The notes under the pieces were generated by a model, which searched no databases, was not told the DNA's origin, and worked only from the letters and a program-made list of their open reading frames with translations. A stretch of 64,000 nucleotides of DNA, taken from assembly GCA_017471175.1 (NCBI GenBank), contig JAFUVS010000010.1, positions 22,747-86,746 of the forward strand, given 5' to 3'. Numbering within the stretch: the first letter of the stretch is position 1; each line of letters starts with the position of its first letter. Position numbers and translations under genes: made by a program. Shown here piece by piece: positions 1 through 64,000 of this stretch. The stretch comes from Paludibacteraceae bacterium (GTDB lineage: Bacteria > Bacteroidota > Bacteroidia > Bacteroidales > Paludibacteraceae).

Positions 1-2
1 AC

Positions 3-1334
3 GACATATTAGGCGACTATATACTCTCGGAGCAATCGTTAGGCGGGACTAAAGCCACCGCCGAGCAACAGGGCGAGATTATGCGGGACAGCCTAAGCGA
101 CAGGAACGTAATAGCTGAGGGTATGAACCACGAGCATGCGCGCAACCAACTGCAAGCGGGCGTGATAGCGTTGTCGCACAGCGGTAAGTGGCAGGCGGCA
201 CAAAACACTTTATCGTGGGGAGTGAAAGGTCAGGCAGAACTGATTAGCGACCGCATCAGCGAATGGGAATGGCGCGACTCGGCAGGGTACTCTATGCCGA
301 ACGACAATAGGACAATGCAACTGTTCTACACGATGAAAGGCGAGAACAGGATGCGCAGCGCGCGGATGGAAGCCTACATACAGGATGCGTACAAATGGAA
401 CACGGAGGCTGGGAACGTGATATTGACAGGGGGCGTAAGGCTCAACTGGTGGAACTTCACGAACGAGGTGTTGGTATCGCCTCGTGCCAATGTGGTATGG
501 TTCACGGGCAAGCAGCGAGACTTGGCTCTTCGCTTCGGGACGGGACTGTACTACCAAGCCCCCTTCTACAAGGAGTTGCGCGACACGATGACGACCAACG
601 GGGTGACACGTATCGTGCTGAACGACAGACTGAAAGCGCAACGGTCGGTACATACGGTGGCGGGGTTGGACTATTATTTCCGCGCATGGGGCAGACCGTT
701 CAAGTTCACGACCGAACTGTACGCCAAATACACCGACCGAATGGTGTCCTATACGGTTGAGAACGTGCGCGTAAGGTACTCGGGCAAGAACGACAGCCGT
801 GCCTATACATTGGGAGCGGATCTGAAACTATACGGCGAGTTGGTGCCCGGAGTGGACTCGTGGATTAGTTTTAGCGCGATGCGCAGCCGTATGCACATGG
901 AAAATGATGTACATCACCTCGGCTGGTTCCCCACCCCGCAGGAGCAACGCTGGGCGGTAACGTTCTTCTTCCAAGACTATATCCCGAAGTTCCCGCAATA
1001 CCGTCTGCACCTGAAGTTTATCTACTCGGAGGGTCTGCCTTTCGGCTATCCGCACCGCGAGGATATGCGTTACTTGGGACACCTGTCCTCGTACAAGCGA
1101 TTGGACGTAGGGGCGAGCCGCACTTTTTCGGCACAGACCGATAAGTTTATGCGCAAGGACGGAGCGAAACATATCGAATCGTGGAGCATCTACTTTGAGG
1201 TGTTCAATATAGTGGGCTGGAAGAATGTCAATTCGTACTACTGGATCTCTGCCGCCAACGGCAACCAATGGGCAAGCCCGAACTACCTGACGGGCAGGAT
1301 GTATAACCTGCGCTTGGCTATCAACCTCAAATAA
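3..1334 (+). CDS. TonB-dependent receptor-like outer-membrane beta-barrel, C-terminal part (5' truncated)
   Basis: The reading frame is open from base 3, upstream of the first ATG at 81, so this is the 3' part of a longer gene. About 443 residues are visible and no plug or signal peptide is in view. The chain alternates short turns with aromatic-rich amphipathic strands, as in a large outer-membrane barrel. Its end (EVFNIVGWKNVNSYYW..., then YNLRLAINLK) resembles the closing strands of Bacteroidota TonB-dependent receptors, where a final aromatic or hydrophobic strand serves as the BAM signal. The substrate cannot be inferred. mutS follows after 28 bp with no promoter box seen between them. 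Confidence 0.75.
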   Translation, partial: DILGDYILSEQSLGGTKATAEQQGEIMRDSLSDRNVIAEGMNHEHARNQLQAGVIALSHSGKWQAAQNTLSWGVKGQAELISDRISEWEWRDSAGYSMPNDNRTMQLFYTMKGENRMRSARMEAYIQDAYKWNTEAGNVILTGGVRLNWWNFTNEVLVSPRANVVWFTGKQRDLALRFGTGLYYQAPFYKELRDTMTTNGVTRIVLNDRLKAQRSVHTVAGLDYYFRAWGRPFKFTTELYAKYTDRMVSYTVENVRVRYSGKNDSRAYTLGADLKLYGELVPGVDSWISFSAMRSRMHMENDVHHLGWFPTPQEQRWAVTFFFQDYIPKFPQYRLHLKFIYSEGLPFGYPHREDMRYLGHLSSYKRLDVGASRTFSAQTDKFMRKDGAKHIESWSIYFEVFNIVGWKNVNSYYWISAANGNQWASPNYLTGRMYNLRLAINLK

Positions 1335-1362
1335 ACTTTTCTAAAAAACATTTTCAGCGCGT

Positions 1363-3972
1363 ATGAAAGAGACCCCGATGATGGAGCAGTTTCGCAAGAT
1401 AAAAGAGCAATACCCCGATGCGTTGCTTCTCTTCCGCTGTGGAGACTTCTATGAGACCTATTCGGAAGATGCCGTAAAGGCTGCCAAGATACTGAATATC
1501 ACGCTGACGCACCGCAATAACGGCAATTCGACACCTACGACGGAGATGGCGGGTTTTCCGTTTCACGCCTTGGACACGTACCTGCCTAAGTTAGTGCGTT
1601 CGGGGCTGCGCGTAGCGATATGCGACCAGTTGGAAGACTCTAAACTGACCAAGAAATTAGTGAAACGGGGGGTGACGGAATTGGTTACGCCCGGGCTGAA
1701 CTACTCGGATGCCGCCACGCCTGCGAGGGAAAACAACTTCGTTAGTTGCGTACATTTTGCGCCGGCTCAAAAGGGGCAACCGCAACATTTCGGCATCGCT
1801 TTCTTGGATATATCAACGGGTGAGTTTCTTGCCGCCGAGGGGAGTGCGGACTATGCGGAGCGGCTGCTGTCATCGTTTGCGCCCAAGGAGGTGCTGTTCA
1901 TACGCGATAAGAAACAGCAGTTTGAGGAGTTGTTCGGCACCAAGTATTTCACCTACTGTTTGGAGGACTGGATGCTGACCACGGAGGCTTGTACGGAGCG
2001 GCTGAACAAGCAGTTCGGTACGCAGAGTCTGAAGGGTTTCGGCTTTGCTTCGCTGCCCAATGCCGTGATAGCTGCCGGCGGCATACTCCACTACCTTGAT
2101 ATGACGCAGCACTTGCAGACGGGTCATATCCAACATCTGAGCCGTATCGAAGCCGACCGCTACGTATGGTTGGATCCGTTCACGGTGCGCAACTTAGAAA
2201 TCTTCGGTGCCCAAGCCGATGATCCGCATACGCTCTTCGGCATACTGAACCGCACGCTCACGCCGATGGGCAGTCGTCTGATGCGCCGCTGGACGGGTAT
2301 GCCGCTCAAAGAGTTGCGCCCGATACGGAACAGGCAACAGGTGGTGGAATATCTGTTCAAGCAGCCTAATGTAAGAGAGCTGCTGACGCAACAACTCAAC
2401 GGGATGAGCGATGTGGAGCGATTGGTGAGCCGTCTGAGTACAGGGCGAATCAGTCCGCGTGAGATGGTGCATTTAGGTACTGTACTGCAAGCCATTGCGC
2501 CCATCAAGCAGGCTCTGATGCAGGCAGAGGACACCCCTTATCTGCATACGTTGGGCGAACAGATGACGCTCTGCAAGGAACTGGGCGAGAGAATCAAGAA
2601 GACGATGGCACTCAATCCGCCCTCGGTACAAGGACGACCGGATATGATCGGGCAGGGCGTGGACGAAGAATTGGACAACCTGCGCGATATTAGAAGCCAC
2701 AGCAAAGAGTACGTGATGAAGATACAGCGCGATGAGGCAGAGCGGACGGGCATACAGAGCCTGAAGATAGGCTTCAACAACGTGTTCGGCTACTACTTGG
2801 AGGTGCGCAATACGTATAAAGACCAAGTGCCACCGGAGTGGCTACGCAAGCAAACCCTGGTCAATGCCGAACGCTACATAACCCCCGAACTGAAAGAGTA
2901 CGAAGAGAAGATTTCGACCGCCGACGATAAGATACAGATTATAGAGAACCGTATCTTCACCGACCTGATGCTCTTTGGCGGGAAGTATGCGGCTGACCTT
3001 CAGACAGATGCCAATATACTGGCACAAATAGACTGCCTGTTGAGTTTCGCGCTCGTAGCGGAAGAGTATCACTATGTATGCCCGGAGGTGAACAAAAGCC
3101 TGAAGATAGATATCCGTCAGGGGCGACACCCTGTCATTGAGCGGCACATGCCCGCAGGCGAGAGTTACGTAGCCAACGATGTGCTGTTAGACAATGAAAG
3201 TCAGCAGATTATTATGCTGACCGGTCCGAATATGGCGGGTAAGTCGGCATTGCTTCGTCAGACGGCACTGATCACACTGATGGCTCAAATGGGTTCGTTC
3301 GTTCCGGCAGATAGCGCGTCTATCGGATTGGTGGACAAGGTGTTTACGCGTGTGGGCGCGAGCGACAATATCACGTCGGGCGAATCGACCTTTATGGTGG
3401 AGATGAACGAGGCGGCAGGCATACTGAACAACCTGAGTGAGCGGTCGTTAGTGCTCTTTGACGAATTAGGACGTGGCACTTCGACCTACGACGGCATATC
3501 CATAGCGTGGGCCATCGTGGAGTACCTGCATGAGAACCGCTGCCACGCCAAGACGCTGTTTGCCACCCACTACCACGAACTGAACGAGATGGAACGCACA
3601 TTTGACAGGATACGCAACTACAACGTATCCGTTCGAGAAGCAGGCGGGAAAGTGATCTTCCTGCGCAAATTAGTGCCGGGCGGGTCGGAACACAGTTTCG
3701 GTATCCACGTGGCACAATTGGCGGGTATGCCCAAGTCCATCGTGGAGCGCGCGAAAATCATTCTCTCCGACCTTGAAGGCAAACAGACCAACAAGGCGGG
3801 CGCATTGCAGTCCGCATCGCAACGAGAGGGATTGCAACTGTCGTTCTTCCAGTTGGACGACCCCGTGTTAGAACAAATACGCGATGAGGTGAAAGCACTG
3901 AACATCAATGCCATCACCCCTATCGAAGCACTAAATAAACTCTCTGAAATCAAAAAATTAGTCGGCGGATAG
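1363..3972 (+). CDS. mutS: DNA mismatch repair protein MutS
   Basis: This is a full-length MutS of 869 aa, which recognises mismatches and starts methyl-independent repair with MutL. The N-terminal mismatch-binding domain carries the Phe-X-Glu wedge at F29-Y30-E31 (GDFYETY). The connector, lever and clamp domains follow. The ATPase domain has Walker [10 protein letters not shown] at about residues 620-628, the [10 protein letters not shown] signature, Walker [13 protein letters not shown] and the FATHYHEL switch. The C-terminal helix-turn-helix tail is present. The ATG at 1363 gives the expected N-terminus. The next gene starts 12 bp after the stop, so co-transcription is likely. Confidence 0.97.
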
Positions 3973-3984
3973 CCACTGCATAGT

Positions 3985-5028
3985 ATGACCTTATTACTTC
4001 TATTTCTACTTTTATCAATTGCGTTGTCGTTCCTCTGTTCGCTGTTGGAATCGACCTTGATGTCCACTACGCTCAGTTACATTACGCTGCGTGAACAGGA
4101 AGGCTATAAGCCTGCCACACGCATGAAACAGTACAAGACCGAGCCGGACCAACCGTTAGCAGCCATACTGTCGTTCAACACGATAGCCAATACGGCGGGT
4201 GCTACCGCCGTGGGTCATCAAGCCACGATTGTCTTTCAGTCGCTGCCTATCGGCGTGGTGAGCGCGACGATGACGCTGCTCATTCTGATTTTTGCGGAAA
4301 TCATCCCCAAGAAAATCGGCACTACCCACTGGAAGCACTTGATGGGCTTTGCAGCGGAAATGATACGTATTCTGATTGTGCTGATGTATCCGTTTGTGAT
4401 GCTGTTCCGATGGATCGGTCGTCTCTTCCCGGACACGGACGAAGCGTCGGTGAGCCGCGATGAGGTAGTGGCGATGGCAAGCGTAGGCGAAGAGGAGGGC
4501 GTGATAGAAGAGGACGAGAACAAGTTCATCCATAATATCATACACATCGACGACGTGAAGGCGAGCGATGTGATGACCCCGCGCGTGGTGGCAGCCATAG
4601 CAAGCGAGCAGATGACGCTCAGAGAGTACTACGATGATGACCAATATGACCACTTCTCGCGCATACCCGTCTATGCCGAGTCGCCGGAATACATAACAGG
4701 TTACGTGCTGCGCGACGATGCCTTGGAAGACTTGGCGGAGGATAACTTTACCAAAAAATTAGGCGAAATCAAGCGACCTATTCCCATCTACAACGAAGAT
4801 ATGTCGATTGGCGAGATTTTTGACCTGCTGCTTAAGGAGCGGAGCAAGATAGCCGCCATCATCGATGAATACGGCTGCTTTCAAGGCATATTGACGATGG
4901 AAGACATTATCGAAACCATCTTCGGGTTGGAGATTGTGGACGAGAACGACGAGATAACGGATATGCAGGCGTATGCCCGCGAAAGGTGGCAACAACGGTT
5001 GAAACGATACAAGAAGGAAAAGAAATGA
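3985..5028 (+). CDS. CNNM (DUF21) and CBS-pair membrane protein
   Basis: 347 aa. The first 150 or so residues hold three to four hydrophobic helices of the DUF21/CNNM transmembrane domain, including a conserved small-residue stretch (FNTIANTAGATAVG). A CBS pair follows at about residues 190-310 (VMTPRVVAAIA..., EYGCFQGILTMEDIIETIFGLEI). The family includes bacterial CorC/MpfA-type proteins linked to Mg2+ homeostasis. The common C-terminal CorC/HlyC transporter-associated domain appears to be missing: the protein ends soon after the second CBS motif with a basic tail. The inferred role is nucleotide-regulated divalent cation export or sensing at the inner membrane. The stop overlaps the next start (ATGA). 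Confidence 0.85.
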   Translation: MTLLLLFLLLSIALSFLCSLLESTLMSTTLSYITLREQEGYKPATRMKQYKTEPDQPLAAILSFNTIANTAGATAVGHQATIVFQSLPIGVVSATMTLLILIFAEIIPKKIGTTHWKHLMGFAAEMIRILIVLMYPFVMLFRWIGRLFPDTDEASVSRDEVVAMASVGEEEGVIEEDENKFIHNIIHIDDVKASDVMTPRVVAAIASEQMTLREYYDDDQYDHFSRIPVYAESPEYITGYVLRDDALEDLAEDNFTKKLGEIKRPIPIYNEDMSIGEIFDLLLKERSKIAAIIDEYGCFQGILTMEDIIETIFGLEIVDENDEITDMQAYARERWQQRLKRYKKEKK

Positions 5029-6746
5029 TTCTAACCGATAAGAGAGAGAGACGTTCGGCATTAGGGATGATGCTGTTTTTGGTGTCGCCGACGTTATTGG
5101 GGTTGATTATGGCAGACAACATCTCGTCTGCTGATTTTCGTTATATGGCGAATACAACGGCAGGGGATATATGGGCATATATGCTGTACTTCACGGCGGG
5201 GATAGCGTGCTATGGGATGGGGTTAGCCTTTTTCAAGCGGCGGACGTTCTTCTATATTGCGATGCTCACGTTCGTGCCTGCAGGTATCGATATCGTGCAT
5301 CTGATTCTGAACGGAGCCACGACCTCCCTACTCTTTCTCTATACGTGCGCGATAGCCGAGCCGGGCGAGTTGTGGGAACTATTCACAACCTATTGGTGGG
5401 TGCTGGGGACGGCGATGACGCTGTGGACTATCTATTTGGTGCTCAACCGGCGATATATCAAAAACGAATATACGATTAAGAATCCCGTATGGCGTTACCT
5501 TATCGTTGGTTTGGGGCTGATTTTCTACGTCAGTTGCGGCAGAATGGAGCCTGTTCGCCGCTCCAATCCGACGAATATCTACCTTCAGACCGCCGAAATA
5601 ATCCGCTTGCAGCGCACGATAAAGAACGCCGATGATGTGCTACGGAATTTTCGTTTCGGAGCGACTTATATGGGTGGTTCGGAAACGGATAAGTCAGAGG
5701 GGGAAGAGTTGGTGGTGTTCCTTGTGGGCGAAACCTCGCGCTACGACCACTGGCAGTTGAACGGCTACGAGCGCGCCACATCACCTCGTCTGATAGAACG
5801 CGGTGAGCAGATTTTGAGTTTCGACAGTTGTTACAGCGTGAGCAACCTGACCGCTGTGAGTGTGCCAATGATGCTTTCGCGCGCTACCCCTACTGAACAG
5901 GAGCGGCTGTATCAAGAAAAGAGCCTGCCGGAAGCGTTTGGGGAAGCGGGTTATCGCACGGCGTGGATAGCCGACCAGAGCTTTACAAACGAGCAGTTGC
6001 TGCGAATCTCTTCCGCCTGCGATGCTTCATATTACTTTGAGGCGGGCAGCAAGTTGCAAAGGTCGTATATGGACTCGGTGCTGCTTGAACCGTTAGCTCA
6101 GGAGTTGCAAGCCTCCAAAGGACAAAAAGAGATGATTGTGATTCACTCTCTTGGTTGTCATTTCAAATACTCGGCGCGCTATCCGAAGTCGTTTAGCGTG
6201 TTTGAACCGGATTTGAAAGAACGGGACATACGCGCTATGATAGAAGATATGGACATAAAAAGCGGCAGGCTTATACGTGATCGAGTGGTGCTGAACGAAA
6301 TAAGGGAATTGTTCGTCAATAGTTATGACAATGCCATCCTCTATACGGACTACTTTATCGATGCGGTCATCCGTCAGTTGGAGCAGACGGGCAGACCTGC
6401 GGTGTTGGTCTATGTGGGCGACCACGGGGAGAACCTCTTGGACGACGAGAAGAATATGCTGATGCACGGAACGTACTACGGCAGCAAATACGAATACCAC
6501 GTACCGCTGTTCGTATGGACTTCGCAGCAGTACCAGGAAGCCTATCCCAAACAAGTTCGGGCGATGCGGCAAAACAAAGACAAGGTATTCAGCACGATGC
6601 ATCTTTTCCACTCGTTGCTTGACTTGGGGCATATCCGTATGGCGGATTGGGAGCCGACAAAAAGTTTGAGCAGCGACTCCTGCCGTGGGGAGCATCCGAT
6701 TATCGGGTTGGATGCCAACCTCAAACCCAAAGAACTGCCTTTATAA
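5025..6746 (+). CDS. phosphoethanolamine transferase, EptA/sulfatase superfamily
   Basis: 573 aa from the ATG at 5025, which overlaps the previous stop as ATGA; an upstream in-frame ATG at 4986 lies inside the preceding gene and is less likely. About four to five membrane helices occupy the first 190 residues. The periplasmic alkaline-phosphatase-fold domain follows with GETSRYDHWQLNGYERATSP (metal-ligand Glu), the nucleophile Thr at about residue 276 in NLTAVSVPMM, and VGDHGENL near the end. This layout matches EptA/PmrC-type enzymes that move phosphoethanolamine from phosphatidylethanolamine to lipid A or another glycan. The cysteines that bracket the nucleophile in Proteobacterial EptA are absent. 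The acceptor is unknown. Confidence 0.85.
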   Translation: MILTDKRERRSALGMMLFLVSPTLLGLIMADNISSADFRYMANTTAGDIWAYMLYFTAGIACYGMGLAFFKRRTFFYIAMLTFVPAGIDIVHLILNGATTSLLFLYTCAIAEPGELWELFTTYWWVLGTAMTLWTIYLVLNRRYIKNEYTIKNPVWRYLIVGLGLIFYVSCGRMEPVRRSNPTNIYLQTAEIIRLQRTIKNADDVLRNFRFGATYMGGSETDKSEGEELVVFLVGETSRYDHWQLNGYERATSPRLIERGEQILSFDSCYSVSNLTAVSVPMMLSRATPTEQERLYQEKSLPEAFGEAGYRTAWIADQSFTNEQLLRISSACDASYYFEAGSKLQRSYMDSVLLEPLAQELQASKGQKEMIVIHSLGCHFKYSARYPKSFSVFEPDLKERDIRAMIEDMDIKSGRLIRDRVVLNEIRELFVNSYDNAILYTDYFIDAVIRQLEQTGRPAVLVYVGDHGENLLDDEKNMLMHGTYYGSKYEYHVPLFVWTSQQYQEAYPKQVRAMRQNKDKVFSTMHLFHSLLDLGHIRMADWEPTKSLSSDSCRGEHPIIGLDANLKPKELPL

Positions 6747-6752
6747 AATAAG

Positions 6753-6764
6753 GATACCGGTATC
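6753..6764. repeat. 12-bp perfect palindrome upstream of lpdA
   Basis: GATACCGGTATC reads the same on both strands and lies just after the eptA-like stop, 43 bp before lpdA. It could be an operator or a chance palindrome. There is no T-run to make it a terminator. Confidence 0.4.
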
Positions 6765-6806
6765 AACCCCAAAAAAGACATAAAGAACTATAAAACATAT
6801 ACGATT

Positions 6807-8144
6807 ATGCAGTACTTTTTAGCAGTTATCGGTGGCGGACCTGCCGGTTACACCGCCGCAGAAAAGGCTTTGAAAGCCGGTAAAGAAGTGGTTATTTTTG
6901 AGCAAGAGTCGTTGGGCGGCACGTGCCTGAACGTAGGGTGTATTCCAACCAAGACACTGCTTTACAGCGCGAAGCAGTACTATAATGCGCTGAACGCAGA
7001 CAAGTACGGCGTGCATGCCGACGGCGTACAGTTCGACTATGCGAAGATGGTACAGCGCAGGCAGAAAGTGGTGCGCAAATTGGTGGCAGGTATCAAGCAA
7101 CGTCTGAAGAGCGACCTCTGCACCGTAGTGAATGCGGCTGCGAAGGTGGTCAGCCGCACGGACGAGCAAGTGGTGATTGAGGCAAACGGCGAGCAGTATG
7201 AAGCGCAGAACCTGCTTATCTGCACGGGTTCGACCAATTTTGTTCCTCCTATCGCAGGCGTAAAGGACAATGCTGCCGTATGGGATTCGACCGACGCGTT
7301 GGCTGCTACCGTATTGCCGCAGTCGATGATTATCGTGGGCGGCGGCGTGATCGGTATGGAGTTTGCCACCTTGTACCACGAGTTGGGCGTACCCGTAACG
7401 GTGGTGGAAGCGATGCCGCAGATCCTGCCCAACCTTGACCCCGATGTAGTTAAGATACTGCGCGACAAATACGAGAAGAGCGGTATCCGCATCCTGACCG
7501 AAACGAAAGTGATGGCATTGGACTGCGGCAAAGTAACCGCGCAATCAGCCACGGGCGAAGAGCTGACCTTGGAAGCCGAACACGTTCTGATTAGTGTCGG
7601 TCGCCGCTCAAACCTTGTCGGATTAGAGGCTCTGACCGACCTTGCCGTCAATCGCGGTATCACGGTGAACGAGAAGATGCAAACGAACCTGAGGAACGTC
7701 TATGCGGCAGGCGATGTGACGGGCAAGATTATGTTGGCACACGTGGCAAGCCGTCAGGCGGAAGTGGCAGTAGCCAATATGCTCGGCGAGACCGACCAAA
7801 CGATTGATTATAACGCTATTCCGTCGGTTGTTTATACCAATCCGGAGATAGCGAGCGTAGGGCGAATGGAAAAAGACCTGCAGGAAGGCGAATATGAGGT
7901 ACGTTCGCTGCCGATGGCTTATTCGGGACGCTTCGTTGCCGAGAACGAAGGCGAGACGGGATTGTGCAAGATGCTGCTTGACAAGAACAAACACGTCATC
8001 GGCGTACACATGTTAGGTAATCCCTGTTCGGAGTTTGTGGCAGCCGCCTCGTTTGCAGTCCGTATGGGTTACACGGTAGAGCAGATGGAACAGGTGGTGT
8101 TCCCCCACCCGACCGTGAGCGAGATACTGAAAGAGATTCTATGA
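6807..8144 (+). CDS. lpdA: dihydrolipoyl dehydrogenase
   Basis: 445 aa flavoprotein disulfide reductase. It has the N-terminal FAD-binding GGGPAGYTAAEKA motif, the redox-active cysteine pair in GGTCLNVGCIPTK, a central NAD-binding IVGGGVIGMEFA motif, the second FAD motif (VYAAGDV) and the C-terminal catalytic HPTVSEI. It reoxidises dihydrolipoamide in 2-oxoacid dehydrogenase or glycine cleavage complexes. No E1, E2 or glycine-cleavage gene is adjacent, so its partner complex is encoded elsewhere. The family contains close relatives, but the length and both signature motifs favour lipoamide dehydrogenase. Confidence 0.93.
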   Translation: MQYFLAVIGGGPAGYTAAEKALKAGKEVVIFEQESLGGTCLNVGCIPTKTLLYSAKQYYNALNADKYGVHADGVQFDYAKMVQRRQKVVRKLVAGIKQRLKSDLCTVVNAAAKVVSRTDEQVVIEANGEQYEAQNLLICTGSTNFVPPIAGVKDNAAVWDSTDALAATVLPQSMIIVGGGVIGMEFATLYHELGVPVTVVEAMPQILPNLDPDVVKILRDKYEKSGIRILTETKVMALDCGKVTAQSATGEELTLEAEHVLISVGRRSNLVGLEALTDLAVNRGITVNEKMQTNLRNVYAAGDVTGKIMLAHVASRQAEVAVANMLGETDQTIDYNAIPSVVYTNPEIASVGRMEKDLQEGEYEVRSLPMAYSGRFVAENEGETGLCKMLLDKNKHVIGVHMLGNPCSEFVAAASFAVRMGYTVEQMEQVVFPHPTVSEILKEIL

Positions 8145-8187
8145 TTTCGACAAACTTCTGAATCCAAATTTTTCTAACTCACTTTCT

Positions 8188-9117
8188 ATGACTATACAAG
8201 AAGAGATACGCCAACTATGCCGCCAAAAGAACGCGGTCATTATGGCGCACTACTACCAGCGCGGTGAGGTGCAGGATGTGGCTGATTTCATCGGCGACAG
8301 CCTTGCCCTCGCGCAGCAGGCAGCGAAGACCAAAGCAGACATCATCGTGATGTGCGGCGTGCACTTTATGGCAGAGACCGCCAAGTGTCTGTGTCCCGAC
8401 AAGAAAGTGCTCATTCCCGCTCCCGAAGCGGGTTGCAGTTTGGCAGACAGTTGTCAGGCAGCCGACCTGAGGAAGTGGAAGGAGCAGCACCCCGACTATA
8501 CGGTGGTCAGTTACGTGAACACGTCCGCCGAGGTGAAAGCCCTGACGGATGTGGTGGTAACAAGCAGCAATGCACTGAAGATTGTCAATCAGTTGCCCAA
8601 GGACGCAAAGATTCTGTTCGGACCGGATCAAAACTTAGGCAACTACATCAACTCGATGACGGGCAGGCAGATGGAACTGTGGAACGGCTCGTGCCACGTG
8701 CATGCGCGTTTTTCCGCTGAAGCGTTGATGCGCCTCAAACAGGAACACCCGAACGCCAAAGTGTTGACCCACCCCGAGTGCAAGCAGGTGATTATCAACC
8801 TAAGCGATGTAGTGGGTTCGACGCAGGCTCTGCTCAATTATGTGCGCGAGCATAAGGACAGCGAGTACATCATCGTTACCGAGTGGGGCGTTATCCACGA
8901 GATGCAGAAGTCGTGTCCCGATGTACGCTTCATTCCTGTGCCGCCGGAAGTAACGGAAGGTGTGGGCTGCTCGTGCAACGAGTGCGAGTATATGCGTATG
9001 ATTACCTTGGAGAAGTTGCGTGACACATTGCATGATGAAACAAACACAGTCGAAGTGCCTCTTGATATAGCAGAACAAGCCATTCGCAGCATTCGCCGTA
9101 TGTTAGAGATGTCTTGA
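8188..9117 (+). CDS. nadA: quinolinate synthase
   Basis: 309 aa. NadA condenses iminoaspartate with dihydroxyacetone phosphate to quinolinate in de novo NAD synthesis and uses an oxygen-sensitive [4Fe-4S] cluster. Conserved parts are AHYYQRGEVQDVADFIGDS near the N-terminus, cysteines in MCGVHFMAETAKCL, HPEC in the middle and the C-terminal CSCNECEYMRM cluster region. The length suits the short bacterial form. nadB and nadC are not nearby. The gene sits 43 bp after lpdA on the same strand, with no clear promoter between them. Confidence 0.96.
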   Translation: MTIQEEIRQLCRQKNAVIMAHYYQRGEVQDVADFIGDSLALAQQAAKTKADIIVMCGVHFMAETAKCLCPDKKVLIPAPEAGCSLADSCQAADLRKWKEQHPDYTVVSYVNTSAEVKALTDVVVTSSNALKIVNQLPKDAKILFGPDQNLGNYINSMTGRQMELWNGSCHVHARFSAEALMRLKQEHPNAKVLTHPECKQVIINLSDVVGSTQALLNYVREHKDSEYIIVTEWGVIHEMQKSCPDVRFIPVPPEVTEGVGCSCNECEYMRMITLEKLRDTLHDETNTVEVPLDIAEQAIRSIRRMLEMS

Positions 9118-9138
9118 CGGGTATCGTGTCCGGACTGA

Positions 9139-9228
9139 AATCGCAGATTTTTTCACGAAGAATCGCAGATTTATTTGAGAGAAATCGCAAATTTGTTTTG
9201 GCAGAATCGCAGATTTTTGTACTTTTGC
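9139..9228 (+). promoter_or_regulatory. four 22-bp-phased dyad repeats over the DUF4143 ATPase promoter
   Basis: The core AATCGCAGATTT (third copy AATCGCAAATTT) starts at 9139, 9161, 9183 and 9205, exactly 22 bp apart. Each core is a small dyad, AAATC-GCA-GATTT in copy 1. The -7 box TACTTTTGC lies at 9220-9228, and a TTTG -33 candidate at 9197-9200 falls within copy 3, so copies 3 and 4 overlap the promoter itself. This is the layout expected of cooperative repressor sites on one face of the helix. Confidence 0.75.
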
Positions 9229-9260
9229 GGCGTTTTTAATCTGATAAATACGATACGGTT

Positions 9261-10448
9261 ATGATAGAGCGGGTACAAATACAGGACATCATTGCGCGGC
9301 TGCAAGAGCCGAGGCGAACGATTCAGGTGGTTGCCGGTCCGCGACAAGTGGGCAAGACGACCACAGTGAAGCAGGCACTGCAGCAACAGGCTATTCCCTT
9401 CCGCTTTCTCAATGCAGACGGTGTGGACGCGGAAGACAACGCTTGGATAGCCGCCCAATGGGAAGAAGTGCGGGCTTGGATGCGCTTTAACGGCTATAAC
9501 GAGGCGGTGCTTGCCATTGACGAGATTCACAAGATCAACAATTGGAGCGAGCAGGTCAAGCGCGAATGGGACGCGGACACGTTTAACGACTTGGGCATCA
9601 AGGTGGTGCTGTTAGGTTCGTCGCGAATGCTGCTGAAGAAAGGGCTGACGGAGTCGTTAGCCGGTCGGTTTGAAATCATACCGATGGGGCATTGGTCGTT
9701 CGCGGAGATGCAAGAGGCTTTCGGCTGGGACATCAACCAATACATCTACTTCGGCGGTTATCCGGGCAGCGCGCCATACATAAAGAACGAAGCACGTTGG
9801 CGGCGTTATATGCGCGAAGCGATCATCTCGCCTGCCATCGAAAAGGACGTGCTGCAAACCACCTATATCTATAAGCCGGCACTGATGCACCAACTCTTCC
9901 GCTTGGGCTGTGCCTATTCGGGCGAGCTGCTGTCGTACAACAAGATGCTGGGTATGCTGCAAGACGCGGGCAATGCCACCACGTTGGTCAATTACATGGA
10001 AGTATTGGGCGAGAGCAAACTGCTGACGGGGCTGCCCAAGTACGTAATGGATGCGTCCCGCAAATACCGCACCATACCTAAATTGCAGGTTTTCAATAAC
10101 GGTCTGCTGACTGCTCTGTCGGAGGGGGCTACGTATGAGAAAGTGGTAACCGACCCGAAGCGATGGGGACGATGGGTGGAGTCGGCTGTGGGCTGCTACC
10201 TGTTGGATAAGGCGGACGAGTTGGAATACACGGTCTATTATTGGCGTGAGAACAACGAAGAAGTGGATTTCGTGATTCGGCGCGGGGACAGACTGCTTGC
10301 CATTGAGGTCAAGAGCGGCAGACGGCAGATGAACAGCGGCGTGGGCAAGTTCCGCGAGCTGTATCGTCCGCAACACACGCTGATGGTGGGCGGCGACGCA
10401 ATGCCGGTGGAGCAGTTGTTCAAAGGCGACATCGGTACACTACTCTAA
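9261..10448 (+). CDS. AAA ATPase with DUF4143 C-terminal domain
   Basis: 395 aa. The N-terminal AAA_14 domain has Walker A in VAGPRQVGKTT (about residues 24-34), Walker B in VLAIDEIHKI and a sensor segment (LLGSSRMLLKKGLTESLAGR). The C-terminal DUF4143 half ends in a restriction-endonuclease-like patch (EVDFVIRRGDRLLAIEVKSGR). Such proteins are abundant in Bacteroidota and often treated as accessory; their substrate is not established, and roles in defence or toxin-antitoxin-like systems are only proposals. It stands alone between nadA and mnmA with its own promoter and the phased repeat array, unlike its housekeeping neighbours. Confidence 0.88.
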   Translation: MIERVQIQDIIARLQEPRRTIQVVAGPRQVGKTTTVKQALQQQAIPFRFLNADGVDAEDNAWIAAQWEEVRAWMRFNGYNEAVLAIDEIHKINNWSEQVKREWDADTFNDLGIKVVLLGSSRMLLKKGLTESLAGRFEIIPMGHWSFAEMQEAFGWDINQYIYFGGYPGSAPYIKNEARWRRYMREAIISPAIEKDVLQTTYIYKPALMHQLFRLGCAYSGELLSYNKMLGMLQDAGNATTLVNYMEVLGESKLLTGLPKYVMDASRKYRTIPKLQVFNNGLLTALSEGATYEKVVTDPKRWGRWVESAVGCYLLDKADELEYTVYYWRENNEEVDFVIRRGDRLLAIEVKSGRRQMNSGVGKFRELYRPQHTLMVGGDAMPVEQLFKGDIGTLL

Positions 10449-10461
10449 CATCTATAAATCA

Positions 10462-11520
10462 ATGGCAACACGGGTACTAATGGCAATGTCGGGGGGGATA
10501 GACTCTACGGTGAGTGCTATGCTGCTTCGGGAACAGGGATATGAATTGGTGGGCTGCACGTTCCGCACGTTTGACTCCATCAAAGAGTCTTGTTTGGCGC
10601 GCGAGAAAGGCTGCTGCTCGGTGGAGTCGATTATGGAAGCCAAACAGATGGCGGAGCGTCTCGGCTTTGAGCATCGTATCATTGACTTCCGCGACACGTT
10701 CCGCGAACATATCATCGGCAATTTCACGCAGGAGTACCTGCACGGAAGGACGCCTAATCCGTGCGTGCTGTGCAACTCTTACATCAAGTGGGGCGTACTG
10801 ATGGACTATGCCGACAGCCTCGGTTGCGAGAAGATAGCCACCGGTCATTATGCCCGCATCACACAAAAAGACGGGCATTATTTCCTGCGCACCGCCGCCG
10901 ACACGGTGAAGGACCAGACTTATTTCCTATGGATGCTGACGGAGGAGAACCTGAGCCGCACGCTCTTCCCGTTGGGCGACTACACCAAACCTGAGACGCG
11001 CCAAATGGCAGCCGAGCGGGGTTTTACCAAGTTGAGCGAGAAGAAAGAATCGCAAGACATCTGCTTCATACCGAACGGCGACTACCGCACGTTCCTGCAC
11101 GAGCAGGCAGGCGACGAGGCTGACAAGGCTTTCACGGCGGGCGAGTACGTGGATGCCGAAGGAAAGATAGTAGGCAGGCACAGCGGCTACGCCAACTACA
11201 CCATCGGGCAGCGCAAGGGCTTGGGCATCGCGTTGGGTTATCCGGCTTTTGTTACGAAGATTGATGCCGAACTGAACCGCGTTCAGATAGGCACGCACGA
11301 CAGTCTCTATACCCGCGAGGTACGACTACGGGGCGGTTTCTTCCGAGGCGATGAACAGCAGCCGGTAATGGCGCGCATCCGCTACCGTAGCCACCCTACC
11401 CGAGCCTGCTACAAGGACGGGGTACTGACCTTCGATGAGCCGGTATGGGCAGTTACGCCCGGACAGTCGGCAGTTATCTACCAAGACGACCGCGTGGTCG
11501 GGGGAGGTTTCATTGAATAG
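10462..11520 (+). CDS. mnmA: tRNA-specific 2-thiouridylase MnmA
   Basis: 352 aa. MnmA adds sulfur at U34 of tRNA Lys, Glu and Gln. The N-terminal ATP-pyrophosphatase loop is AMSGGIDSTVSAMLL. The catalytic cysteines lie in the RTPNPCVLCN motif and in SQDICFIPNG. The central and C-terminal beta domains (HSGYANYTIGQRKGLGIALG, then RYRSHP) are conserved. Its start is 13 bp after the DUF4143 ATPase stop. The window also encodes tRNA-Lys(UUU), a substrate of this enzyme, at 45.7 kb. The 3' end overlaps the MATE gene by 8 bp. Confidence 0.95.
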   Translation: MATRVLMAMSGGIDSTVSAMLLREQGYELVGCTFRTFDSIKESCLAREKGCCSVESIMEAKQMAERLGFEHRIIDFRDTFREHIIGNFTQEYLHGRTPNPCVLCNSYIKWGVLMDYADSLGCEKIATGHYARITQKDGHYFLRTAADTVKDQTYFLWMLTEENLSRTLFPLGDYTKPETRQMAAERGFTKLSEKKESQDICFIPNGDYRTFLHEQAGDEADKAFTAGEYVDAEGKIVGRHSGYANYTIGQRKGLGIALGYPAFVTKIDAELNRVQIGTHDSLYTREVRLRGGFFRGDEQQPVMARIRYRSHPTRACYKDGVLTFDEPVWAVTPGQSAVIYQDDRVVGGGFIE

Positions 11521-12829
11521 GCAGATTCTGCGTTTGACATTGCCGTCCATCTTGGCGAATATCACTATTCCGCTGGTGGGCTTGGTGGACACGGCGATAG
11601 TGGGTCATCTGTCGGATGCCACCGCCATCGGCGGTATCGCTATCGGCACGATGCTCTTCGACCTGCTCTACTGGAACTTCGGTTTCCTGCGTGTCGGTTC
11701 GTCGGGTCAGACGGCGCAGGCTTACGGACGGCAGGACTGGGACAGTTGCGCCGCTTACCTGAGGCACTATACGGGCATAGCAATCAAAGCGGCATTGGCT
11801 ATATGGCTCATTCAATGGGTGTTCGTGACGGGGGTGCTGATGGTGGTGCCCTGCTCGGCAGAGGTGGCGGCTTTCGCCAAACAGTACTTCTTCATTCGTG
11901 TATGGGCGGCACCTGCCACCTTGTCGCTGATGGCACTCAAAGGCTGGTTCATCGGTATGCAGGACACGGTGAGCACGATGATGACCGACATCACGGTGAA
12001 TGTGGTCAATATAGCGGGTTCCTATCTGCTGGCAGTCCATACGCCGGTCGGCTTGATGGGCGTGGCATACGGCACGCTGATTGCCCAATACACGGGGCTG
12101 CTGCTCTGTGTGGGGATACTGCTCGTTAAGTACCGTAGATTCCTTCGTCCGAAGACAAAGACAAGGGTCTCTACCCTCAGGCAGAACTTAGACCTCTTTA
12201 TCCGTTCGCTGTGTTTTATGGTCGTTTATGTGGGGTTCACTTCGTTGGCTTCGCGTTACGGCGATGAGGAATTGGCGGTGGCAAGCATACTGATGAAACT
12301 GATGATGTTCTTCTCCTTCTTCGTGGACGGCTTTGCCCACGCCGGGGAAGCATTGGTAGGCAGGTTTATCGGTGCAAGAGAGAGGGAGAATGTGCGTCAG
12401 GTGGTTCGCCTGCTGTGGCTGTGGTCGATGGGTGTGGGGCTGCTCTTCACCGCCGTCTTTTGGGTAGCCGATGATGCGTGCCTGAGGCTGCTGACCAACG
12501 ACAAGGACGTGCTTGAATTGGCACAACGATACAGTATCTGGCTCATTCTGATGCCGTTGGCTTCCACGCCCGCTTTTATGTGGGACGGTATCTATGTGGG
12601 CGCGATGGCGAGCCGCGCCATACGCAATGCTATGATTGCAGCCGCCGTGGGATTTGTGGCTGTCTATGCTGCTTTATTCAGGTTTTGGGACATCAATGCG
12701 CTCTACTTGGCGTACCTGACGCACTTGATTGCCCGCTCGATATACTTAACCTTCAAATGGAGAAACGTCTATGATACCTCAACCCGAACATCGCCCGTGG
12801 AAAGTCATCAAGAGCGAGAACATTCTTAA
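11513..12829 (+). CDS. MATE family efflux transporter (TTG start)
   Basis: 438 aa from a proposed TTG start at 11513, giving an N-terminus (M)NRQILRLTLPSILANIT that matches the usual start of Bacteroidota MATE proteins. A GGGGAGG sequence at 11501-11507 precedes it. An ATG at 11435 exists in frame but would add 26 non-family residues inside mnmA. About twelve hydrophobic helices are visible, with the conserved early LVDTAIVGHLSD. These are Na+- or H+-coupled exporters of cationic drugs or metabolites. The 8-bp overlap with mnmA suggests translational coupling. The substrate is unknown. Confidence 0.9.
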   Translation: MNRQILRLTLPSILANITIPLVGLVDTAIVGHLSDATAIGGIAIGTMLFDLLYWNFGFLRVGSSGQTAQAYGRQDWDSCAAYLRHYTGIAIKAALAIWLIQWVFVTGVLMVVPCSAEVAAFAKQYFFIRVWAAPATLSLMALKGWFIGMQDTVSTMMTDITVNVVNIAGSYLLAVHTPVGLMGVAYGTLIAQYTGLLLCVGILLVKYRRFLRPKTKTRVSTLRQNLDLFIRSLCFMVVYVGFTSLASRYGDEELAVASILMKLMMFFSFFVDGFAHAGEALVGRFIGARERENVRQVVRLLWLWSMGVGLLFTAVFWVADDACLRLLTNDKDVLELAQRYSIWLILMPLASTPAFMWDGIYVGAMASRAIRNAMIAAAVGFVAVYAALFRFWDINALYLAYLTHLIARSIYLTFKWRNVYDTSTRTSPVESHQEREHS

Positions 12830-13322
12830 TATCGGTCCGTGGCTCAATGTGCGCCAACAGACCGTTGAGTTGCCCAACGGCAAGCAGATACCGACATGGT
12901 TCATTTTGGACTACCCGAACTGGATTAACGTGATAGCCGAGACGAAGAACGGACGGCTTGTGATGATTGACCAGTACCGCCACGGCTTGGGCGTGACCAA
13001 ATACGAATTGGTGGCAGGGGTGATAGATAAAGGCGAAACACCCCTTGAAGCGGCTCAACGCGAACTCATGGAAGAGACAGGTTTCGGCGGCGGCGAATGG
13101 GAGCAGTTTATGGTGCTCTGTCCGAATACAAGCAGCCAAAGCAATCTGAGTTACACGTTCTTGGCTCGCGGCGTGGAGCGGCAGAGCGAGCAGCACGAAG
13201 AGGAAACGGAGGACATCCGCGTACACGTGATGGACAAGAAGGATGTGCGCGAACTATTGGAAGCGGGCGAAATCATACAGGCTCTTCACGCTGCGCCGCT
13301 TTGGAAATACTTCGCCTCGTGA
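12771..13322 (+). CDS. Nudix hydrolase (ADP-ribose pyrophosphatase-like)
   Basis: 183 aa. A complete Nudix box (G-x5-E-x7-REL-x-EE-x-G-F) is seen in the stretch running from GVIDKGET to EETGF, about residues 83-105. The N-terminal part (YPNWINVIAETKNGRLVMIDQYRHG) and the VAGVIDKGE approach resemble ADP-ribose or nucleotide-sugar pyrophosphatases. The ATG lies 59 bp inside the 3' end of the MATE gene, so translation is probably coupled. The exact substrate cannot be read from sequence. It closes the + strand cluster and converges on trpB2. Confidence 0.88.
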   Translation: MIPQPEHRPWKVIKSENILNIGPWLNVRQQTVELPNGKQIPTWFILDYPNWINVIAETKNGRLVMIDQYRHGLGVTKYELVAGVIDKGETPLEAAQRELMEETGFGGGEWEQFMVLCPNTSSQSNLSYTFLARGVERQSEQHEEETEDIRVHVMDKKDVRELLEAGEIIQALHAAPLWKYFAS

Positions 13323-13355
13323 GAGCCTGTACGTAAAGTTTTTGTTTTCTACCGT

Positions 13356-14729
13356 TTAATCCATTTTAGGCAGTTTGGCGAGGGAGCGTGCCAACTCCTC
13401 GTCGGTGGGGATATAGTCGGTCATCGTGCCATCGTTGTACTCCTCGTAGGCTTTGAGGTCGAAGTAGCCAGTGCCTGTCAGACCGAAGAGGATAGTTTTC
13501 TCTTCTCCCGTTTCTTTGCAACGGATAGCCTCATCGAGCGCAACGCGGATGGCGTGGCTGCTTTCGGGCGCGGGCAGGATACCTTCGATGCGGGCAAAAT
13601 ACTCGGCAGCCTCAAAGACAGAAGTCTGCTCTACGCTGCGCGCTTCCATCAAGCCCTGATCATAGAGTTCGGAGAGGATAGGACTCATACCGTGGTAGCG
13701 CAGACCGCCTGCGTGGTTGGGCGAAGGGATGAAGTCGGAGCCGAGGGTGTACATCTTCGCCAAGGGGCAAATCATACCCGTGTCGCAAAAGTCGTAAGCA
13801 TACTTACCGCGCGTCAGGGAAGGACAAGAAGCGGGTTCTACGGCAATGATGCGATAGTCGGCTTCGCCGCGCAGTTTCTGCCCCATAAAGGGAGCGATGA
13901 GTCCGCCGAGGTTGGAGCCGCCGCCGGCACTGCCGATGATGATATCGGGACGGATGCCGTACTTGTCCATAGCCGTTTTGGTTTCCAATCCGATAACACT
14001 CTGGTGGAGCAGGACTTGGTTGAGGACGCTGCCTAAGACGTAGCGATAGCCTTCGTGGGTGACGGCGTACTCGACCGCTTCGGAGATGGCACAGCCGAGA
14101 CTGCCGGTGGTGTCGGGATGGGCGGCAAGGATACGGCGACCCACTTCGGTGGTGTCAGAGGGCGATGGCGTAACCGATGCGCCATAGGTACGCATCACTT
14201 CGCGGCGGAAAGGCTTCTGGTGGTACGAGCCTTTTACCATATAGACCTTGAGGTCCATATCAAGGTAGGCGCACGCCATCGAGAGAGCCGTCCCCCATTG
14301 ACCGGCACCCGTTTCGGTGGTCAGACCTTTGAGTCCCTGCTTCTTGGCATAATAGGCTTGGGCGATGGCGGAGTTGAGTTTGTGGCTGCCGCTGGTGTTG
14401 TTACCCTCGAACTTGTAGTAGATATGTGCGGGGGTCTGCAACTTACGTTCTAATTCGTACGCGCGCACGAGAGGCGAGGGGCGATACATCTTGTAGAAAG
14501 AGCGAATCTCATCGGGAATGGCGATATAAGGCGTATCGTTGTCTAATTCCTGCTGTACGAGTTCGGTGCAGAAAACGTGCTCCAACTCGGCAGCGGTCAT
14601 CGGCTCGCGAGTACCGGGATTGAGCAGGGGAGCGGGTTTTTGCTTCATGTCCGAGCGGACGTTGTAGTAATGCGTAGGCATTTCTTTTTCTTCAAGATAA
14701 ATCTTGTAGGGAACAGGTTGTTTTTCCAT
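13356..14729 (-). CDS. trpB: tryptophan synthase beta-like protein, TrpB2 type
   Basis: 457 aa, longer than standard TrpB. It has the TrpB2 N-terminal extension, the PLP-binding lysine K117 in SGSHKLNSA, TETGAGQWG and the glycine-rich phosphate loop SAGGGSNLGG. TrpB2 enzymes convert indole plus serine to tryptophan, typically without a tight TrpA partner. No other trp gene is in the window, so a role in indole salvage is plausible. Expression appears controlled by the leader peptide and terminator just upstream, which supports a true link to tryptophan. It converges with the Nudix gene. Confidence 0.92.
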   Translation of the reverse strand: MEKQPVPYKIYLEEKEMPTHYYNVRSDMKQKPAPLLNPGTREPMTAAELEHVFCTELVQQELDNDTPYIAIPDEIRSFYKMYRPSPLVRAYELERKLQTPAHIYYKFEGNNTSGSHKLNSAIAQAYYAKKQGLKGLTTETGAGQWGTALSMACAYLDMDLKVYMVKGSYHQKPFRREVMRTYGASVTPSPSDTTEVGRRILAAHPDTTGSLGCAISEAVEYAVTHEGYRYVLGSVLNQVLLHQSVIGLETKTAMDKYGIRPDIIIGSAGGGSNLGGLIAPFMGQKLRGEADYRIIAVEPASCPSLTRGKYAYDFCDTGMICPLAKMYTLGSDFIPSPNHAGGLRYHGMSPILSELYDQGLMEARSVEQTSVFEAAEYFARIEGILPAPESSHAIRVALDEAIRCKETGEEKTILFGLTGTGYFDLKAYEEYNDGTMTDYIPTDEELARSLAKLPKMD

Positions 14730-14817
14730 AGTTGTTGGTTTTTGGGTTTATTTGTTTATTGGTTTATTGGTTTAAATGCGTTTAGACGGGTTGCTATCTT
14801 TGAATCCGTAATCTTTC

Positions 14818-14856
14818 AAAAAAACAAAATCAGCCGTAGGAGGGTTCCTACGACTG
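14818..14856 (-). terminator. intrinsic terminator/attenuator in the trpB2 leader
   Basis: On the minus strand an 11-bp stem (CAGTCGTAGGA with TCCTACGGCTG, one G-U pair) is followed by ATTTTGTTTTTTT. It lies between the leader peptide stop and the trpB2 start. The octamer ACCCTCCT spanning its loop and 3' arm is the exact complement of AGGAGGGT inside the leader peptide (14917-14924), giving a candidate antiterminator pairing. Confidence 0.85.
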
Positions 14857-14896
14857 ACGTTGTCTTTTATTATTATGAGAAAAAAAAACTTACAGA

Positions 14897-14974
14897 TTAC
14901 GACAAACGACAAGGTGACCCTCCTTTTTCAAAGAGCGTGCGCCACCAACAAAAATTTGCCATTTGTGCGTTCAT
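14897..14974 (-). CDS. trpL: Trp leader peptide (attenuation), 25 aa
   Basis: A 25-codon open frame on the minus strand runs from the ATG at 14974 to the TAA at 14897. Residues 10-11 are tandem Trp codons TGG TGG (context NFCWWRTLF). It begins about 20 bp after the -7 box at 14994-15002 and ends about 40 bp before the terminator stem. Tandem Trp codons, a short frame, the terminator and the downstream trp gene are the classic parts of ribosome-mediated attenuation: stalling at Trp codons when charged tRNA-Trp is scarce favours read-through. Confidence 0.88.
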   Translation of the reverse strand: MNAQMANFCWWRTLFEKGGSPCRLS

Positions 14975-14993
14975 AATTCTTACAAAAAACGGC

Positions 14994-15026
14994 GCAAAAG
15001 TACAGGCTTTTGCAGGACTGACCAAA
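14994..15026 (-). promoter_or_regulatory. promoter of the trpL-trpB2 transcript
   Basis: On the minus strand TTTG (15023-15026) and TACTTTTGC (14994-15002) are separated by 20 bp, a textbook Bacteroidota -33/-7 pair. Transcription should begin near 14987, about 13 nt before the leader ATG. Confidence 0.8.
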
Positions 15027-15118
15027 TGACGGACTAATTTTTCCCGAAAAAACTTTCTATCTTACTGATATTCAAATATGATTTTTGCATAATTTTCATC
15101 GATTTGTAGCAAAAAGCA

Positions 15119-15211
15119 GACAAAATGGCACAAAATCGGACAATTTGGCACCCTAAATCGGACAAAATGGCAGGCAAAAACCGAAAAAACGGGGTTGGCA
15201 CGGAGGTTGCA
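15119..15211 (+). promoter_or_regulatory. sigma-54 (-24/-12) promoter with three upstream activator-like repeats, for hsp20
   Basis: TTGGCACGGAGGTTGCA at 15195-15211 matches the RpoN consensus TGGCAC-N5-TTGC exactly. Upstream, GACAAAATGGCA (15119), GACAATTTGGCA (15139) and GACAAAATGGCA (15161) repeat at 20 and 22 bp spacing, as enhancer-binding sites would. The hsp20 ATG is about 105 bp downstream of the predicted start site. No TAnnTTTGC box was found in the interval. Confidence 0.8.
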
Positions 15212-15328
15212 ACATTGAGGGTGAAAACGTTACGAACGGATTGAAAAAAGCAAAGGAGTTCGGAACGCCAAGAAAAGTTTAACAAAGGCTTCGGAAACGG
15301 AGCCGCAAAAAAATAGGAGGATAAGATT

Positions 15329-15757
15329 ATGACACCTGCAATGTATCGTAGAAACAGTTGGTTCCCGACCGTATTTGATGAGTTCTTTGACTCGGATTTG
15401 ATGAACAGCGCAAGCACTACTGCTCCCGCAGTCAATGTAAAAGAGACAGAAAAAGCCTATATCGTGGAGTTGGCTGCTCCGGGCGTAAAGAAAGAGTACT
15501 GCCGTGTTCATATCGATGAAGACCACAACCTGTGCGTTGCCATCGAGAACAAGTTCGAGCACAAAGAGGAAGACAAGCATTCGCACTACCTGCGCCGCGA
15601 ATTCAGTTACACCAACTACGAGCAACGTTACACCCTGCCCGAAGACGTGAACGAAGAGCAGATTAACGCCAAAGTAGAAAACGGCATCCTTACCATCGAA
15701 CTGCCCAAAGTTCAGAAAGTAGAAGGCAAGACGACACGGCAAATTGAAATCGGCTGA
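15329..15757 (+). CDS. small heat shock protein, Hsp20/alpha-crystallin family
   Basis: 142 aa. An N-terminal arm (RRNSWFPTVFDEFFDSDL) is followed by the alpha-crystallin domain from about residue 35 (VNVKETEKAYIVELAAPGVKKE) to the end, including YTLPEDVNEEQINAKVENGILTIELPK with the usual G-I-L-T-I motif. It acts as an ATP-independent holdase that binds unfolding proteins in the cytoplasm. The ATG is preceded by a strong AGGAGG. It is monocistronic, with a terminator just downstream, and is served by a sigma-54-type promoter rather than the usual Bacteroidota box. Confidence 0.95.
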   Translation: MTPAMYRRNSWFPTVFDEFFDSDLMNSASTTAPAVNVKETEKAYIVELAAPGVKKEYCRVHIDEDHNLCVAIENKFEHKEEDKHSHYLRREFSYTNYEQRYTLPEDVNEEQINAKVENGILTIELPKVQKVEGKTTRQIEIG

Positions 15758-15778
15758 TAGTCGAAAGTCAAAAGTCGA

Positions 15779-15813
15779 AAGAATGGTAGCCTTGCGGCTG
15801 CCGTTCTTTTTTT
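15779..15813 (+). terminator. intrinsic terminator after hsp20
   Basis: AGAATGGTAGCC and GGCTGCCGTTCT form a 12-bp stem with two G-U pairs around a TTGC loop, followed by TTTTTTT. A short GTCGAAAGTC-type repeat lies between the stop codon and the stem. Confidence 0.8.
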
Positions 15814-15968
15814 GTGAAATCTTCCTTTCAACGAGCGATGTCGGAACATTTGCGTCTAAAAGCCTGTAATTTGTGCCAAAAGAAAGAGGTTTTCGGCGAA
15901 AAAATCGCATTTTGTGCTAAAAAAACAAGATAATTCCTAAAAACGTTGGTATTTATAGGAATTATCTA

Positions 15969-15977
15969 TATTTTTGC
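15969..15977 (+). promoter_or_regulatory. -7 box of the first giant T9SS gene
   Basis: TATTTTTGC fits TAnnTTTGC and lies 24 bp before the ATG at 16001. A TTG inside this box opens the frame earlier, but cannot be the start because it lies within the promoter. Confidence 0.65.
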
Positions 15978-16000
15978 GCGTTAATCAAATCTATGTCATT

Positions 16001-19000
16001 ATGACACGTTCTTCTGTTAGAGTTCTTACTCTTCTCCTACTCTCTTGTTTCAGTTTGCTTGCTTACGCTCAAGATTGCTGTCCCGTCAAAGAAAAGGTCG
16101 GGAAGGTTAACCAATATCTCTATGAATATGACAAGATTGAAATTGACCTTTATACTGATACAAACGAAGATTGGCTGCGGTATGTGGGAGACCAAAAAGA
16201 ACCACAAAATTGGAATTACAATAAATTCATTCGTGTGCGTGCTTGGTCAGACCGTGCAGAAAACCCGCATAATTATATTCAATTCTATTGGTGGGTAGGC
16301 GATGGCAACAATTCTTCCCTTACACAGACTTATGCTAATGGTATTGGTCCTAAAGCAGGGACGTATAATTTTACCGATCCGATGATGGGGGCTTGGGGAC
16401 CGTATATAAATGGTACTCCTCAAATTTACTATTGGACACATACTACTTTACCATCTACGCAAGCCACGTTATTAGGATACCGAGTTCACTCATATTATAA
16501 CCAATACACAGGACAGGTATGGGTATGTCCGTTTTCTTCGTATGCGTCCAATGCAGGCGATTTATCCAACAACAATACCCAATACGTAATGGGACAATCC
16601 ACTACGGGACACATTACAACAATGAACTCCTACCAAGTAACTGTGGACGTAGGCGATGACGGAAATATCTACATTCAAGTCGGCGGGCAGGATTGTGATA
16701 GCAATCCGGTAGTTACCATAGGGCGTAAGACCAATAGCAACGTCCACGCCTTGTCCGTTTCAACGGAGGGAAACGGGACAGTTACTACCAAACCTAACTG
16801 CGAGAACCACATAGAAGGTGATAAGATTATTCTTACTCCTACTCCTGCTAATTCTTCCGTCTGCTTCAAAGAATGGACAGGCACACACGCGGAGTATGTG
16901 ACCGACAACGGGGATGGGACGTACAGCGTAACGATGCAAAGCGAGGATATGAACCTTACCGCCGTATTCGGCGATTGCGTAAAAGAAGTGACGGACATTA
17001 TTGATACCTGCTCTGCAGCACTGCCTTTCGTATGGCGGCCGTGGAATAACGGCGGTATAGAAATCACTTCCTACGCGCAGAACGGAACAAAAGACATTGT
17101 TTATCAGAAAGGTAGCACTACCATTCAAGACTCTATCGTGACGCTGCTGCTCATCCTGCACGAACCGCAAAAAACACCTGTAGAAGTAACAGATACACTC
17201 TGGCAATGCGACTACGATTTAGGTGAGGGGAACTGGGTTAACTTAGTCGTAGATGACTACGAACAGGGAGAAATCGAATTGGATATCCCCAACGCTATCG
17301 GCACGACTTACAAGACGATGGATCCGGACATACACGGCTGCGATTCAATAACCGTTCACGAAGTGATTATTATCCCTGAAAAAGTGCAACGACTGTTTGA
17401 GTTCTGCCAAAGCGACCTCAATCTGGGCGACAACAACTATATCAATTTGGAGATAGAGCCGCGCCTTGTGTTGGAAGGCTCGTTCTGGGGCAATTTTGCG
17501 GGCGACTCCATTATCAGAGACACTACCGAATCCACTTATTGTCTTGGTTTTGACTCGATTACGATAGACACTATACGTATTTATCCCGCCTATCGCGAGA
17601 CGTGGAATCCGGGTATCTGTGCCGACAAGATGGAAGAGGCTTTGGCAGAAGGCATACCTTTTTACGATTTAGGTCCGATAACAGATATGTCGCAAAACGG
17701 GATGGAATACTATACGGAAGGATCGATTCACGGCTGCGACTCGGTGATTGTGTTGGATCTTACTCCCCTGCCCAACGACACGATTTATGAGCCGATGTCC
17801 GTCTGCTCGTACCCCATCACGTGGCGCGGCAAGACGTACAACAGCAAGGAAGATACGGAAAAAGACCCCGTGATTGCACCTGGAAAAGAGAAAGGCGACT
17901 GCCGCCAGTACTTCTTCCTCGTTCCCGAAGAGGCACCTGCTATAGAAACGAGCATCGATTCGACTATTTGCGCCAGTGCGCTGCCATTCTACTGGGAGGA
18001 AGCCGACCTGACCTTTGAAGAGGCGGGAAGCAAAGAGCATACGTTCCACACCATGTTTGGCGGCTGCGACTCGATTGTGACGCTGAACTTGAATGTGCTG
18101 CCCTCGCCGGAAATCGTAGAAACACGCACTATCTGTCCCGAGCAACTGCCTTACACATGGGGCGAGGTGGTCTTCACCGAAGCGGGCACACAAACCAAGA
18201 CCTTTGAACGGGAAAACGCTTGCGACTCGATCGTAACCTACACCATTGTAGTCGTTCCCGACCTGATACAGGACGGAGATACCGTATGCGAGAGCCAATT
18301 AAGCACACCCTATACGTGGGAGGACGAGACGATAGCGGCTGACGATGCGCGCTTCGTAGTGAACGAGACAACGGGCGTGAAGACACTGACCATCGGACCG
18401 AAAGTGCTGCCTTCGTCTTTGGTTTGCGATTCAACCGTGCAGTTTACCCTCACCGTCATTCCGGAACATATTAACGATAGTTATACCATCTGCGAAAGCG
18501 AACTACCCTTCACGTGGAAAGCAGGCGAAGAAGAGATAGTGATTAACACGGCTTCGGATGCCGTCAATCGGTCGGTAACGCTGCCGTCCGTTCTCGGCTG
18601 CGACAGCACCGTTCATCTTAACCTGACTATTCTTCCGACTGCCCGCAGAGGTCTCGGCACAGTCTATATCAAAACGGGCAATAGCTTTACCGTATTTGAA
18701 GGCACAGCCTACGAGCAATCGTTCGACACGAACGGCGAATACGAAGTAGTAGGCAAAGGATTGTCTGCCGTAGGTTGCGATTCAGTGGTAACCTTCACCC
18801 TCGAAGTGCGCGACACCGAGATAGAGAATATCTATGACGCTATATGCGAAGGCGAACCCTATGTATGGAACGGAATAGAATGCACGCAAACAGATGTATA
18901 TGAATATAAGACCACGACCATCTATACGGGATTAGACTCGATTGCTTATCTGCACCTGACGGTGAATCCTAAATATGACCAACTGACCGATGGCAAAGCC

Positions 19001-20785
19001 ATATGCGACAGCGAATTGCCTTTCACGTGGGAAGGCGAGACGTTCACCGCGAACGATGACTATACTGATCTTGACGAGCAGACGCGTTACCGCGAAGTTA
19101 CAAAGAACGTCCAAACCAAAGCCGGCTGCGACTCGATTGTAACGTTCCGCTTGACCGTTTATAGAACCTTCAACACGCCCGTGGAAAAGATCATTTGCAG
19201 CAGCGAGTTGCCCTACATGTGGGAAGGCGAGACATTCACGGAAGGCGGCAGTAAGACTTTATCACTCAAGACGGTTCACGGCTGCGATTCCATCGTGACG
19301 ATGACCTTGCGGGTAGCCGACCAAGAAACGACCCCGCTTGAGAGACAGATATGCGAGAGCGAGTTGCCCTATACATGGGACGGCGAGGTATTTACCGAAG
19401 CAGGAACAAGAACCAAACATTATACATCCGTTTACGGCTGCGACTCGACCGTAACCTATACGTTGAACGTTATACCCTCCTATCATCTTACGGCACCTGA
19501 CATAACCGTCTGCGAGAACGAGTTACCGTACCGTTGGGGCAGCGTCACCTTTACGGAAGCGGGTACACAAACGCAGACGTTCACTTCGTCGTTGGGTTGC
19601 GACTCGACCGTTACGCTGACGCTGAATGTCAATCCGACTTATAACGAAACGGTAGAAAGAACCGTATGCCAAGACGCACTGCCCTATACGTGGGGCGACG
19701 TTACCTTCACGGCGGCAGGGTCACAAACTAAGAGGTATCAGTCCGTAAACGGCTGCGACTCAACGGTAATGATGGTTCTCAACGTACAAACGCCGACTTC
19801 GGACACGCAGACAGAGAAAGTGTGCGACAACGAGTTGCCCTACCAGTGGAATCCGACGGGCAGTTACACGCAAGCCTTGACGGAATCGGGGACGTATAAC
19901 TACACGCTTAAGAGCAGCCTCGGGTGCGATAGTGTTTACTATACGATGAACTTCACGGTGGATCGCGACTATGTAACGGCGCAACCTGCTATCACCTTGG
20001 AGACGTGCGCCAACGATGAGGCGGTGATGATTACGCTGAACAGCACGGCGGGGATGCCTGCCGCCTACGACATCGTGTTTGACGAAAAGGCTGCCGCACA
20101 AGGATTGGAGAACGTGAGCCACCAGACGATAGCGAGCGATGGTATCATAGCCGTTCCCCTACCCCACAACGAGGACTCGACACGCTACGTGCGACCCGAT
20201 GACTATACGCTTACGCTCACCGTCTATGACCAGTGCGATAGAAAAACCGACTATCCGCTCTTGTTCCGTATCCTCTATCCCTCGTGGCTCATTCAGCAAC
20301 GCTGGCGCGATGTGATGGCTATCTACAATAAGAATTACAACGGAGGGTATGACTTCTCGTCCATCCGTTGGTACAAGAACGGCATAGAGATTCAGGGCAA
20401 GGGAGTGCACAACTCCTACGTACAGATGTCGCCCGTATTGGAGATGGCTACCTATTACGCATTGGTAACACGAACGGACGACGGCAAGGCGTTACGCACC
20501 TGCGACTTCGTACCGAATTTGGCTTCGCCTTACTATATGCCCGACATAGAGAAGATACGGCTCAAGCAGCAAACGGACTCGCGTCATATAACGATTGAAA
20601 CCGAACTGTCGGGCGAGTACCAAGTCTATGACGTAACGGGCAAGCAAGTGATGACCGGCTATTTCGGCGAGATGTACGGCAGTCCGATGATTGTGTTCAG
20701 TCCCGCCACAGCGGACGGAGCGTATATCCTGCGCTTCCAAGCCACGGACGGCACAAGAGACACCAAGAAGTGGTTGATTCGATAG
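16001..20785 (+). CDS. giant secreted repeat protein with T9SS C-terminal sorting domain (1594 aa)
   Basis: A signal peptide occupies residues 1-23 or so (RVLTLLLLSCFSLLAYAQ). Residues about 30-245 form an aromatic-rich module with IQFYWWVGDGNN and DDGNIYIQVGG. A divergent InlB B-repeat-like module lies at about 249-326 (NGDGTYSVTM, NLTAVF). About fifteen degenerate 50-80-residue repeats follow, each with an early Cys (ICESELPYTW type) and a later GCDSxVTxTL, so intra-repeat disulfides are possible. The final 80 residues have T9SS type A features (GEYQVYDVTGKQVMTGYFG, GAYILRF) and end KKWLIR. It is probably exported through the T9SS to the surface. The last 320 residues nearly match the next gene. 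The ligand is unknown. Confidence 0.85.
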   Translation: MTRSSVRVLTLLLLSCFSLLAYAQDCCPVKEKVGKVNQYLYEYDKIEIDLYTDTNEDWLRYVGDQKEPQNWNYNKFIRVRAWSDRAENPHNYIQFYWWVGDGNNSSLTQTYANGIGPKAGTYNFTDPMMGAWGPYINGTPQIYYWTHTTLPSTQATLLGYRVHSYYNQYTGQVWVCPFSSYASNAGDLSNNNTQYVMGQSTTGHITTMNSYQVTVDVGDDGNIYIQVGGQDCDSNPVVTIGRKTNSNVHALSVSTEGNGTVTTKPNCENHIEGDKIILTPTPANSSVCFKEWTGTHAEYVTDNGDGTYSVTMQSEDMNLTAVFGDCVKEVTDIIDTCSAALPFVWRPWNNGGIEITSYAQNGTKDIVYQKGSTTIQDSIVTLLLILHEPQKTPVEVTDTLWQCDYDLGEGNWVNLVVDDYEQGEIELDIPNAIGTTYKTMDPDIHGCDSITVHEVIIIPEKVQRLFEFCQSDLNLGDNNYINLEIEPRLVLEGSFWGNFAGDSIIRDTTESTYCLGFDSITIDTIRIYPAYRETWNPGICADKMEEALAEGIPFYDLGPITDMSQNGMEYYTEGSIHGCDSVIVLDLTPLPNDTIYEPMSVCSYPITWRGKTYNSKEDTEKDPVIAPGKEKGDCRQYFFLVPEEAPAIETSIDSTICASALPFYWEEADLTFEEAGSKEHTFHTMFGGCDSIVTLNLNVLPSPEIVETRTICPEQLPYTWGEVVFTEAGTQTKTFERENACDSIVTYTIVVVPDLIQDGDTVCESQLSTPYTWEDETIAADDARFVVNETTGVKTLTIGPKVLPSSLVCDSTVQFTLTVIPEHINDSYTICESELPFTWKAGEEEIVINTASDAVNRSVTLPSVLGCDSTVHLNLTILPTARRGLGTVYIKTGNSFTVFEGTAYEQSFDTNGEYEVVGKGLSAVGCDSVVTFTLEVRDTEIENIYDAICEGEPYVWNGIECTQTDVYEYKTTTIYTGLDSIAYLHLTVNPKYDQLTDGKAICDSELPFTWEGETFTANDDYTDLDEQTRYREVTKNVQTKAGCDSIVTFRLTVYRTFNTPVEKIICSSELPYMWEGETFTEGGSKTLSLKTVHGCDSIVTMTLRVADQETTPLERQICESELPYTWDGEVFTEAGTRTKHYTSVYGCDSTVTYTLNVIPSYHLTAPDITVCENELPYRWGSVTFTEAGTQTQTFTSSLGCDSTVTLTLNVNPTYNETVERTVCQDALPYTWGDVTFTAAGSQTKRYQSVNGCDSTVMMVLNVQTPTSDTQTEKVCDNELPYQWNPTGSYTQALTESGTYNYTLKSSLGCDSVYYTMNFTVDRDYVTAQPAITLETCANDEAVMITLNSTAGMPAAYDIVFDEKAAAQGLENVSHQTIASDGIIAVPLPHNEDSTRYVRPDDYTLTLTVYDQCDRKTDYPLLFRILYPSWLIQQRWRDVMAIYNKNYNGGYDFSSIRWYKNGIEIQGKGVHNSYVQMSPVLEMATYYALVTRTDDGKALRTCDFVPNLASPYYMPDIEKIRLKQQTDSRHITIETELSGEYQVYDVTGKQVMTGYFGEMYGSPMIVFSPATADGAYILRFQATDGTRDTKKWLIR
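19823..20785 (+). repeat. 963-bp near-identical 3' segment, copy 1
   Basis: From TGCGACAA at 19823 to the stop codon this segment aligns without gaps to 24875-25837. Most codons are identical. Differences cluster in a short stretch near 20025-20070 and at scattered third positions. The preceding parts of the two genes are far more diverged. Confidence 0.85.
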
Positions 20786-20816
20786 AGAAACATTCCATAT
20801 CGTAACAATTTTTCAT

Positions 20817-20852
20817 AAATTCGGCAATAATGTTTCATTTATTGCCGAATTT
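20817..20852. terminator. 14-bp perfect inverted repeat between the two giant genes
   Basis: AAATTCGGCAATAA and TTATTGCCGAATTT are exact inverses around an 8-nt loop, 31 bp after the first giant gene. The 3' side runs into a T-rich stretch, so it can terminate on the + strand. It also overlaps the -33 position of the promoter at 20857, so it may have a second role as an operator. Confidence 0.6.
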
Positions 20853-20856
20853 GCTT

Positions 20857-20865
20857 TATTTTTGC
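20857..20865 (+). promoter_or_regulatory. -7 box of the second giant T9SS gene
   Basis: TATTTTTGC matches the Bacteroidota -7 box and is followed by the common GCGGCG. It lies 55 bp before the ATG at 20921. Confidence 0.65.
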
Positions 20866-20920
20866 GGCGTTATTGCTAAAATCTGTTTTCGACAGACTGC
20901 AAAAGCGTAATTGCGAGCCT

Positions 20921-23900
20921 ATGAAAAAAATCTCCTTCGCTCGGCTTTGTCCGATAGTATTTCTTCTTTTTCTTTCCTGCTTTGTAACGAATCTTTCTGC
21001 CCAAACGCCCTCGTGGGGTGCTTTTTGGGAGGGGAATAACGGCGACCATATCGTGATGGATAAGTATGTCGCCACGGATGAAGTGGATCCGTGGTATTAC
21101 ACGGCGGCGCGGACTTTTCTGCGTATCCGCGCTTGGAACACGAATCGGACGACGAACAACTATATTCAGCTCTTCTTTTGGATAGAGGATTGGGATCAAT
21201 TTACTACCGAATACACAGACGGTATCGGTCCGAAAGAGGGTAACTGGCAGATGAATAAGCCATACGTATTCTACGATGGTTACGGCAATCCGTACTGGCG
21301 GTTGGGTTTTGAAAAGGAGGGGAATATATACGACCAGCTGAACAAATGCGTCATCGGCTACGACCCGAATTTGGATTTTGTCTGTGCCTATTCGTCGTAT
21401 GGCGCAAGCGCGAGGAATACAACGGACACGTATGAAGGGGATTGGGATAAAAGCGATATTACTTCCTTTACGGACTACAGCGTCAAAGTAGCGGTAGGCG
21501 AGGGCGGCAATATCTACATAGAGATTGGTTCGCCATCGCAGTTGGTGGCAACAATCGGCAAGCCATACGTTGACAATTCGGTGTTTATCAATCTGAATAG
21601 TGATGCTGATTTTGAAGACAATACGAGTGCCGGAAACAATCCGTATATGCGTTTGACAGGCACGGGGCAGGGCAGCAACGGAAAGGATTATGACATCCAA
21701 TTACGGCTGAATTGGAATCATACTACCGGCACATTCAGCCAATCGGATATAGACTTCTCGCAATCCTATTTCCGCCACAACGGCGAAGATATAGTGTGTA
21801 CGGCAATAAGCGGTACGATAACGGAAACATCTCCGGGCAGTTATCAGATGATAGCCACCTTGACAGGCGAGGACGGAACGGTGTATTCGGTGATTTCCAA
21901 TTACTCCCATTGCCCGAAGCCGGAAGAATTCAAGGGCGGTTCGATGGCTACGTTCAGCATATTTAACGATGATGTGATTCAGATCGGGACAGCACGATTC
22001 AGCACGAATCCCGACTTGGACAATTGGTATTACGATGGCGTTAATTATGACTCGAAGAATCTGAACAAATTCTGGGTTATCAAGGCGCAATCCAATACAC
22101 AGGAATACAATTATATACAACTCTATTTCTGGGTGGACACGGACAACGAACTTTACACCTACAAGGACGGTAATAAGTGCGTCAAACCCGGTACGTACCA
22201 TTTTCAAGCCCCGCAAATGCAGTCTATTTATACCTACGGTTCTACAACCTATTATGCTTGGTACGTAAACGAGCAATACTACAATAAGTGTCTGTTGGGT
22301 CTGACGCGCGATTCGTACTGGGGTGTATGTCCCTACTCTTCGTATTTGGCAAGAGGTTGGTCGCAATACTTTGATCCGAATTACAACACGGTAACGAATA
22401 TGAATATGGCGACCGTGGTGGTCAAGGAAGGCAAGGGCGGACATATCTACATAGAGATATGGGTTACGCCTAATGGCGGTTCTACACCTGTTTTGGCGGT
22501 AACCATCAACGAGCCGAAGCACGCGGGCGTGGAAACGTACCAACTCAATGTCTATACAAACGGCAACGGAAGAGTCGAGTTCCCGACCAACGAATGTAAT
22601 TACATAGAAGGCGAGGAGATAGTGATAACGCCTACTTGCGAGGAGGGATATGAGTTTGTGGGCTGGAGCGGCGACTGCGTGGATCAGATTCGCGATAATG
22701 GCGATGGCAGTTATACCTTTACGATGGGTAATCAGGACTGCTCGCTGACCGCCAACTGCAAAGAGGAAGTGCAGACCTACCAACTGAATATACAGATAGA
22801 AGGACAAGGGGCAGTAACCAAGAATCCGAATCAGAGCGAATACGAGGCAGGGACGGAGATTATCCTCACGCCGAATCCTAATAGCGACTGGTTCTTCGAC
22901 TCATGGAAAGGCGGCTGCACGGGGCAACTACAAGATAACAGGGATGGCACCTACACATTTACGATGCCCGAACAGAACTGCACACTGACCGCCGTATTCA
23001 CGAATACTATCATCGAAACATTGGAGGTATGCGACAAGGATCTGCCTACTACGTGGCGCGGACAAGAAATCACATCGGAAGAGCAAGACGGACTGAAAGT
23101 AACGGTCTATAAGGAAGGTAGTGAAACAGAAATAGAGGGTATTTACCAATTAGATCTACGTATATACAAGACCTTTGAAGACCTCGGCATAGAAGACCAT
23201 TGCTCGGACGAATTCTCGGACGAGGGTGTAGCCGGTTTAGTGGTGTTAGACAAATATGAGACCTACTTGGTCGGCTTCACGGGCGATACTGTTTTCTATG
23301 ATACGGTTCCGAATGCGTTGGGCTGCGACTCAATAACCAAACTAACGCTGCGTATCAATATCGCACCGCTTGAATACTGGAATCCCGGTATCTGCGCCGA
23401 CCGAATGGAGGAGGCTTTGGCGAACGGCGAAATCAGTTTCTTCGGCTTGCCCATAACCGATATGTCGCAGAACGGCGAGATGCACTTTGAAACCACCGAA
23501 GAGGGCTGCGACTGGACGTATATCCTTGACTTGACCCCGACACCCAACGACACGGTAGAAGAAATCGTGGAAATCCATTCGTTCCCATATACTTACAAAG
23601 GACAGACTTTCAACTCCAAAGAGGATACACTCTACATCAAGACCCCGCAGAAAGACGGATGCCCTCTATACACCAAACTCATTCCCGACTACAAAGATAC
23701 ACTCAAGACGGAAGTGTATGAACTGGCTTGTATGGAGTACACGTGGGACGAGAACGGCAAGACCTATACCGAATCGGGGAATGACACGATTTTCCTGCGC
23801 TCGACAGACGACAAATCGGATAGTATCGTGGTGCTGCACTTGACCATCGATTATCCGAAGACTGGCATTGATACGACAGCCACTGCTTGTCAGCAGTTCA

Positions 23901-25837
23901 CTTGGTACGGAATCACCTACACCGAATCGGGTGACTATACCCAACCCTTGAAGAGTGTATCAGGGTGCGATTCTATTGTACCGCTCCATTTGACCATCTA
24001 TCATCCGCAAGTGGTATCCGAAGAGACTCAAACTGCTTGCGAAGCGTACGAATGGCACGGGCAGACCTACACGCAATCGGGCGATTATGAATATGAATTA
24101 CCTGAAAACGAACACGGCTGCGTGGACAAGGAGGTGCTGCACCTGACCATTGCTCATACGCCCGCTCCCGTTGATTTGGGCGAAATAATAATAGGTATCG
24201 GCAATGTATTTACCGTCTTTGAAGGTACGGAATACGAGCAGCACTTTGATACGGATGGCGATCATACTGCTACGGGACGAACGTATATGGGTTGCGACTC
24301 GGTGGTGACGTTTAACTTGACCGTTCTAACCCAACTTGAAGATAATGTCTATAAAACCATCTGCCGCTATGATTCGGACGAATATCCGTTCGTATGGAAC
24401 GGAAAAGAATACACCGAATCGGGTGTCTACGACTACAAAACAGTCAGCATAAGTTTCGTTGGTGTTGACTCCATCGCACACCTCCATCTGACGGTCAACG
24501 AGCCTACTTCGTCAGAAACAACAGTTGCTCAATGCGCATCTTACACTTGGTTCGGACAGACTTACTATGAATCGGACGACTACGAACATCATCTGACGAA
24601 CGCTGCCGGCTGCGACAGTACTATTACGCTCCATCTGACTATCTATCCTGCGTATGACAATGTGGAGGACGGGGATACGATTTGTCCGTCTGAATTGCCT
24701 TATACGGTGAACGGCATGACGTTTACGGAAAGCAGTGCTTATACGGCAATTGACAGTCATTACAAGCAGGCAACGCAAACCATACGACTGCAGACCGTGA
24801 ACGGTTGCGACTCCGTGGTTACTTTTACGCTGACCGTACAAACGGCGACTTCCGAAACATTAGAACAGACGACGTGCGACAATGAGTTGCCGTATCAGTG
24901 GAATCCAACGGGCAGTTACACGCAAGCCTTGACGGAATCGGGAACGTATAACTACACGCTCAAGAGCAGCCTCGGGTGCGATAGTGTTTACTATACGATG
25001 AACTTCACGGTGGACCGCGACTATGTAACGGCACAACCGGCTATCACCCTTGAGACCTGCGCCAACGATGAAGCGGTACAGATTATACTCAATACCACTT
25101 CAGGTACGCCTGCCGCATACGACATCGTGTTTGACGAAAAGGCTGCCGCACAAGGATTGGAGAACGTAAGCCATCAGGCAATAGCGAGCGATGGTATCAT
25201 AGCCGTTCCCCTACCCCACAACGAGGACTCGACACGCTACGTACGTCCCGATGACTATACGCTCACGCTCACCGTCTATGACCAGTGCGAGAGAAAAACC
25301 GACTATCCGCTATTGTTTCGCATCCTCTATCCCTCGTGGCTCATTCAGCAACGATGGCGCGATGTGATGGCTATCTACAACAAGAATTACAACGGAGGGT
25401 ATGACTTCTCGTCCATCCGTTGGTACAAGAACGGCATAGAGATTCAGGGCAAGGGAGCGCACAACTCGTATGTACAGATGTCGCCCATATTGGAGATGGC
25501 TACCTATTACGCATTGGTAACAAGAACAGACGACGGCAAGACGCTGCGCACCTGCGACTTCGTGCCGAATTTGGCTTCGCCTTACTATATGCCCGACATA
25601 GAGAAGATACGGCTCAAGCAGCAAACGGACGCGCGTCATATAACGATTGAAACCGAATTGTCGGGCGAGTACAGCGTCTATGACGTAACGGGCAAGCAAG
25701 TGATGACGGGCTACTTTGGCGAACTGTACGGCAGTCCGATGATTGTGTTCAGTCCTGCCACAGCGGATGGAGCGTATATCCTGCGCTTCCAAGCCTCGGA
25801 CGGCACAAGAGACACCAAGAAGTGGTTAATTCGATAA
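20921..25837 (+). CDS. giant secreted repeat protein with T9SS C-terminal sorting domain (1638 aa)
   Basis: The start is taken as the ATG at 20921, which gives MKKISFARLCPIVFLLFLSC with a cleavable signal ending near LSAQ; a TTG at 20873 is close to the promoter and less likely. Two copies of the aromatic N-terminal module seen in its neighbour follow (about 30-220 and 360-535; each has NYIQLFFW or NYIQLYFW and a later NIYIEI or HIYIEI). Two InlB B-repeat-like modules occupy about 540-690 (GDGSYTFTMGNQDCSLTANC). About ten Cys-containing GCDS repeats come next. The last 320 residues, with the T9SS sorting domain ending KKWLIR, nearly equal those of the upstream paralogue. Surface localisation is inferred. 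Confidence 0.85.
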   Translation: MKKISFARLCPIVFLLFLSCFVTNLSAQTPSWGAFWEGNNGDHIVMDKYVATDEVDPWYYTAARTFLRIRAWNTNRTTNNYIQLFFWIEDWDQFTTEYTDGIGPKEGNWQMNKPYVFYDGYGNPYWRLGFEKEGNIYDQLNKCVIGYDPNLDFVCAYSSYGASARNTTDTYEGDWDKSDITSFTDYSVKVAVGEGGNIYIEIGSPSQLVATIGKPYVDNSVFINLNSDADFEDNTSAGNNPYMRLTGTGQGSNGKDYDIQLRLNWNHTTGTFSQSDIDFSQSYFRHNGEDIVCTAISGTITETSPGSYQMIATLTGEDGTVYSVISNYSHCPKPEEFKGGSMATFSIFNDDVIQIGTARFSTNPDLDNWYYDGVNYDSKNLNKFWVIKAQSNTQEYNYIQLYFWVDTDNELYTYKDGNKCVKPGTYHFQAPQMQSIYTYGSTTYYAWYVNEQYYNKCLLGLTRDSYWGVCPYSSYLARGWSQYFDPNYNTVTNMNMATVVVKEGKGGHIYIEIWVTPNGGSTPVLAVTINEPKHAGVETYQLNVYTNGNGRVEFPTNECNYIEGEEIVITPTCEEGYEFVGWSGDCVDQIRDNGDGSYTFTMGNQDCSLTANCKEEVQTYQLNIQIEGQGAVTKNPNQSEYEAGTEIILTPNPNSDWFFDSWKGGCTGQLQDNRDGTYTFTMPEQNCTLTAVFTNTIIETLEVCDKDLPTTWRGQEITSEEQDGLKVTVYKEGSETEIEGIYQLDLRIYKTFEDLGIEDHCSDEFSDEGVAGLVVLDKYETYLVGFTGDTVFYDTVPNALGCDSITKLTLRINIAPLEYWNPGICADRMEEALANGEISFFGLPITDMSQNGEMHFETTEEGCDWTYILDLTPTPNDTVEEIVEIHSFPYTYKGQTFNSKEDTLYIKTPQKDGCPLYTKLIPDYKDTLKTEVYELACMEYTWDENGKTYTESGNDTIFLRSTDDKSDSIVVLHLTIDYPKTGIDTTATACQQFTWYGITYTESGDYTQPLKSVSGCDSIVPLHLTIYHPQVVSEETQTACEAYEWHGQTYTQSGDYEYELPENEHGCVDKEVLHLTIAHTPAPVDLGEIIIGIGNVFTVFEGTEYEQHFDTDGDHTATGRTYMGCDSVVTFNLTVLTQLEDNVYKTICRYDSDEYPFVWNGKEYTESGVYDYKTVSISFVGVDSIAHLHLTVNEPTSSETTVAQCASYTWFGQTYYESDDYEHHLTNAAGCDSTITLHLTIYPAYDNVEDGDTICPSELPYTVNGMTFTESSAYTAIDSHYKQATQTIRLQTVNGCDSVVTFTLTVQTATSETLEQTTCDNELPYQWNPTGSYTQALTESGTYNYTLKSSLGCDSVYYTMNFTVDRDYVTAQPAITLETCANDEAVQIILNTTSGTPAAYDIVFDEKAAAQGLENVSHQAIASDGIIAVPLPHNEDSTRYVRPDDYTLTLTVYDQCERKTDYPLLFRILYPSWLIQQRWRDVMAIYNKNYNGGYDFSSIRWYKNGIEIQGKGAHNSYVQMSPILEMATYYALVTRTDDGKTLRTCDFVPNLASPYYMPDIEKIRLKQQTDARHITIETELSGEYSVYDVTGKQVMTGYFGELYGSPMIVFSPATADGAYILRFQASDGTRDTKKWLIR
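24875..25837 (+). repeat. 963-bp near-identical 3' segment, copy 2
   Basis: Ungapped partner of 19823-20785. It covers the last GCDS repeat, a conserved 230-residue linker domain and the sorting domain. Confidence 0.85.
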
Positions 25838-25847
25838 TAACAACGAT

Positions 25848-26975
25848 ATGAAAAAAGCAGTGATTATCCTTATGGGGATTTTGAGTGTCTGCTCCTGCCG
25901 CAAAGAAGATGTGCTATGGCAGACAGAGGAGGAGAAGAAGGGCGATACGATCGCGAGTGAGGTGGTAGGATTCTACTTGCTGAATGAGGGCAATATGGGT
26001 TCGAACAAAGCTACGTTGGACTACTATGACTATGCTACCGGTGTGTATCACCGCAATATTTACAGCGAGCGCAACCCCGACCGCGTGCAATCATTGGGGG
26101 ATGTGGGCAACGACTTGAAGATCTACGGCAACCGCCTGTATGCCGTGATTAACTGCTCGAATATCGTAGAGGTGATGACAGCCGACTCGGCGAAGCATAT
26201 CGGCACGATTGAGTGTCCTAACTGCCGCTACTTGCGCTTCAAGGACGGGTATGGGTACTTGACTTCTTATGCGGGTCCCGTTCTGATAGACCAAGACTAC
26301 AAGCAGAAAGGGTTTGTGGCGAAGTTCGATACGGCTACATTGCAGATTGTCGATACGTGCCACGTAGGTTTTCAGCCGGATGAGCCGGAGATCGTGGGTA
26401 ATCGGCTGTACGTAGCCAATTCGGGCGGGTATATGGTACCCAATTACGAGAACACAGTGAGCGTGATAGACCTCAATACGTTCAAGGAGGTGAAGCGTGT
26501 GGAGGTCGTCAATAACCTGCACCATCTACGTGCGGACAAGTACGGTCAGTTGTGGGTAACGTCTCGCGGGGATTACTATAATCAGCCGTCCAAACTCTAC
26601 TGCATAGACACGAAGACTGAGGAAGTGACGGACTCGGTGGATGTAGCGGTGAGCGACTTATGGTTGGACGGCGACAGCCTGTATGTCTATGGTACGGAGT
26701 GGAGTTATGTGGATATGAACAGCAGCGTGCAATACAGCATCGTCAATGTACGGACGCACGAGGTGGTGAGCCGTGCGCTTATCACGGACGAAGAGGTGCA
26801 GATTACTATTCCCTACGGCATAATGGTTCACCCTGTGACAAAGGATGTGTATCTGACGGATGCAAAGAACTACGTATCGCCCGGGGCGTTGTGGTGCTTG
26901 GATAAGGAGGGCAAAAAAAAGTGGACGGTACGTACCGGAGACATACCCGCCCACTTTGCGTTGCTATACAAATAA
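25848..26975 (+). CDS. beta-propeller surface lipoprotein, YncE/DUF5074-like
   Basis: 375 aa. The N-terminus MKKAVIILMGILSVCSCRKED is a lipoprotein signal with a probable lipidated Cys at residue 17. The rest consists of about seven blade-like repeats of the YVTN/YncE kind (NTVSVIDLNTFKEVKRVEV, LYCIDTKTEEVTDSVDV, VYLTDAKNYVSPGALWCLD). Similar Bacteroidota lipoproteins occur with TonB receptors in nutrient-uptake loci, and some are cobamide-associated, but nothing here fixes a ligand. It starts 10 bp after the second giant gene and is probably co-transcribed, which hints at a shared surface role. Confidence 0.8.
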   Translation: MKKAVIILMGILSVCSCRKEDVLWQTEEEKKGDTIASEVVGFYLLNEGNMGSNKATLDYYDYATGVYHRNIYSERNPDRVQSLGDVGNDLKIYGNRLYAVINCSNIVEVMTADSAKHIGTIECPNCRYLRFKDGYGYLTSYAGPVLIDQDYKQKGFVAKFDTATLQIVDTCHVGFQPDEPEIVGNRLYVANSGGYMVPNYENTVSVIDLNTFKEVKRVEVVNNLHHLRADKYGQLWVTSRGDYYNQPSKLYCIDTKTEEVTDSVDVAVSDLWLDGDSLYVYGTEWSYVDMNSSVQYSIVNVRTHEVVSRALITDEEVQITIPYGIMVHPVTKDVYLTDAKNYVSPGALWCLDKEGKKKWTVRTGDIPAHFALLYK

Positions 26976-26978
26976 TTA

Positions 26979-28595
26979 TCAGAGTTCTTGTCCTACGGCG
27001 TTGATTTTTTTGTCTTGGATTTGGATTACCATTTGTCCTTTCTCTAACCGTTTGACGGGTTTGAAAGTTGCTTTGAGGGCATCGGAGAGGTCGGTAACGG
27101 GTTTCTTCGGGTCGCGAACGGAAACGTCTTCGAGGTAGGCACCTTCGGCATCTTCTACTTCGGTATTGCCGGAAGCGTCAGCGGTGTAGTATTCGGTTTC
27201 GCCTACGGTGACGGTGTTGTTGTAGATGCTATTGAACATAAGTATGGGATCTACTCCGAAGTCGGCGTTCATACCGGCGAGGTTCATAGCAAATACGAGG
27301 GTTTCGTAGTCCACGCCGACCAGTTCTTCCAACATCGCATTGAAAGCATCGATACCGGCTTGCGCTTCATCGTCATAGTAGAAGACATCTTCGTCTCCGC
27401 GCGAGAGCGCGCACAGAGCTTTGTGCAGGTCTTTGCCTAAGTACTTACGTGCCACTTGGCGCATACCGGCTGCATCGTACTTATCGAGAGCGGAAACATC
27501 AATAATGTCTTTGATTTTGGGGTGTTTGTCCACTTTCTCTTTGATGAGTCCTATGTTCGCATAGAGTTTAGCGGCGAGGGTATTGATGGCACTATTGGCA
27601 AGAACGGTGTCGCGGTCGTAGCCTTCTGCCTGGTACTTGGTTATCTCGTCGCCCATAAGCATAATGAGTCCTTTGTCGGTGTCGAGTGAACCGATACGGA
27701 TGGGACTGGGATAGGAGCTGACCGAGCCGGTAGAGATGTCGTATAGGTCGCCGTTGGCGGTGGTGATATGGGATGCGGTATGGATGTGGGCGTGTCCGGT
27801 GAAGACAACGTGTACGTGTGCGGCGGTGAGTTGTTCTTGAATAGTGGCGAGCGGAATCATACCTTCCGTCATATTGGCGATGTGGTTGATGTCGATAAAG
27901 GCTTGTCCGTTGATATGTTCCATAACGGGATGGTGCGCCATGACGAGGATGTTCTTACGTCCTTCGGCGAGGGCTTTTTCTGTGCATTGTGCGAGGAAAG
28001 CCATCATCCCTTCGGTGAATCCGCCGGCAGATTTATGTCCGCCAATATTGGAGAGGTTGGTATTAAGACCGATGATGGCGATGTCGTCCGCGAAATAGGT
28101 CATATATGCGAGCGAGTCTTCGCCTTTATTTAGGCTCATAACGGCATCGCCGTAGCCGAAGTCGGCATAGAGTTTAGCAAATTCTGCTGCGGTCACATTG
28201 GCTGCTTTGACAGCTTTACCGGAAGAGTAGTCTCTTGCACCCGGGTCGGAAATGTCGTGGTTACCGGGAACGACAAAGACTTCGATACCTGCTTCTTCTA
28301 TTTCGGCGAATTTCTTAGCCACGTATTCGTGGTTTTTCTTTTCGCCGTTGTAGGTAAGGTCGCCCGGAACGAGCAGGAAGTCGGGAGCGTTGTCAATAAC
28401 GCGCTGTACGGCAAGGTCAAAGAGTTCGTGGGAGTGTTCGACCATTTTGGGGTCGGAGTAAAAGACTTCGGGGTGATTTTGATCCCAGAGCGAATTGACC
28501 ATTACGTGCATGTCGCTCATAACCATAAAGTTCTTTTCGTCGGCATACATCATCGTAGTAGCCGCGAGCAAAAGAAAGAGGAGTGTTTTTTTCAT
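26979..28595 (-). CDS. secreted calcineurin-like metallophosphoesterase (distal copy)
   Basis: 538 aa with an N-terminal signal peptide (KTLLFLLLAATTMMYA). The metallophosphoesterase signatures appear in order: SDMHV, PGDLTYNGE, VPGNHDISDPG, MAHHPVMEH and FTGHAHIH, all in the first 290 residues. About 240 further residues form an unrecognised C-terminal region. The enzyme is probably periplasmic or exported; its phosphoester substrate is unknown. It is a tandem paralogue of the next upstream gene (21 bp apart) and shares motif order and length. Its stop codon lies 3 bp from that of the convergent propeller lipoprotein. Confidence 0.88.
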   Translation of the reverse strand: MKKTLLFLLLAATTMMYADEKNFMVMSDMHVMVNSLWDQNHPEVFYSDPKMVEHSHELFDLAVQRVIDNAPDFLLVPGDLTYNGEKKNHEYVAKKFAEIEEAGIEVFVVPGNHDISDPGARDYSSGKAVKAANVTAAEFAKLYADFGYGDAVMSLNKGEDSLAYMTYFADDIAIIGLNTNLSNIGGHKSAGGFTEGMMAFLAQCTEKALAEGRKNILVMAHHPVMEHINGQAFIDINHIANMTEGMIPLATIQEQLTAAHVHVVFTGHAHIHTASHITTANGDLYDISTGSVSSYPSPIRIGSLDTDKGLIMLMGDEITKYQAEGYDRDTVLANSAINTLAAKLYANIGLIKEKVDKHPKIKDIIDVSALDKYDAAGMRQVARKYLGKDLHKALCALSRGDEDVFYYDDEAQAGIDAFNAMLEELVGVDYETLVFAMNLAGMNADFGVDPILMFNSIYNNTVTVGETEYYTADASGNTEVEDAEGAYLEDVSVRDPKKPVTDLSDALKATFKPVKRLEKGQMVIQIQDKKINAVGQEL

Positions 28596-28616
28596 AGTAC
28601 TAAAATTGTATTTGGT

Positions 28617-30224
28617 TTATTGTATTTGTCCGAAGAGGTTGTATTTTTTATTGCAACGGAGTATGAATATTTGTCCGTTTTCGAGGCGTTTGACAGGGCG
28701 CACTGTATCTGAATAGGTGTCGCCGATGGCACTTCTTGATCCTTCGCGCACATTGATGGCACGGAGCGTGGTGCAAGATGCATCGGGTGTAGTGATTTGT
28801 TCGCCGTTGATGGTAACATAGTTGTAGTAGAGGCTACCCAAGAGTGCTTCGGGCATCATAGAGGAGTCGATATTGATACCTTTCTTGGCGAGAGCGGGTT
28901 GGAGGATGGGAAGTGCTTTGGACATATCCATACCTACGATGTCGGTAGCCATCTTGTAGAAAGCATCAACGCCGGCTTGGTAGGCACTGTCGGTATTGAA
29001 ATAGATATTGGCATCCTCATCACCACGCGAGAGGGCGGTGAAGCCGTGATGGATGGCAGGACCCATATAGAGCCACGTAAGGAGTTTGAGACCATCCTTG
29101 TCGATATTGGAGAAAGCACCTCCGCTGAACATCAGTTTGAGCATCGGGTCGGAGTCGATCATTGTTTTGAGTTCGTCCAACTTGGGATAAACGCGCTCAA
29201 TGACGGAGTTGACAGCGGCTTTAGCAAGGACGGTATCGCGGTCGTAGCCTTCTTGTTGGTAACGTGTGATCATTTCGGAGGTGATAGCGAGGTTACCTGT
29301 TTCGGTATTGAGTATGCCGTATCGGATGGGGCTTGGGAAGGCGCAGAGAGCACCGGTGGAGATGTCGTAGAGGTCGCCGTTGGCGGTAGGAACACGGCTG
29401 ATAGTATGGAGGTGTCCGTGACCGGTGAAGACGGCGTGGACGTGAGCGGCTGTGAGATGTTCTTGAATCTCGTTTAGAGGGATCATACCTTCCGAGAGAT
29501 TGGCAATATGGCTGATATCGATCATTGCTTGGTTGTCGATATGCTGCATAATGGGGTGATGTGCCATAAGTATGATATTGGTATGATGGTCGGCGAGAGC
29601 CTTGGCGGTGGATTGGCGAATAAAATCGAGAACGCCTTGCGTTATACCGCCTGCGGACTTATGACCGCCGAGATTGGAGAGATTGGTATTGATACCAATG
29701 ATTGCCATATCATCGGCAGGATAGACCATATAGGACAGAGAATCGGACTCGGTATCTAAACGAAGAACAGCGTCTCCGTAGCCGAAATCGGCATAGAGTT
29801 GCGCAAAGTCTTCGGCAGAGAGGTTGTCTGCTTTGACGGCATTACCGCTTGAGAAATCCTTTGCTCCCGGGTCGGATATGTCGTGATTGCCCGGGATGAC
29901 GAAGACCTGTGTGCCATTGGCTTGGATACGTGCTAACTGAGCGGCAACATATTCGTGGCTTTTGCGCTCGCCGTTGTAGGTGAGGTCGCCCGGGATGAGG
30001 AGGATATCGGGACGGCGTGCGAGGATACGCACTACCGCCGAGTCGAAGAGTTCGACGGAGTGTTCGGGCATCTTGGGGTCGGAGTAGAAAACGGCGGGGT
30101 TGTCGTGATCCCAAAGGGAGTCATCAAGCACGTGCATATCACTGATAACCATTATAGTACGTTCATCAGCGAAGAGGGAAGTTGTACAAAAAATAAGGGA
30201 AAAAAGCAGTAAAAAATGTTTCAT
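28617..30224 (-). CDS. secreted calcineurin-like metallophosphoesterase (proximal copy)
   Basis: 535 aa with a signal peptide (KHFLLLFSLIFCTTSLFA). It has the same motif set as its neighbour: SDMHVLDDSLWD, PGDLTYNGE, IPGNHDISDPGAKD, MAHHPIMQH and FTGHGHLH. The C-terminal region also aligns in layout, so the pair arose by tandem duplication, with clear divergence at protein level. It is the first gene of a two-gene operon, with a -7 box at 30252-30260. The substrate is unknown; nucleotides or phospholipid headgroups are possible. Confidence 0.88.
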   Translation of the reverse strand: MKHFLLLFSLIFCTTSLFADERTIMVISDMHVLDDSLWDHDNPAVFYSDPKMPEHSVELFDSAVVRILARRPDILLIPGDLTYNGERKSHEYVAAQLARIQANGTQVFVIPGNHDISDPGAKDFSSGNAVKADNLSAEDFAQLYADFGYGDAVLRLDTESDSLSYMVYPADDMAIIGINTNLSNLGGHKSAGGITQGVLDFIRQSTAKALADHHTNIILMAHHPIMQHIDNQAMIDISHIANLSEGMIPLNEIQEHLTAAHVHAVFTGHGHLHTISRVPTANGDLYDISTGALCAFPSPIRYGILNTETGNLAITSEMITRYQQEGYDRDTVLAKAAVNSVIERVYPKLDELKTMIDSDPMLKLMFSGGAFSNIDKDGLKLLTWLYMGPAIHHGFTALSRGDEDANIYFNTDSAYQAGVDAFYKMATDIVGMDMSKALPILQPALAKKGINIDSSMMPEALLGSLYYNYVTINGEQITTPDASCTTLRAINVREGSRSAIGDTYSDTVRPVKRLENGQIFILRCNKKYNLFGQIQ

Positions 30225-30251
30225 AGATATGATGATATTAAATATAACGCG

Positions 30252-30260
30252 GCAAAAGTA
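30252..30260 (-). promoter_or_regulatory. -7 box of the metallophosphoesterase operon
   Basis: TACTTTTGC on the minus strand, followed by CGC, lies 28 bp before the ATG at 30224. The 30225-30344 interval holds nothing else recognisable. Confidence 0.65.
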
Positions 30261-30344
30261 GTATAAAAAGCGGTATTACACAGCATTGTGCTTATTTTTT
30301 TATACTTTTCGCATATTCGGGTCTGTTAGGACGAAAAGTGGTTA

Positions 30345-31004
30345 TTAGGGACGAATGACGTGGAAAGAAAATTGGCGGTCGGGAGTCTGACTGAGTTGGA
30401 GGATGGTGCTGGGCTGTGCGGGGTTGAGGTCGTCTTGTCTGTAAGTACATATATAGTCAGCGGCGGAGCGGATGTGCGGGCTGATTTGTCCGAAGAATTG
30501 GGGCGAAGGCTGTCCGCTGATATTGGCGGAAGTGGAAACGAGGGGATGACCGAGGGCGGCGCAGAGGTCGCGTGAAAAGGCTTCGCGAGTAATACGGATG
30601 GCTACTGAGCTGTCGGATGCTTTCAGGAAATCGGGGAGGTGGGTTACTTGGGGGTAGATGATGGTGGTGGGTTTTATCTGATGGTTGGTAGAATGGTCAG
30701 ACTGAATTGTAGATTGGTCTTTTTGATTGGGTGATAGGGGTTGGAGATATGGTATTAAGGCAGTCATTATATCTGCGGGATAGTTGTCAATGGGTACGTA
30801 GCGGCGAAGGGTTGCGAGGCTGTCTATGAGCAGAATGAGGGCTTTGGAGTCGCTACGTTGCTTGATTTGGAAGATACGTCTGACCGCTTCTTCGTTGGTG
30901 GCATCGCAGCCTAATCCCCAGATGGTGTCGGTGGGGTACAGGATAACACCTCCTTGTTGGAGGATGGTGAGTGCGTTCTTCAAATCGTCTGCCTGATAAT
31001 CCAT
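30345..31004 (-). CDS. L-threonylcarbamoyladenylate synthase, TsaC/Sua5/YciO family
   Basis: 219 aa. The YrdC fold begins with ILQQGGVILYPTDTIWGLGCDATNEEAVRRIFQIKQR and ends with STSANISGQPSP. The family makes threonylcarbamoyl-AMP from Thr, bicarbonate and ATP for t6A37 of tRNAs; YciO-type members may differ. An unusual Gln/Ser/Thr-rich segment of about 20 residues (around 100-120) splits the domain and is coded by a low-complexity stretch. It is the last gene of the yicC-gmk-OMP-RR-smpB-tsaC run and starts 11 bp after smpB. Confidence 0.85.
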   Translation of the reverse strand: MDYQADDLKNALTILQQGGVILYPTDTIWGLGCDATNEEAVRRIFQIKQRSDSKALILLIDSLATLRRYVPIDNYPADIMTALIPYLQPLSPNQKDQSTIQSDHSTNHQIKPTTIIYPQVTHLPDFLKASDSSVAIRITREAFSRDLCAALGHPLVSTSANISGQPSPQFFGQISPHIRSAADYICTYRQDDLNPAQPSTILQLSQTPDRQFSFHVIRP

Positions 31005-31015
31005 AAATCTTTGAA

Positions 31016-31456
31016 TTACCTTTTGATATATCTTGCCGTGTCGCGGTCGAGGTCTTTTTCGCGGATGGATTGTCGTTTATCGTAGTTATGTTTGCCTTGT
31101 GCGAGGGCTATCTCCATTTTGGCAAGTCCTTTGTCGTTGAAGAAGATTTTGAGCGGTATGATGGTTTTGCCGCTGTCGGCTACTTGTCGTTCCAAACGTC
31201 TAAGTTCTTGTCGGTTGAGTAGGAGTTTGCGGTTGCGCATTTCGTCGTGGTTGGCGTAGGAGCCGAATTTATAGGGGGCAATACGCATTTGTTTGACCCA
31301 CAGTTCGCCTGCTTCGAATTGGCAGAAAGCATCGGTGAGGGATGCTTTGCCTTCGCGGATGGATTTGATTTCGGTGCCGTAGAGAACGATACCGGCGGTA
31401 AGGCGATTGATAAGAAAGTAGTCGAACGAGGCGCGACGATTGACTATATTGGGCAT
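31016..31456 (-). CDS. smpB: SsrA-binding protein SmpB
   Basis: 146 aa. SmpB binds tmRNA and lets it enter stalled ribosomes for trans-translation. The family core is intact: [35 protein letters not shown]-like [13 protein letters not shown] and the basic C-terminal tail [20 protein letters not shown]. No tmRNA gene was found in the window. It lies 8 bp after the response regulator gene on the same strand. Confidence 0.95.
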
Positions 31457-31464
31457 AAGGCAAA

Positions 31465-32145
31465 TTATGATTTATCGATGAGCATATATCCTTTTCCTCT
31501 GACGGGCAGGATTTGGACGGTAGATGTATTGCTGAGGTGGTGGCGTAGTCGGTTGATATAGACGCTGAGTGAGCGCGAGGCGAAGACATCATCTTTCGCC
31601 CAGATGGAGCGCAGGATATGGGAGCGGAGAACAGTTTTGTTTTTGTATCGGCAGAGGAGTAGTAGCAGGTCGCTTTCGCGAACGGAGAGTGTTTGGTTGC
31701 CTAAAAGGTGTTTGGTACCGTCAAAGCGCGTTGCTCCTAACTTAAAGACGGTAGGCATAGAGTCTTCCTTGTCGGGTTCGAGCAAGCGAATGAGGGCTTT
31801 CATACGCGCCAGGAGCAGTTCCATATCCGTAGGAACGGGTATATAGTCCGCTACGCCTGCTCGGAAAGCTGCCACTTGTTCTTCGCGTGACGGTGCAGCA
31901 GTGAGCATCAGGACAGGCAGATGGGGATAGTGGACGCGCAGGGAAGCGGTCAGTTCAAAAGCCTGATTGGCAGTTAGATGTGCGTCAAAGAGACAGAGTT
32001 GAAAGGAACGGGTATTAAGCATCAAAAGCACTTGGGTAGGTTCCATCGTGCCGGAGACCGCAAAGTCTCGTTCGCGGATATAGTCGCTCAACAAGGCGAG
32101 GTAACTCGGGTCGTGGTGGCAGATGAGGATAGCGGGAAGCGACAT
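31465..32145 (-). CDS. OmpR-type response regulator with degenerate receiver
   Basis: 226 aa. An N-terminal receiver-like domain (1-120) is joined to a winged-helix DNA-binding domain (about 130-226, ending [13 protein letters not shown]...RGKGYML). The usual acidic pair at the end of strand 1 is replaced by His10-His11 (ILICHHDP), and the conserved Lys of strand 5 is missing (DYIPVPTD instead of a KP motif). The central Asp54 (CLFDAHL) remains. Phosphorelay control in the standard way is therefore doubtful. No histidine kinase is adjacent. It sits inside a housekeeping/envelope gene run. Confidence 0.88.
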
Positions 32146-32180
32146 AGTTTAGTTGAGAGTTGAAAGTTGAAAGTGGGAAA
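32146..32180. repeat. short GTTGAAA-type simple repeat
   Basis: GTTGAGAGTTGAAAGTTGAAAGT fills most of the 35-bp gap between the barrel gene and the response regulator. It is the same kind of heptamer-like repeat seen at 35776-35865. Confidence 0.5.
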
Positions 32181-33557
32181 CTAAATACGGAATCCTAAGC
32201 CGGCATCGATAAATTCGGCTTTGAAGATATGGAGTTTAAGTCCGACGTGTAGGAAGAAATGACGGGAGCAGTAGTAGCGCAGGATGAGTTTCTGATAGCA
32301 CCAGCCGTCTTGGTAGTTGCTTGATTTGGCGGGGTTGTAGGCGTAGAAGATACCTCGGTTGAGGGGTTTTCCTCCATTGTTTTTGACATCGGCAAAGGGT
32401 TCGAGGTTTTTGACGGGGTCGTAGAGATAGAAACCGATATGGTATCCGAAGGTGAGGTTGCCGAAGACGAATTCGGGTTGGAGGCTGATGCCTGCGCGAA
32501 GGCAGTTAGTTACCTTACTTGCGTTGAGATACGTCTTGCCATAGTAGGTAATGTGTTTCGTTTGCTCGGAGGCAAAGTCCTTGTAGATAGCGGCGTATGC
32601 TCCGTCGTAGTAGAGATCGGCACCGAGGCCGATGCGGAAGATGCTATAGGGCTGCCAGTAGGCGGCGAGGCTGAAGGAGGCGGTGGGGAACCAGTCGCGG
32701 TCGCGGTAATAGACGCTTCGTGCGCCTGCTCCGAGAGTGAAGTCGATGCCCCATTTCTTGGTAACGCCATCGTGGAGTTTGGAGGGGACATCGGGGTCAG
32801 GACGGTAGTAGTGGAAACCGTTGGTTTTGCGGTCGGGCGTATAGGCGATACCGGCTTCGACGTTGAACATATTGTAGCCTCCGTTGGGGGTCATGATACT
32901 GCCGTTGCTAAGATGTTGCCAGCCGCCGGAGAAAGTGAAGTCCCAGCCTTCGACCAGATTGACATCAAGGTAAAGCCCGCCGGAAAGAAAGACGTTGGCT
33001 ATACTACCGATGGATCGGTTGGCAATGGGTTTGCCTTCTATCTGGTAGGCTTGCCATTTGTATTCGGCGGGAACGGTATTGGCATAGGTGCGATTGACGA
33101 AGGCTACGCCGAGTCCGGGTCGGAGTCCGAAGGTGACGCGTGACTGCCGGACGAGGGGGACATTCAAGTAGGCGTGTGGCGTGAAGACTTGTCCGAGGTA
33201 GCGTTGCTGTCCGAGGTCGAAGACGGAGAAAGCGAGACCTATGGAGGCGTTGTTCCACTGCTGCATGCATTTCCATCTGCCTGTGGGTAGGAACTCGACA
33301 GCCACCGTACCGCCTGTGATGACGGGTCGGTCAAAGCGGAAGTCGCGCACTTTGTCGTCGCGGTTGAGGAAGCCGACAGCACCTGCCATACGGTAGCGCA
33401 ACTGGTAGGAGGTGGCGGTACGTGTTTTGGGATCGGCTTTTCGGTAGAGACGCGGCGTTTTGCCCAACAAGGCAGTCGGGAGAAGGCATAGGATAAGGAG
33501 CAGCGAGATTCGGGTGAAAAGCCCTACCCTACTTTTATGGGGATGATAGATGGTCAT
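32181..33557 (-). CDS. outer-membrane beta-barrel, PagL-like lipid A deacylase/acyloxyacyl hydrolase family
   Basis: 458 aa with an N-terminal hydrophobic signal (ISLLLILCLLPTALLG). Its mid-region has GGWQHLSNGSIMTPNGGYN and then FNVEAGIAY, recalling the His-x-Ser-Asn and downstream Glu pattern of PagL-type lipid A 3-O-deacylases. It is more than twice the length of classical PagL, with a second barrel-like half of unknown role (YSIFRIGLGADLYYDG..., ending LGFRI). Lipid A deacylation is an inference from the motif. It is co-directional with gmk (32 bp gap) and the response regulator. Confidence 0.65.
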   Translation of the reverse strand: MTIYHPHKSRVGLFTRISLLLILCLLPTALLGKTPRLYRKADPKTRTATSYQLRYRMAGAVGFLNRDDKVRDFRFDRPVITGGTVAVEFLPTGRWKCMQQWNNASIGLAFSVFDLGQQRYLGQVFTPHAYLNVPLVRQSRVTFGLRPGLGVAFVNRTYANTVPAEYKWQAYQIEGKPIANRSIGSIANVFLSGGLYLDVNLVEGWDFTFSGGWQHLSNGSIMTPNGGYNMFNVEAGIAYTPDRKTNGFHYYRPDPDVPSKLHDGVTKKWGIDFTLGAGARSVYYRDRDWFPTASFSLAAYWQPYSIFRIGLGADLYYDGAYAAIYKDFASEQTKHITYYGKTYLNASKVTNCLRAGISLQPEFVFGNLTFGYHIGFYLYDPVKNLEPFADVKNNGGKPLNRGIFYAYNPAKSSNYQDGWCYQKLILRYYCSRHFFLHVGLKLHIFKAEFIDAGLGFRI

Positions 33558-33589
33558 CAGACAGGATTACTTGGCTATTTGGGGACAAA

Positions 33590-34159
33590 TCAGTTGGCTT
33601 TTGGTGAGGACAGGAAAGCATTTACTTTGTGCAGGAGTTCCGTTTGTGCTTTATGGAGGTCGTCGTTGACGATAACGAGGTCGAAATTAGTTTGCTCTTT
33701 GAGTTCTTCTTCGGCTTTGAGGACTCGTTCGCGAATTTTTTCGGGTGCGTCCGTGGCGCGGAGGATAAGTCTTTTTTCGAGTTCCGAGATGCTTGGTGGT
33801 GCTACAAAGACAGACAGTGCGCGGTCGCCGAAGATGCGTTTGAGGTTCATACCGCCCTTCACGTCCACATCGAAGACGGCGTGGCAGCCTTTGCTTTCGA
33901 TGCGTTCTATTTCTCGTTTGAGTGTGCCGTAGTAAGTGCCGGCATAGACGTTTTCGTATTCGATGAAGGCATCTTCGCGGATGAGTTGCTCAAACTCGGT
34001 GTCGGAGATAAAGTAGTAGTCAATGCCGTTTTGTTCTTTGCCTCGTGGTGCGCGCGTGGTGCAAGAGACGGAGAACTCGAGGTCGCTGCGTTGCGAGAGG
34101 AGGTAATGGACGAGTGTGGACTTGCCGCTGCCGGACGGTGCTGAAAAGATGAGGATCAT
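33590..34159 (-). CDS. gmk: guanylate kinase
   Basis: 189 aa. It phosphorylates GMP to GDP with ATP. The P-loop is SAPSGSGKST at residues 6-15. The GMP-binding segment (SCTTRAPRGKEQNGIDYYFIS) and the YENVYAGTYYGT motif are intact, and the lid lies in the RLILRATD region. Its ATG overlaps the yicC stop as ATGA, a linkage that is common in bacteria. Confidence 0.96.
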   Translation of the reverse strand: MILIFSAPSGSGKSTLVHYLLSQRSDLEFSVSCTTRAPRGKEQNGIDYYFISDTEFEQLIREDAFIEYENVYAGTYYGTLKREIERIESKGCHAVFDVDVKGGMNLKRIFGDRALSVFVAPPSISELEKRLILRATDAPEKIRERVLKAEEELKEQTNFDLVIVNDDLHKAQTELLHKVNAFLSSPKAN

Positions 34160-35067
34160 AGGACGTTGAGTACTTGTTCTTTGATTTGTTCGAGGAAGTC
34201 TTTCATTTTGACCACGATGATTTGCATTTCGCTATGGTTGGCTTTGGAGCCGAGGGTATTGATTTCGCGTCCCATTTCTTGTGCGATGAAGCCGAGTTTC
34301 TTACCTACGCCGTCGCTTTGTGCGGTATCCATTGTTTCGCGGAAATAGCGGATGTGGTTACGGAGTCGGACTTTTTCTTCGGTGATGTCGAGTTTTTCGA
34401 GGTAGTAGATGAGTTCGGCTTCGAGTCGGTTTTGGTCAACGGATTGTCGGGTTTGTTCGACGAGTTGGTCTAATTGACCGATGAGTCGTTGGCGTATTTT
34501 GTCGATACGTTCTTTTTCGAGGGGTTCGACTTGGCTTAAGAGATGTTCGATGTCGTCTAACTTGTCGGTGAACATTGTCTGCAAGGCTCTGCCCTCTTGG
34601 GTACGAAAGGCGTTGAAGGCTTGGATGGCTTGCCCGAGAGCGTCTTGTAGCAGATGCCATTCGTCATCGTTTATGGAGGCTTCGGCTGCGGTCTGCATCA
34701 CGTCGGGGAGGCGCAGGACGGCTGCAAAGAGAGATTCTTGGGGTGCGCCGAGTTGGGTTTGGAGATCGCGCAACTGATTGTAATAAAATCGGAAAGCGTC
34801 CTTATTGATAGCAGCGAAGGAAGCGGCGGGGCGGTCCTGCGGTGTTTGGCTATCCAAGGGTATGGTAGTGAGCGAGACATCCACTTTGCCGCGAAAGAGG
34901 GCGGCGGCGAGCAGCGAACGAATGTCTTGCTCGCGCAGGCGGAAGAAGGGGGTAAGTTTGAGGGTGAGGTCTAATTGTTTGGAATTGAGACTGCGAATCT
35001 CAAGGAGTGTCTTATGGTCGGCAAAGTTGTATTCGGCTCTGCCGTAGCCGGTCATACTGCAAATCAT
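34156..35067 (-). CDS. yicC: YicC family protein (putative endoribonuclease)
   Basis: 303 aa. It begins ICSMTGYGRAEY, the family N-terminus. The C-terminal DUF1732 part (KKLGFIAQEMGREINTLGSKA) and end (IVVKMKDFLEQIKEQVLNVL) are typical. YicC proteins are linked to RNA turnover; the E. coli member has been described as an endoribonuclease. It is the first gene of the minus-strand operon, with a -7 box 32 bp upstream, divergent from the gene at 35264. Confidence 0.93.
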   Translation of the reverse strand: MICSMTGYGRAEYNFADHKTLLEIRSLNSKQLDLTLKLTPFFRLREQDIRSLLAAALFRGKVDVSLTTIPLDSQTPQDRPAASFAAINKDAFRFYYNQLRDLQTQLGAPQESLFAAVLRLPDVMQTAAEASINDDEWHLLQDALGQAIQAFNAFRTQEGRALQTMFTDKLDDIEHLLSQVEPLEKERIDKIRQRLIGQLDQLVEQTRQSVDQNRLEAELIYYLEKLDITEEKVRLRNHIRYFRETMDTAQSDGVGKKLGFIAQEMGREINTLGSKANHSEMQIIVVKMKDFLEQIKEQVLNVL

Positions 35068-35098
35068 CTCGAAAGTGAGGTTTTTAGAATAGTTGCGG

Positions 35099-35107
35099 GC
35101 AAAGGTA
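35099..35107 (-). promoter_or_regulatory. -7 box of the yicC operon
   Basis: TACCTTTGC on the minus strand, about 32 bp upstream of the yicC ATG. It forms a divergent pair with the box at 35202-35210. Confidence 0.65.
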
Positions 35108-35201
35108 CAACTATTTTGTCAGTTTTGCGTCATCGGCACGTTTTTTTTCGTATGAAACACACATTTTTCGTGCAGAAAGTACTTTTTTCAAATTATATAT
35201 G

Positions 35202-35246
35202 TACTTTTGCGGCGTGAACGGGTTGCCTTGAAGATAGCAGGCAACC
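35202..35246 (+). promoter_or_regulatory. promoter box and 5' mRNA hairpin for the gene at 35264
   Basis: The -7 box TACTTTTGC is at 35202-35210. Transcription should start near 35217, where GGTTGCC (35221-35227) can pair with GGCAACC (35240-35246) to place a 7-bp hairpin at the very 5' end of the mRNA. Confidence 0.55.
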
Positions 35247-35263
35247 GTAAAAAACAGGAAACT

Positions 35264-35776
35264 ATGATAGAGATACTGAAATTTACGATACCTTCGTTGG
35301 TGGTGTTGTTGTGCGTATGGGTAGTGATGCGTTACCTGCTGAAAGGTGAGCAGGAAAGACGGCTGTGGGAGATGAAGAAGAACACGGAGAAAGAGGTGAC
35401 ACCGATTCGTTTGCGTGCTTACGAGCGTTTGGCATTGCTGTTGGACCGCACGGAGCCGGAGCACCTGCTGGCAGATATGGACTTGACGCAGATGACGAAA
35501 GCGGAATTAGAGCAACGATTGCTGCTGACCGTTCGGCGCGAGTGGGAACACAATATGAGTCAGCAGATTTACGTGGGGGATGATGTATGGGCGAAGGTGA
35601 TGCAGGCGCGCGATGAAATAGCCTCGTTCATTCATACGATGGCACTTCAGATGCCTGCCGAGAGTACAACGTTGGACTATGCCAAGGTACTGATGAGTGC
35701 CTATCGGCTGAACGGTACGACACCGCATCAGATAGCGATGGAGGCGTTGAAAGGGGAAGTGAGGGAGATGTGGTGA
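35264..35776 (+). CDS. conserved Bacteroidota membrane-anchored protein (DUF7935-like)
   Basis: 170 aa from the ATG at 35264; the frame is open to 35207, but that region contains the promoter. A single N-terminal membrane helix (ILKFTIPSLVVLLCVWVVMRYLL) is followed by a basic, helical cytoplasmic domain with the conserved pattern IRLRAYERLALLLDRTEP and REWEHNMSQQIYV. I recognise it as a small conserved Bacteroidota family without known function. The DUF assignment is from memory of its layout and is not certain. Confidence 0.7.
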   Translation: MIEILKFTIPSLVVLLCVWVVMRYLLKGEQERRLWEMKKNTEKEVTPIRLRAYERLALLLDRTEPEHLLADMDLTQMTKAELEQRLLLTVRREWEHNMSQQIYVGDDVWAKVMQARDEIASFIHTMALQMPAESTTLDYAKVLMSAYRLNGTTPHQIAMEALKGEVREMW

Positions 35777-35865
35777 GGAGTTGAGTGTTGAGAGTTGAGT
35801 GTTTAGTGTTGAGTGTTAAGAGTTGAGTGTAGTTGATAGTTGATCGTTGATAGTTGAAAGTTGTG
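35776..35865. repeat. GTTGA(G/T)-type heptamer-like simple repeat tract
   Basis: The interval is built from variants of GTTGAGA, GTTGAGT and GTTGATA, about a dozen copies. It fills the entire gap between two genes and reaches the start codon of the next one. Tracts like this are prone to slippage. Confidence 0.7.
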
Positions 35866-36483
35866 AAAGAGCGTAGGGTTCTAATAGTAGGAATAATCTG
35901 TTTTTGTGTGGCGGGTCTTGCTGCGCAGACAAAGAGCAGTGCTTCGGCGGTGGACAATCCGCTGCGTCCCTATAGCGATACGGCCGTGTATCAAGGTACG
36001 ATGCTGAAGATTGATGCGTTTACACCTGTGTATGAAGCGGCACGGTCGAGAGGTGCGCTGCAGAGTTATGAGGCTGCCGTCAATGTGCGTCTTATCAACA
36101 AACTCTACCCTACCGTGGAAGGCGGTTATGCGTTCGGCAAAGCTGTACAGGACAGCATAACACAACAAGTGAACGGGGGTTTCCTGCGTGCCGGATTGGA
36201 CTTCAATCCCTTGAAAAAGAGCGTTCGTCTGCCACACGCACTGCTTATCGGGCTTCGCGTAGGCGGCTCGTTACAACAAGTGTGTGATGCTTGGGGCGAA
36301 GTGGCAGCGGGGTGTCAGGTGCAGATTGTGAGCGGTTTCTATATGGGATGGACGTTCCGGCTGAAGATGCTGTTCACGCATAGGGGAGCGAGTGCGGAGG
36401 TAGCACCTATATATATACCGGGCTACGGGGAAAGGAAAGACCTGACATGGGGACTGAATTACTACTTGGCTTGGCGTTTTTAG
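35863..36483 (+). CDS. outer-membrane beta-barrel protein, DUF6048-like
   Basis: 206 aa from a GTG start at 35863; an in-frame TTG at 35854 within the repeat tract is the alternative. A signal peptide (RRVLIVGIICFCVAGLAAQ) leads into a small barrel with EAAVNVRLINKLYPTVEGGYAFG and GFLRAGLDFNPLKK, ending LNYYLAWRF. The layout fits the DUF6048 family of Bacteroidota, whose function is unknown. No ATG is available near the signal peptide, and the start lies directly on the simple repeat tract, so expression may vary with repeat length. Confidence 0.65.
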   Translation: MKERRVLIVGIICFCVAGLAAQTKSSASAVDNPLRPYSDTAVYQGTMLKIDAFTPVYEAARSRGALQSYEAAVNVRLINKLYPTVEGGYAFGKAVQDSITQQVNGGFLRAGLDFNPLKKSVRLPHALLIGLRVGGSLQQVCDAWGEVAAGCQVQIVSGFYMGWTFRLKMLFTHRGASAEVAPIYIPGYGERKDLTWGLNYYLAWRF

Positions 36484-36486
36484 GCA

Positions 36487-36522
36487 AACAATTCGTTTTT
36501 CGAGCATAAAAAACGCATTGTT
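36487..36522 (+). terminator. inverted repeat after the DUF6048-like gene
   Basis: AACAATTCGTTTTT and AAAAACGCATTGTT form 14-bp arms with one mismatch around an 8-nt loop, directly after the stop. It is a weak terminator candidate with a TT tail. Confidence 0.55.
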
Positions 36523-36558
36523 TTGCTATGTATGGTTTGCAAATACAGAAAAAAGCCG

Positions 36559-36567
36559 TACTTTTGC
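36559..36567 (+). promoter_or_regulatory. -7 box of ansA
   Basis: TACTTTTGC followed by AGCG, 27 bp before the ATG at 36594. Confidence 0.65.
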
Positions 36568-36593
36568 AGCGTTTTTTTTGCAAACAAGGCCGT

Positions 36594-37658
36594 ATGAAAA
36601 TTCTTGTCATTCTAACCGGCGGAACTATTACGATGGTTCGCAACGAGGCGACAGGGGCATTACATCCTGCCGACACGGACACATTCAGGGCATTTGTACC
36701 CGAGTTATTTACCTCTCCTATTCAGATTGATATGCTGCCGTTTGAGCCGCTGATAGACTCATCGGACGTATGTATTGAGTTATGGGCAAAGATCGCGCGC
36801 ACGATTGAAGCGAACTACGAAAAGTACGATGGTTTTGTGGTGCTTCACGGTACGGACACGATGGCTTATACGGCGAGTGCGCTGTCGTTTATGCTTCGCA
36901 ATCTGAATAAGCCTGTGATATTCACGGGCAGTCAGTTGCCGATAGGTGTGCTTCGTTCGGATGCGAAAGAGAATTTGATGACGGCGGTGGAGATAGCCTC
37001 GGAGAAAGACGAACAGGGGCGATGCCGCGCGCCGGAAGTGTGCATCTATTTCGGATCGGCATTGCTTCGCGCCAATAGGACGACCAAGAAGAACGCCGAA
37101 CATTTCTCCGCCTTTGAGAGCAGCAATTATCCTTCGCTTGCCAAGGCGGGCGTACATATATTCTACCGCACACCTTTAATACACTATGAACCGTCAGATG
37201 CCAAATTACAGGTCGTAACGGATTGCGACGACCGCGTGGTGGTACTGCGGCTGTTCCCGAGCATTCGTCAGGATGTGGTACACGCCATCTTGTCCACTCC
37301 ATCGCTTCGGGGCGTGGTTTTGGAGACATACGGTTCGGGCAACGCACCTTCTGCCGAATGGTTGTATAACGAATTAGTAGCAGCCACTTCGCGCGGAGTG
37401 ATAGTGGTCAATAAGACACAGTGCAGCACGGGCAGCGTGGAGATGGGGCGTTACGACGCGAGCATCAACCTTATGAAAGCAGGTGTGCTGTCCGGCTACG
37501 ACATAACAACCGAGGCTTTGCTGACGAAGATGATGGTACTCTTCGGCGAATACGGAAAGGACACCGGGAAAGTAAAAGAAATGATGCAAGAGTCGTTAGC
37601 AGGCGAGATGTCGGTAGATTTGGTAAAACAAAGAAATAGAAATAAAAAGATTTGGTAA
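36594..37658 (+). CDS. ansA: type I L-asparaginase
   Basis: 354 aa from the ATG at 36594, giving MKILVILTGGTITM; the longer frame from 36528 covers the promoter. The first catalytic Thr is in LTGGTI and the second in GFVVLHGTDTMAYTASALSF; the NKPVIFTGSQLPI motif also fits. There is no signal peptide, consistent with cytoplasmic type I enzymes that hydrolyse asparagine to aspartate and ammonia. A C-terminal allosteric domain follows. pepD begins 26 bp later, suggesting an amino-acid/peptide catabolic pair. Confidence 0.93.
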   Translation: MKILVILTGGTITMVRNEATGALHPADTDTFRAFVPELFTSPIQIDMLPFEPLIDSSDVCIELWAKIARTIEANYEKYDGFVVLHGTDTMAYTASALSFMLRNLNKPVIFTGSQLPIGVLRSDAKENLMTAVEIASEKDEQGRCRAPEVCIYFGSALLRANRTTKKNAEHFSAFESSNYPSLAKAGVHIFYRTPLIHYEPSDAKLQVVTDCDDRVVVLRLFPSIRQDVVHAILSTPSLRGVVLETYGSGNAPSAEWLYNELVAATSRGVIVVNKTQCSTGSVEMGRYDASINLMKAGVLSGYDITTEALLTKMMVLFGEYGKDTGKVKEMMQESLAGEMSVDLVKQRNRNKKIW

Positions 37659-37684
37659 ACCAATAACCTAAACCTTAAAGACGT

Positions 37685-39130
37685 ATGAGAACACAAGAAC
37701 CTAAAGCGTTGTGGGAGAACTTCTACAGTCTCACACAGATTCCCCGCCCCTCGGGCAAGAAAGAAGCCATCGGTCAATTCCTCGCCGACTACGGCAGGAA
37801 ATTAGGATTGGAGACAGTAGTGGACGAGATTGGTAACGTGATAATTCGCAAGCCAGCCAGTCCGGGTTATGAGAACCATCCGGGCGTAATTCTGCAAGGG
37901 CATATGGATATGGTGCCTCAGAAGAACGGCGACAAGGTGTTCGACTTTGAGAAAGATGCTATTTGTGCCTATGTAGAGGAGAATAAGGAATGGGTAACGG
38001 CAGACGGTACGACATTAGGTGCGGATAACGGTATCGGCGTGGCGGCTGCGATGACCATATTAGCAGACAAGACGCTGCAACATCCTGCGTTGGAGGCTTT
38101 CTTCACGGTGGACGAAGAGACGGGTATGTATGGTGCGCAGGCTTTGCAGGGCGGTGTACTGAAGGGCAGCACATTGCTCAACTTGGACTCGGAGACGGAA
38201 GGCGAACTGTATATCGGTTGCGCCGGCGGTGTGGACACGACGGCGCGCTTTGACTTTGAGCCGGTAGCCACGGAGGAAGGCGATATAGCACTCAAAGTAG
38301 TCATCAAGGGACTGAAAGGCGGACATTCGGGCTGCGATATTCATCTGCAGCGCGCGAATGCCAACAAACTGCTGTTCCGTTTCCTGAAAGATGCGGTTGC
38401 CAACTACGAGGCTCGCTTAGCTTGTGTAGAAGGTGGTTCGCTGCGTAACGCCATCCCGCGCGAAGCAGAAGCCGTGATAACCATTCCTGCCGACTCGAAG
38501 GAGGAGGTGATGCAGTTGGTAAGCGACTACGAAGACCTGTTTATCCGCGAATACAACGGGGTGGAAGATAACTTGCAGTTTACGGCTACGGAGGTAGAAT
38601 GTCCGAAGGAGGAGATGCCTGAGGATGTACAGGACTTCCTGATTCACGCCATCACGATTTGCCCGCACGGTGTATTCCGTATGATACCCGAAATGCCGGA
38701 CGTAGTGGAGACGAGTAACAACCTGAGTACCATCACGATGGAAGGTAATAGCGTGAAAGTGCTGTGCTTGACCCGCTCATCGGTTGATTCGCGCAAGGAG
38801 GAGTTGAAGCAGATGATTGAATCGACCTTCAGTCTGGCGGGAGCTACCGTTGAGTTCTCGGGTTCGTACCCGGGATGGAAGCCGAATGTGAAGAGCCATA
38901 TCTTGCACGTAATGAAAGAGATTTATGAGAAGAGGTACAATCAGGAGCCGAAAGTGATAACGATTCACGCGGGCTTGGAATGCGGCATCATCGGCAGGAA
39001 CTATCCGGGAATGGATATGATTTCGTTCGGTCCGACGATTGAGCATCCGCACTCGCCGGATGAGCGCGTGAATATCAAGACGGTACAGAAGTTCTACGAC
39101 TATCTGTTGGTTGTACTGAAAGAGTTGTAA
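37685..39130 (+). CDS. pepD: aminoacyl-histidine dipeptidase (PepD, M20 family)
   Basis: 481 aa. It is a cytoplasmic M20 zinc dipeptidase. Metal-binding and catalytic landmarks are VILQGHMDMVPQ, GTTLGADNGIGVAAAM, DEETGMYGA and, near the C-terminus, THIHAGLECG-like IHAGLECGII. The internal lid domain (LKGGHSGCDIHLQRANANK) is present. The length is typical for bacterial PepD. It lies directly after ansA, and a strong terminator follows. Confidence 0.95.
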   Translation: MRTQEPKALWENFYSLTQIPRPSGKKEAIGQFLADYGRKLGLETVVDEIGNVIIRKPASPGYENHPGVILQGHMDMVPQKNGDKVFDFEKDAICAYVEENKEWVTADGTTLGADNGIGVAAAMTILADKTLQHPALEAFFTVDEETGMYGAQALQGGVLKGSTLLNLDSETEGELYIGCAGGVDTTARFDFEPVATEEGDIALKVVIKGLKGGHSGCDIHLQRANANKLLFRFLKDAVANYEARLACVEGGSLRNAIPREAEAVITIPADSKEEVMQLVSDYEDLFIREYNGVEDNLQFTATEVECPKEEMPEDVQDFLIHAITICPHGVFRMIPEMPDVVETSNNLSTITMEGNSVKVLCLTRSSVDSRKEELKQMIESTFSLAGATVEFSGSYPGWKPNVKSHILHVMKEIYEKRYNQEPKVITIHAGLECGIIGRNYPGMDMISFGPTIEHPHSPDERVNIKTVQKFYDYLLVVLKEL

Positions 39131-39165
39131 TACAAAGGATTGGAACTGCTATTAGCAGTACGTAT

Positions 39166-39208
39166 AAAGAGCCAAGCCATTGCCGGAATGCGATGGCTTG
39201 GCTCTTTT
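39166..39208 (+). terminator. strong intrinsic terminator after pepD
   Basis: AAAGAGCCAAGCCATTGC pairs with GCGATGGCTTGGCTCTTT around CGGAAT, with one mismatch near the loop. A T-run closes it. The A-tract on the other side means it could work in both directions. Confidence 0.85.
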
Positions 39209-39637
39209 GTATGGAGTCCGTATGTTACAATGCTAAATATTACGTTTATCTATCGTGTATGTAACGTATATCTATCGTGTATATATCGTTTTAGACACGG
39301 AAAATATAGGGGAAAAGCAGGATATGTTCGGGGGATATGCAGGAGAGGCGTGAGAAAAGACGGGGATAAGGGGAGGTAAAAGTGACGGAAATAATACCTA
39401 AATTGTATGTTTTTTTGCTATTCTGTTCGGATTGTTGTATCTTTGCGCGCTTTTTATCGGGTCTGATTTCGGAGAGAGGAGAAACAGTGGATTCTGAGAG
39501 GAAGAAGCAGTGGATACAAATGGGAAGAAGTTGTGGATTCGGATGGGGAAGAAGTTGTGGATATAGACGGGGGGAAGTTGTTTTTCAGATAGAGTATGAT
39601 TGTATATTACGAACGGCAATAACATTGTAGTGAAGAG
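39209..39637 (+). other. 429-bp noncoding interval with repeats before lptD
   Basis: No convincing gene lies here. CGTWTATCTATCGTGTAT occurs at 39243 and again at 39265, 22 bp apart. The region from 39486 to 39580 holds three to four imperfect copies of an approximately 24-bp unit containing AAGAAGTTGTGGAT. The open frame across it begins upstream of the promoter and has no family resemblance. Confidence 0.6.
39414..39446 (+). promoter_or_regulatory. promoter of lptD
   Basis: TTTG (39414-39417) and TATCTTTGC (39438-39446) are separated by 20 bp. This predicts a long 5' UTR of about 185 nt that includes the 24-bp tandem repeats. Confidence 0.65.
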
Positions 39638-42445
39638 ATGCGTGTGTGGAGGTGGATATGCCTTTTGCTGATGCTGTGTGCGGCGTTTGCCGTGCACGGT
39701 CGGGGCGTATCTGATATTATACGAGACGAGAACACTGCTGCCGATACAATACTGAGAGAGGAAACTATTGTAGATACGCTACAGCGAGCAGAGGTGATGA
39801 GGGGTGAAGCGTATAGAAGGGATACGTTGCGGAAGCCGAAGGGGAAGATAGATGCGCCGATACATTATACGGCGAACGATTCGATTGTGCTGACGGGCAA
39901 CGGTATAGCCGTTCTGCACGGAAACGGGAAAGTGAACTATGAGCAGATGGAGCTGACATCGGCTTATATCCGAATGGTAATGGACAGCAACCTGGTGTAT
40001 GCAGCGGGCGTGATGGACACGGCAGAGAACGAGGTGGTGGGCAAACCCGTTTTCAAGGATGGGAAAGACAGTTACGAGAGCAACGAAATAACGTACAACA
40101 TCAAGACAGGCAAGGGCTTTATACGCAATGTAGTAACTCAACAAGGCGAGGGGTATGTAGTAGCCGACAAGACAAAGCGTGCCGACAAAGAGACGATGAT
40201 GATGGCGGGCGGCAAATACACAACGTGCAACCAGCACGAGCAGCCTCACTTCTACCTGAAGATGACCAAAGCCAAAGTGAAGCCGGGCGACTACATAGCG
40301 ACGGGTCCGGCGTATATGGTGGTGGGCGATGTGCCTGTGCCGTTGGCGATACCGTTCGGGTATTTTCCGTTCACGAACAGTTATTCGAGCGGATTGATAA
40401 TGCCTACGTTCGGCGACGACTACTCGCGGGGTCTGTACCTCAGGGGATTGGGATACTACTTTGCCATCAACGACTACTTGGACTTTGAGGTAACGGGGGA
40501 TATTTACACGAAGGGGACTTGGGCTGTGTATGCGGCATCGCACTACGTGAAACGCTACCGGTTCCGAGGCGATATACAATTCAATTACCGCTCGGACAAG
40601 ACGAGCGAAAAAGGAATGCCGGACTATGCGGAAAGCACGAATATGCGTTTGGCTTGGACGCACCAACAGGACGCGAAAGCCAATCCGTATAACAACTTCT
40701 CGGCGAGCGTGAACTTCTCGACGAGCGGGTATAACCGCAGCAATATCAACACGTACTACAACGGTGCGTTGAATTCGGAGAATGTGAAATCGAGCAGCGT
40801 GAACTATACGCAACGTTTCCCCGAGAGTCCGTGGACTATATCACTGAGCGCACTGCTGAGCCAACAAACGAAGGACTCAACGCTGACCGCCACCCTACCC
40901 GATGTGAGCGTGACGATGAGTTCAGTATATCCGTTCAAGCGCAAGAACAGGGTCGGCAAAGAGCGATGGTACGAGAAAATCAAACTGTCGTACTCGGCGA
41001 ATACGAAGATAGCGGTGTCGCATATCAAAGAGAACCGGTTCTTCAAGTCGGATTTCCTTCGCGACTGGCAGACGGGGATACGCCACTCGGTGCCGATCAG
41101 CGCATCGTGGACACTATGGAAGTACCTGAGTATCACGCCGCAAATCAACCTGACAGATAGGATGTACTTCTCGCGGGTGAATCAGAGTTGGAACGAAGAG
41201 ACGCAGTCGCTGCAACGGGATACGACCACAGGGTTCTACAACGTGTTCGACTTCAATGCATCGCTCAGTTTCTCGACCAAACTATACGGTTTCTATATGC
41301 CTATCCGCAAACTGTTCGGGGATAAGGTGGACCGGTTCCGTCACGTTTTTACTCCGACGGTGAGCGTGAATTACCGTCCCGACTTCGGGACGAAGTTCTG
41401 GGGGTACTACGGGTCGTATAACCAGACGCTGTACACAGATTCGGTGGATGCGGTGACGGGGTTGTACGTACCTCGCGTGGACGATATGGGGCAGCCTATG
41501 TACTTGACACAGACGTACTCACGCTACGCGAACGGGATGTACGGGAATGCATCGCAGGGTATGCAAGCAAACCTGCATTTCTCGCTGCAAAACAACATAG
41601 AAGTCAAAATCCGCAACGACAAAGATACGACCTCAAAAGACCCGTATAAGGTTTATAGCGTGATTGACAACATCGGCATAACGGGCGGATATAACTTCGC
41701 CGCCGACTCGATGAACTGGGAGAACTTCGGGGTGCAACTGAGGCTGAAGATACCTGTGGTGGACTATACCATCAACTTGAGCGGTCAGTTCGACCCGTAT
41801 ATGTACCAACTGAACGCAGCCGGTCAGCCCGTAAGGACGAACAAACAATACTGGAGCAACGGACGGTTTCCGCACTTTTTAGGCACGAATCTGAACTTCA
41901 GTTACACGTTTACGGGTGAGAAGATACGCAAATGGTTCACGCCCAAAGACAAACGGGACGACTCGAAAGAGGAGGAGGGGATAGACCCCGTAACGACCAA
42001 CGAGGACGGGAGTATCAACCACGGCAAGAACGCTTCGCCCAAGCAGAGCGAGGTGGAAGACGGGTACGTAAAAACAGAGATACCGTGGTCGCTGTCTATC
42101 AACTACGGCATTCACTACACGCAGGTTGGCGGGTTCGACTATAAACACATGTACCCAAAGATGGGCATCGTGCAGACAATGGGTATATCGGGAACAATAG
42201 GACTCGGGAAAGGCTGGAAAGCCACGGCAACGACGAATATAGACCTTGCCGCCAAGAAGATTTCGTACACCAACTTCACGGTGAGCCGCGACCTGCACTG
42301 CTGGAATATGTCGGCCAGTTTCGTGCCGTTCGGTCCGTACAAGAGCTACACATTCCATATCGGTGTGAACGCATCGATGCTCAAAGACTTGAAGTACGAC
42401 AAGAGTTCGAGCGACAATACGAACCGCAGAGTGAACTGGTGGTAA
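39638..42445 (+). CDS. lptD: LPS-assembly protein LptD (OstA-like, Bacteroidota type)
   Basis: 935 aa with a signal peptide ([16 protein letters not shown]). Residues about 70-230 form the OstA/LptA-like beta-jellyroll ([31 protein letters not shown], then [21 protein letters not shown]). The remainder is a large barrel that includes the family segment [42 protein letters not shown]. LptD with LptE inserts LPS into the outer leaflet. The Bacteroidota form is diverged from the E. coli protein and lacks an obvious cysteine pairing. leuS follows 32 bp after the stop. Confidence 0.88.
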
Positions 42446-42477
42446 ACAGAAAAGAAACCTATAAAAACTACACTATA

Positions 42478-45297
42478 ATGGACTATGATTTTCAAGCCAT
42501 TGAGAAGAAATGGCAACAAGAATGGAATCAACGTAAGGCTTACGAAGTGAAGAACCCTACGGGTTCAGACAAACAGAAAGAGCCTTACTATGTATTGGAT
42601 ATGTTCCCCTACCCGAGCGGTGCGGGTCTGCACGTGGGACATCCGTTGGGGTATATTGCATCGGACATCGTGGCTCGCTACAAGCGGCAGCAAGGTTATA
42701 ACGTGCTGCACCCGATGGGCTTTGATGCCTACGGACTGCCCGCCGAGCAATACGCTATTCAGACGGGGCAGCACCCTGAGATAACCACAGAGAAGAACAT
42801 TGCCCGATACGTGGAGCAGCTGAGCAAAATCGGTTTCTGCTACGATTGGGGGCGTTCGGTACGGACTTGCGACCCTGATTTCTACCGCTGGACGCAATGG
42901 GCATTCTGCCGGATGTTCAACTCGTACTATGATACCGACAAACAGCAGGCACGTCCTATCAGCGAGTTGGTGGCGCGGTTAGAGAAAGAGGACAGCCATT
43001 GGGCTACGATGAGCGAACGGGAACGGCAGGAGTACCTGATGCAATACAGGATTGCTTACTTGGCAGATACGAAGGTGAACTGGTGTCCTAAGTTGGGTAC
43101 TGTGCTTGCCAACGATGAGGTAAGCGAAGGGTTGAGCGTCAGAGGCGGCTATCCCGTGGAGCAACGGGTGATGCGGCAGTGGTGCTTGCGGGTGAGTGCT
43201 TACGCCCAAAGGCTATTGGAAGGATTAGACAAGATAGACTGGACGGACAGCCTCAAAGATACGCAAAGGAACTGGATCGGACGGTCGGAAGGCGCGGAGA
43301 TGCGGTTTGCCATCAAAGGACAAGACGAACCGTTCACCATTTTTACCACCCGTGCAGACACCGTTTATGGAGTGACGTTCATGGTATTGGCACCTGAAAG
43401 CGAATACGTACAACGGGTTGTAACCGAGGAAAAAAGGCAGGAAGTGGAGGAGTACCTGCAATGGGTGAAACGGCGCACGGAGCGCGAACGTATAGCCGAC
43501 CGCCACGTAACAGGCGTGTTCACAGGCAGTTATGCCATCAATCCGCTGACAGAGAAAGAGATACCTATCTACGTGAGCGACTATGTATTAGCCGGTTACG
43601 GCACCGGGGCTATTATGGCGGTTCCTGCCCACGACAGCCGCGACTACGCCTTTGCATGCCACTTCGGACTACCGATTATACCGCTGATTGAGGGTGCCGA
43701 TGTGAGCGAACAGAGTTTTGATGCCAAAGAGGGACGGATGATTAACTCGGGCATACTCAACGGATTGGAAGTAAAAGAAGCCATCGCGAAGATGAAAGCT
43801 TATATCACGGAGAAAGGAATCGGCAGGGTGAAAGTGAATTACCGCTTGCGCGATGCCATCTTCTCGCGCCAACGCTACTGGGGCGAACCGTTCCCTGTCT
43901 ATTACAAGGACGATATGCCTTATCTGATTCCCGAGAAGTGTCTGCCGCTTCGTCTGCCTGAAGTCAAAGATTTTAAGCCTACGGAAGACGGTCAGCCGCC
44001 TTTAGGACACGCCGAGAAATGGGCTTGGGATGAAAAGAATGAGCAGGTAGTAGATAAGAAACTGATTGATAACAAGACTGTATTCCCGCTCGAATTGTGC
44101 ACGATGCCGGGATTTGCGGGGTCGTCAGCCTACTACCTCCGCTATATGGATAACAAAAACGACAACGAGTTAGTGAGCCGCGAAGCCAATACGTACTGGC
44201 GACAGGTTAATCTCTATATCGGCGGCACGGAACACGCTACAGGACACCTTATTTACTCGCGTTTCTGGAATAAGTTCCTATATGATTTGGGCGTGGTATG
44301 CGAGGACGAACCGTTCAAGAAACTGATTAACCAAGGAATGATACAGGGACGAAGCAACTTCGTTTACCGCTACACGGGCGAAGGAGCTACGGGCAATCTG
44401 TATGTAAGTTACAACCTGATTGATACCCCACCCTACAAAGGACACGTCCAGCCGATTCACGTGGATGTGAATATCGTGAAGAACGACATATTGGATGTGG
44501 CAGCGTTCCGTCAATGGATGCCGGACTACAAAGATGCACAGTTTGTCTATTCGGACGGCTCAAGCGATGTGGATAATCCGTATATGGGCAACGCCACCGA
44601 CAAGCAATATATCTGCGGTTGGGCTGTGGAAAAGATGTCGAAGTCAATGTACAACGTGGTCAATCCGGACGATATAGTGGAACGCTACGGGGCAGACACG
44701 TTGCGATTGTACGAGATGTTTTTAGGTCCGTTAGAGATGTCCAAGCCGTGGGATACGAACGGCATAGACGGGGTGCACAGATTCCTTCGCAAACTATGGA
44801 ATATGTATGAAACGCTGACTAACGAAGAGCCGACAGCCGATGAACTTCGCAGTCTGCACAAACTCATCAAGAAGATTACGTGGGACATAGAAAATTACTC
44901 TTTCAACACGTCCATACCAGCCTTTATGATTGCGCAGAGCGAGTTAGCTGGTCTGAAATGCACCAAGCGCGCCGTATTGGAACAAGTGGCTGCCTTATTA
45001 GCCCCATACGCTCCCCATATAGCCGAAGAGATGTGGCATCGCTGCGGACACGACGACCTGGTGATAGATGCCGAGTGGCCGAAATGGAATGAACAATACT
45101 TGGAAGAGAGCGGCGTAAAATATCCCGTTCAGTTCAACGGCAAAGTGCGCTTCACAATAGAGTGCGCCAAAGACACCCCAAAAGATGAGGTGGAGAAAAT
45201 GGTTCTCGCACACGCCGATACAACCAAGTATCTTAATGGTAATGCTCCTAAACGCGTGATAGTGGTACCGGGAAAGATTGTGAATGTGGTGGTATAA
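42478..45297 (+). CDS. leuS: leucyl-tRNA synthetase
   Basis: 939 aa from the ATG at 42478 ([16 protein letters not shown]). Class I signatures are present: the HIGH-type motif as HVGHPLGY (in [13 protein letters not shown]) and the KMSKS loop ([10 protein letters not shown]). The CP1 editing domain ([18 protein letters not shown] and [18 protein letters not shown]) is intact, and the anticodon-binding and C-terminal domains follow. The frame is open upstream to 42439, but that part overlaps lptD. The enzyme charges tRNA-Leu. Confidence 0.97.
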
Positions 45298-45319
45298 GAA
45301 GGACTTTCTGCTTAAAACT

Positions 45320-45664
45320 ATGAAAAAAAATATATTGCTAATAGTTTTATTCGTATGCGTCTTTCTTGCTTCCTGTAAGAATGACGAACCCGAAATGATT
45401 ATACGAAATTCTAGACTATATATGATAGTCGGAGATGTAGCTGAAATAGAAGTTAAAGAAGCAAGAAGAATTGATTACTCATATAGCTCTACACGAAATG
45501 AAACAAACCCTGTATTTGAATACAGCACCTATATGGAAAAGGCACGCATTCGCGCACTCAATCCCGGAATTGACACATTATTCGTATGGTATCAGTTCTC
45601 AAAAGGAATAGCAACATACGCAAATGGGGAATTTGTACTTGTTACCGTCTACGACAAACAATAA
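45320..45664 (+). CDS. small hypothetical lipoprotein
   Basis: 114 aa from the ATG at 45320. The signal (NILLIVLFVCVFLASCKND) carries a lipobox with the lipidated Cys at about residue 19. The rest is a short beta-rich domain (RLYMIVGDVAEIEVKEARRI..., RIRALNPGIDTLFVWYQF) reminiscent of bacterial Ig-like folds; I do not recognise the family. The coding sequence is distinctly richer in A and T than leuS and ispG on either side, which could mean recent acquisition or weak selection. The start is 22 bp after leuS. Confidence 0.7.
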   Translation: MKKNILLIVLFVCVFLASCKNDEPEMIIRNSRLYMIVGDVAEIEVKEARRIDYSYSSTRNETNPVFEYSTYMEKARIRALNPGIDTLFVWYQFSKGIATYANGEFVLVTVYDKQ

Positions 45665-45666
45665 AA

Positions 45667-45691
45667 AAGTAGCAGAAAATTTCTGCTACTT
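45667..45691 (-). terminator. terminator of tRNA-Lys (shared with the lipoprotein gene)
   Basis: AAGTAGCAGA and TCTGCTACTT form a perfect 10-bp stem. On the minus strand it is followed by TTTTTTATTG, making it a good terminator for the tRNA. On the + strand no T-run follows. Confidence 0.75.
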
Positions 45692-45694
45692 CGG

Positions 45695-45767
45695 TGAACC
45701 AGCTGGGGCTCGAACCCAGGACCCCATCCTTAAAAGGGATGTGCTCTACCTGCTGAGCTACTGATTC
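45695..45767 (-). tRNA. tRNA-Lys, anticodon UUU
   Basis: The minus-strand cloverleaf has an acceptor stem GAATCAG/CTGGTTC (one G-U), a D-arm with AGCTCAGCAGGTAGAGC, an anticodon stem CATCC/GGATG with loop CTTTTAA (anticodon TTT), and a T-arm with GGTTCGAGCCC. The discriminator base is A. The genomic sequence continues CCG, so the CCA end is not encoded. Confidence 0.95.
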
Positions 45768-45789
45768 GATGCTTTTCACGAAAGCGGCG

Positions 45790-45798
45790 ACAAAAGTA
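45790..45798 (-). promoter_or_regulatory. -7 box of tRNA-Lys
   Basis: TACTTTTGT on the minus strand, 23 bp upstream of the mature tRNA 5' end. Confidence 0.55.
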
Positions 45799-45849
45799 CT
45801 GCGATTTTTTAATGTGACAAAACTTTTTTTCATTTTTTTGAAAAGAATT

Positions 45850-47310
45850 ATGACGAAAGAGATAAAAATGTCTGTACCCGAGAGGCGAAAGACCGTAAAT
45901 GTACGCGTAGGAGAGGTGATGATCGGGAGCGATTATCCTATTCGTATTCAGACGATGGCGAATGTATCGAGCAATGATATAGAGGCTGCTGTGGGGCAAG
46001 CCATGCGCTGTGCAGTTGAGGGTGCCGAATTATTCCGCTTTACGACACAAGGTGAGCGCGAGGTGTCGAATGTAGGACAGATACGCGAGCGGCTACGCTG
46101 TTTAGGCTGCAAGATGCCCTTGGTGGCGGATGTACATTTTCGGTCGGATGTAGCCGACAAAGCCGCAACGGTTGTGGAGAAAGTGCGCATCAATCCGGGC
46201 AACTATATCGACCCTGCAAGAAAATTCGTTCATTTGGACTATACAGAAGATACTTATCGGGCTGAATTAGAGCGGCTACGAAATCGCTTTGAGCAACTAC
46301 TGACTATCTGCCGCACGCACCATACGGCTTTGCGTTTGGGCGTTAATCACGGCAGTTTGAGCGACCGCATTATGTCCCGCTACGGCGATACGGCCGAAGG
46401 GATGGTGGAGAGTTGTATGGAGTTCTTGCGGGTTGCCAAAGAGCAAGATTTTAGGGACATAGTGCTTTCGGTGAAATCGAGCAACACGCGCGTGATGGTA
46501 GAAACGGTTCGGAAATTGGTTCGTCAAATGGACAAAGAGGAGATGGCTTTTCCTATTCACTTGGGCGTAACAGAGGCCGGTGAAGGTGAAGACGGGCGTA
46601 TCCGATCAGCCGTAGGTATCGGTGCGCTGTTGGCAGAAGGGATAGGCGATACGGTGCGCGTTAGTTTGAGCGAAGAGCCGGAAAAAGAACTGCCTGTGGC
46701 AAAGGCATTGGTGGATTACTTCTACGCGAAAGACAGTATCCGCTACAAGGGCGATGTACAACTGATTTGCGAAAACAGTCAGTCTTCATCGGAAACGGTA
46801 GTGTACACCTCTAATGAAAGCGATTGGGAGATGTTCGTTCTACACGCCGCTGCGGAATGTGGCAGGCTGTTATGGGAAACTGATTGTCCGAAAGAAAGCG
46901 AGAAGGACTTGAGCAAGTTATTACGACTCAACAACGTCCATTTCTGCGAAGAAAGACTACAGCAATTGGAGAAAGACATCCTGCAAGCAGCGGGCGTAAT
47001 TCGCTACAAGACGGAGTTTGTATCTTGTCCGGGCTGTGGAAGGACGCTGTTTGACCTTCAGCGAACGGTGGGCGAAATCAAACAGGCATTTCATGATGCA
47101 TCCTTCTCGTCGTCCCCACTCAAGATAGCTGTAATGGGCTGCATTGTGAACGGTCCGGGCGAAATGGCGGATGCCGATTACGGATATGTCGGTGCTGGGC
47201 GTGGAAAAGTAAGTTTGTACAGAGGGAAAGAGTGCATAGAGCAAAATATCCCTGCCGAAGATGCCGTCAAACGGCTTCTCAAAATCTGCCAAAATGGCAG
47301 GAATAACTGA
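45850..47310 (+). CDS. ispG: (E)-4-hydroxy-3-methylbut-2-enyl-diphosphate synthase
   Basis: 486 aa from the ATG at 45850 (MTKEIKMSVPERRKTVNV). IspG converts MEcPP to HMBPP in the MEP isoprenoid pathway with a [4Fe-4S] cluster. The TIM barrel begins VMIGSDYPIRIQTMANVSSND. The C-terminal cluster domain has CPGCGRTLFDLQ and MGCIVNGPGEMADADYGYVG with the Cys, Cys, Cys, Glu ligand set. An extra domain sits between barrel and cluster domain, as in the long-form enzymes of Bacteroidota, Chlamydiae and plants, but it seems shorter than usual. The 3' end carries the palindrome used upstream of grpE. Confidence 0.94.
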   Translation: MTKEIKMSVPERRKTVNVRVGEVMIGSDYPIRIQTMANVSSNDIEAAVGQAMRCAVEGAELFRFTTQGEREVSNVGQIRERLRCLGCKMPLVADVHFRSDVADKAATVVEKVRINPGNYIDPARKFVHLDYTEDTYRAELERLRNRFEQLLTICRTHHTALRLGVNHGSLSDRIMSRYGDTAEGMVESCMEFLRVAKEQDFRDIVLSVKSSNTRVMVETVRKLVRQMDKEEMAFPIHLGVTEAGEGEDGRIRSAVGIGALLAEGIGDTVRVSLSEEPEKELPVAKALVDYFYAKDSIRYKGDVQLICENSQSSSETVVYTSNESDWEMFVLHAAAECGRLLWETDCPKESEKDLSKLLRLNNVHFCEERLQQLEKDILQAAGVIRYKTEFVSCPGCGRTLFDLQRTVGEIKQAFHDASFSSSPLKIAVMGCIVNGPGEMADADYGYVGAGRGKVSLYRGKECIEQNIPAEDAVKRLLKICQNGRNN

Positions 47311-47327
47311 TTTGGCACAAAACGTGC
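47286..47327 (+). promoter_or_regulatory. sigma-54-like promoter and TGGCA palindrome upstream of grpE-dnaJ
   Basis: CTGCCAAAATGGCAG (47286-47300, inside the ispG 3' end) is a dyad of CTGCCA and TGGCAG. It shares CAAAATGGCA with two of the hsp20 upstream repeats. Then TTTGGCACAAAACGTGCAA at 47311-47329 fits TGGCAC-N5-(T)TGC with a single mismatch in the -12 element (GTGC for TTGC). Confidence 0.6.
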
Positions 47328-47369
47328 AAATTATAAATAAAGTAACGAAAACTATAAAACACTATAAAA

Positions 47370-48017
47370 ATGAGTAAGCATAATAAACACGAGCACGAAG
47401 AAGAGAACGTGCAAACAAATATGCCGGAGAAAGACGTGAAAAGTTGCGGATGCGGATGCAAGGTTGATGAACAGCCATGCGAGTGCGGTTGTCAAAATGA
47501 AGAACAGTGTGAGTGCGGTTGCAAAGAAGGACAACAATGCGAATGCAGCGAGAAGGTGAAGGAGTTGACGGAAAAAGTAGAAGCCTTGGAAGATACTAAA
47601 CTTCGCTTGATGGCAGAGTTTGAGAACTTCCGCCGCAGGACGCAAAAAGAGAAAATTGAATTGATGGAATCGGCGGGCGAGCGAATTTTCGTAGATATGT
47701 TGCCTTTGATGGACGATTTCGAGCGTGCTATTGCTGCGATGAAAAATGCTAAAAATGAGCCAAGTGAAGCTAATCAAAACGATTCATTGGCAGAAGGTGT
47801 AGAGCTGATTTATCAAAAGTTCCTTGCTTTTCTTCAGCAACACGATGTAACAACCATAGAGACAGAGGACAAAGAGTTTTCAACGGATGAGCACGAGGCG
47901 ATAACGACCCTCGATATGGGGAAAGAGAAACAGGGAAAAATCATCGATTGCACGCAAAAAGGCTATAAGTTGGGCGATAAAGTGATACGCTATGCCAAGG
48001 TTGTCGTCGGTGCATAA
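47370..48017 (+). CDS. grpE: GrpE nucleotide exchange factor with Cys-rich N-terminal extension
   Basis: 215 aa. The canonical GrpE part spans about residues 60-215: a long coiled coil (KELTEKVEALEDTKLRLMAEFENFRRRTQKEK) followed by the C-terminal beta domain (EHEAITTLDMGKEKQGKII...GYKLGDKVIRYAKVVVG). It releases ADP from DnaK. Unusually, residues 26-59 hold eleven cysteines in clusters CGCGC, CECGC, CECGC and CEC at roughly 10-residue spacing, preceded by His4, His7 and His9. This resembles a metallothionein-type metal-binding tail and is not part of the normal fold. dnaJ follows; dnaK is not in the window. Confidence 0.93.
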   Translation: MSKHNKHEHEEENVQTNMPEKDVKSCGCGCKVDEQPCECGCQNEEQCECGCKEGQQCECSEKVKELTEKVEALEDTKLRLMAEFENFRRRTQKEKIELMESAGERIFVDMLPLMDDFERAIAAMKNAKNEPSEANQNDSLAEGVELIYQKFLAFLQQHDVTTIETEDKEFSTDEHEAITTLDMGKEKQGKIIDCTQKGYKLGDKVIRYAKVVVGA

Positions 48018-48060
48018 CAGACAGATACCCTAACATATAAAAGAGAAAGGAGACACGATT

Positions 48061-49233
48061 ATGGCAGAAAAAAGAGACTACTACGAGGTGTTAGGCGTTG
48101 ATAAGAACGCTTCACCGGATGATATAAAAAAGGCTTACCGCAAGAAAGCCATCCAGTATCACCCTGACAAGAACCCGGGCGATAAAGAGGCGGAAGAGAA
48201 ATTTAAGGAAGCAGCAGAAGCCTACGAAGTATTGAGTGACCCGCAGAAACGTCAGCGGTATGACCAATTCGGTTTTGCCGGAATGGGCGGACAAGGCGGT
48301 TTCTCATCCGGCGGATTCAGTATGCAAGATATTTTCTCTCGTTTCGGCGACCTGTTTGCGGATGCGGGATTTGAGTTTGATATGGGCAACGGCGGTCATT
48401 TCTCATCGTTCTTCGGCGGAAACCGAGGCGGTCGCCGAGTACAACGCGGAAGTGACCTGCGTGTCAAAGTCAAACTGACGTTAGAGGAGATTGCCACGGG
48501 CGTGGATAAGAAGATTAAAGTGCGCAAGTTAGTACCTTGTTCGCATTGCAACGGTTCGGGAAGTGCCGATGGAAAGGACGGCGAGACTTGTTCGACTTGC
48601 AAAGGTTCGGGGCGTGTGGTTCGCACCCAACGCGGCATCTTCGGTATGATGCAAGTACAGGAGGCGTGTCCGACGTGTCACGGTGAGGGCAAAGTGATAC
48701 GCAATAAATGTACATACTGCGGCGGCGAAGGCGTGGTACGGGATGAAGAGATTATCACCATTCATATCCCTGCGGGCGTAACGGGCGGAATGCAGATACC
48801 CGTTCAAGGCAAGGGCAATGCTGCTCCTCATGGCGGTGTGCCGGGTGACCTGCTCGTACTCGTAGAAGAGGAGGAACACAAAGACTTGCAGCGCGAGGGG
48901 AATGACCTTGTTTATAACTTGCTGCTTGATATGCCGACAGCGGTGTTAGGCGGACAAGTGAAGATACCGACTTTGCAAGGCGAAGTAAAAATCACCATCA
49001 CGCCGGGTACGCAGCCCGGAAAAGTATTGCGTATGCGCGGCAAAGGTCTGCCTATAATAGACGAGTATGCCCGCCAATACGGCACCGGCGACCTGCTGAT
49101 AAATGTAGGTGTATATATTCCGGAGAATCTGAATAAGAGCGAGAAAGAGTTGATTGAGAAGTTACAGAAGAGTCCGAATATTGTGCCGGGGAACGCTGAT
49201 AAAAAGAATTTCTTTAAGAACATCTTCGGATAA
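48061..49233 (+). CDS. dnaJ: chaperone DnaJ
   Basis: 390 aa. It is a class A J-protein that stimulates DnaK ATPase. The J-domain is at residues 1-70 with HPD in YHPDKNPG, followed by a Gly/Phe-rich linker ([15 protein letters not shown]). The zinc domain has four CxxCxGxG-type repeats ([32 protein letters not shown]). Two substrate-binding beta domains and the dimerisation end follow. It starts 43 bp after grpE with a clear GAAAGGAG ribosome site. Confidence 0.97.
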
Positions 49234-50187
49234 GTGGCAATTTTTCAACATTATATATACTGTCAGAGCAAAGTGCTATTGAGCATTTTGGTGTTCTTGA
49301 CAGGTGTTTTGACAGTACGTGGTGAGGTTCCTATAGAGGAGCCTAAGTTAGGGGGAAATCCTACGGGGATTGCTCCCTTGTATTTTGGTCCAAACGCGTT
49401 GCCTGTGCCGGATATGTCGGACGGCAGGGCATCGGGTACGCTTCGCTTGGAAGTGGCAGGAGATGGCTACTGGGGCAAGGAGGGCGACAAGACCGCCGAT
49501 GTGTTTGCGCGTTTGCAGATACCGCTCTTCACAGACAGGGTCAATCTGAACGTTTGGATGCCGGTTATGGAATGGTATCAAATGAGCTTGGAGCGACAGA
49601 AAACCTGCCGTCTGCAAGACACGGTGGCTATAGCCGGTCATGGTGCGGGCGATGTGTATATATCGACTGACATTCAGGTGCTTCGTGCTCGCAAATATAG
49701 CCCAGATATAGCCCTTCGCGTAGGGGTCAAGACGGCAAGCGGTGGTCAGTTCGGACTGGCACGTCATTTCGATGATCCCGGGTACTGGTTTGACGCGGCT
49801 ATCGGCAAATCATTCTTTTTAGGGCAGTCTTCTATGCAGGAAGATAAGCCGTGGGAACTGCGCTTGGCTGTGTCGGGCGGATTCCTATGCTGGCAAACAA
49901 ATAGTGCGCGGCAGAACGATGCCGTGATGTATGGCGTGCAACTTTTTGTTAAACGTTGCTTAACCGCCGATGCCGCTCTGTCGCTTAGAACGACCTACGG
50001 CGGCTATATCGGCTGGGAAGATCACGGCGACCGACCGATGACGCTCAAGACCGAACTGACAGGTCATATACGCGGCTTTGAGCCGTTTGTCCGCTACCAA
50101 TGGGGCATACGGGATTATCCGTTTCACCAACTGCGCATAGGGTTAGCCTACCATTTTGACATTCTGCACATACATTCCGAAAAATGA
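49234..50187 (+). CDS. outer-membrane beta-barrel protein of unknown function
   Basis: 317 aa if translation begins at the GTG abutting the dnaJ stop; later GTG or TTG codons would also leave a usable signal peptide (KVLLSILVFLTGVLTVRG). The body alternates amphipathic strands (TLRLEVAGDGYWG, LNVWMPVMEWYQM, SPDIALRVGVKTASGG, HQLRIGLAYHF), typical of a medium-sized barrel. I do not recognise a named family. Its TGA overlaps the next ATG, so it forms a pair with the receptor-like gene. Confidence 0.7.
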   Translation: MAIFQHYIYCQSKVLLSILVFLTGVLTVRGEVPIEEPKLGGNPTGIAPLYFGPNALPVPDMSDGRASGTLRLEVAGDGYWGKEGDKTADVFARLQIPLFTDRVNLNVWMPVMEWYQMSLERQKTCRLQDTVAIAGHGAGDVYISTDIQVLRARKYSPDIALRVGVKTASGGQFGLARHFDDPGYWFDAAIGKSFFLGQSSMQEDKPWELRLAVSGGFLCWQTNSARQNDAVMYGVQLFVKRCLTADAALSLRTTYGGYIGWEDHGDRPMTLKTELTGHIRGFEPFVRYQWGIRDYPFHQLRIGLAYHFDILHIHSEK

Positions 50188-52595
50188 AGAAAGTTTTGCT
50201 TTTCCTGTTTTATTTTTCCGCTTTGTCAGTTATGGCGGATACTATTCCGTGGCGTGCTTCGGGCGATTCGGTGGATGCCACTTTTTTCAGGGATTGGTAT
50301 CATCGTAGTGATTTGATTTACTATTTGGAAGCCTATAATGACCATACGATTGTTCAGACGACTTCCTATGGTCAGTGGTGGTTGCCCGAAAGGCTTACAA
50401 TAGGAATAGAAGGACTGCCTTTTACTGCCAATCGGTACTATATAGACGGTATGCGAACGGACAACCTTTTTGAATCGGGTAGTTCGCTCTATATGCCTGA
50501 TATGCAGCACTATGACCTTCGGATGAACACCACGACCGGGCAAATCTTCTTCTCTTCAGCCGCTTCCAATCCTACAGCCAACTATGTACAGGCGACCTAC
50601 AACTTCGGTCAGTTGGGCAACGGCGAGCCGATGGCGGGCACGGCAGCTATCTTCAATATCACCCATCGCAGTCCGATGGAGAGTGCCGACACCTACAAAC
50701 ACATTTCCGCCCGCCGTCATTTGCGAGGAGCAGGGCAAGTGGAGGCTGCCTATTCGTTCCGTGACAAGCAAGGCAACACATACCCGCAACATATCTATGC
50801 TTCTTACGGTCAGCGACTATTGACCCGCGAAGATGTGTCGGGACTGATTACAGACAACCCTTTCTATCGCGCTGATTACTATAAGGTACAAGCCGATGGC
50901 ACGTTTCCCGTTCATGATGTGCGCTTGGGGTATCGTCTCAATTTTTCAGGACGCGAGGACGGCGGCAGCGAATACCTATACAACTTCGATGAAGTCTATG
51001 ACCACAAGAACTATTCAAGTATGCTCTACTACAAGAGTCGGTATCTGACTACCGGTCTGAACTGGTCCACCGATGTGGTGCATCATGCCAATCGCGCTTT
51101 CAGCAAAAACATCCTTGACCAAGACGGCGAGAGTTTCTTCCCGTTTGTGCCGGACGGAAAGACACATAACTTGAGTTGGGCGGTTAATTACAAGCAGCCT
51201 GTACTGCCGTGGCTCAATGTGCATATAGACGCTTATAATTCGTTGGTACACTTTTCGCCCGAAGCGGAGGCTTTTTCCAATACCATCTATTTTCAGCGGC
51301 CTATTGACTATGCTGCCAACAACGGCTTTGTTCCTGCGGCGGTGAATCTGTACCGCTACCAATGGCAGTCGCAGGCTTTCACCGGCGGGCTGTTGGAGAA
51401 CACCATTGGTTTAGATGCCCACTATGCTTTTGGCGAAAAAGCAGATTTGTCGGCTCACTTGGATCTTACAGTAGACGGGATGTTGATTCGTAACAAACAT
51501 AAGGTCAGTGCCAACTGGCAGGCGGGGGTGGAGTTTGATATACATCCGTGCAAATGGTTTGATATGTCGGTGCGCCTTAGTCACGAGCGGTTGCCCTATA
51601 CGATGGATTATCTTCGTTTTTTCTCGGACGATTACCTCAACGGGACGATAGAGCAGATAGACAATACTGCATCGGTGATGACCACAGGCGGCAAATACCA
51701 CCACTATCAGAAAGGCTTGCAGCAGACCTCGTTTGCACAGTTGGACTTGCCGCTGCATTTCCGTTTCGGCAGACACGAGATTGTGCTGCAACAGAGTTAC
51801 CGCCGCTATTTCAATGTATGGTTCACGCGCTACCGGGACGGTGCGGATGCCAATGGAACTTTTGTTGAGCAAGACGGTATCAACGTTTTTTATCCTTCGT
51901 GGAGCGAAAAACAATACGAGGTGGGTTATACAGACGGCTTCGGTAAGAATTGGCTTATGAACGCACCGTACTATTTCTCGCAACTGACCCGCTACTCGTA
52001 CTATGGCGAAAAAGTACTGTTCAGCCTCTCGTGGCAGTCGATGCAGGCTGGCGGTTACAGCGCGTTGGGAAACGGACCGACCAGCAACACGGTAGGCGTT
52101 TTGAGTGAAACGACCGCCAATCCCAATACGCAGAACGTGGTGCTTAATAAGAAGGGACAGTACCGCGCCATCGGCAGACAGGATTTGGACAAAGGCTATG
52201 TGTGCCGAATCTATTTGGGGTATAATATATGTCAATGGGTGCAGACGGGCATCACGCTCAAATGGACGGACGGCAAGCCCTTCACCGACTGGCAGTACTA
52301 TGAGAAGGACGGACAAGTGGCAGTGCTGCCTCTTGACTCGCGCGGCACGAATCCAACGGACGGACATTTCGGCAAACGCCACTGCGCCAAGTACAATATT
52401 GACTGGCATATACAGGGGCAGTGGATGGCAGGCACAGTGCCTATGAAGTTGAATGTGGAGTGCTACAACCTGTGGGACTTCTGCCACGACTTGGCTGAAA
52501 TGGGTTTTGTACAAGACATCCCCTACGCCAAGCGCGCAACGATGATAATGGATATTCCCGTGGGGTTATTGACTACATTAACAATTGGATTATAA
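50184..52595 (+). CDS. large outer-membrane barrel, TonB-receptor-like
   Basis: 803 aa with a signal peptide (KKVLLFLFYFSALSVMA). The first 150 residues after the signal look like a reduced plug (GIEGLPFTANRYYIDGMRTDNLF, then LYMPDMQHYDLRMNTTTGQIFFSS), and the rest forms about twenty strands ending VGLLTTLTIGL. No carboxypeptidase-like extension or clear TonB box is seen, so active transport is uncertain. It overlaps the preceding barrel gene by ATGA and is followed after 6 bp by the LTA-synthase-like gene, suggesting one envelope-related operon. Confidence 0.7.
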   Translation: MKKVLLFLFYFSALSVMADTIPWRASGDSVDATFFRDWYHRSDLIYYLEAYNDHTIVQTTSYGQWWLPERLTIGIEGLPFTANRYYIDGMRTDNLFESGSSLYMPDMQHYDLRMNTTTGQIFFSSAASNPTANYVQATYNFGQLGNGEPMAGTAAIFNITHRSPMESADTYKHISARRHLRGAGQVEAAYSFRDKQGNTYPQHIYASYGQRLLTREDVSGLITDNPFYRADYYKVQADGTFPVHDVRLGYRLNFSGREDGGSEYLYNFDEVYDHKNYSSMLYYKSRYLTTGLNWSTDVVHHANRAFSKNILDQDGESFFPFVPDGKTHNLSWAVNYKQPVLPWLNVHIDAYNSLVHFSPEAEAFSNTIYFQRPIDYAANNGFVPAAVNLYRYQWQSQAFTGGLLENTIGLDAHYAFGEKADLSAHLDLTVDGMLIRNKHKVSANWQAGVEFDIHPCKWFDMSVRLSHERLPYTMDYLRFFSDDYLNGTIEQIDNTASVMTTGGKYHHYQKGLQQTSFAQLDLPLHFRFGRHEIVLQQSYRRYFNVWFTRYRDGADANGTFVEQDGINVFYPSWSEKQYEVGYTDGFGKNWLMNAPYYFSQLTRYSYYGEKVLFSLSWQSMQAGGYSALGNGPTSNTVGVLSETTANPNTQNVVLNKKGQYRAIGRQDLDKGYVCRIYLGYNICQWVQTGITLKWTDGKPFTDWQYYEKDGQVAVLPLDSRGTNPTDGHFGKRHCAKYNIDWHIQGQWMAGTVPMKLNVECYNLWDFCHDLAEMGFVQDIPYAKRATMIMDIPVGLLTTLTIGL

Positions 52596-52601
52596 CGGAA
52601 T

Positions 52602-54476
52602 ATGTCAGGAGAGAGAATCATACTATTTATACGCTACTATCTGTATTGGCTGCTTTTCTTTGTGGTGCAGAAACCAATTTTTATGTTATGGCAGCACCGT
52701 CTGATGGGCGACATCACGTTGGGCGACTATTTTCGCGTCATAGTTCACGCTTTCCCGTTGGATTTGAGTGTAGCGAGTTATGTGATGCTCGTTATGGGGC
52801 TGATACTGATTGCCGGTTGCTGGATACCGCAGCGTGCCATACGTATTGCAACGGACGCGTTGACTGCTATCGTGCTGGTTGTCGGATTGTTCGTTATGAT
52901 AGGCGATAACGGTTGCTTCCCTTCGTGGGGGTATCATTGGGATAAGACGGTGTTTGTTTTTCTCGCTACACCTAAAGACGCTATGGCAAGTGCGCCGTGG
53001 TGGATGTGGCTGCTGGGGGCATTGGCTTTTGCGTTGCTCTTTGCCGGATGGTGGTGGCTCTACCGGCGGTACGTATTCCCAAAAGACGGCACGAAGGCAA
53101 CGTATGAACATAAATCAATACGCAGTCGTGTGATTGGGACGCTATGCTATTCGGTGCTGACGGGGCTGCTCATCTTGCCCATTCGCGGGAGCGTAACGGT
53201 CAGCACAATGAACACGGGGCGGGTCTATTTCTCCGATAACCAAATGCTTAACATCGCTGCCATCAATCCTGTCTTCAATATCGTGGAGTCGTTAGGCGAG
53301 AATACATTTGATGTGCAGAAATATACGTATATGTCCTCTGAAGAGGCTGAAGAAAGGGTGAACGCATTGCTGCGCTCGCGTGAGACGGATGCAGATTCTC
53401 TTTCATTACATACGCCGTCAAAACGCATTTTGCGCACCCAACGCCCCCATATCGTGCTGTTCATCTTGGAGAGTTTCTCGCTCAATGCGTGGGAGGCGAT
53501 GCCCTGCTTGCAGGCGTTGAGCAAGGAGGGTATATGGTTCAGCCACACCTATGCTGGCAGTTACCGCACGGACCGGGGCGTGGTGGAGGTGATGAGTGCT
53601 TTCCCCGGACAACCTACCAGTTCGCTGATGACCGTACCGTATAAGTCAGAGCGGTTGCCTAATATCGGCAAGACACTTAAGGCTGCGGGCTATGACTTGC
53701 ACTTCTATTACGGTGGCGATGAGGACTTTACCAATATGCGTTCCTACCTCATATCGGGCGGTTTTGACCGGCGCGTAAGCGACCGCGACTTCCCGATGAG
53801 CGACCGCCTTAGCAAATGGGGCGTACCCGACCATATTCTCTTGTCCTTTGCGCAAAGAGAGATAGCCGAACGCTATGAGCAAGATACCCTATCGCACTTG
53901 GATGTCATTCTCACACTCAGCAGCCACGAACCGTTTGAAGTGCCTATGCAGCGGTGGGAACATCCGTACCTCAACTCGATTTGCTATACAGACAGTTGCC
54001 TCGGGTCGTTTGTCGATTCGATGCGTCTATCAAGCGAATGGGATAATACGCTGATTATGTTCGTAGCCGACCACGGTTTTCCGTACCCCAATGGTTTGCC
54101 CATCCATGTGCCGGAGCGTTTTCGTATCTTGTCTCTATGGGCAGGAGGCGCGGTAACTGCTCCGCAAGAAGTAACGACGCTCTGCTCGCAAGCGGATATT
54201 GTGCCGACCTTGCTCAAGCAAATGGACTTACAGACAGAGGATTATGTTTTTGCCAAAAACATATTCGATGCGACACACACGCCGTTTGCTTTCTTTGCCT
54301 TTAACGACGGCTTCGGACTCCTGACCGAACAGGATACGGTAGTCATTGATGCCAAGGCGGATAAGGTATTGGTATCGGGAACATCAGCAGAGGATGCTTT
54401 GGCGGCAAACGAAGAAACCTTTCGTACTGCTAAAGCGCTTATACAACGAATAATGGAAACGATTGACAAACTATGA
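52602..54476 (+). CDS. LTA synthase family phosphotransferase/sulfatase (copy 1)
   Basis: 624 aa. Five membrane helices lie in the first 200 residues. A periplasmic alkaline-phosphatase-fold domain follows with HIVLFILESFSLNAWEA (first metal ligand), the nucleophile Thr in SYRTDRGVVEVMS, and MFVADHGFPYPNG near the C-terminus. In Gram-negative bacteria such proteins move phosphoglycerol or related groups from phospholipids to glycans or glycolipids; true lipoteichoic acid is not expected. It overlaps its paralogue by ATGA. Confidence 0.87.
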   Translation: MSGERIILFIRYYLYWLLFFVVQKPIFMLWQHRLMGDITLGDYFRVIVHAFPLDLSVASYVMLVMGLILIAGCWIPQRAIRIATDALTAIVLVVGLFVMIGDNGCFPSWGYHWDKTVFVFLATPKDAMASAPWWMWLLGALAFALLFAGWWWLYRRYVFPKDGTKATYEHKSIRSRVIGTLCYSVLTGLLILPIRGSVTVSTMNTGRVYFSDNQMLNIAAINPVFNIVESLGENTFDVQKYTYMSSEEAEERVNALLRSRETDADSLSLHTPSKRILRTQRPHIVLFILESFSLNAWEAMPCLQALSKEGIWFSHTYAGSYRTDRGVVEVMSAFPGQPTSSLMTVPYKSERLPNIGKTLKAAGYDLHFYYGGDEDFTNMRSYLISGGFDRRVSDRDFPMSDRLSKWGVPDHILLSFAQREIAERYEQDTLSHLDVILTLSSHEPFEVPMQRWEHPYLNSICYTDSCLGSFVDSMRLSSEWDNTLIMFVADHGFPYPNGLPIHVPERFRILSLWAGGAVTAPQEVTTLCSQADIVPTLLKQMDLQTEDYVFAKNIFDATHTPFAFFAFNDGFGLLTEQDTVVIDAKADKVLVSGTSAEDALAANEETFRTAKALIQRIMETIDKL

Positions 54477-56413
54477 CACCTCGTTATCTTCAGCCTTTAT
54501 GGCATAGTATTGGTTATCTGTTCGGTCTGCATATTTTGGCACTCTGTACAATGACGCTGTGCCGCCTGATCTTGCTATGGAGCAATATGCCGGCGGAAGA
54601 GATTGACTACGCATTGCTTTTTAGGGCATTGCTCATCGGCATTAAGTTTGACAATCTGATAGCCTGTTACGTGCAAGCCCTGCCGGTGGTGGTGCTGACG
54701 CTTATTACACTTCTCACACTGAAAAACCGAAACAAACAACGGATAGTGGCAGGTTGCAAGCGAGATATTGCATGGTGGGAAGGTATTTTGTTTGCTCTTG
54801 TTCTGTTCATTGAGGTTGCCAATGCGCGGTATTTTCATTTTTTCGACAACCATTTGAACTATGAAGTGACAGAATGGTTTGGTTTTGCCGGTGACACAGC
54901 CGGTATGGTGCTGCAAGACACGACCAATCTGTGGTTCTTGCTGATTGCCGTAATCGTGATAACTGCCTATGAACGGGTACTTGTACGCCTAACACGACGC
55001 TCAATAGCTCAACAACCATCGTTATTAGTGAGCAGCCCTATCCCTGTCCGCACATACATACAAAGCGGTATGATCTGCGTGTTGCTCTACGCATTGGTCT
55101 TTATCGGCATACGCGGCAGCCTGCAACGCTATCCGCTTAAAGTCAGTTTCGCCTATTTCTGCGACAAACCTTTCTACAATAAATTAGGTATCAATCCCGT
55201 ATTCAATATCGTAAAGACAGCCGAGAACGGGAAAAACAAGTTGCCCGATTTCTTATCGGCTGTCAGCGTGCAAGAAGCCGAAAAGTATGTGCAAAGTGAG
55301 TTACAGCGTCCGCTGACGGATTCGGTGGTTGCTCCCGTTGTTCTGACATCGCGTCCGAATGTGGTACTCATTTTGATGGAGTCGATGACAAGTGCCAACT
55401 TAGAGCGACAATATAACGGGCAGTATCTCACGCCTTATCTTCGTTCGCTGCGCGACAGTAGCTGGTATTGGAGCAATGCCTTTTCGGCGGGTATCCATAC
55501 CAACAACGGCATTGTGGCTTCACAATATGGCTATGTACCTAATTTTGCGCGCGCGATGATGGATGTGAACGCCAACCACTATACAGGTCTTCCCTACTAC
55601 CTTAAACAATCAGGTTATCATAACCTTGCTTTTGTTACAGGCAATCCGCAGTACGACAATATGAATAGTTTTTGGCGGGAGAACCATATCCCGCTTATCT
55701 ATTCGCTTTACGACTACGAAGAGAAGGCGGCGGTCAATAATTTCGGTGTGCCGGACGACTATATGTTCCGCTTCGGTATTGACAAACTGGGTTCGCAAGC
55801 AGAGCCTTTCTTTGCCACCTTCCTGACGGTGAGTAATCATCCGCCATACATCGTGCCGGAGACTTATCGCTCACGTGGCAAGAACGATGAAGAACGTATC
55901 ATTGCATACGCCGACGATGCCATCAGGCAGTTTATGGCAGTTGCCTGCCAAACCGAATGGGGACAGAACACGTTGTTTATTCTCTGTGCCGACCACGGTG
56001 CGCCGTTTGCTTCGCCATACGAGATGACCCTTCCGCTCAACACGATTCCTGTCTATTTTGTCGGAGCCGGATTGCAGCCACAGAGGATGACGCAACCTGC
56101 CTCGCAGATAGATATATGGACTACTACGCTCGGTTTGTTGGGCATCCCATACGACAATCCCACTTTAGGCATTGACTTACAGCGCAATGAACGGCGATAT
56201 GCATTCTTTGTCAGCAACGAACATCTGGGCGTGAGCGATGGCGAATGGTTCTGGTGCTACGGTTTGAACAGCCATCAGGAGCATCTCTATCGTATAGGAA
56301 GCGATGAGGATGTAAAAGACCACTACCCCGAACAAGCTGACGATATGCGCCGCTTCGGCACCTGTATGCAGCGCGTGAACTTGCAGAAAATGAATAACAA
56401 AACGACACTATGA
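54473..56413 (+). CDS. LTA synthase family phosphotransferase/sulfatase (copy 2)
   Basis: 646 aa. The architecture is the same as copy 1: an N-terminal membrane bundle (about residues 10-210), then VVLILMESMTSANLE, the nucleophile Thr in AGIHTNNGIVASQYG, and FILCADHGAPFA. The two copies are clearly diverged, so they likely act on different acceptors or in sequence. The stop overlaps the GT4 start as ATGA, so a sugar transferase and two headgroup transferases are made together. The acceptor is unknown. Confidence 0.87.
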   Translation: MTPRYLQPLWHSIGYLFGLHILALCTMTLCRLILLWSNMPAEEIDYALLFRALLIGIKFDNLIACYVQALPVVVLTLITLLTLKNRNKQRIVAGCKRDIAWWEGILFALVLFIEVANARYFHFFDNHLNYEVTEWFGFAGDTAGMVLQDTTNLWFLLIAVIVITAYERVLVRLTRRSIAQQPSLLVSSPIPVRTYIQSGMICVLLYALVFIGIRGSLQRYPLKVSFAYFCDKPFYNKLGINPVFNIVKTAENGKNKLPDFLSAVSVQEAEKYVQSELQRPLTDSVVAPVVLTSRPNVVLILMESMTSANLERQYNGQYLTPYLRSLRDSSWYWSNAFSAGIHTNNGIVASQYGYVPNFARAMMDVNANHYTGLPYYLKQSGYHNLAFVTGNPQYDNMNSFWRENHIPLIYSLYDYEEKAAVNNFGVPDDYMFRFGIDKLGSQAEPFFATFLTVSNHPPYIVPETYRSRGKNDEERIIAYADDAIRQFMAVACQTEWGQNTLFILCADHGAPFASPYEMTLPLNTIPVYFVGAGLQPQRMTQPASQIDIWTTTLGLLGIPYDNPTLGIDLQRNERRYAFFVSNEHLGVSDGEWFWCYGLNSHQEHLYRIGSDEDVKDHYPEQADDMRRFGTCMQRVNLQKMNNKTTL

Positions 56414-57582
56414 CTACTATCTATATCGACGCAAAACGCGCTTTTCTCAATCGGCGGGGATTGGGCAATTACAGCCGTGATGTCATTCGACTGCTGACCA
56501 CCTATGCGCCTCAGAACCAATACTGCCTGCTTACACCGCGATACAACGGAAACGCAGACTTATTTCCGAATGATTGTGCGTGGATAAACACCGCTTTGCC
56601 GAAAAGCAGATGCAATGTCCTACAGCCGAAAGGATTATGGCGTTTATGTCCTTCGCTGTGGCGAACGTATGGCTGCACCGAAGCGATAAGGCAACTTAAT
56701 CAACAGAATGGAGACAGCAACAATCCGATCACTGCCCAATCCATTTATTGGGGACTATCCGGCGAAGTGCCATACGGTATCAGAAAAACCGGCTGCAAGG
56801 TAGTCGTTACGATGCACGATTGTATTTTTATGCGCTATCCGAACCTATACAGTCCCACTTACCGCGCCTTGTTTGCCCGCAAAGTGCAGTATGCCTGCCG
56901 CGTAGCAGACCTTATCATAGCCATCTCCGAGCAGACCAAACAAGATCTGATTGCTTTCTTCCACGCCGATGAGAAGAAGATACGCGTGGTGTATCAAGGC
57001 TGTAACAATCGTTTTCGCGAACCGATTACCGAAGCCCAAATCCATCAAGCCAAGAGCCGGTATGACCTGCCCGAACGCTACTTGCTGGATGTGGGTGCCA
57101 TTGAACCGAGGAAGAACCTAATGAACCTCATTCGCGGAATGGCTTCAGAAGAAATCAAGTTACCATTAGTAGCCATCGGCGGCAAGTCAGCCTACGCCGA
57201 ACAATGCCGACAAGAAGCGGAACGATCGGGTGTACGGATATTGTTGCGGCACAATGTGGATTTCAACGATTTTCCCGCCCTCTATAAAGGAGCAGAGGTG
57301 ATGTGCTATCCGAGTATCTTTGAGGGCTTTGGTATTCCTATCTTGGAAGCGATGTGCGTGGGTACGCCTGTCTTGACCTCAACAGGCAGTTGCTTTGCCG
57401 AAACAGGTGGCGAAGCCGCTCTCTATGCCAATCCGGATAGCCCGCAAGAAATCGGTAAGCAACTAAAGCGCGTATTGACAGACAATGTTTTACGCGCTAA
57501 AATGGTTGCAAAAGGCTACGAGCAGGCAGAAAAATTTACCGATGAACGGGTGGCGCAAAACTTGACGGATTTACTTTTCTAA
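56410..57582 (+). CDS. GT4 family glycosyltransferase
   Basis: 390 aa, GT-B fold. The N-terminal half starts IYIDAKRAFLNRRGLGNYSRD and includes VVVTMHDCIFMRYP. The C-terminal donor-binding half has LLDVGAIEPRKNLMNLI and the EX7E-like segment EVMCYPSIFEGFGIPILEAMCVGTPV. It probably adds a sugar to an envelope glycan in the cytoplasm, fitting the upstream phosphotransferase genes. Its last 47 bp overlap the convergent GT90 gene. Confidence 0.9.
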   Translation: MTTIYIDAKRAFLNRRGLGNYSRDVIRLLTTYAPQNQYCLLTPRYNGNADLFPNDCAWINTALPKSRCNVLQPKGLWRLCPSLWRTYGCTEAIRQLNQQNGDSNNPITAQSIYWGLSGEVPYGIRKTGCKVVVTMHDCIFMRYPNLYSPTYRALFARKVQYACRVADLIIAISEQTKQDLIAFFHADEKKIRVVYQGCNNRFREPITEAQIHQAKSRYDLPERYLLDVGAIEPRKNLMNLIRGMASEEIKLPLVAIGGKSAYAEQCRQEAERSGVRILLRHNVDFNDFPALYKGAEVMCYPSIFEGFGIPILEAMCVGTPVLTSTGSCFAETGGEAALYANPDSPQEIGKQLKRVLTDNVLRAKMVAKGYEQAEKFTDERVAQNLTDLLF

Positions 57583-58552
57583 GATACTTATCCATCACAC
57601 CGAGAGCAATCAGTTGTTCACGGCGTTTATCTTTGAATTGCTCTACGTAGGTATGTGCGTGGTCTATAATTTGCCGGGCTTGTTCGGGATGGTTGTTGTA
57701 GAATGTGAGCCGCTGCTCCAAATCGCTGAAATCGGGTTTGATTTCGATATAATGGTAATCCGGAATAAGCGTTCCCTCCATAAACCACGTTTCACACGTC
57801 GGGCGCGGCATAACGGCTATCGAATTACTTGACATCACCCACTTGAGGTTGGAAGCCACATCGTTACCTTCCAAAGCCATAATATAGCGGTATTGCAGAT
57901 GGTCGCGAATGGTTTTCTTGCCGGTTTGCCATTCTGCGGGGACTGTTCCCTGACGGCTCACATCCCCGCAATCGCAGACGGACGAACCAAAATAACGATG
58001 CATAAAATCCATCCGCGACTGCTTTCCTGCCACTTTCCCCCGGAAGATAGCCATCGGCTTTTTATCTTCCCACGACAAATCGTCCTTGACAAAGATGAAA
58101 TGACGCACCTTATCCATTTTGAGTAGCGTACTATTTCTGACAGCACCAGCAAGCGGACGACTCTTGACTATAGACGGCAAATCGGGAACGTGAACAATAT
58201 CGCCCGGCAGCAATTCCCAACGGAGATGCGGGTCGAAATAGCGAACGATTTCCCTGCTGTCGAAAAAATAGACTTTCTGCTTTTTAGGAATCTTTTGTTC
58301 GCCAATAGTAGGACTGCTTGCCGAAAGGGAAACCGATTGCTCAAGTTGGCAGTAATAGTCAATACGCTGACGAATATATTCTTTGTCTTCGCGTCTTTCG
58401 ATTTGCGAAAGAAGTCGCTCGCGCAGACTACGCCAAAAGCCATTCGGCACAAGCAGCGAAGCATAGCCGCGCAGATAATAAGCCAACTTGGAGTTCTTGC
58501 CGCTATGGAGCAGATAATTCAGTCGGCGTATCATTGCTTTAATGATAGGCAT
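57536..58552 (-). CDS. GT90 (CAP10-like) glycosyltransferase
   Basis: 338 aa. Recognisable family parts are KKPMAIFRGKVAGKQSRMDFM, then YRYIMALEGNDVASNLKWVMSSNSIAVMP and ETWFMEGTLIPDYHYIEI, the CAP10/LpsA-type pattern used by bacterial LPS glycosyltransferases. There are no membrane spans. A role in LPS core or O-chain synthesis is inferred. It begins directly after the nucleosidase stop (TAAATG) and converges with the GT4 gene, overlapping it by 47 bp. Confidence 0.87.
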   Translation of the reverse strand: MPIIKAMIRRLNYLLHSGKNSKLAYYLRGYASLLVPNGFWRSLRERLLSQIERREDKEYIRQRIDYYCQLEQSVSLSASSPTIGEQKIPKKQKVYFFDSREIVRYFDPHLRWELLPGDIVHVPDLPSIVKSRPLAGAVRNSTLLKMDKVRHFIFVKDDLSWEDKKPMAIFRGKVAGKQSRMDFMHRYFGSSVCDCGDVSRQGTVPAEWQTGKKTIRDHLQYRYIMALEGNDVASNLKWVMSSNSIAVMPRPTCETWFMEGTLIPDYHYIEIKPDFSDLEQRLTFYNNHPEQARQIIDHAHTYVEQFKDKRREQLIALGVMDKYLRKVNPSSFAPPVHR

Positions 58553-59062
58553 TTATTCCACTCCTTGTGTGAGTTGGTGGTAAGTATGCAAGGAAAGGTT
58601 ATCGCTGACTACTTTGAGAGCCGATACACGCTCAAAACCAAGGGCAGCAATATAAGCAAGTTCCATATCAAAGACACAGTCCTTGTAGTCAGACTGCAAG
58701 ACAAAGTCGCTGTTGGTATAACATACGGCGCGGCGGTCGGCAATAGGGAAGAGGGATGCGAAACTTTGTGCGTGTTCACCTTCGCTCATATCGCAAGGCG
58801 AAATAGGTAGGACAGGTTCGTCATACTTGCAATTAGGGTGATTGAGACGAACCTCACTGACTTCGACCAACGTTCCGATTTCAAAATTAGCACTGCCGGC
58901 ATAGCCGATGTTCAAGATGCGTGTATCGCGCGGTAAATCACGCAACGAGCGAATGATATTAACGGCTCCTACACCGGTTACGCACACTTCCCACGTGCAG
59001 TCAGGAATGTACTTCTCAATCAGTTTTCTTTCGCCTTCTTCGGCAATCACAATCAGATTCAT
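58553..59062 (-). CDS. phosphorylase-superfamily nucleosidase (MTA/SAH nucleosidase-like)
   Basis: 169 aa, shorter than typical MTAN enzymes of about 230 aa. The core motifs are VTGVGAVNIIRSL near the start, LNIGYAGSANFEIGTLVEV and CVFDMELAYIA, where the Met-Glu pair matches the ribose-binding VDMEGAA region, followed by KVVSDN with the catalytic Asp. It probably cleaves a purine nucleoside. It is coupled to the GT90 gene without a gap and has its own -7 box upstream. Confidence 0.78.
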   Translation of the reverse strand: MNLIVIAEEGERKLIEKYIPDCTWEVCVTGVGAVNIIRSLRDLPRDTRILNIGYAGSANFEIGTLVEVSEVRLNHPNCKYDEPVLPISPCDMSEGEHAQSFASLFPIADRRAVCYTNSDFVLQSDYKDCVFDMELAYIAALGFERVSALKVVSDNLSLHTYHQLTQGVE

Positions 59063-59087
59063 AGAATATTCTTTCGGTTTTACGCTG

Positions 59088-59096
59088 ACAAAGGTA
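59088..59096 (-). promoter_or_regulatory. -7 box of the nucleosidase-GT90 transcript
   Basis: TACCTTTGT on the minus strand, 26 bp before the ATG at 59062. Confidence 0.6.
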
Positions 59097-59176
59097 CGCC
59101 GATTTTTTGATTATCAAGCATAAAGGTACACTTTTTACCATTAAATTGCGAAAATAGCAGTTGGCGGCGAAAAATG

Positions 59177-59209
59177 TTTGTCAGTGTCAAATAGTTGCCG
59201 TATTTTTGC
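59177..59209 (+). promoter_or_regulatory. promoter of the pRiA4b ORF-3/miaA genes
   Basis: TTTG (59177-59180) and TATTTTTGC (59201-59209) are 20 bp apart, the canonical Bacteroidota spacing. The ATG is at 59235. Confidence 0.7.
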
Positions 59210-59234
59210 GAGCGTTACAATCGAATACAAACAA

Positions 59235-59786
59235 ATGATTTACACACTCACGTTTTCGAGCGAGGAAGTTGAGAATTTCCGCCTCGTTTTTGCTGCGGAC
59301 AGCAGCAGCAGTTTTTTGGACTTGCATAAAGCCATTTTAGCAGCCGCCAAGTACAGCGATGACCAGATGACCTCGTTCTTTATGTGCAACGACCGCTGGG
59401 AGAAAGAGCAGGAAGTAACGCTCATCGAAATGGACAAGAACTTCGAGTACGACAATATGACGATGGAAGACACCCGCTTGGAAGACCTGCTGCACGAGAA
59501 GGGCGACCGGCTCATCTACATTTTCGACCCGATGTTTGAGCGGTATTTCTTCGGTCGTCTGACCGATATGAAAGCCGGTCACCAAGACGGCGTTACGCTC
59601 AAGCAGAAACAAGGCAAAGCCCCCAAACAACTTCAGACGGAGCAGGATTTTGACGCTCAGTTCAAGAAGAGCAATACGGACTTGGGCTTGGACGAAGATT
59701 TCTACGGAGACTCCGAATATGAAGCCGGCGATATAGACGCAGAGGGATTCCAAGACCTGAGTTTTGACGATGGGTCAATGTTCTGA
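59235..59786 (+). CDS. pRiA4b ORF-3 family (IS1096 passenger-like) protein
   Basis: 183 aa from the ATG at 59235. The fold segment LDLHKAILAAAKYSDDQMTSFFMCNDRWEKEQEVTLIEMD and the later RLEDLLHEKGDRLIYIFDPMFERYFFGRL are characteristic. In Bacteroidota this protein is a chromosomal gene commonly next to miaA and is not associated with a transposon, despite the family name. The acidic C-terminal 40 residues are low-complexity. Function is unknown. It overlaps miaA by 17 bp. Confidence 0.85.
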   Translation: MIYTLTFSSEEVENFRLVFAADSSSSFLDLHKAILAAAKYSDDQMTSFFMCNDRWEKEQEVTLIEMDKNFEYDNMTMEDTRLEDLLHEKGDRLIYIFDPMFERYFFGRLTDMKAGHQDGVTLKQKQGKAPKQLQTEQDFDAQFKKSNTDLGLDEDFYGDSEYEAGDIDAEGFQDLSFDDGSMF

Positions 59787-60666
59787 TTTTTTATCCGTTA
59801 TCATAGGTCCGACCGGCGTTGGGAAGACCGACTACGCCCTCCGTCGCGCCCAAGAATGGGGGTGTCCTATCGTTAATTGCGACTCACGGCAGATCTATCG
59901 GGAACTCCCTATCGGCACGGCAGCCCCTACGGCAGAAGAGCAGGCGAAAGTCAGGCACTATTTCGTGGGAACTCATTCGCTTAGCGAAGACTACAATGCC
60001 GGTCAATATGAACGCGATGCTGTCAGCCTGCTCTGCGAATTGATGCACAACCATTCCGGCAATACTCCCTTCGCCATCCTGACCGGCGGCAGTATGCTCT
60101 ATATGAACGCCGTACTCAAAGGATTGGACAATCTGCCTTCCGTACCGCCCGCCATACGACAAGCAGTACAGAACGAATACAGGACGAACGGCTTACAGTG
60201 GCTGCAAGAAGAAGTGCAACGCATCGATCCCGCCTATTGGAACGAAGTGGACCGTCAGAATCCGCAACGGTTGCTACACTGCATCGAAATAACACGAACG
60301 GCTGACATCCCCTACTCTGCCCTACGAACACAAACGGCTATTCACCGCCCGTGGAACGTACATATCACCTCGTTAGTCAGACCCCGTGAAGAGTTGTACA
60401 ACCGCATCAACCGGCGTGTGGAACAAATGATAGCCAACGGCTTGGAAGAGGAAACACGACAAGCCTACCTGCCTTTCAAACAGCAAGGTCTGCCTGTCCC
60501 CAACAGCCTACGCACCGTAGGGTACAACGAAATGATTGACTACATCGAAGGACGATGCACCAAACAGGAAGCCATCGACAAAATCAAACAACATACCCGC
60601 AACTATGCCAAACGCCAAATGACTTGGTACAGAAACAGCACAAGCAACTGGTATTCAGCCGACTGA
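59770..60666 (+). CDS. miaA: tRNA dimethylallyltransferase
   Basis: 298 aa from the ATG at 59770, close to the P-loop IIGPTGVGKTDYALR. Other motifs are NCDSRQIYRELPIGTA and the FAILTGGSMLYMNAVLKG segment; the tail has RNYAKRQMTWYRN. It transfers a dimethylallyl group to A37 of tRNAs reading UNN codons. A TTG six bases earlier is also possible. It overlaps the upstream gene and is followed 35 bp later by the PKD lipoprotein. Confidence 0.95.
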   Translation: MGQCSDFLSVIIGPTGVGKTDYALRRAQEWGCPIVNCDSRQIYRELPIGTAAPTAEEQAKVRHYFVGTHSLSEDYNAGQYERDAVSLLCELMHNHSGNTPFAILTGGSMLYMNAVLKGLDNLPSVPPAIRQAVQNEYRTNGLQWLQEEVQRIDPAYWNEVDRQNPQRLLHCIEITRTADIPYSALRTQTAIHRPWNVHITSLVRPREELYNRINRRVEQMIANGLEEETRQAYLPFKQQGLPVPNSLRTVGYNEMIDYIEGRCTKQEAIDKIKQHTRNYAKRQMTWYRNSTSNWYSAD

Positions 60667-60701
60667 CACGACAATAATGAACAATAACATATTTAACAGC
60701 A

Positions 60702-61709
60702 ATGAAATACAACTATTTATATGTACTCCTATTCACTCTGATTATCACAAGTTGCCATAAAGTGAGCGTTGATTTTTCCTACGCTCCCGCCACCCCGAAA
60801 ACCGGCGAGAAAGTAACCTTTACCAACCTCTCTCAAAACGGCGAGGACTACACGTGGCAATTCGGAGACAATCAAACAGCAAACACCAAAAGTTCCTCCC
60901 ACACATACCGCAAGGCGGGAACGTATATCGTTACACTCAGCGAAAAACGCAGCAAAAAGACGTGCACCCACGCCGTAACGGTGACTGACAGCGTGGCTTC
61001 GATAGGAATAGATACCATCTCTATCCACCGCTACGACAGCGTCACACTCAAAGCCCAAGTCTGGAATCCTTTCTCGCACGAAGTGTCGTATGAATGGCAA
61101 TTGGACAAGAATACCGAACTGGTTTACGGCAGTTTGGAGAGTGATAGTATCGTGGTACTGTTCAAGCATTTCCGCAATATCAGCGATGACTGCCCCACTA
61201 CCGTTTACGTTGGATTGGATGTAACAATGGACGATGAACAGCATCACATCGAGCGAACCATCACCATATTAGACCGGCCTACTTGGTCGCTGCTCTACCG
61301 CACCTCCGATGACTACTACTACCAGCTCGTCTATATGCCTTACTATGACGAAGTTTACAGTCTCAACAGACAGGAAGGTTCGCGCCGTTATACCGAAGAG
61401 GAAGGACGCGCTGCCTTAAACGGTATGACCCTCGTCAAACAAGCTATTGACCCGATGGAGAACAAACGCTATACCGCCACCGACAACGGATTGTATGTCA
61501 GCCATCTGAACGGCGATAATGAGGTGCAAATCTGTACCGATTCCATTGGGACGATATTGCTTGACGCAACGCACCAACGTATTTTCTACACCACAGCGAA
61601 AGGCGTTTATGCCCTGCCGCTCATCTATTCGTCCAATAACCAAAGCAAGGAAACGCCTATCAAAATCAACGACTTGACGAGCATTATAGCAATGACAACC
61701 AAAGAATAA
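60702..61709 (+). CDS. PKD-domain surface lipoprotein
   Basis: 335 aa. The lipoprotein signal (NYLYVLLFTLIITSCHK) has its lipidated Cys at residue 18. One PKD domain lies at about residues 22-98 (PKTGEKVTFTNLSQNGEDYTWQFGD..., TYRKAGTYIVTLS). A second Ig-like stretch follows (VTLKAQVWNPFSHEVSYEWQL). The C-terminal half has WTD-like propeller segments (ATDNGLYVSHLNGDNEVQICTDSIGTILLDATHQRIFYTT). It is probably an exposed or periplasmic binding protein. It lies 11 bp before the glycogen synthase gene; a functional link is unclear. Confidence 0.78.
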   Translation: MKYNYLYVLLFTLIITSCHKVSVDFSYAPATPKTGEKVTFTNLSQNGEDYTWQFGDNQTANTKSSSHTYRKAGTYIVTLSEKRSKKTCTHAVTVTDSVASIGIDTISIHRYDSVTLKAQVWNPFSHEVSYEWQLDKNTELVYGSLESDSIVVLFKHFRNISDDCPTTVYVGLDVTMDDEQHHIERTITILDRPTWSLLYRTSDDYYYQLVYMPYYDEVYSLNRQEGSRRYTEEEGRAALNGMTLVKQAIDPMENKRYTATDNGLYVSHLNGDNEVQICTDSIGTILLDATHQRIFYTTAKGVYALPLIYSSNNQSKETPIKINDLTSIIAMTTKE

Positions 61710-61720
61710 CTTTTTTAATT

Positions 61721-63310
61721 ATGCCTGATTATATATTTGAAACCTCCTGGGAAGTGTGCAACCACATAGGCGGCATCCATACGGTGCTTTCTTCACGCGC
61801 TGCACGTATGCAATCCATCGGAAAAGACCACGTTTTTTTCTTTGGACCGGATTTGAAAGAACATTCCGACCTCGAATTCAAGGAAGACCGCCGTATGCTT
61901 CGCAGTTGGCATGAACAAATTGGCAAACAACAAGATATGCCCCGCATACGAATCGGCAGATGGGATGTATTTGGTAGTCCGATAGCTATTCTGGTCGATT
62001 ATAGCCACCTTTGGAGCCGGAAAGATGCCATCTACGCTTGGGCTTGGGAACAATTCGGTGTACAGAGTCACGCCGCCTATGGTGACTACGATGACTCATG
62101 CCTGTTCGGCTATGCAGTGGGACAAACAATGCAGTCGCTTTATGATTTTCTTTTGACGCTGAAAGGGAATAGCAACCAAAACACTTTTGCTGCCCATTCC
62201 AACGAGTGGCAAACAGGCTTTACCATCTTCTATCTTCGTGCTTTCTGCCCTGCTATACGCACATTGTTTACCACCCACGCAACGGGTATAGGACGCTCTA
62301 TTGCAGGCAACGGGAAGCCTCTTTACGACTATTTTGACGGGTATAACGGCGACCAAATGGCGCAAGAGTTGAATATGGTCAGCAAACACTCCGTTGAGAA
62401 AAAGGCTGCCCACTATGCGCATTGTTTCACCACGGTGAGCGACCTGACAGCACGCGAATGTGAGCAACTACTTGATAAAAAGCCCGACATCGTTACGCCC
62501 AACGGCTTTGACCTTGATTTTATGCCTCCGAAAGCGGAGTTCGACCACAAACGCAGAGCAGCAAGACTGATGCTTTATGTTCTTTTCATCCGTTGTCTCT
62601 CCAAGATCAATATAGCCGAGGCGAGAAGAATCTCGAAAGCAAGAATAGAACCGCTGTATATCGCCATCTCCGGCAGACAGGAGTGGAAAAACAAAGGCAT
62701 AGATGTGTTCCTTCAAGCGATGGACCGGCTATCAGAAGAAGCGAGCGACCGCCCCATAGTGGCGTTCGTGATGATTCCTTACCTTAAACAAGCCACGTAC
62801 ACCAAAGGGAACATAACTGTCATCTTCCTGCCTTTCTACCTCCCGCTGACAGGGAAAGAGAACTACGGCGATGTCGAACAATGTGCAGACTATTTCTGCC
62901 AAGAGCTGCTAAAGGGAGTCCCGTATTATGACCTGCTTGTAGGTATGGATTTGACGGTTTTCCCAAGCTACTACGAACCATGGGGCTATACGCCGATGGA
63001 GTCCATCGCTTTTCACGTCCCCACCATCACTACCACGTTAGCAGGGTACGGTGTTTGGGCAGAACAAGCGTTGGCTAAAAACAAGTCAAGCGAACCAACT
63101 TTCCCGCCCGTCACCGTCATTCACAGAACGGACAGTAATAGCGAAGAGGTGGTTAGGCGGATTGTTCAGACCATTCGCACCTTCTTGTCACTTAACGAGA
63201 AAGAGGTAGCGGAGATAAGAAAAGCCGCTGCAAGTCTATCCAAAAAGTCCACGTGGAAGCATTTCCTTACCTATTACCAAAAGGCGTATCAAATAGCCTT
63301 ATCAAAATAA
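61721..63310 (+). CDS. glycogen/starch synthase, GT3-like
   Basis: 529 aa. It begins PDYIFETSWEVCNHIGGIHTVLSS, the motif of the Bacteroidota glycogen synthases related to eukaryotic GT3 enzymes. Later landmarks are NTFAAHSNEWQTGF, FTTHATGIGRSIAG, TVSDLTARECEQLL, the donor-side VTPNGFD and the C-terminal LTVFPSYYEPWGYTPMESIAFHVPTITTTLAG. It elongates alpha-1,4-glucan in the cytoplasm. No branching enzyme or glycogen phosphorylase is adjacent. A pheT remnant and a terminator follow. Confidence 0.88.
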   Translation: MPDYIFETSWEVCNHIGGIHTVLSSRAARMQSIGKDHVFFFGPDLKEHSDLEFKEDRRMLRSWHEQIGKQQDMPRIRIGRWDVFGSPIAILVDYSHLWSRKDAIYAWAWEQFGVQSHAAYGDYDDSCLFGYAVGQTMQSLYDFLLTLKGNSNQNTFAAHSNEWQTGFTIFYLRAFCPAIRTLFTTHATGIGRSIAGNGKPLYDYFDGYNGDQMAQELNMVSKHSVEKKAAHYAHCFTTVSDLTARECEQLLDKKPDIVTPNGFDLDFMPPKAEFDHKRRAARLMLYVLFIRCLSKINIAEARRISKARIEPLYIAISGRQEWKNKGIDVFLQAMDRLSEEASDRPIVAFVMIPYLKQATYTKGNITVIFLPFYLPLTGKENYGDVEQCADYFCQELLKGVPYYDLLVGMDLTVFPSYYEPWGYTPMESIAFHVPTITTTLAGYGVWAEQALAKNKSSEPTFPPVTVIHRTDSNSEEVVRRIVQTIRTFLSLNEKEVAEIRKAAASLSKKSTWKHFLTYYQKAYQIALSK

Positions 63311-63315
63311 TCTAT

Positions 63316-63461
63316 CCCAAAGAAATAAATTGGCTGCGTCAGTATATTGATACCCAAGATGACACACAAACAATAGCGCGAATCCTGACCGACATCGGTT
63401 TGGAAGTCGGCCAGTAGAAACAGTAGAAACCATTCGCGGCGGTTGGGAAGGCAAAGCCTAA
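63316..63461 (+). pseudogene. pheT: remnant of the pheT 5' end (phenylalanyl-tRNA synthetase beta)
   Basis: Frame 63316-63417 reads PKEINWLRQYIDTQDDTQTI and on to IGLEVGQ before a stop. Shifting frame at 63414 continues VETVETIRGGWEGKA and then stops at 63461. Together this matches the first 48 or so residues of Bacteroidota PheT (NWLKxY..., SIGLE, VEEVETIKGGLEG). There is a one-base indel, no start codon and nothing after the GGxEG motif. It is a broken 5' fragment between glycogen synthase and fic. Confidence 0.7.
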
Positions 63462-63502
63462 AGACAAGTACAAAGGAACTAAGTACCAAGAACCAATTTC
63501 AT

Positions 63503-63529
63503 AAAAGCGTCCTTTAGGACGTTTTTTTT
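63503..63529 (+). terminator. intrinsic terminator after the glycogen synthase region
   Basis: GCGTCC and GGACGT form a short stem around TTTA, followed by TTTTTTTT. Confidence 0.75.
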
Positions 63530-63691
63530 GTATTGTTACGCTCCGCCATGTACATCCCATTTCTCCGCCTCCAGACCGAGAGATGACCGAGAGAAGAGCG
63601 AGAGAAGAAAAATACATAAAATGATGTACGTTCTTGCGTATATCGTTTTTTTTGTGTACCTTTGCAGCCGGAAGTTGCAAAGACGATAGAA
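63530..63691 (+). promoter_or_regulatory. fic upstream region with -7 box and short repeats
   Basis: TACCTTTGC at 63657-63665 is the -7 box, with the ATG 27 bp further on. Upstream, GACCGAGAGA repeats twice, followed by GAGCGAGAGAAG (about 63572-63607). Nothing coding is seen. Confidence 0.6.
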
Positions 63692-64000
63692 ATGGAGTCC
63701 TTACAGATTATACATAGTGAGTTTTTCGCTGACTACCAAGCGCAGCAGCCGATAACTATTGAGAAGCGTGTCAAACGACTTGCTTCCAAGCCACTCACGC
63801 CCCAGAACTTCCGGTTCTATTTGCTCAGTTCGTCCTGTAACTCCAGCCTTATTGAGGGTTCTTCGATGACCGAAGACGATTATTTGAAACTCAAAGAAGC
63901 CCAAATCATCAGCCGCGACGTGCAGGAGATAGATGATATGATTGCGGCGTATGAGTTTGCAGCAACAAATACAATCAGCGAGCAAGCCTTCCTCACGGCG
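63692..64000 (+). CDS. Fic family protein, N-terminal part (3' truncated by window end)
   Basis: 103 codons are visible from the ATG at 63692 and the frame is open to the last base. The N-terminal segment TPQNFRFYLLSSSCNSSLIEGSSMTEDDY contains SSLIEG, which fits the (S/T)xxxE(G/N) inhibitory helix motif of self-inhibited Fic AMP-transferases. The catalytic HPFxxGNGR motif should lie beyond the window. Such proteins modify targets by AMPylation; the target is unknown. Confidence 0.8.
   Translation, partial: MESLQIIHSEFFADYQAQQPITIEKRVKRLASKPLTPQNFRFYLLSSSCNSSLIEGSSMTEDDYLKLKEAQIISRDVQEIDDMIAAYEFAATNTISEQAFLTA

Follow-up and report, generated by a model that had tools for sequence, protein, structure and literature searches.

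Sequence comparison indicates that a gut bacterium of the Paludibacteraceae encodes an otherwise normal GrpE whose N-terminal tail carries a ladder of eleven cysteines. The ladder is real and unusual, and was found in one species only among those read. The gene lies within a stretch of 64,000 nucleotides that was analysed as a whole (the window), and the features relevant here are listed below by their positions in it.

45769..47310, plus strand: ispG (gcpE), the next gene upstream of grpE (Pfam GcpE, E 2.4e-115)
47370..48017, plus strand: grpE, 215 aa, encoding the DnaK nucleotide exchange factor; core at residues 58-214 (Pfam)
47370..47405, plus strand: N-terminal end of the tail, MSKHNKHEHEEE, which includes three His; its MSKHNK is common to five related species
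47445..47459, plus strand: cluster 1 of the ladder, CGCGC, residues 26-30, outside the 30-bp array
47467..47546, plus strand: tandem array with clusters 2-4 (CECGC, CECGC and CEC); Tandem Repeats Finder (TRF) period of 30 bp, 2.7 copies, 74% matches
48061..49233, plus strand: dnaJ, the next gene downstream of grpE, with J, central CXXCXGXG and C-terminal domains (Pfam)

On the plus strand, grpE lies between ispG and dnaJ, and the grpE core is ordinary and intact. Membership of PF01025 depends on a profile match over stalk and wing, and the product matched this profile over residues 58-214 (E 1.3e-41, 142.5 bits against a cut-off of 25.8). An NCBIfam search returned 27 families at E ≤1, and the 25 of these that were listed were all GrpE models, all under their curated cut-offs; its relatives include GrpEs with solved structures, such as 4ani, 3a6m and 1dkg. 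The source is a 78% complete metagenome assembly of 1.81 Mb in 21 contigs (G000), in which the grpE product is the only GrpE match, alongside one full-length and one further partial match to Hsp70. The grpE genes of two same-genus genomes, G456 (L032, same as L108) and G497 (L033, same as L119), are identical to those of MAGs labelled Paludibacteraceae that come from goat abomasum and horse faeces, and these matches point to the family of the window, which NCBI assigns to the Bacteroidales. Pfam analysis identified no metal-handling family among the ten window ORFs examined. Downstream of dnaJ, two genes without a Pfam match at E 0.01 (49234-52595) are followed by an adjoining pair of sulfatase-family genes with a four-base overlap (52602-56413). 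The window also features two adjoining giant ORFs with TTG starts (15974-20785 and 20873-25837; 1603 and 1654 aa), which contain divergent InlB B-repeat domains and perhaps encode surface proteins.

The initial annotation described eleven cysteines between residues 26 and 59 with three histidines before them, and translation of 47370-48017 confirmed this arrangement. Cys occupies residues 26, 28, 30, 37, 39, 41, 47, 49, 51, 57 and 59, where the codon for residue 26 starts at 47445 and that for residue 59 ends at 47546, and His residues 4, 7 and 9 lie ahead of the ladder. One more Cys is located outside it, in the core (residue 194). The four clusters read CGCGC, CECGC, CECGC and CEC in order, with two exact CECGC motifs in the tail (residues 37-41 and 47-51) and a final cluster in which CEC is followed by Ser. 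Cys accounts for 11 of the 34 ladder residues (about one third), arranged in seven CxC pairs. None of the other ATG-started window ORFs of at least 60 aa has more than six Cys per 34 residues. The same Cys count over 931 ORFs of at least 100 aa from the fetched loci, covering both strands and including overlapping frames, gave 11 for grpE (present in five loci) and 13 for one other frame, which runs on the reverse strand over the grpE tail repeat of locus L204.

The ladder is very probably translated from a start upstream of it, a conclusion well supported by comparison with related genes. Six of the 156 distinct same-genus grpE genes, this one included, open with MSKHNK upstream of the ladder position (MSKHNKHHHEEE in the nearest relative, G012; MSKHNKHKHEEE in G543, G432 and G528; MSKHNKEE in G503). 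This opening is common to relatives and the core is conserved, and therefore the ladder sits between them. The initial annotation had noted that a start downstream of residue 60 would leave the region untranslated and undo its proposal; such a start was rejected, because MSKHNK is kept ahead of the ladder in five relatives. It is also highly improbable that the ladder was produced by an assembly or sequencing artefact. It comes from one assembly only, a metagenomic one of 78% completeness, and short tandem repeats are prone to mis-assembly, but the reading frame is intact throughout, the repeat units have diverged rather than being identical copies, and the Cys codon differences between units are synonymous. 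Moreover, both flanks of the ladder were retained in a pairwise DNA alignment with grpE of G012, and therefore no chimeric contig is needed.

To describe the distribution of the ladder, the genus was searched with the GrpE protein, which matched 162 of 178 genomes. The tail was examined in 154 of these, the own genome among them, and merging of identical genes gave a summary of 156 distinct genes, three of which come from G539; this summary left out loci L034, L063-L095, L126-L128 and L223 onward. Each tail was counted from the earliest ATG in its open frame, with the likely start judged by eye. This showed no Cys in 144 tails, one in seven, two in three, five in one and eleven in one, where the counts for L011 (five), L098 (two) and some of the one-Cys tails include residues upstream of the likely start. 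The claim that this tail differs from the usual Cys-poor GrpE N-termini is supported among the tails read. Of 24 genomes representing other families in the order, 23 yielded a GrpE, with zero to two Cys per tail. Within the class, 147 of 149 genomes (own included) had a match and 69 genes, each from a different genome, were read (L245-L313), three of them from the same order (G141, G201 and G294). Here, 63 tails had no Cys, three had one, two had two and one had three, and again the counts for L301 (three), L289 and L312 (two each) include residues upstream of the likely start. No tail from the 153 other same-genus genomes, the 23 order genomes or the 69 class genomes contained more than two Cys after its likely start.

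In the gene tree, this grpE pairs with that of G012 (support 0.75), then with that of G503 (0.96), inside a clade of eight genes (0.97) whose other seven tails have zero Cys after the likely start; dN between the core and that of G012 is 0.106. None of the relatives read, G012 included, has the ladder; this is the outcome that the initial annotation had named as a refutation, and it argues against an old, conserved trait. Gain of the ladder on the branch of this species would be the simplest history. The three tail His are older than the ladder, because related GrpEs without Cys carry them. In two more distant members of the genus (L032 from G456 and L133 from G447), the tail contains His and also two Cys, which may be due to chance. 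Separately, five same-genus genomes of 94-98% completeness (G458, G553, G557, G561 and G517) yielded no GrpE by protein or Pfam search; grpE is usually retained in genomes, and these absences perhaps reflect contig gaps. The three distinct grpE genes of G539 occur in one assembly, which is perhaps a mixed MAG.

Broader searches were made with the tail itself. With residues 20-85 as query, 85 of 395 phylum genomes (own included) had a match at E ≤10, with no second match in the own assembly, and the best match from elsewhere (E 0.0091) was to a locus without any group of four close Cys. Eight of the 19 other returned loci were inspected, and differently designed Cys tails would escape this search. 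The CECGC pattern matched 120 of 393 order genomes (own included), but its reversed control also matched many, and none of the 30 pattern loci returned (L066-L095) featured a GrpE. No grpE relatives were found in viral_contigs. GrpE matches were obtained from 51 plasmid records, none covering 80% of the query, and the five listed of these begin at residue 63 or later, while 15 phage records had short GrpE matches (best E 0.03). In open-access literature on GrpE and on metallothionein-like chaperone extensions, no Cys-ladder GrpE was evident from the titles and abstract openings of the records listed.

The ladder had also been interpreted as a tandem amplification of a CECGC unit. TRF assigned a 30-bp period to 47467-47546, so this interpretation holds for clusters 2-4 but does not extend to cluster 1, which lies outside the array. 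Two 30-nt copies within the array form a direct repeat with 73% identity. At a TRF score of at least 40, tandem repeats were called for 51 of the 156 genus tails, this one among them, versus none of 156 core stretches from the same genes. When the codons of the tails were shuffled, an average of 5.8 of 156 had repeats (five rounds); the shuffle keeps codon content and discards codon order, and therefore controls for composition only. The content of the repeat units varies widely (e.g. NGENGDAAL, KDEVQGT, ANAAAANAT and VEEQ). The GrpE tail in this genus is a hot spot of repeat turnover beside a conserved core, and thus the ladder is one outcome of a general process in the tail. The net charge of the tail, -8, is near the average for the genus (-7.6, sd 4.1), so the tail remains as acidic as is usual. 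Two other origins were considered and rejected: capture from another gene, as no second in-frame CECGC protein was found in the assembly, and derivation by frameshift from the G012 tail, where no out-of-frame resemblance was apparent by eye. The one other CECGC pattern match (L063) reads as CECGC in a 133-aa frame, which is entirely contained in a 164-aa frame of the same strand. Tails of L204, L102, L141, L138 and L115, all from the same genus, are examples of grpE tails built of short tandem repeats of differing content.

These data leave room for a near-neutral by-product of repeat turnover, in which variable hydrophilic filler is tolerated, the amplified unit happened to contain Cys codons and any metal binding by the tail would be incidental. 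This is a possible explanation, although we would not expect it to be the true one. It accords with the repeats of unrelated content in the 51 tails, with the restriction of the ladder to a single species among those read and with a tail charge typical of the genus. It sits less easily with the near absence of Cys from other genus tails, with the cost expected of an exposed 11-thiol tail and with the two full repeat copies, which differ at 27% of bases, yet keep all Cys codons. The Cys codon differences between repeat units are all synonymous (three of three pairwise), compared with four of 13 at other codons (nine are not; one-sided Fisher p 0.0625), but this bias is a hint only, since the pairs are non-independent and it was the Cys that drew attention to this locus. 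The lack of conservation among the relatives read, with one assembly and one allele, also counts against function.

The explanation that we favour, to which we give an even chance, is that the ladder is translated and forms a thiolate tail specific to this lineage, which would be expected to bind Zn(II)/Cu(I) and to work like the tail of Helicobacter pylori GroES. A unit of ~30 bp encoding CECGC and an E/Q/K spacer would have been duplicated in tandem on the branch of this species, which would have converted a formerly acidic stretch into a ladder of 11 thiols. Zn(II) and Cu(I) are bound by thiolates at close spacing, and CxCxC thiols near His in a reducing cytosol would be expected to bind these soft d10 metals, giving each GrpE a small metal-thiolate cluster. 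In the GrpE dimer, the tails are located at the free end of the stalk, where two such clusters would lie side by side. Metal buffering or storage on the co-chaperone would be the likely effect, as for H. pylori HspA (GroES), whose tail is rich in His and Cys, and metal-bound or oxidised thiols could possibly have a modest effect on tail-aided substrate release from DnaK. High affinity for d10 metals is described for metallothioneins in the abstract of PMC9093145. A more ambitious proposal seems unlikely: that a metallothionein-like module, arisen de novo through tandem repeat expansion on one branch, makes GrpE a Zn- or Cu-loaded metal buffer, with substrate release from DnaK adjusted by the metal or redox state of this buffer. 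The tail matched no Pfam family above cut-off and no solved sequence, and residues 20-65 had no match in NCBIfam. In our judgement, metal binding with some benefit accounts for about one half of the probability and neutrality for about one third; near-neutral repeat expansion is a serious rival.

Alternatively, pairs of tail thiols could form disulfides within or between subunits and thereby alter the GrpE-DnaK cycle, by analogy with Cys87 of human GrpEL2, a proposed redox sensor (PMC12987570). This GrpE-like protein provides a redox-sensitive precedent, and the same source reports that the E. coli GrpE tail aids substrate release and that N-terminal truncation lowered substrate release from DnaK. 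However, GrpEL2 relies on one Cys just upstream of the presumed Hsp70-linker contact region, whereas the thiols considered here belong to a region that is not resolved in bacterial structures and is placed by them at a distance from the substrate domain, and we regard a redox switch as quite improbable.

This GrpE is thus a chaperone whose lineage-specific tail consists of likely metal ligands. Should metal be bound in vivo, GrpE would represent a further independent case, beside H. pylori GroES, in which a housekeeping co-chaperone has gained a metal-binding appendage, and its tail would exemplify a functional thiolate module born when repeats turn over within a disordered region. Even if the ladder is neutral, the GrpE tail hot spot would be a natural test bed for the tolerance of disordered tails to change.

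Compared with known systems, the tail is of the usual length (60 residues, where bacterial GrpE N-terminal tails are typically 40-50 residues according to PMC12987570) and is acidic, hydrophilic and presumed disordered like ordinary bacterial GrpE tails. It differs from them in its 18% Cys, against none in 144 of 156 genus tails. It shares with human GrpEL2 the role of a GrpE-like exchange factor for which a thiol switch has been proposed, but GrpEL2, as portrayed in PMC12987570, employs a single Cys outside the tail, is disulfide-based and has no Cys ladder. Like metallothioneins (e.g. Pfam Metallothio_5), the ladder has CxC spacing and is about one third Cys, although its profile score is below threshold (Metallothio_5, 13.7 bits against a cut-off of 25, E 0.072) and, unlike metallothioneins, it is fused to GrpE and has Glu/Gln-rich spacers. 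The mammalian metallothionein alpha domain also has 11 Cys. The closest parallel is H. pylori HspA, where PMC3856676 reports that the tail binds nickel in vitro and that its deletion is viable, reduces the nickel content and makes cells more sensitive to nickel. For HspA, both nickel binding and a phenotype have been shown, whereas metal binding by the GrpE tail is predicted from its sequence, and the two differ in that the latter is an N-terminal tail on GrpE rather than a C-terminal tail on GroES. In both cases, a co-chaperone that is the sole member of its family in the cell, or for GrpE the only match in the assembly, bears an unusual tail of likely metal ligands. The GrpE tail, like that of HspA, was added to a conserved chaperone in a particular lineage, its ladder occurring in no other GrpE tail read.
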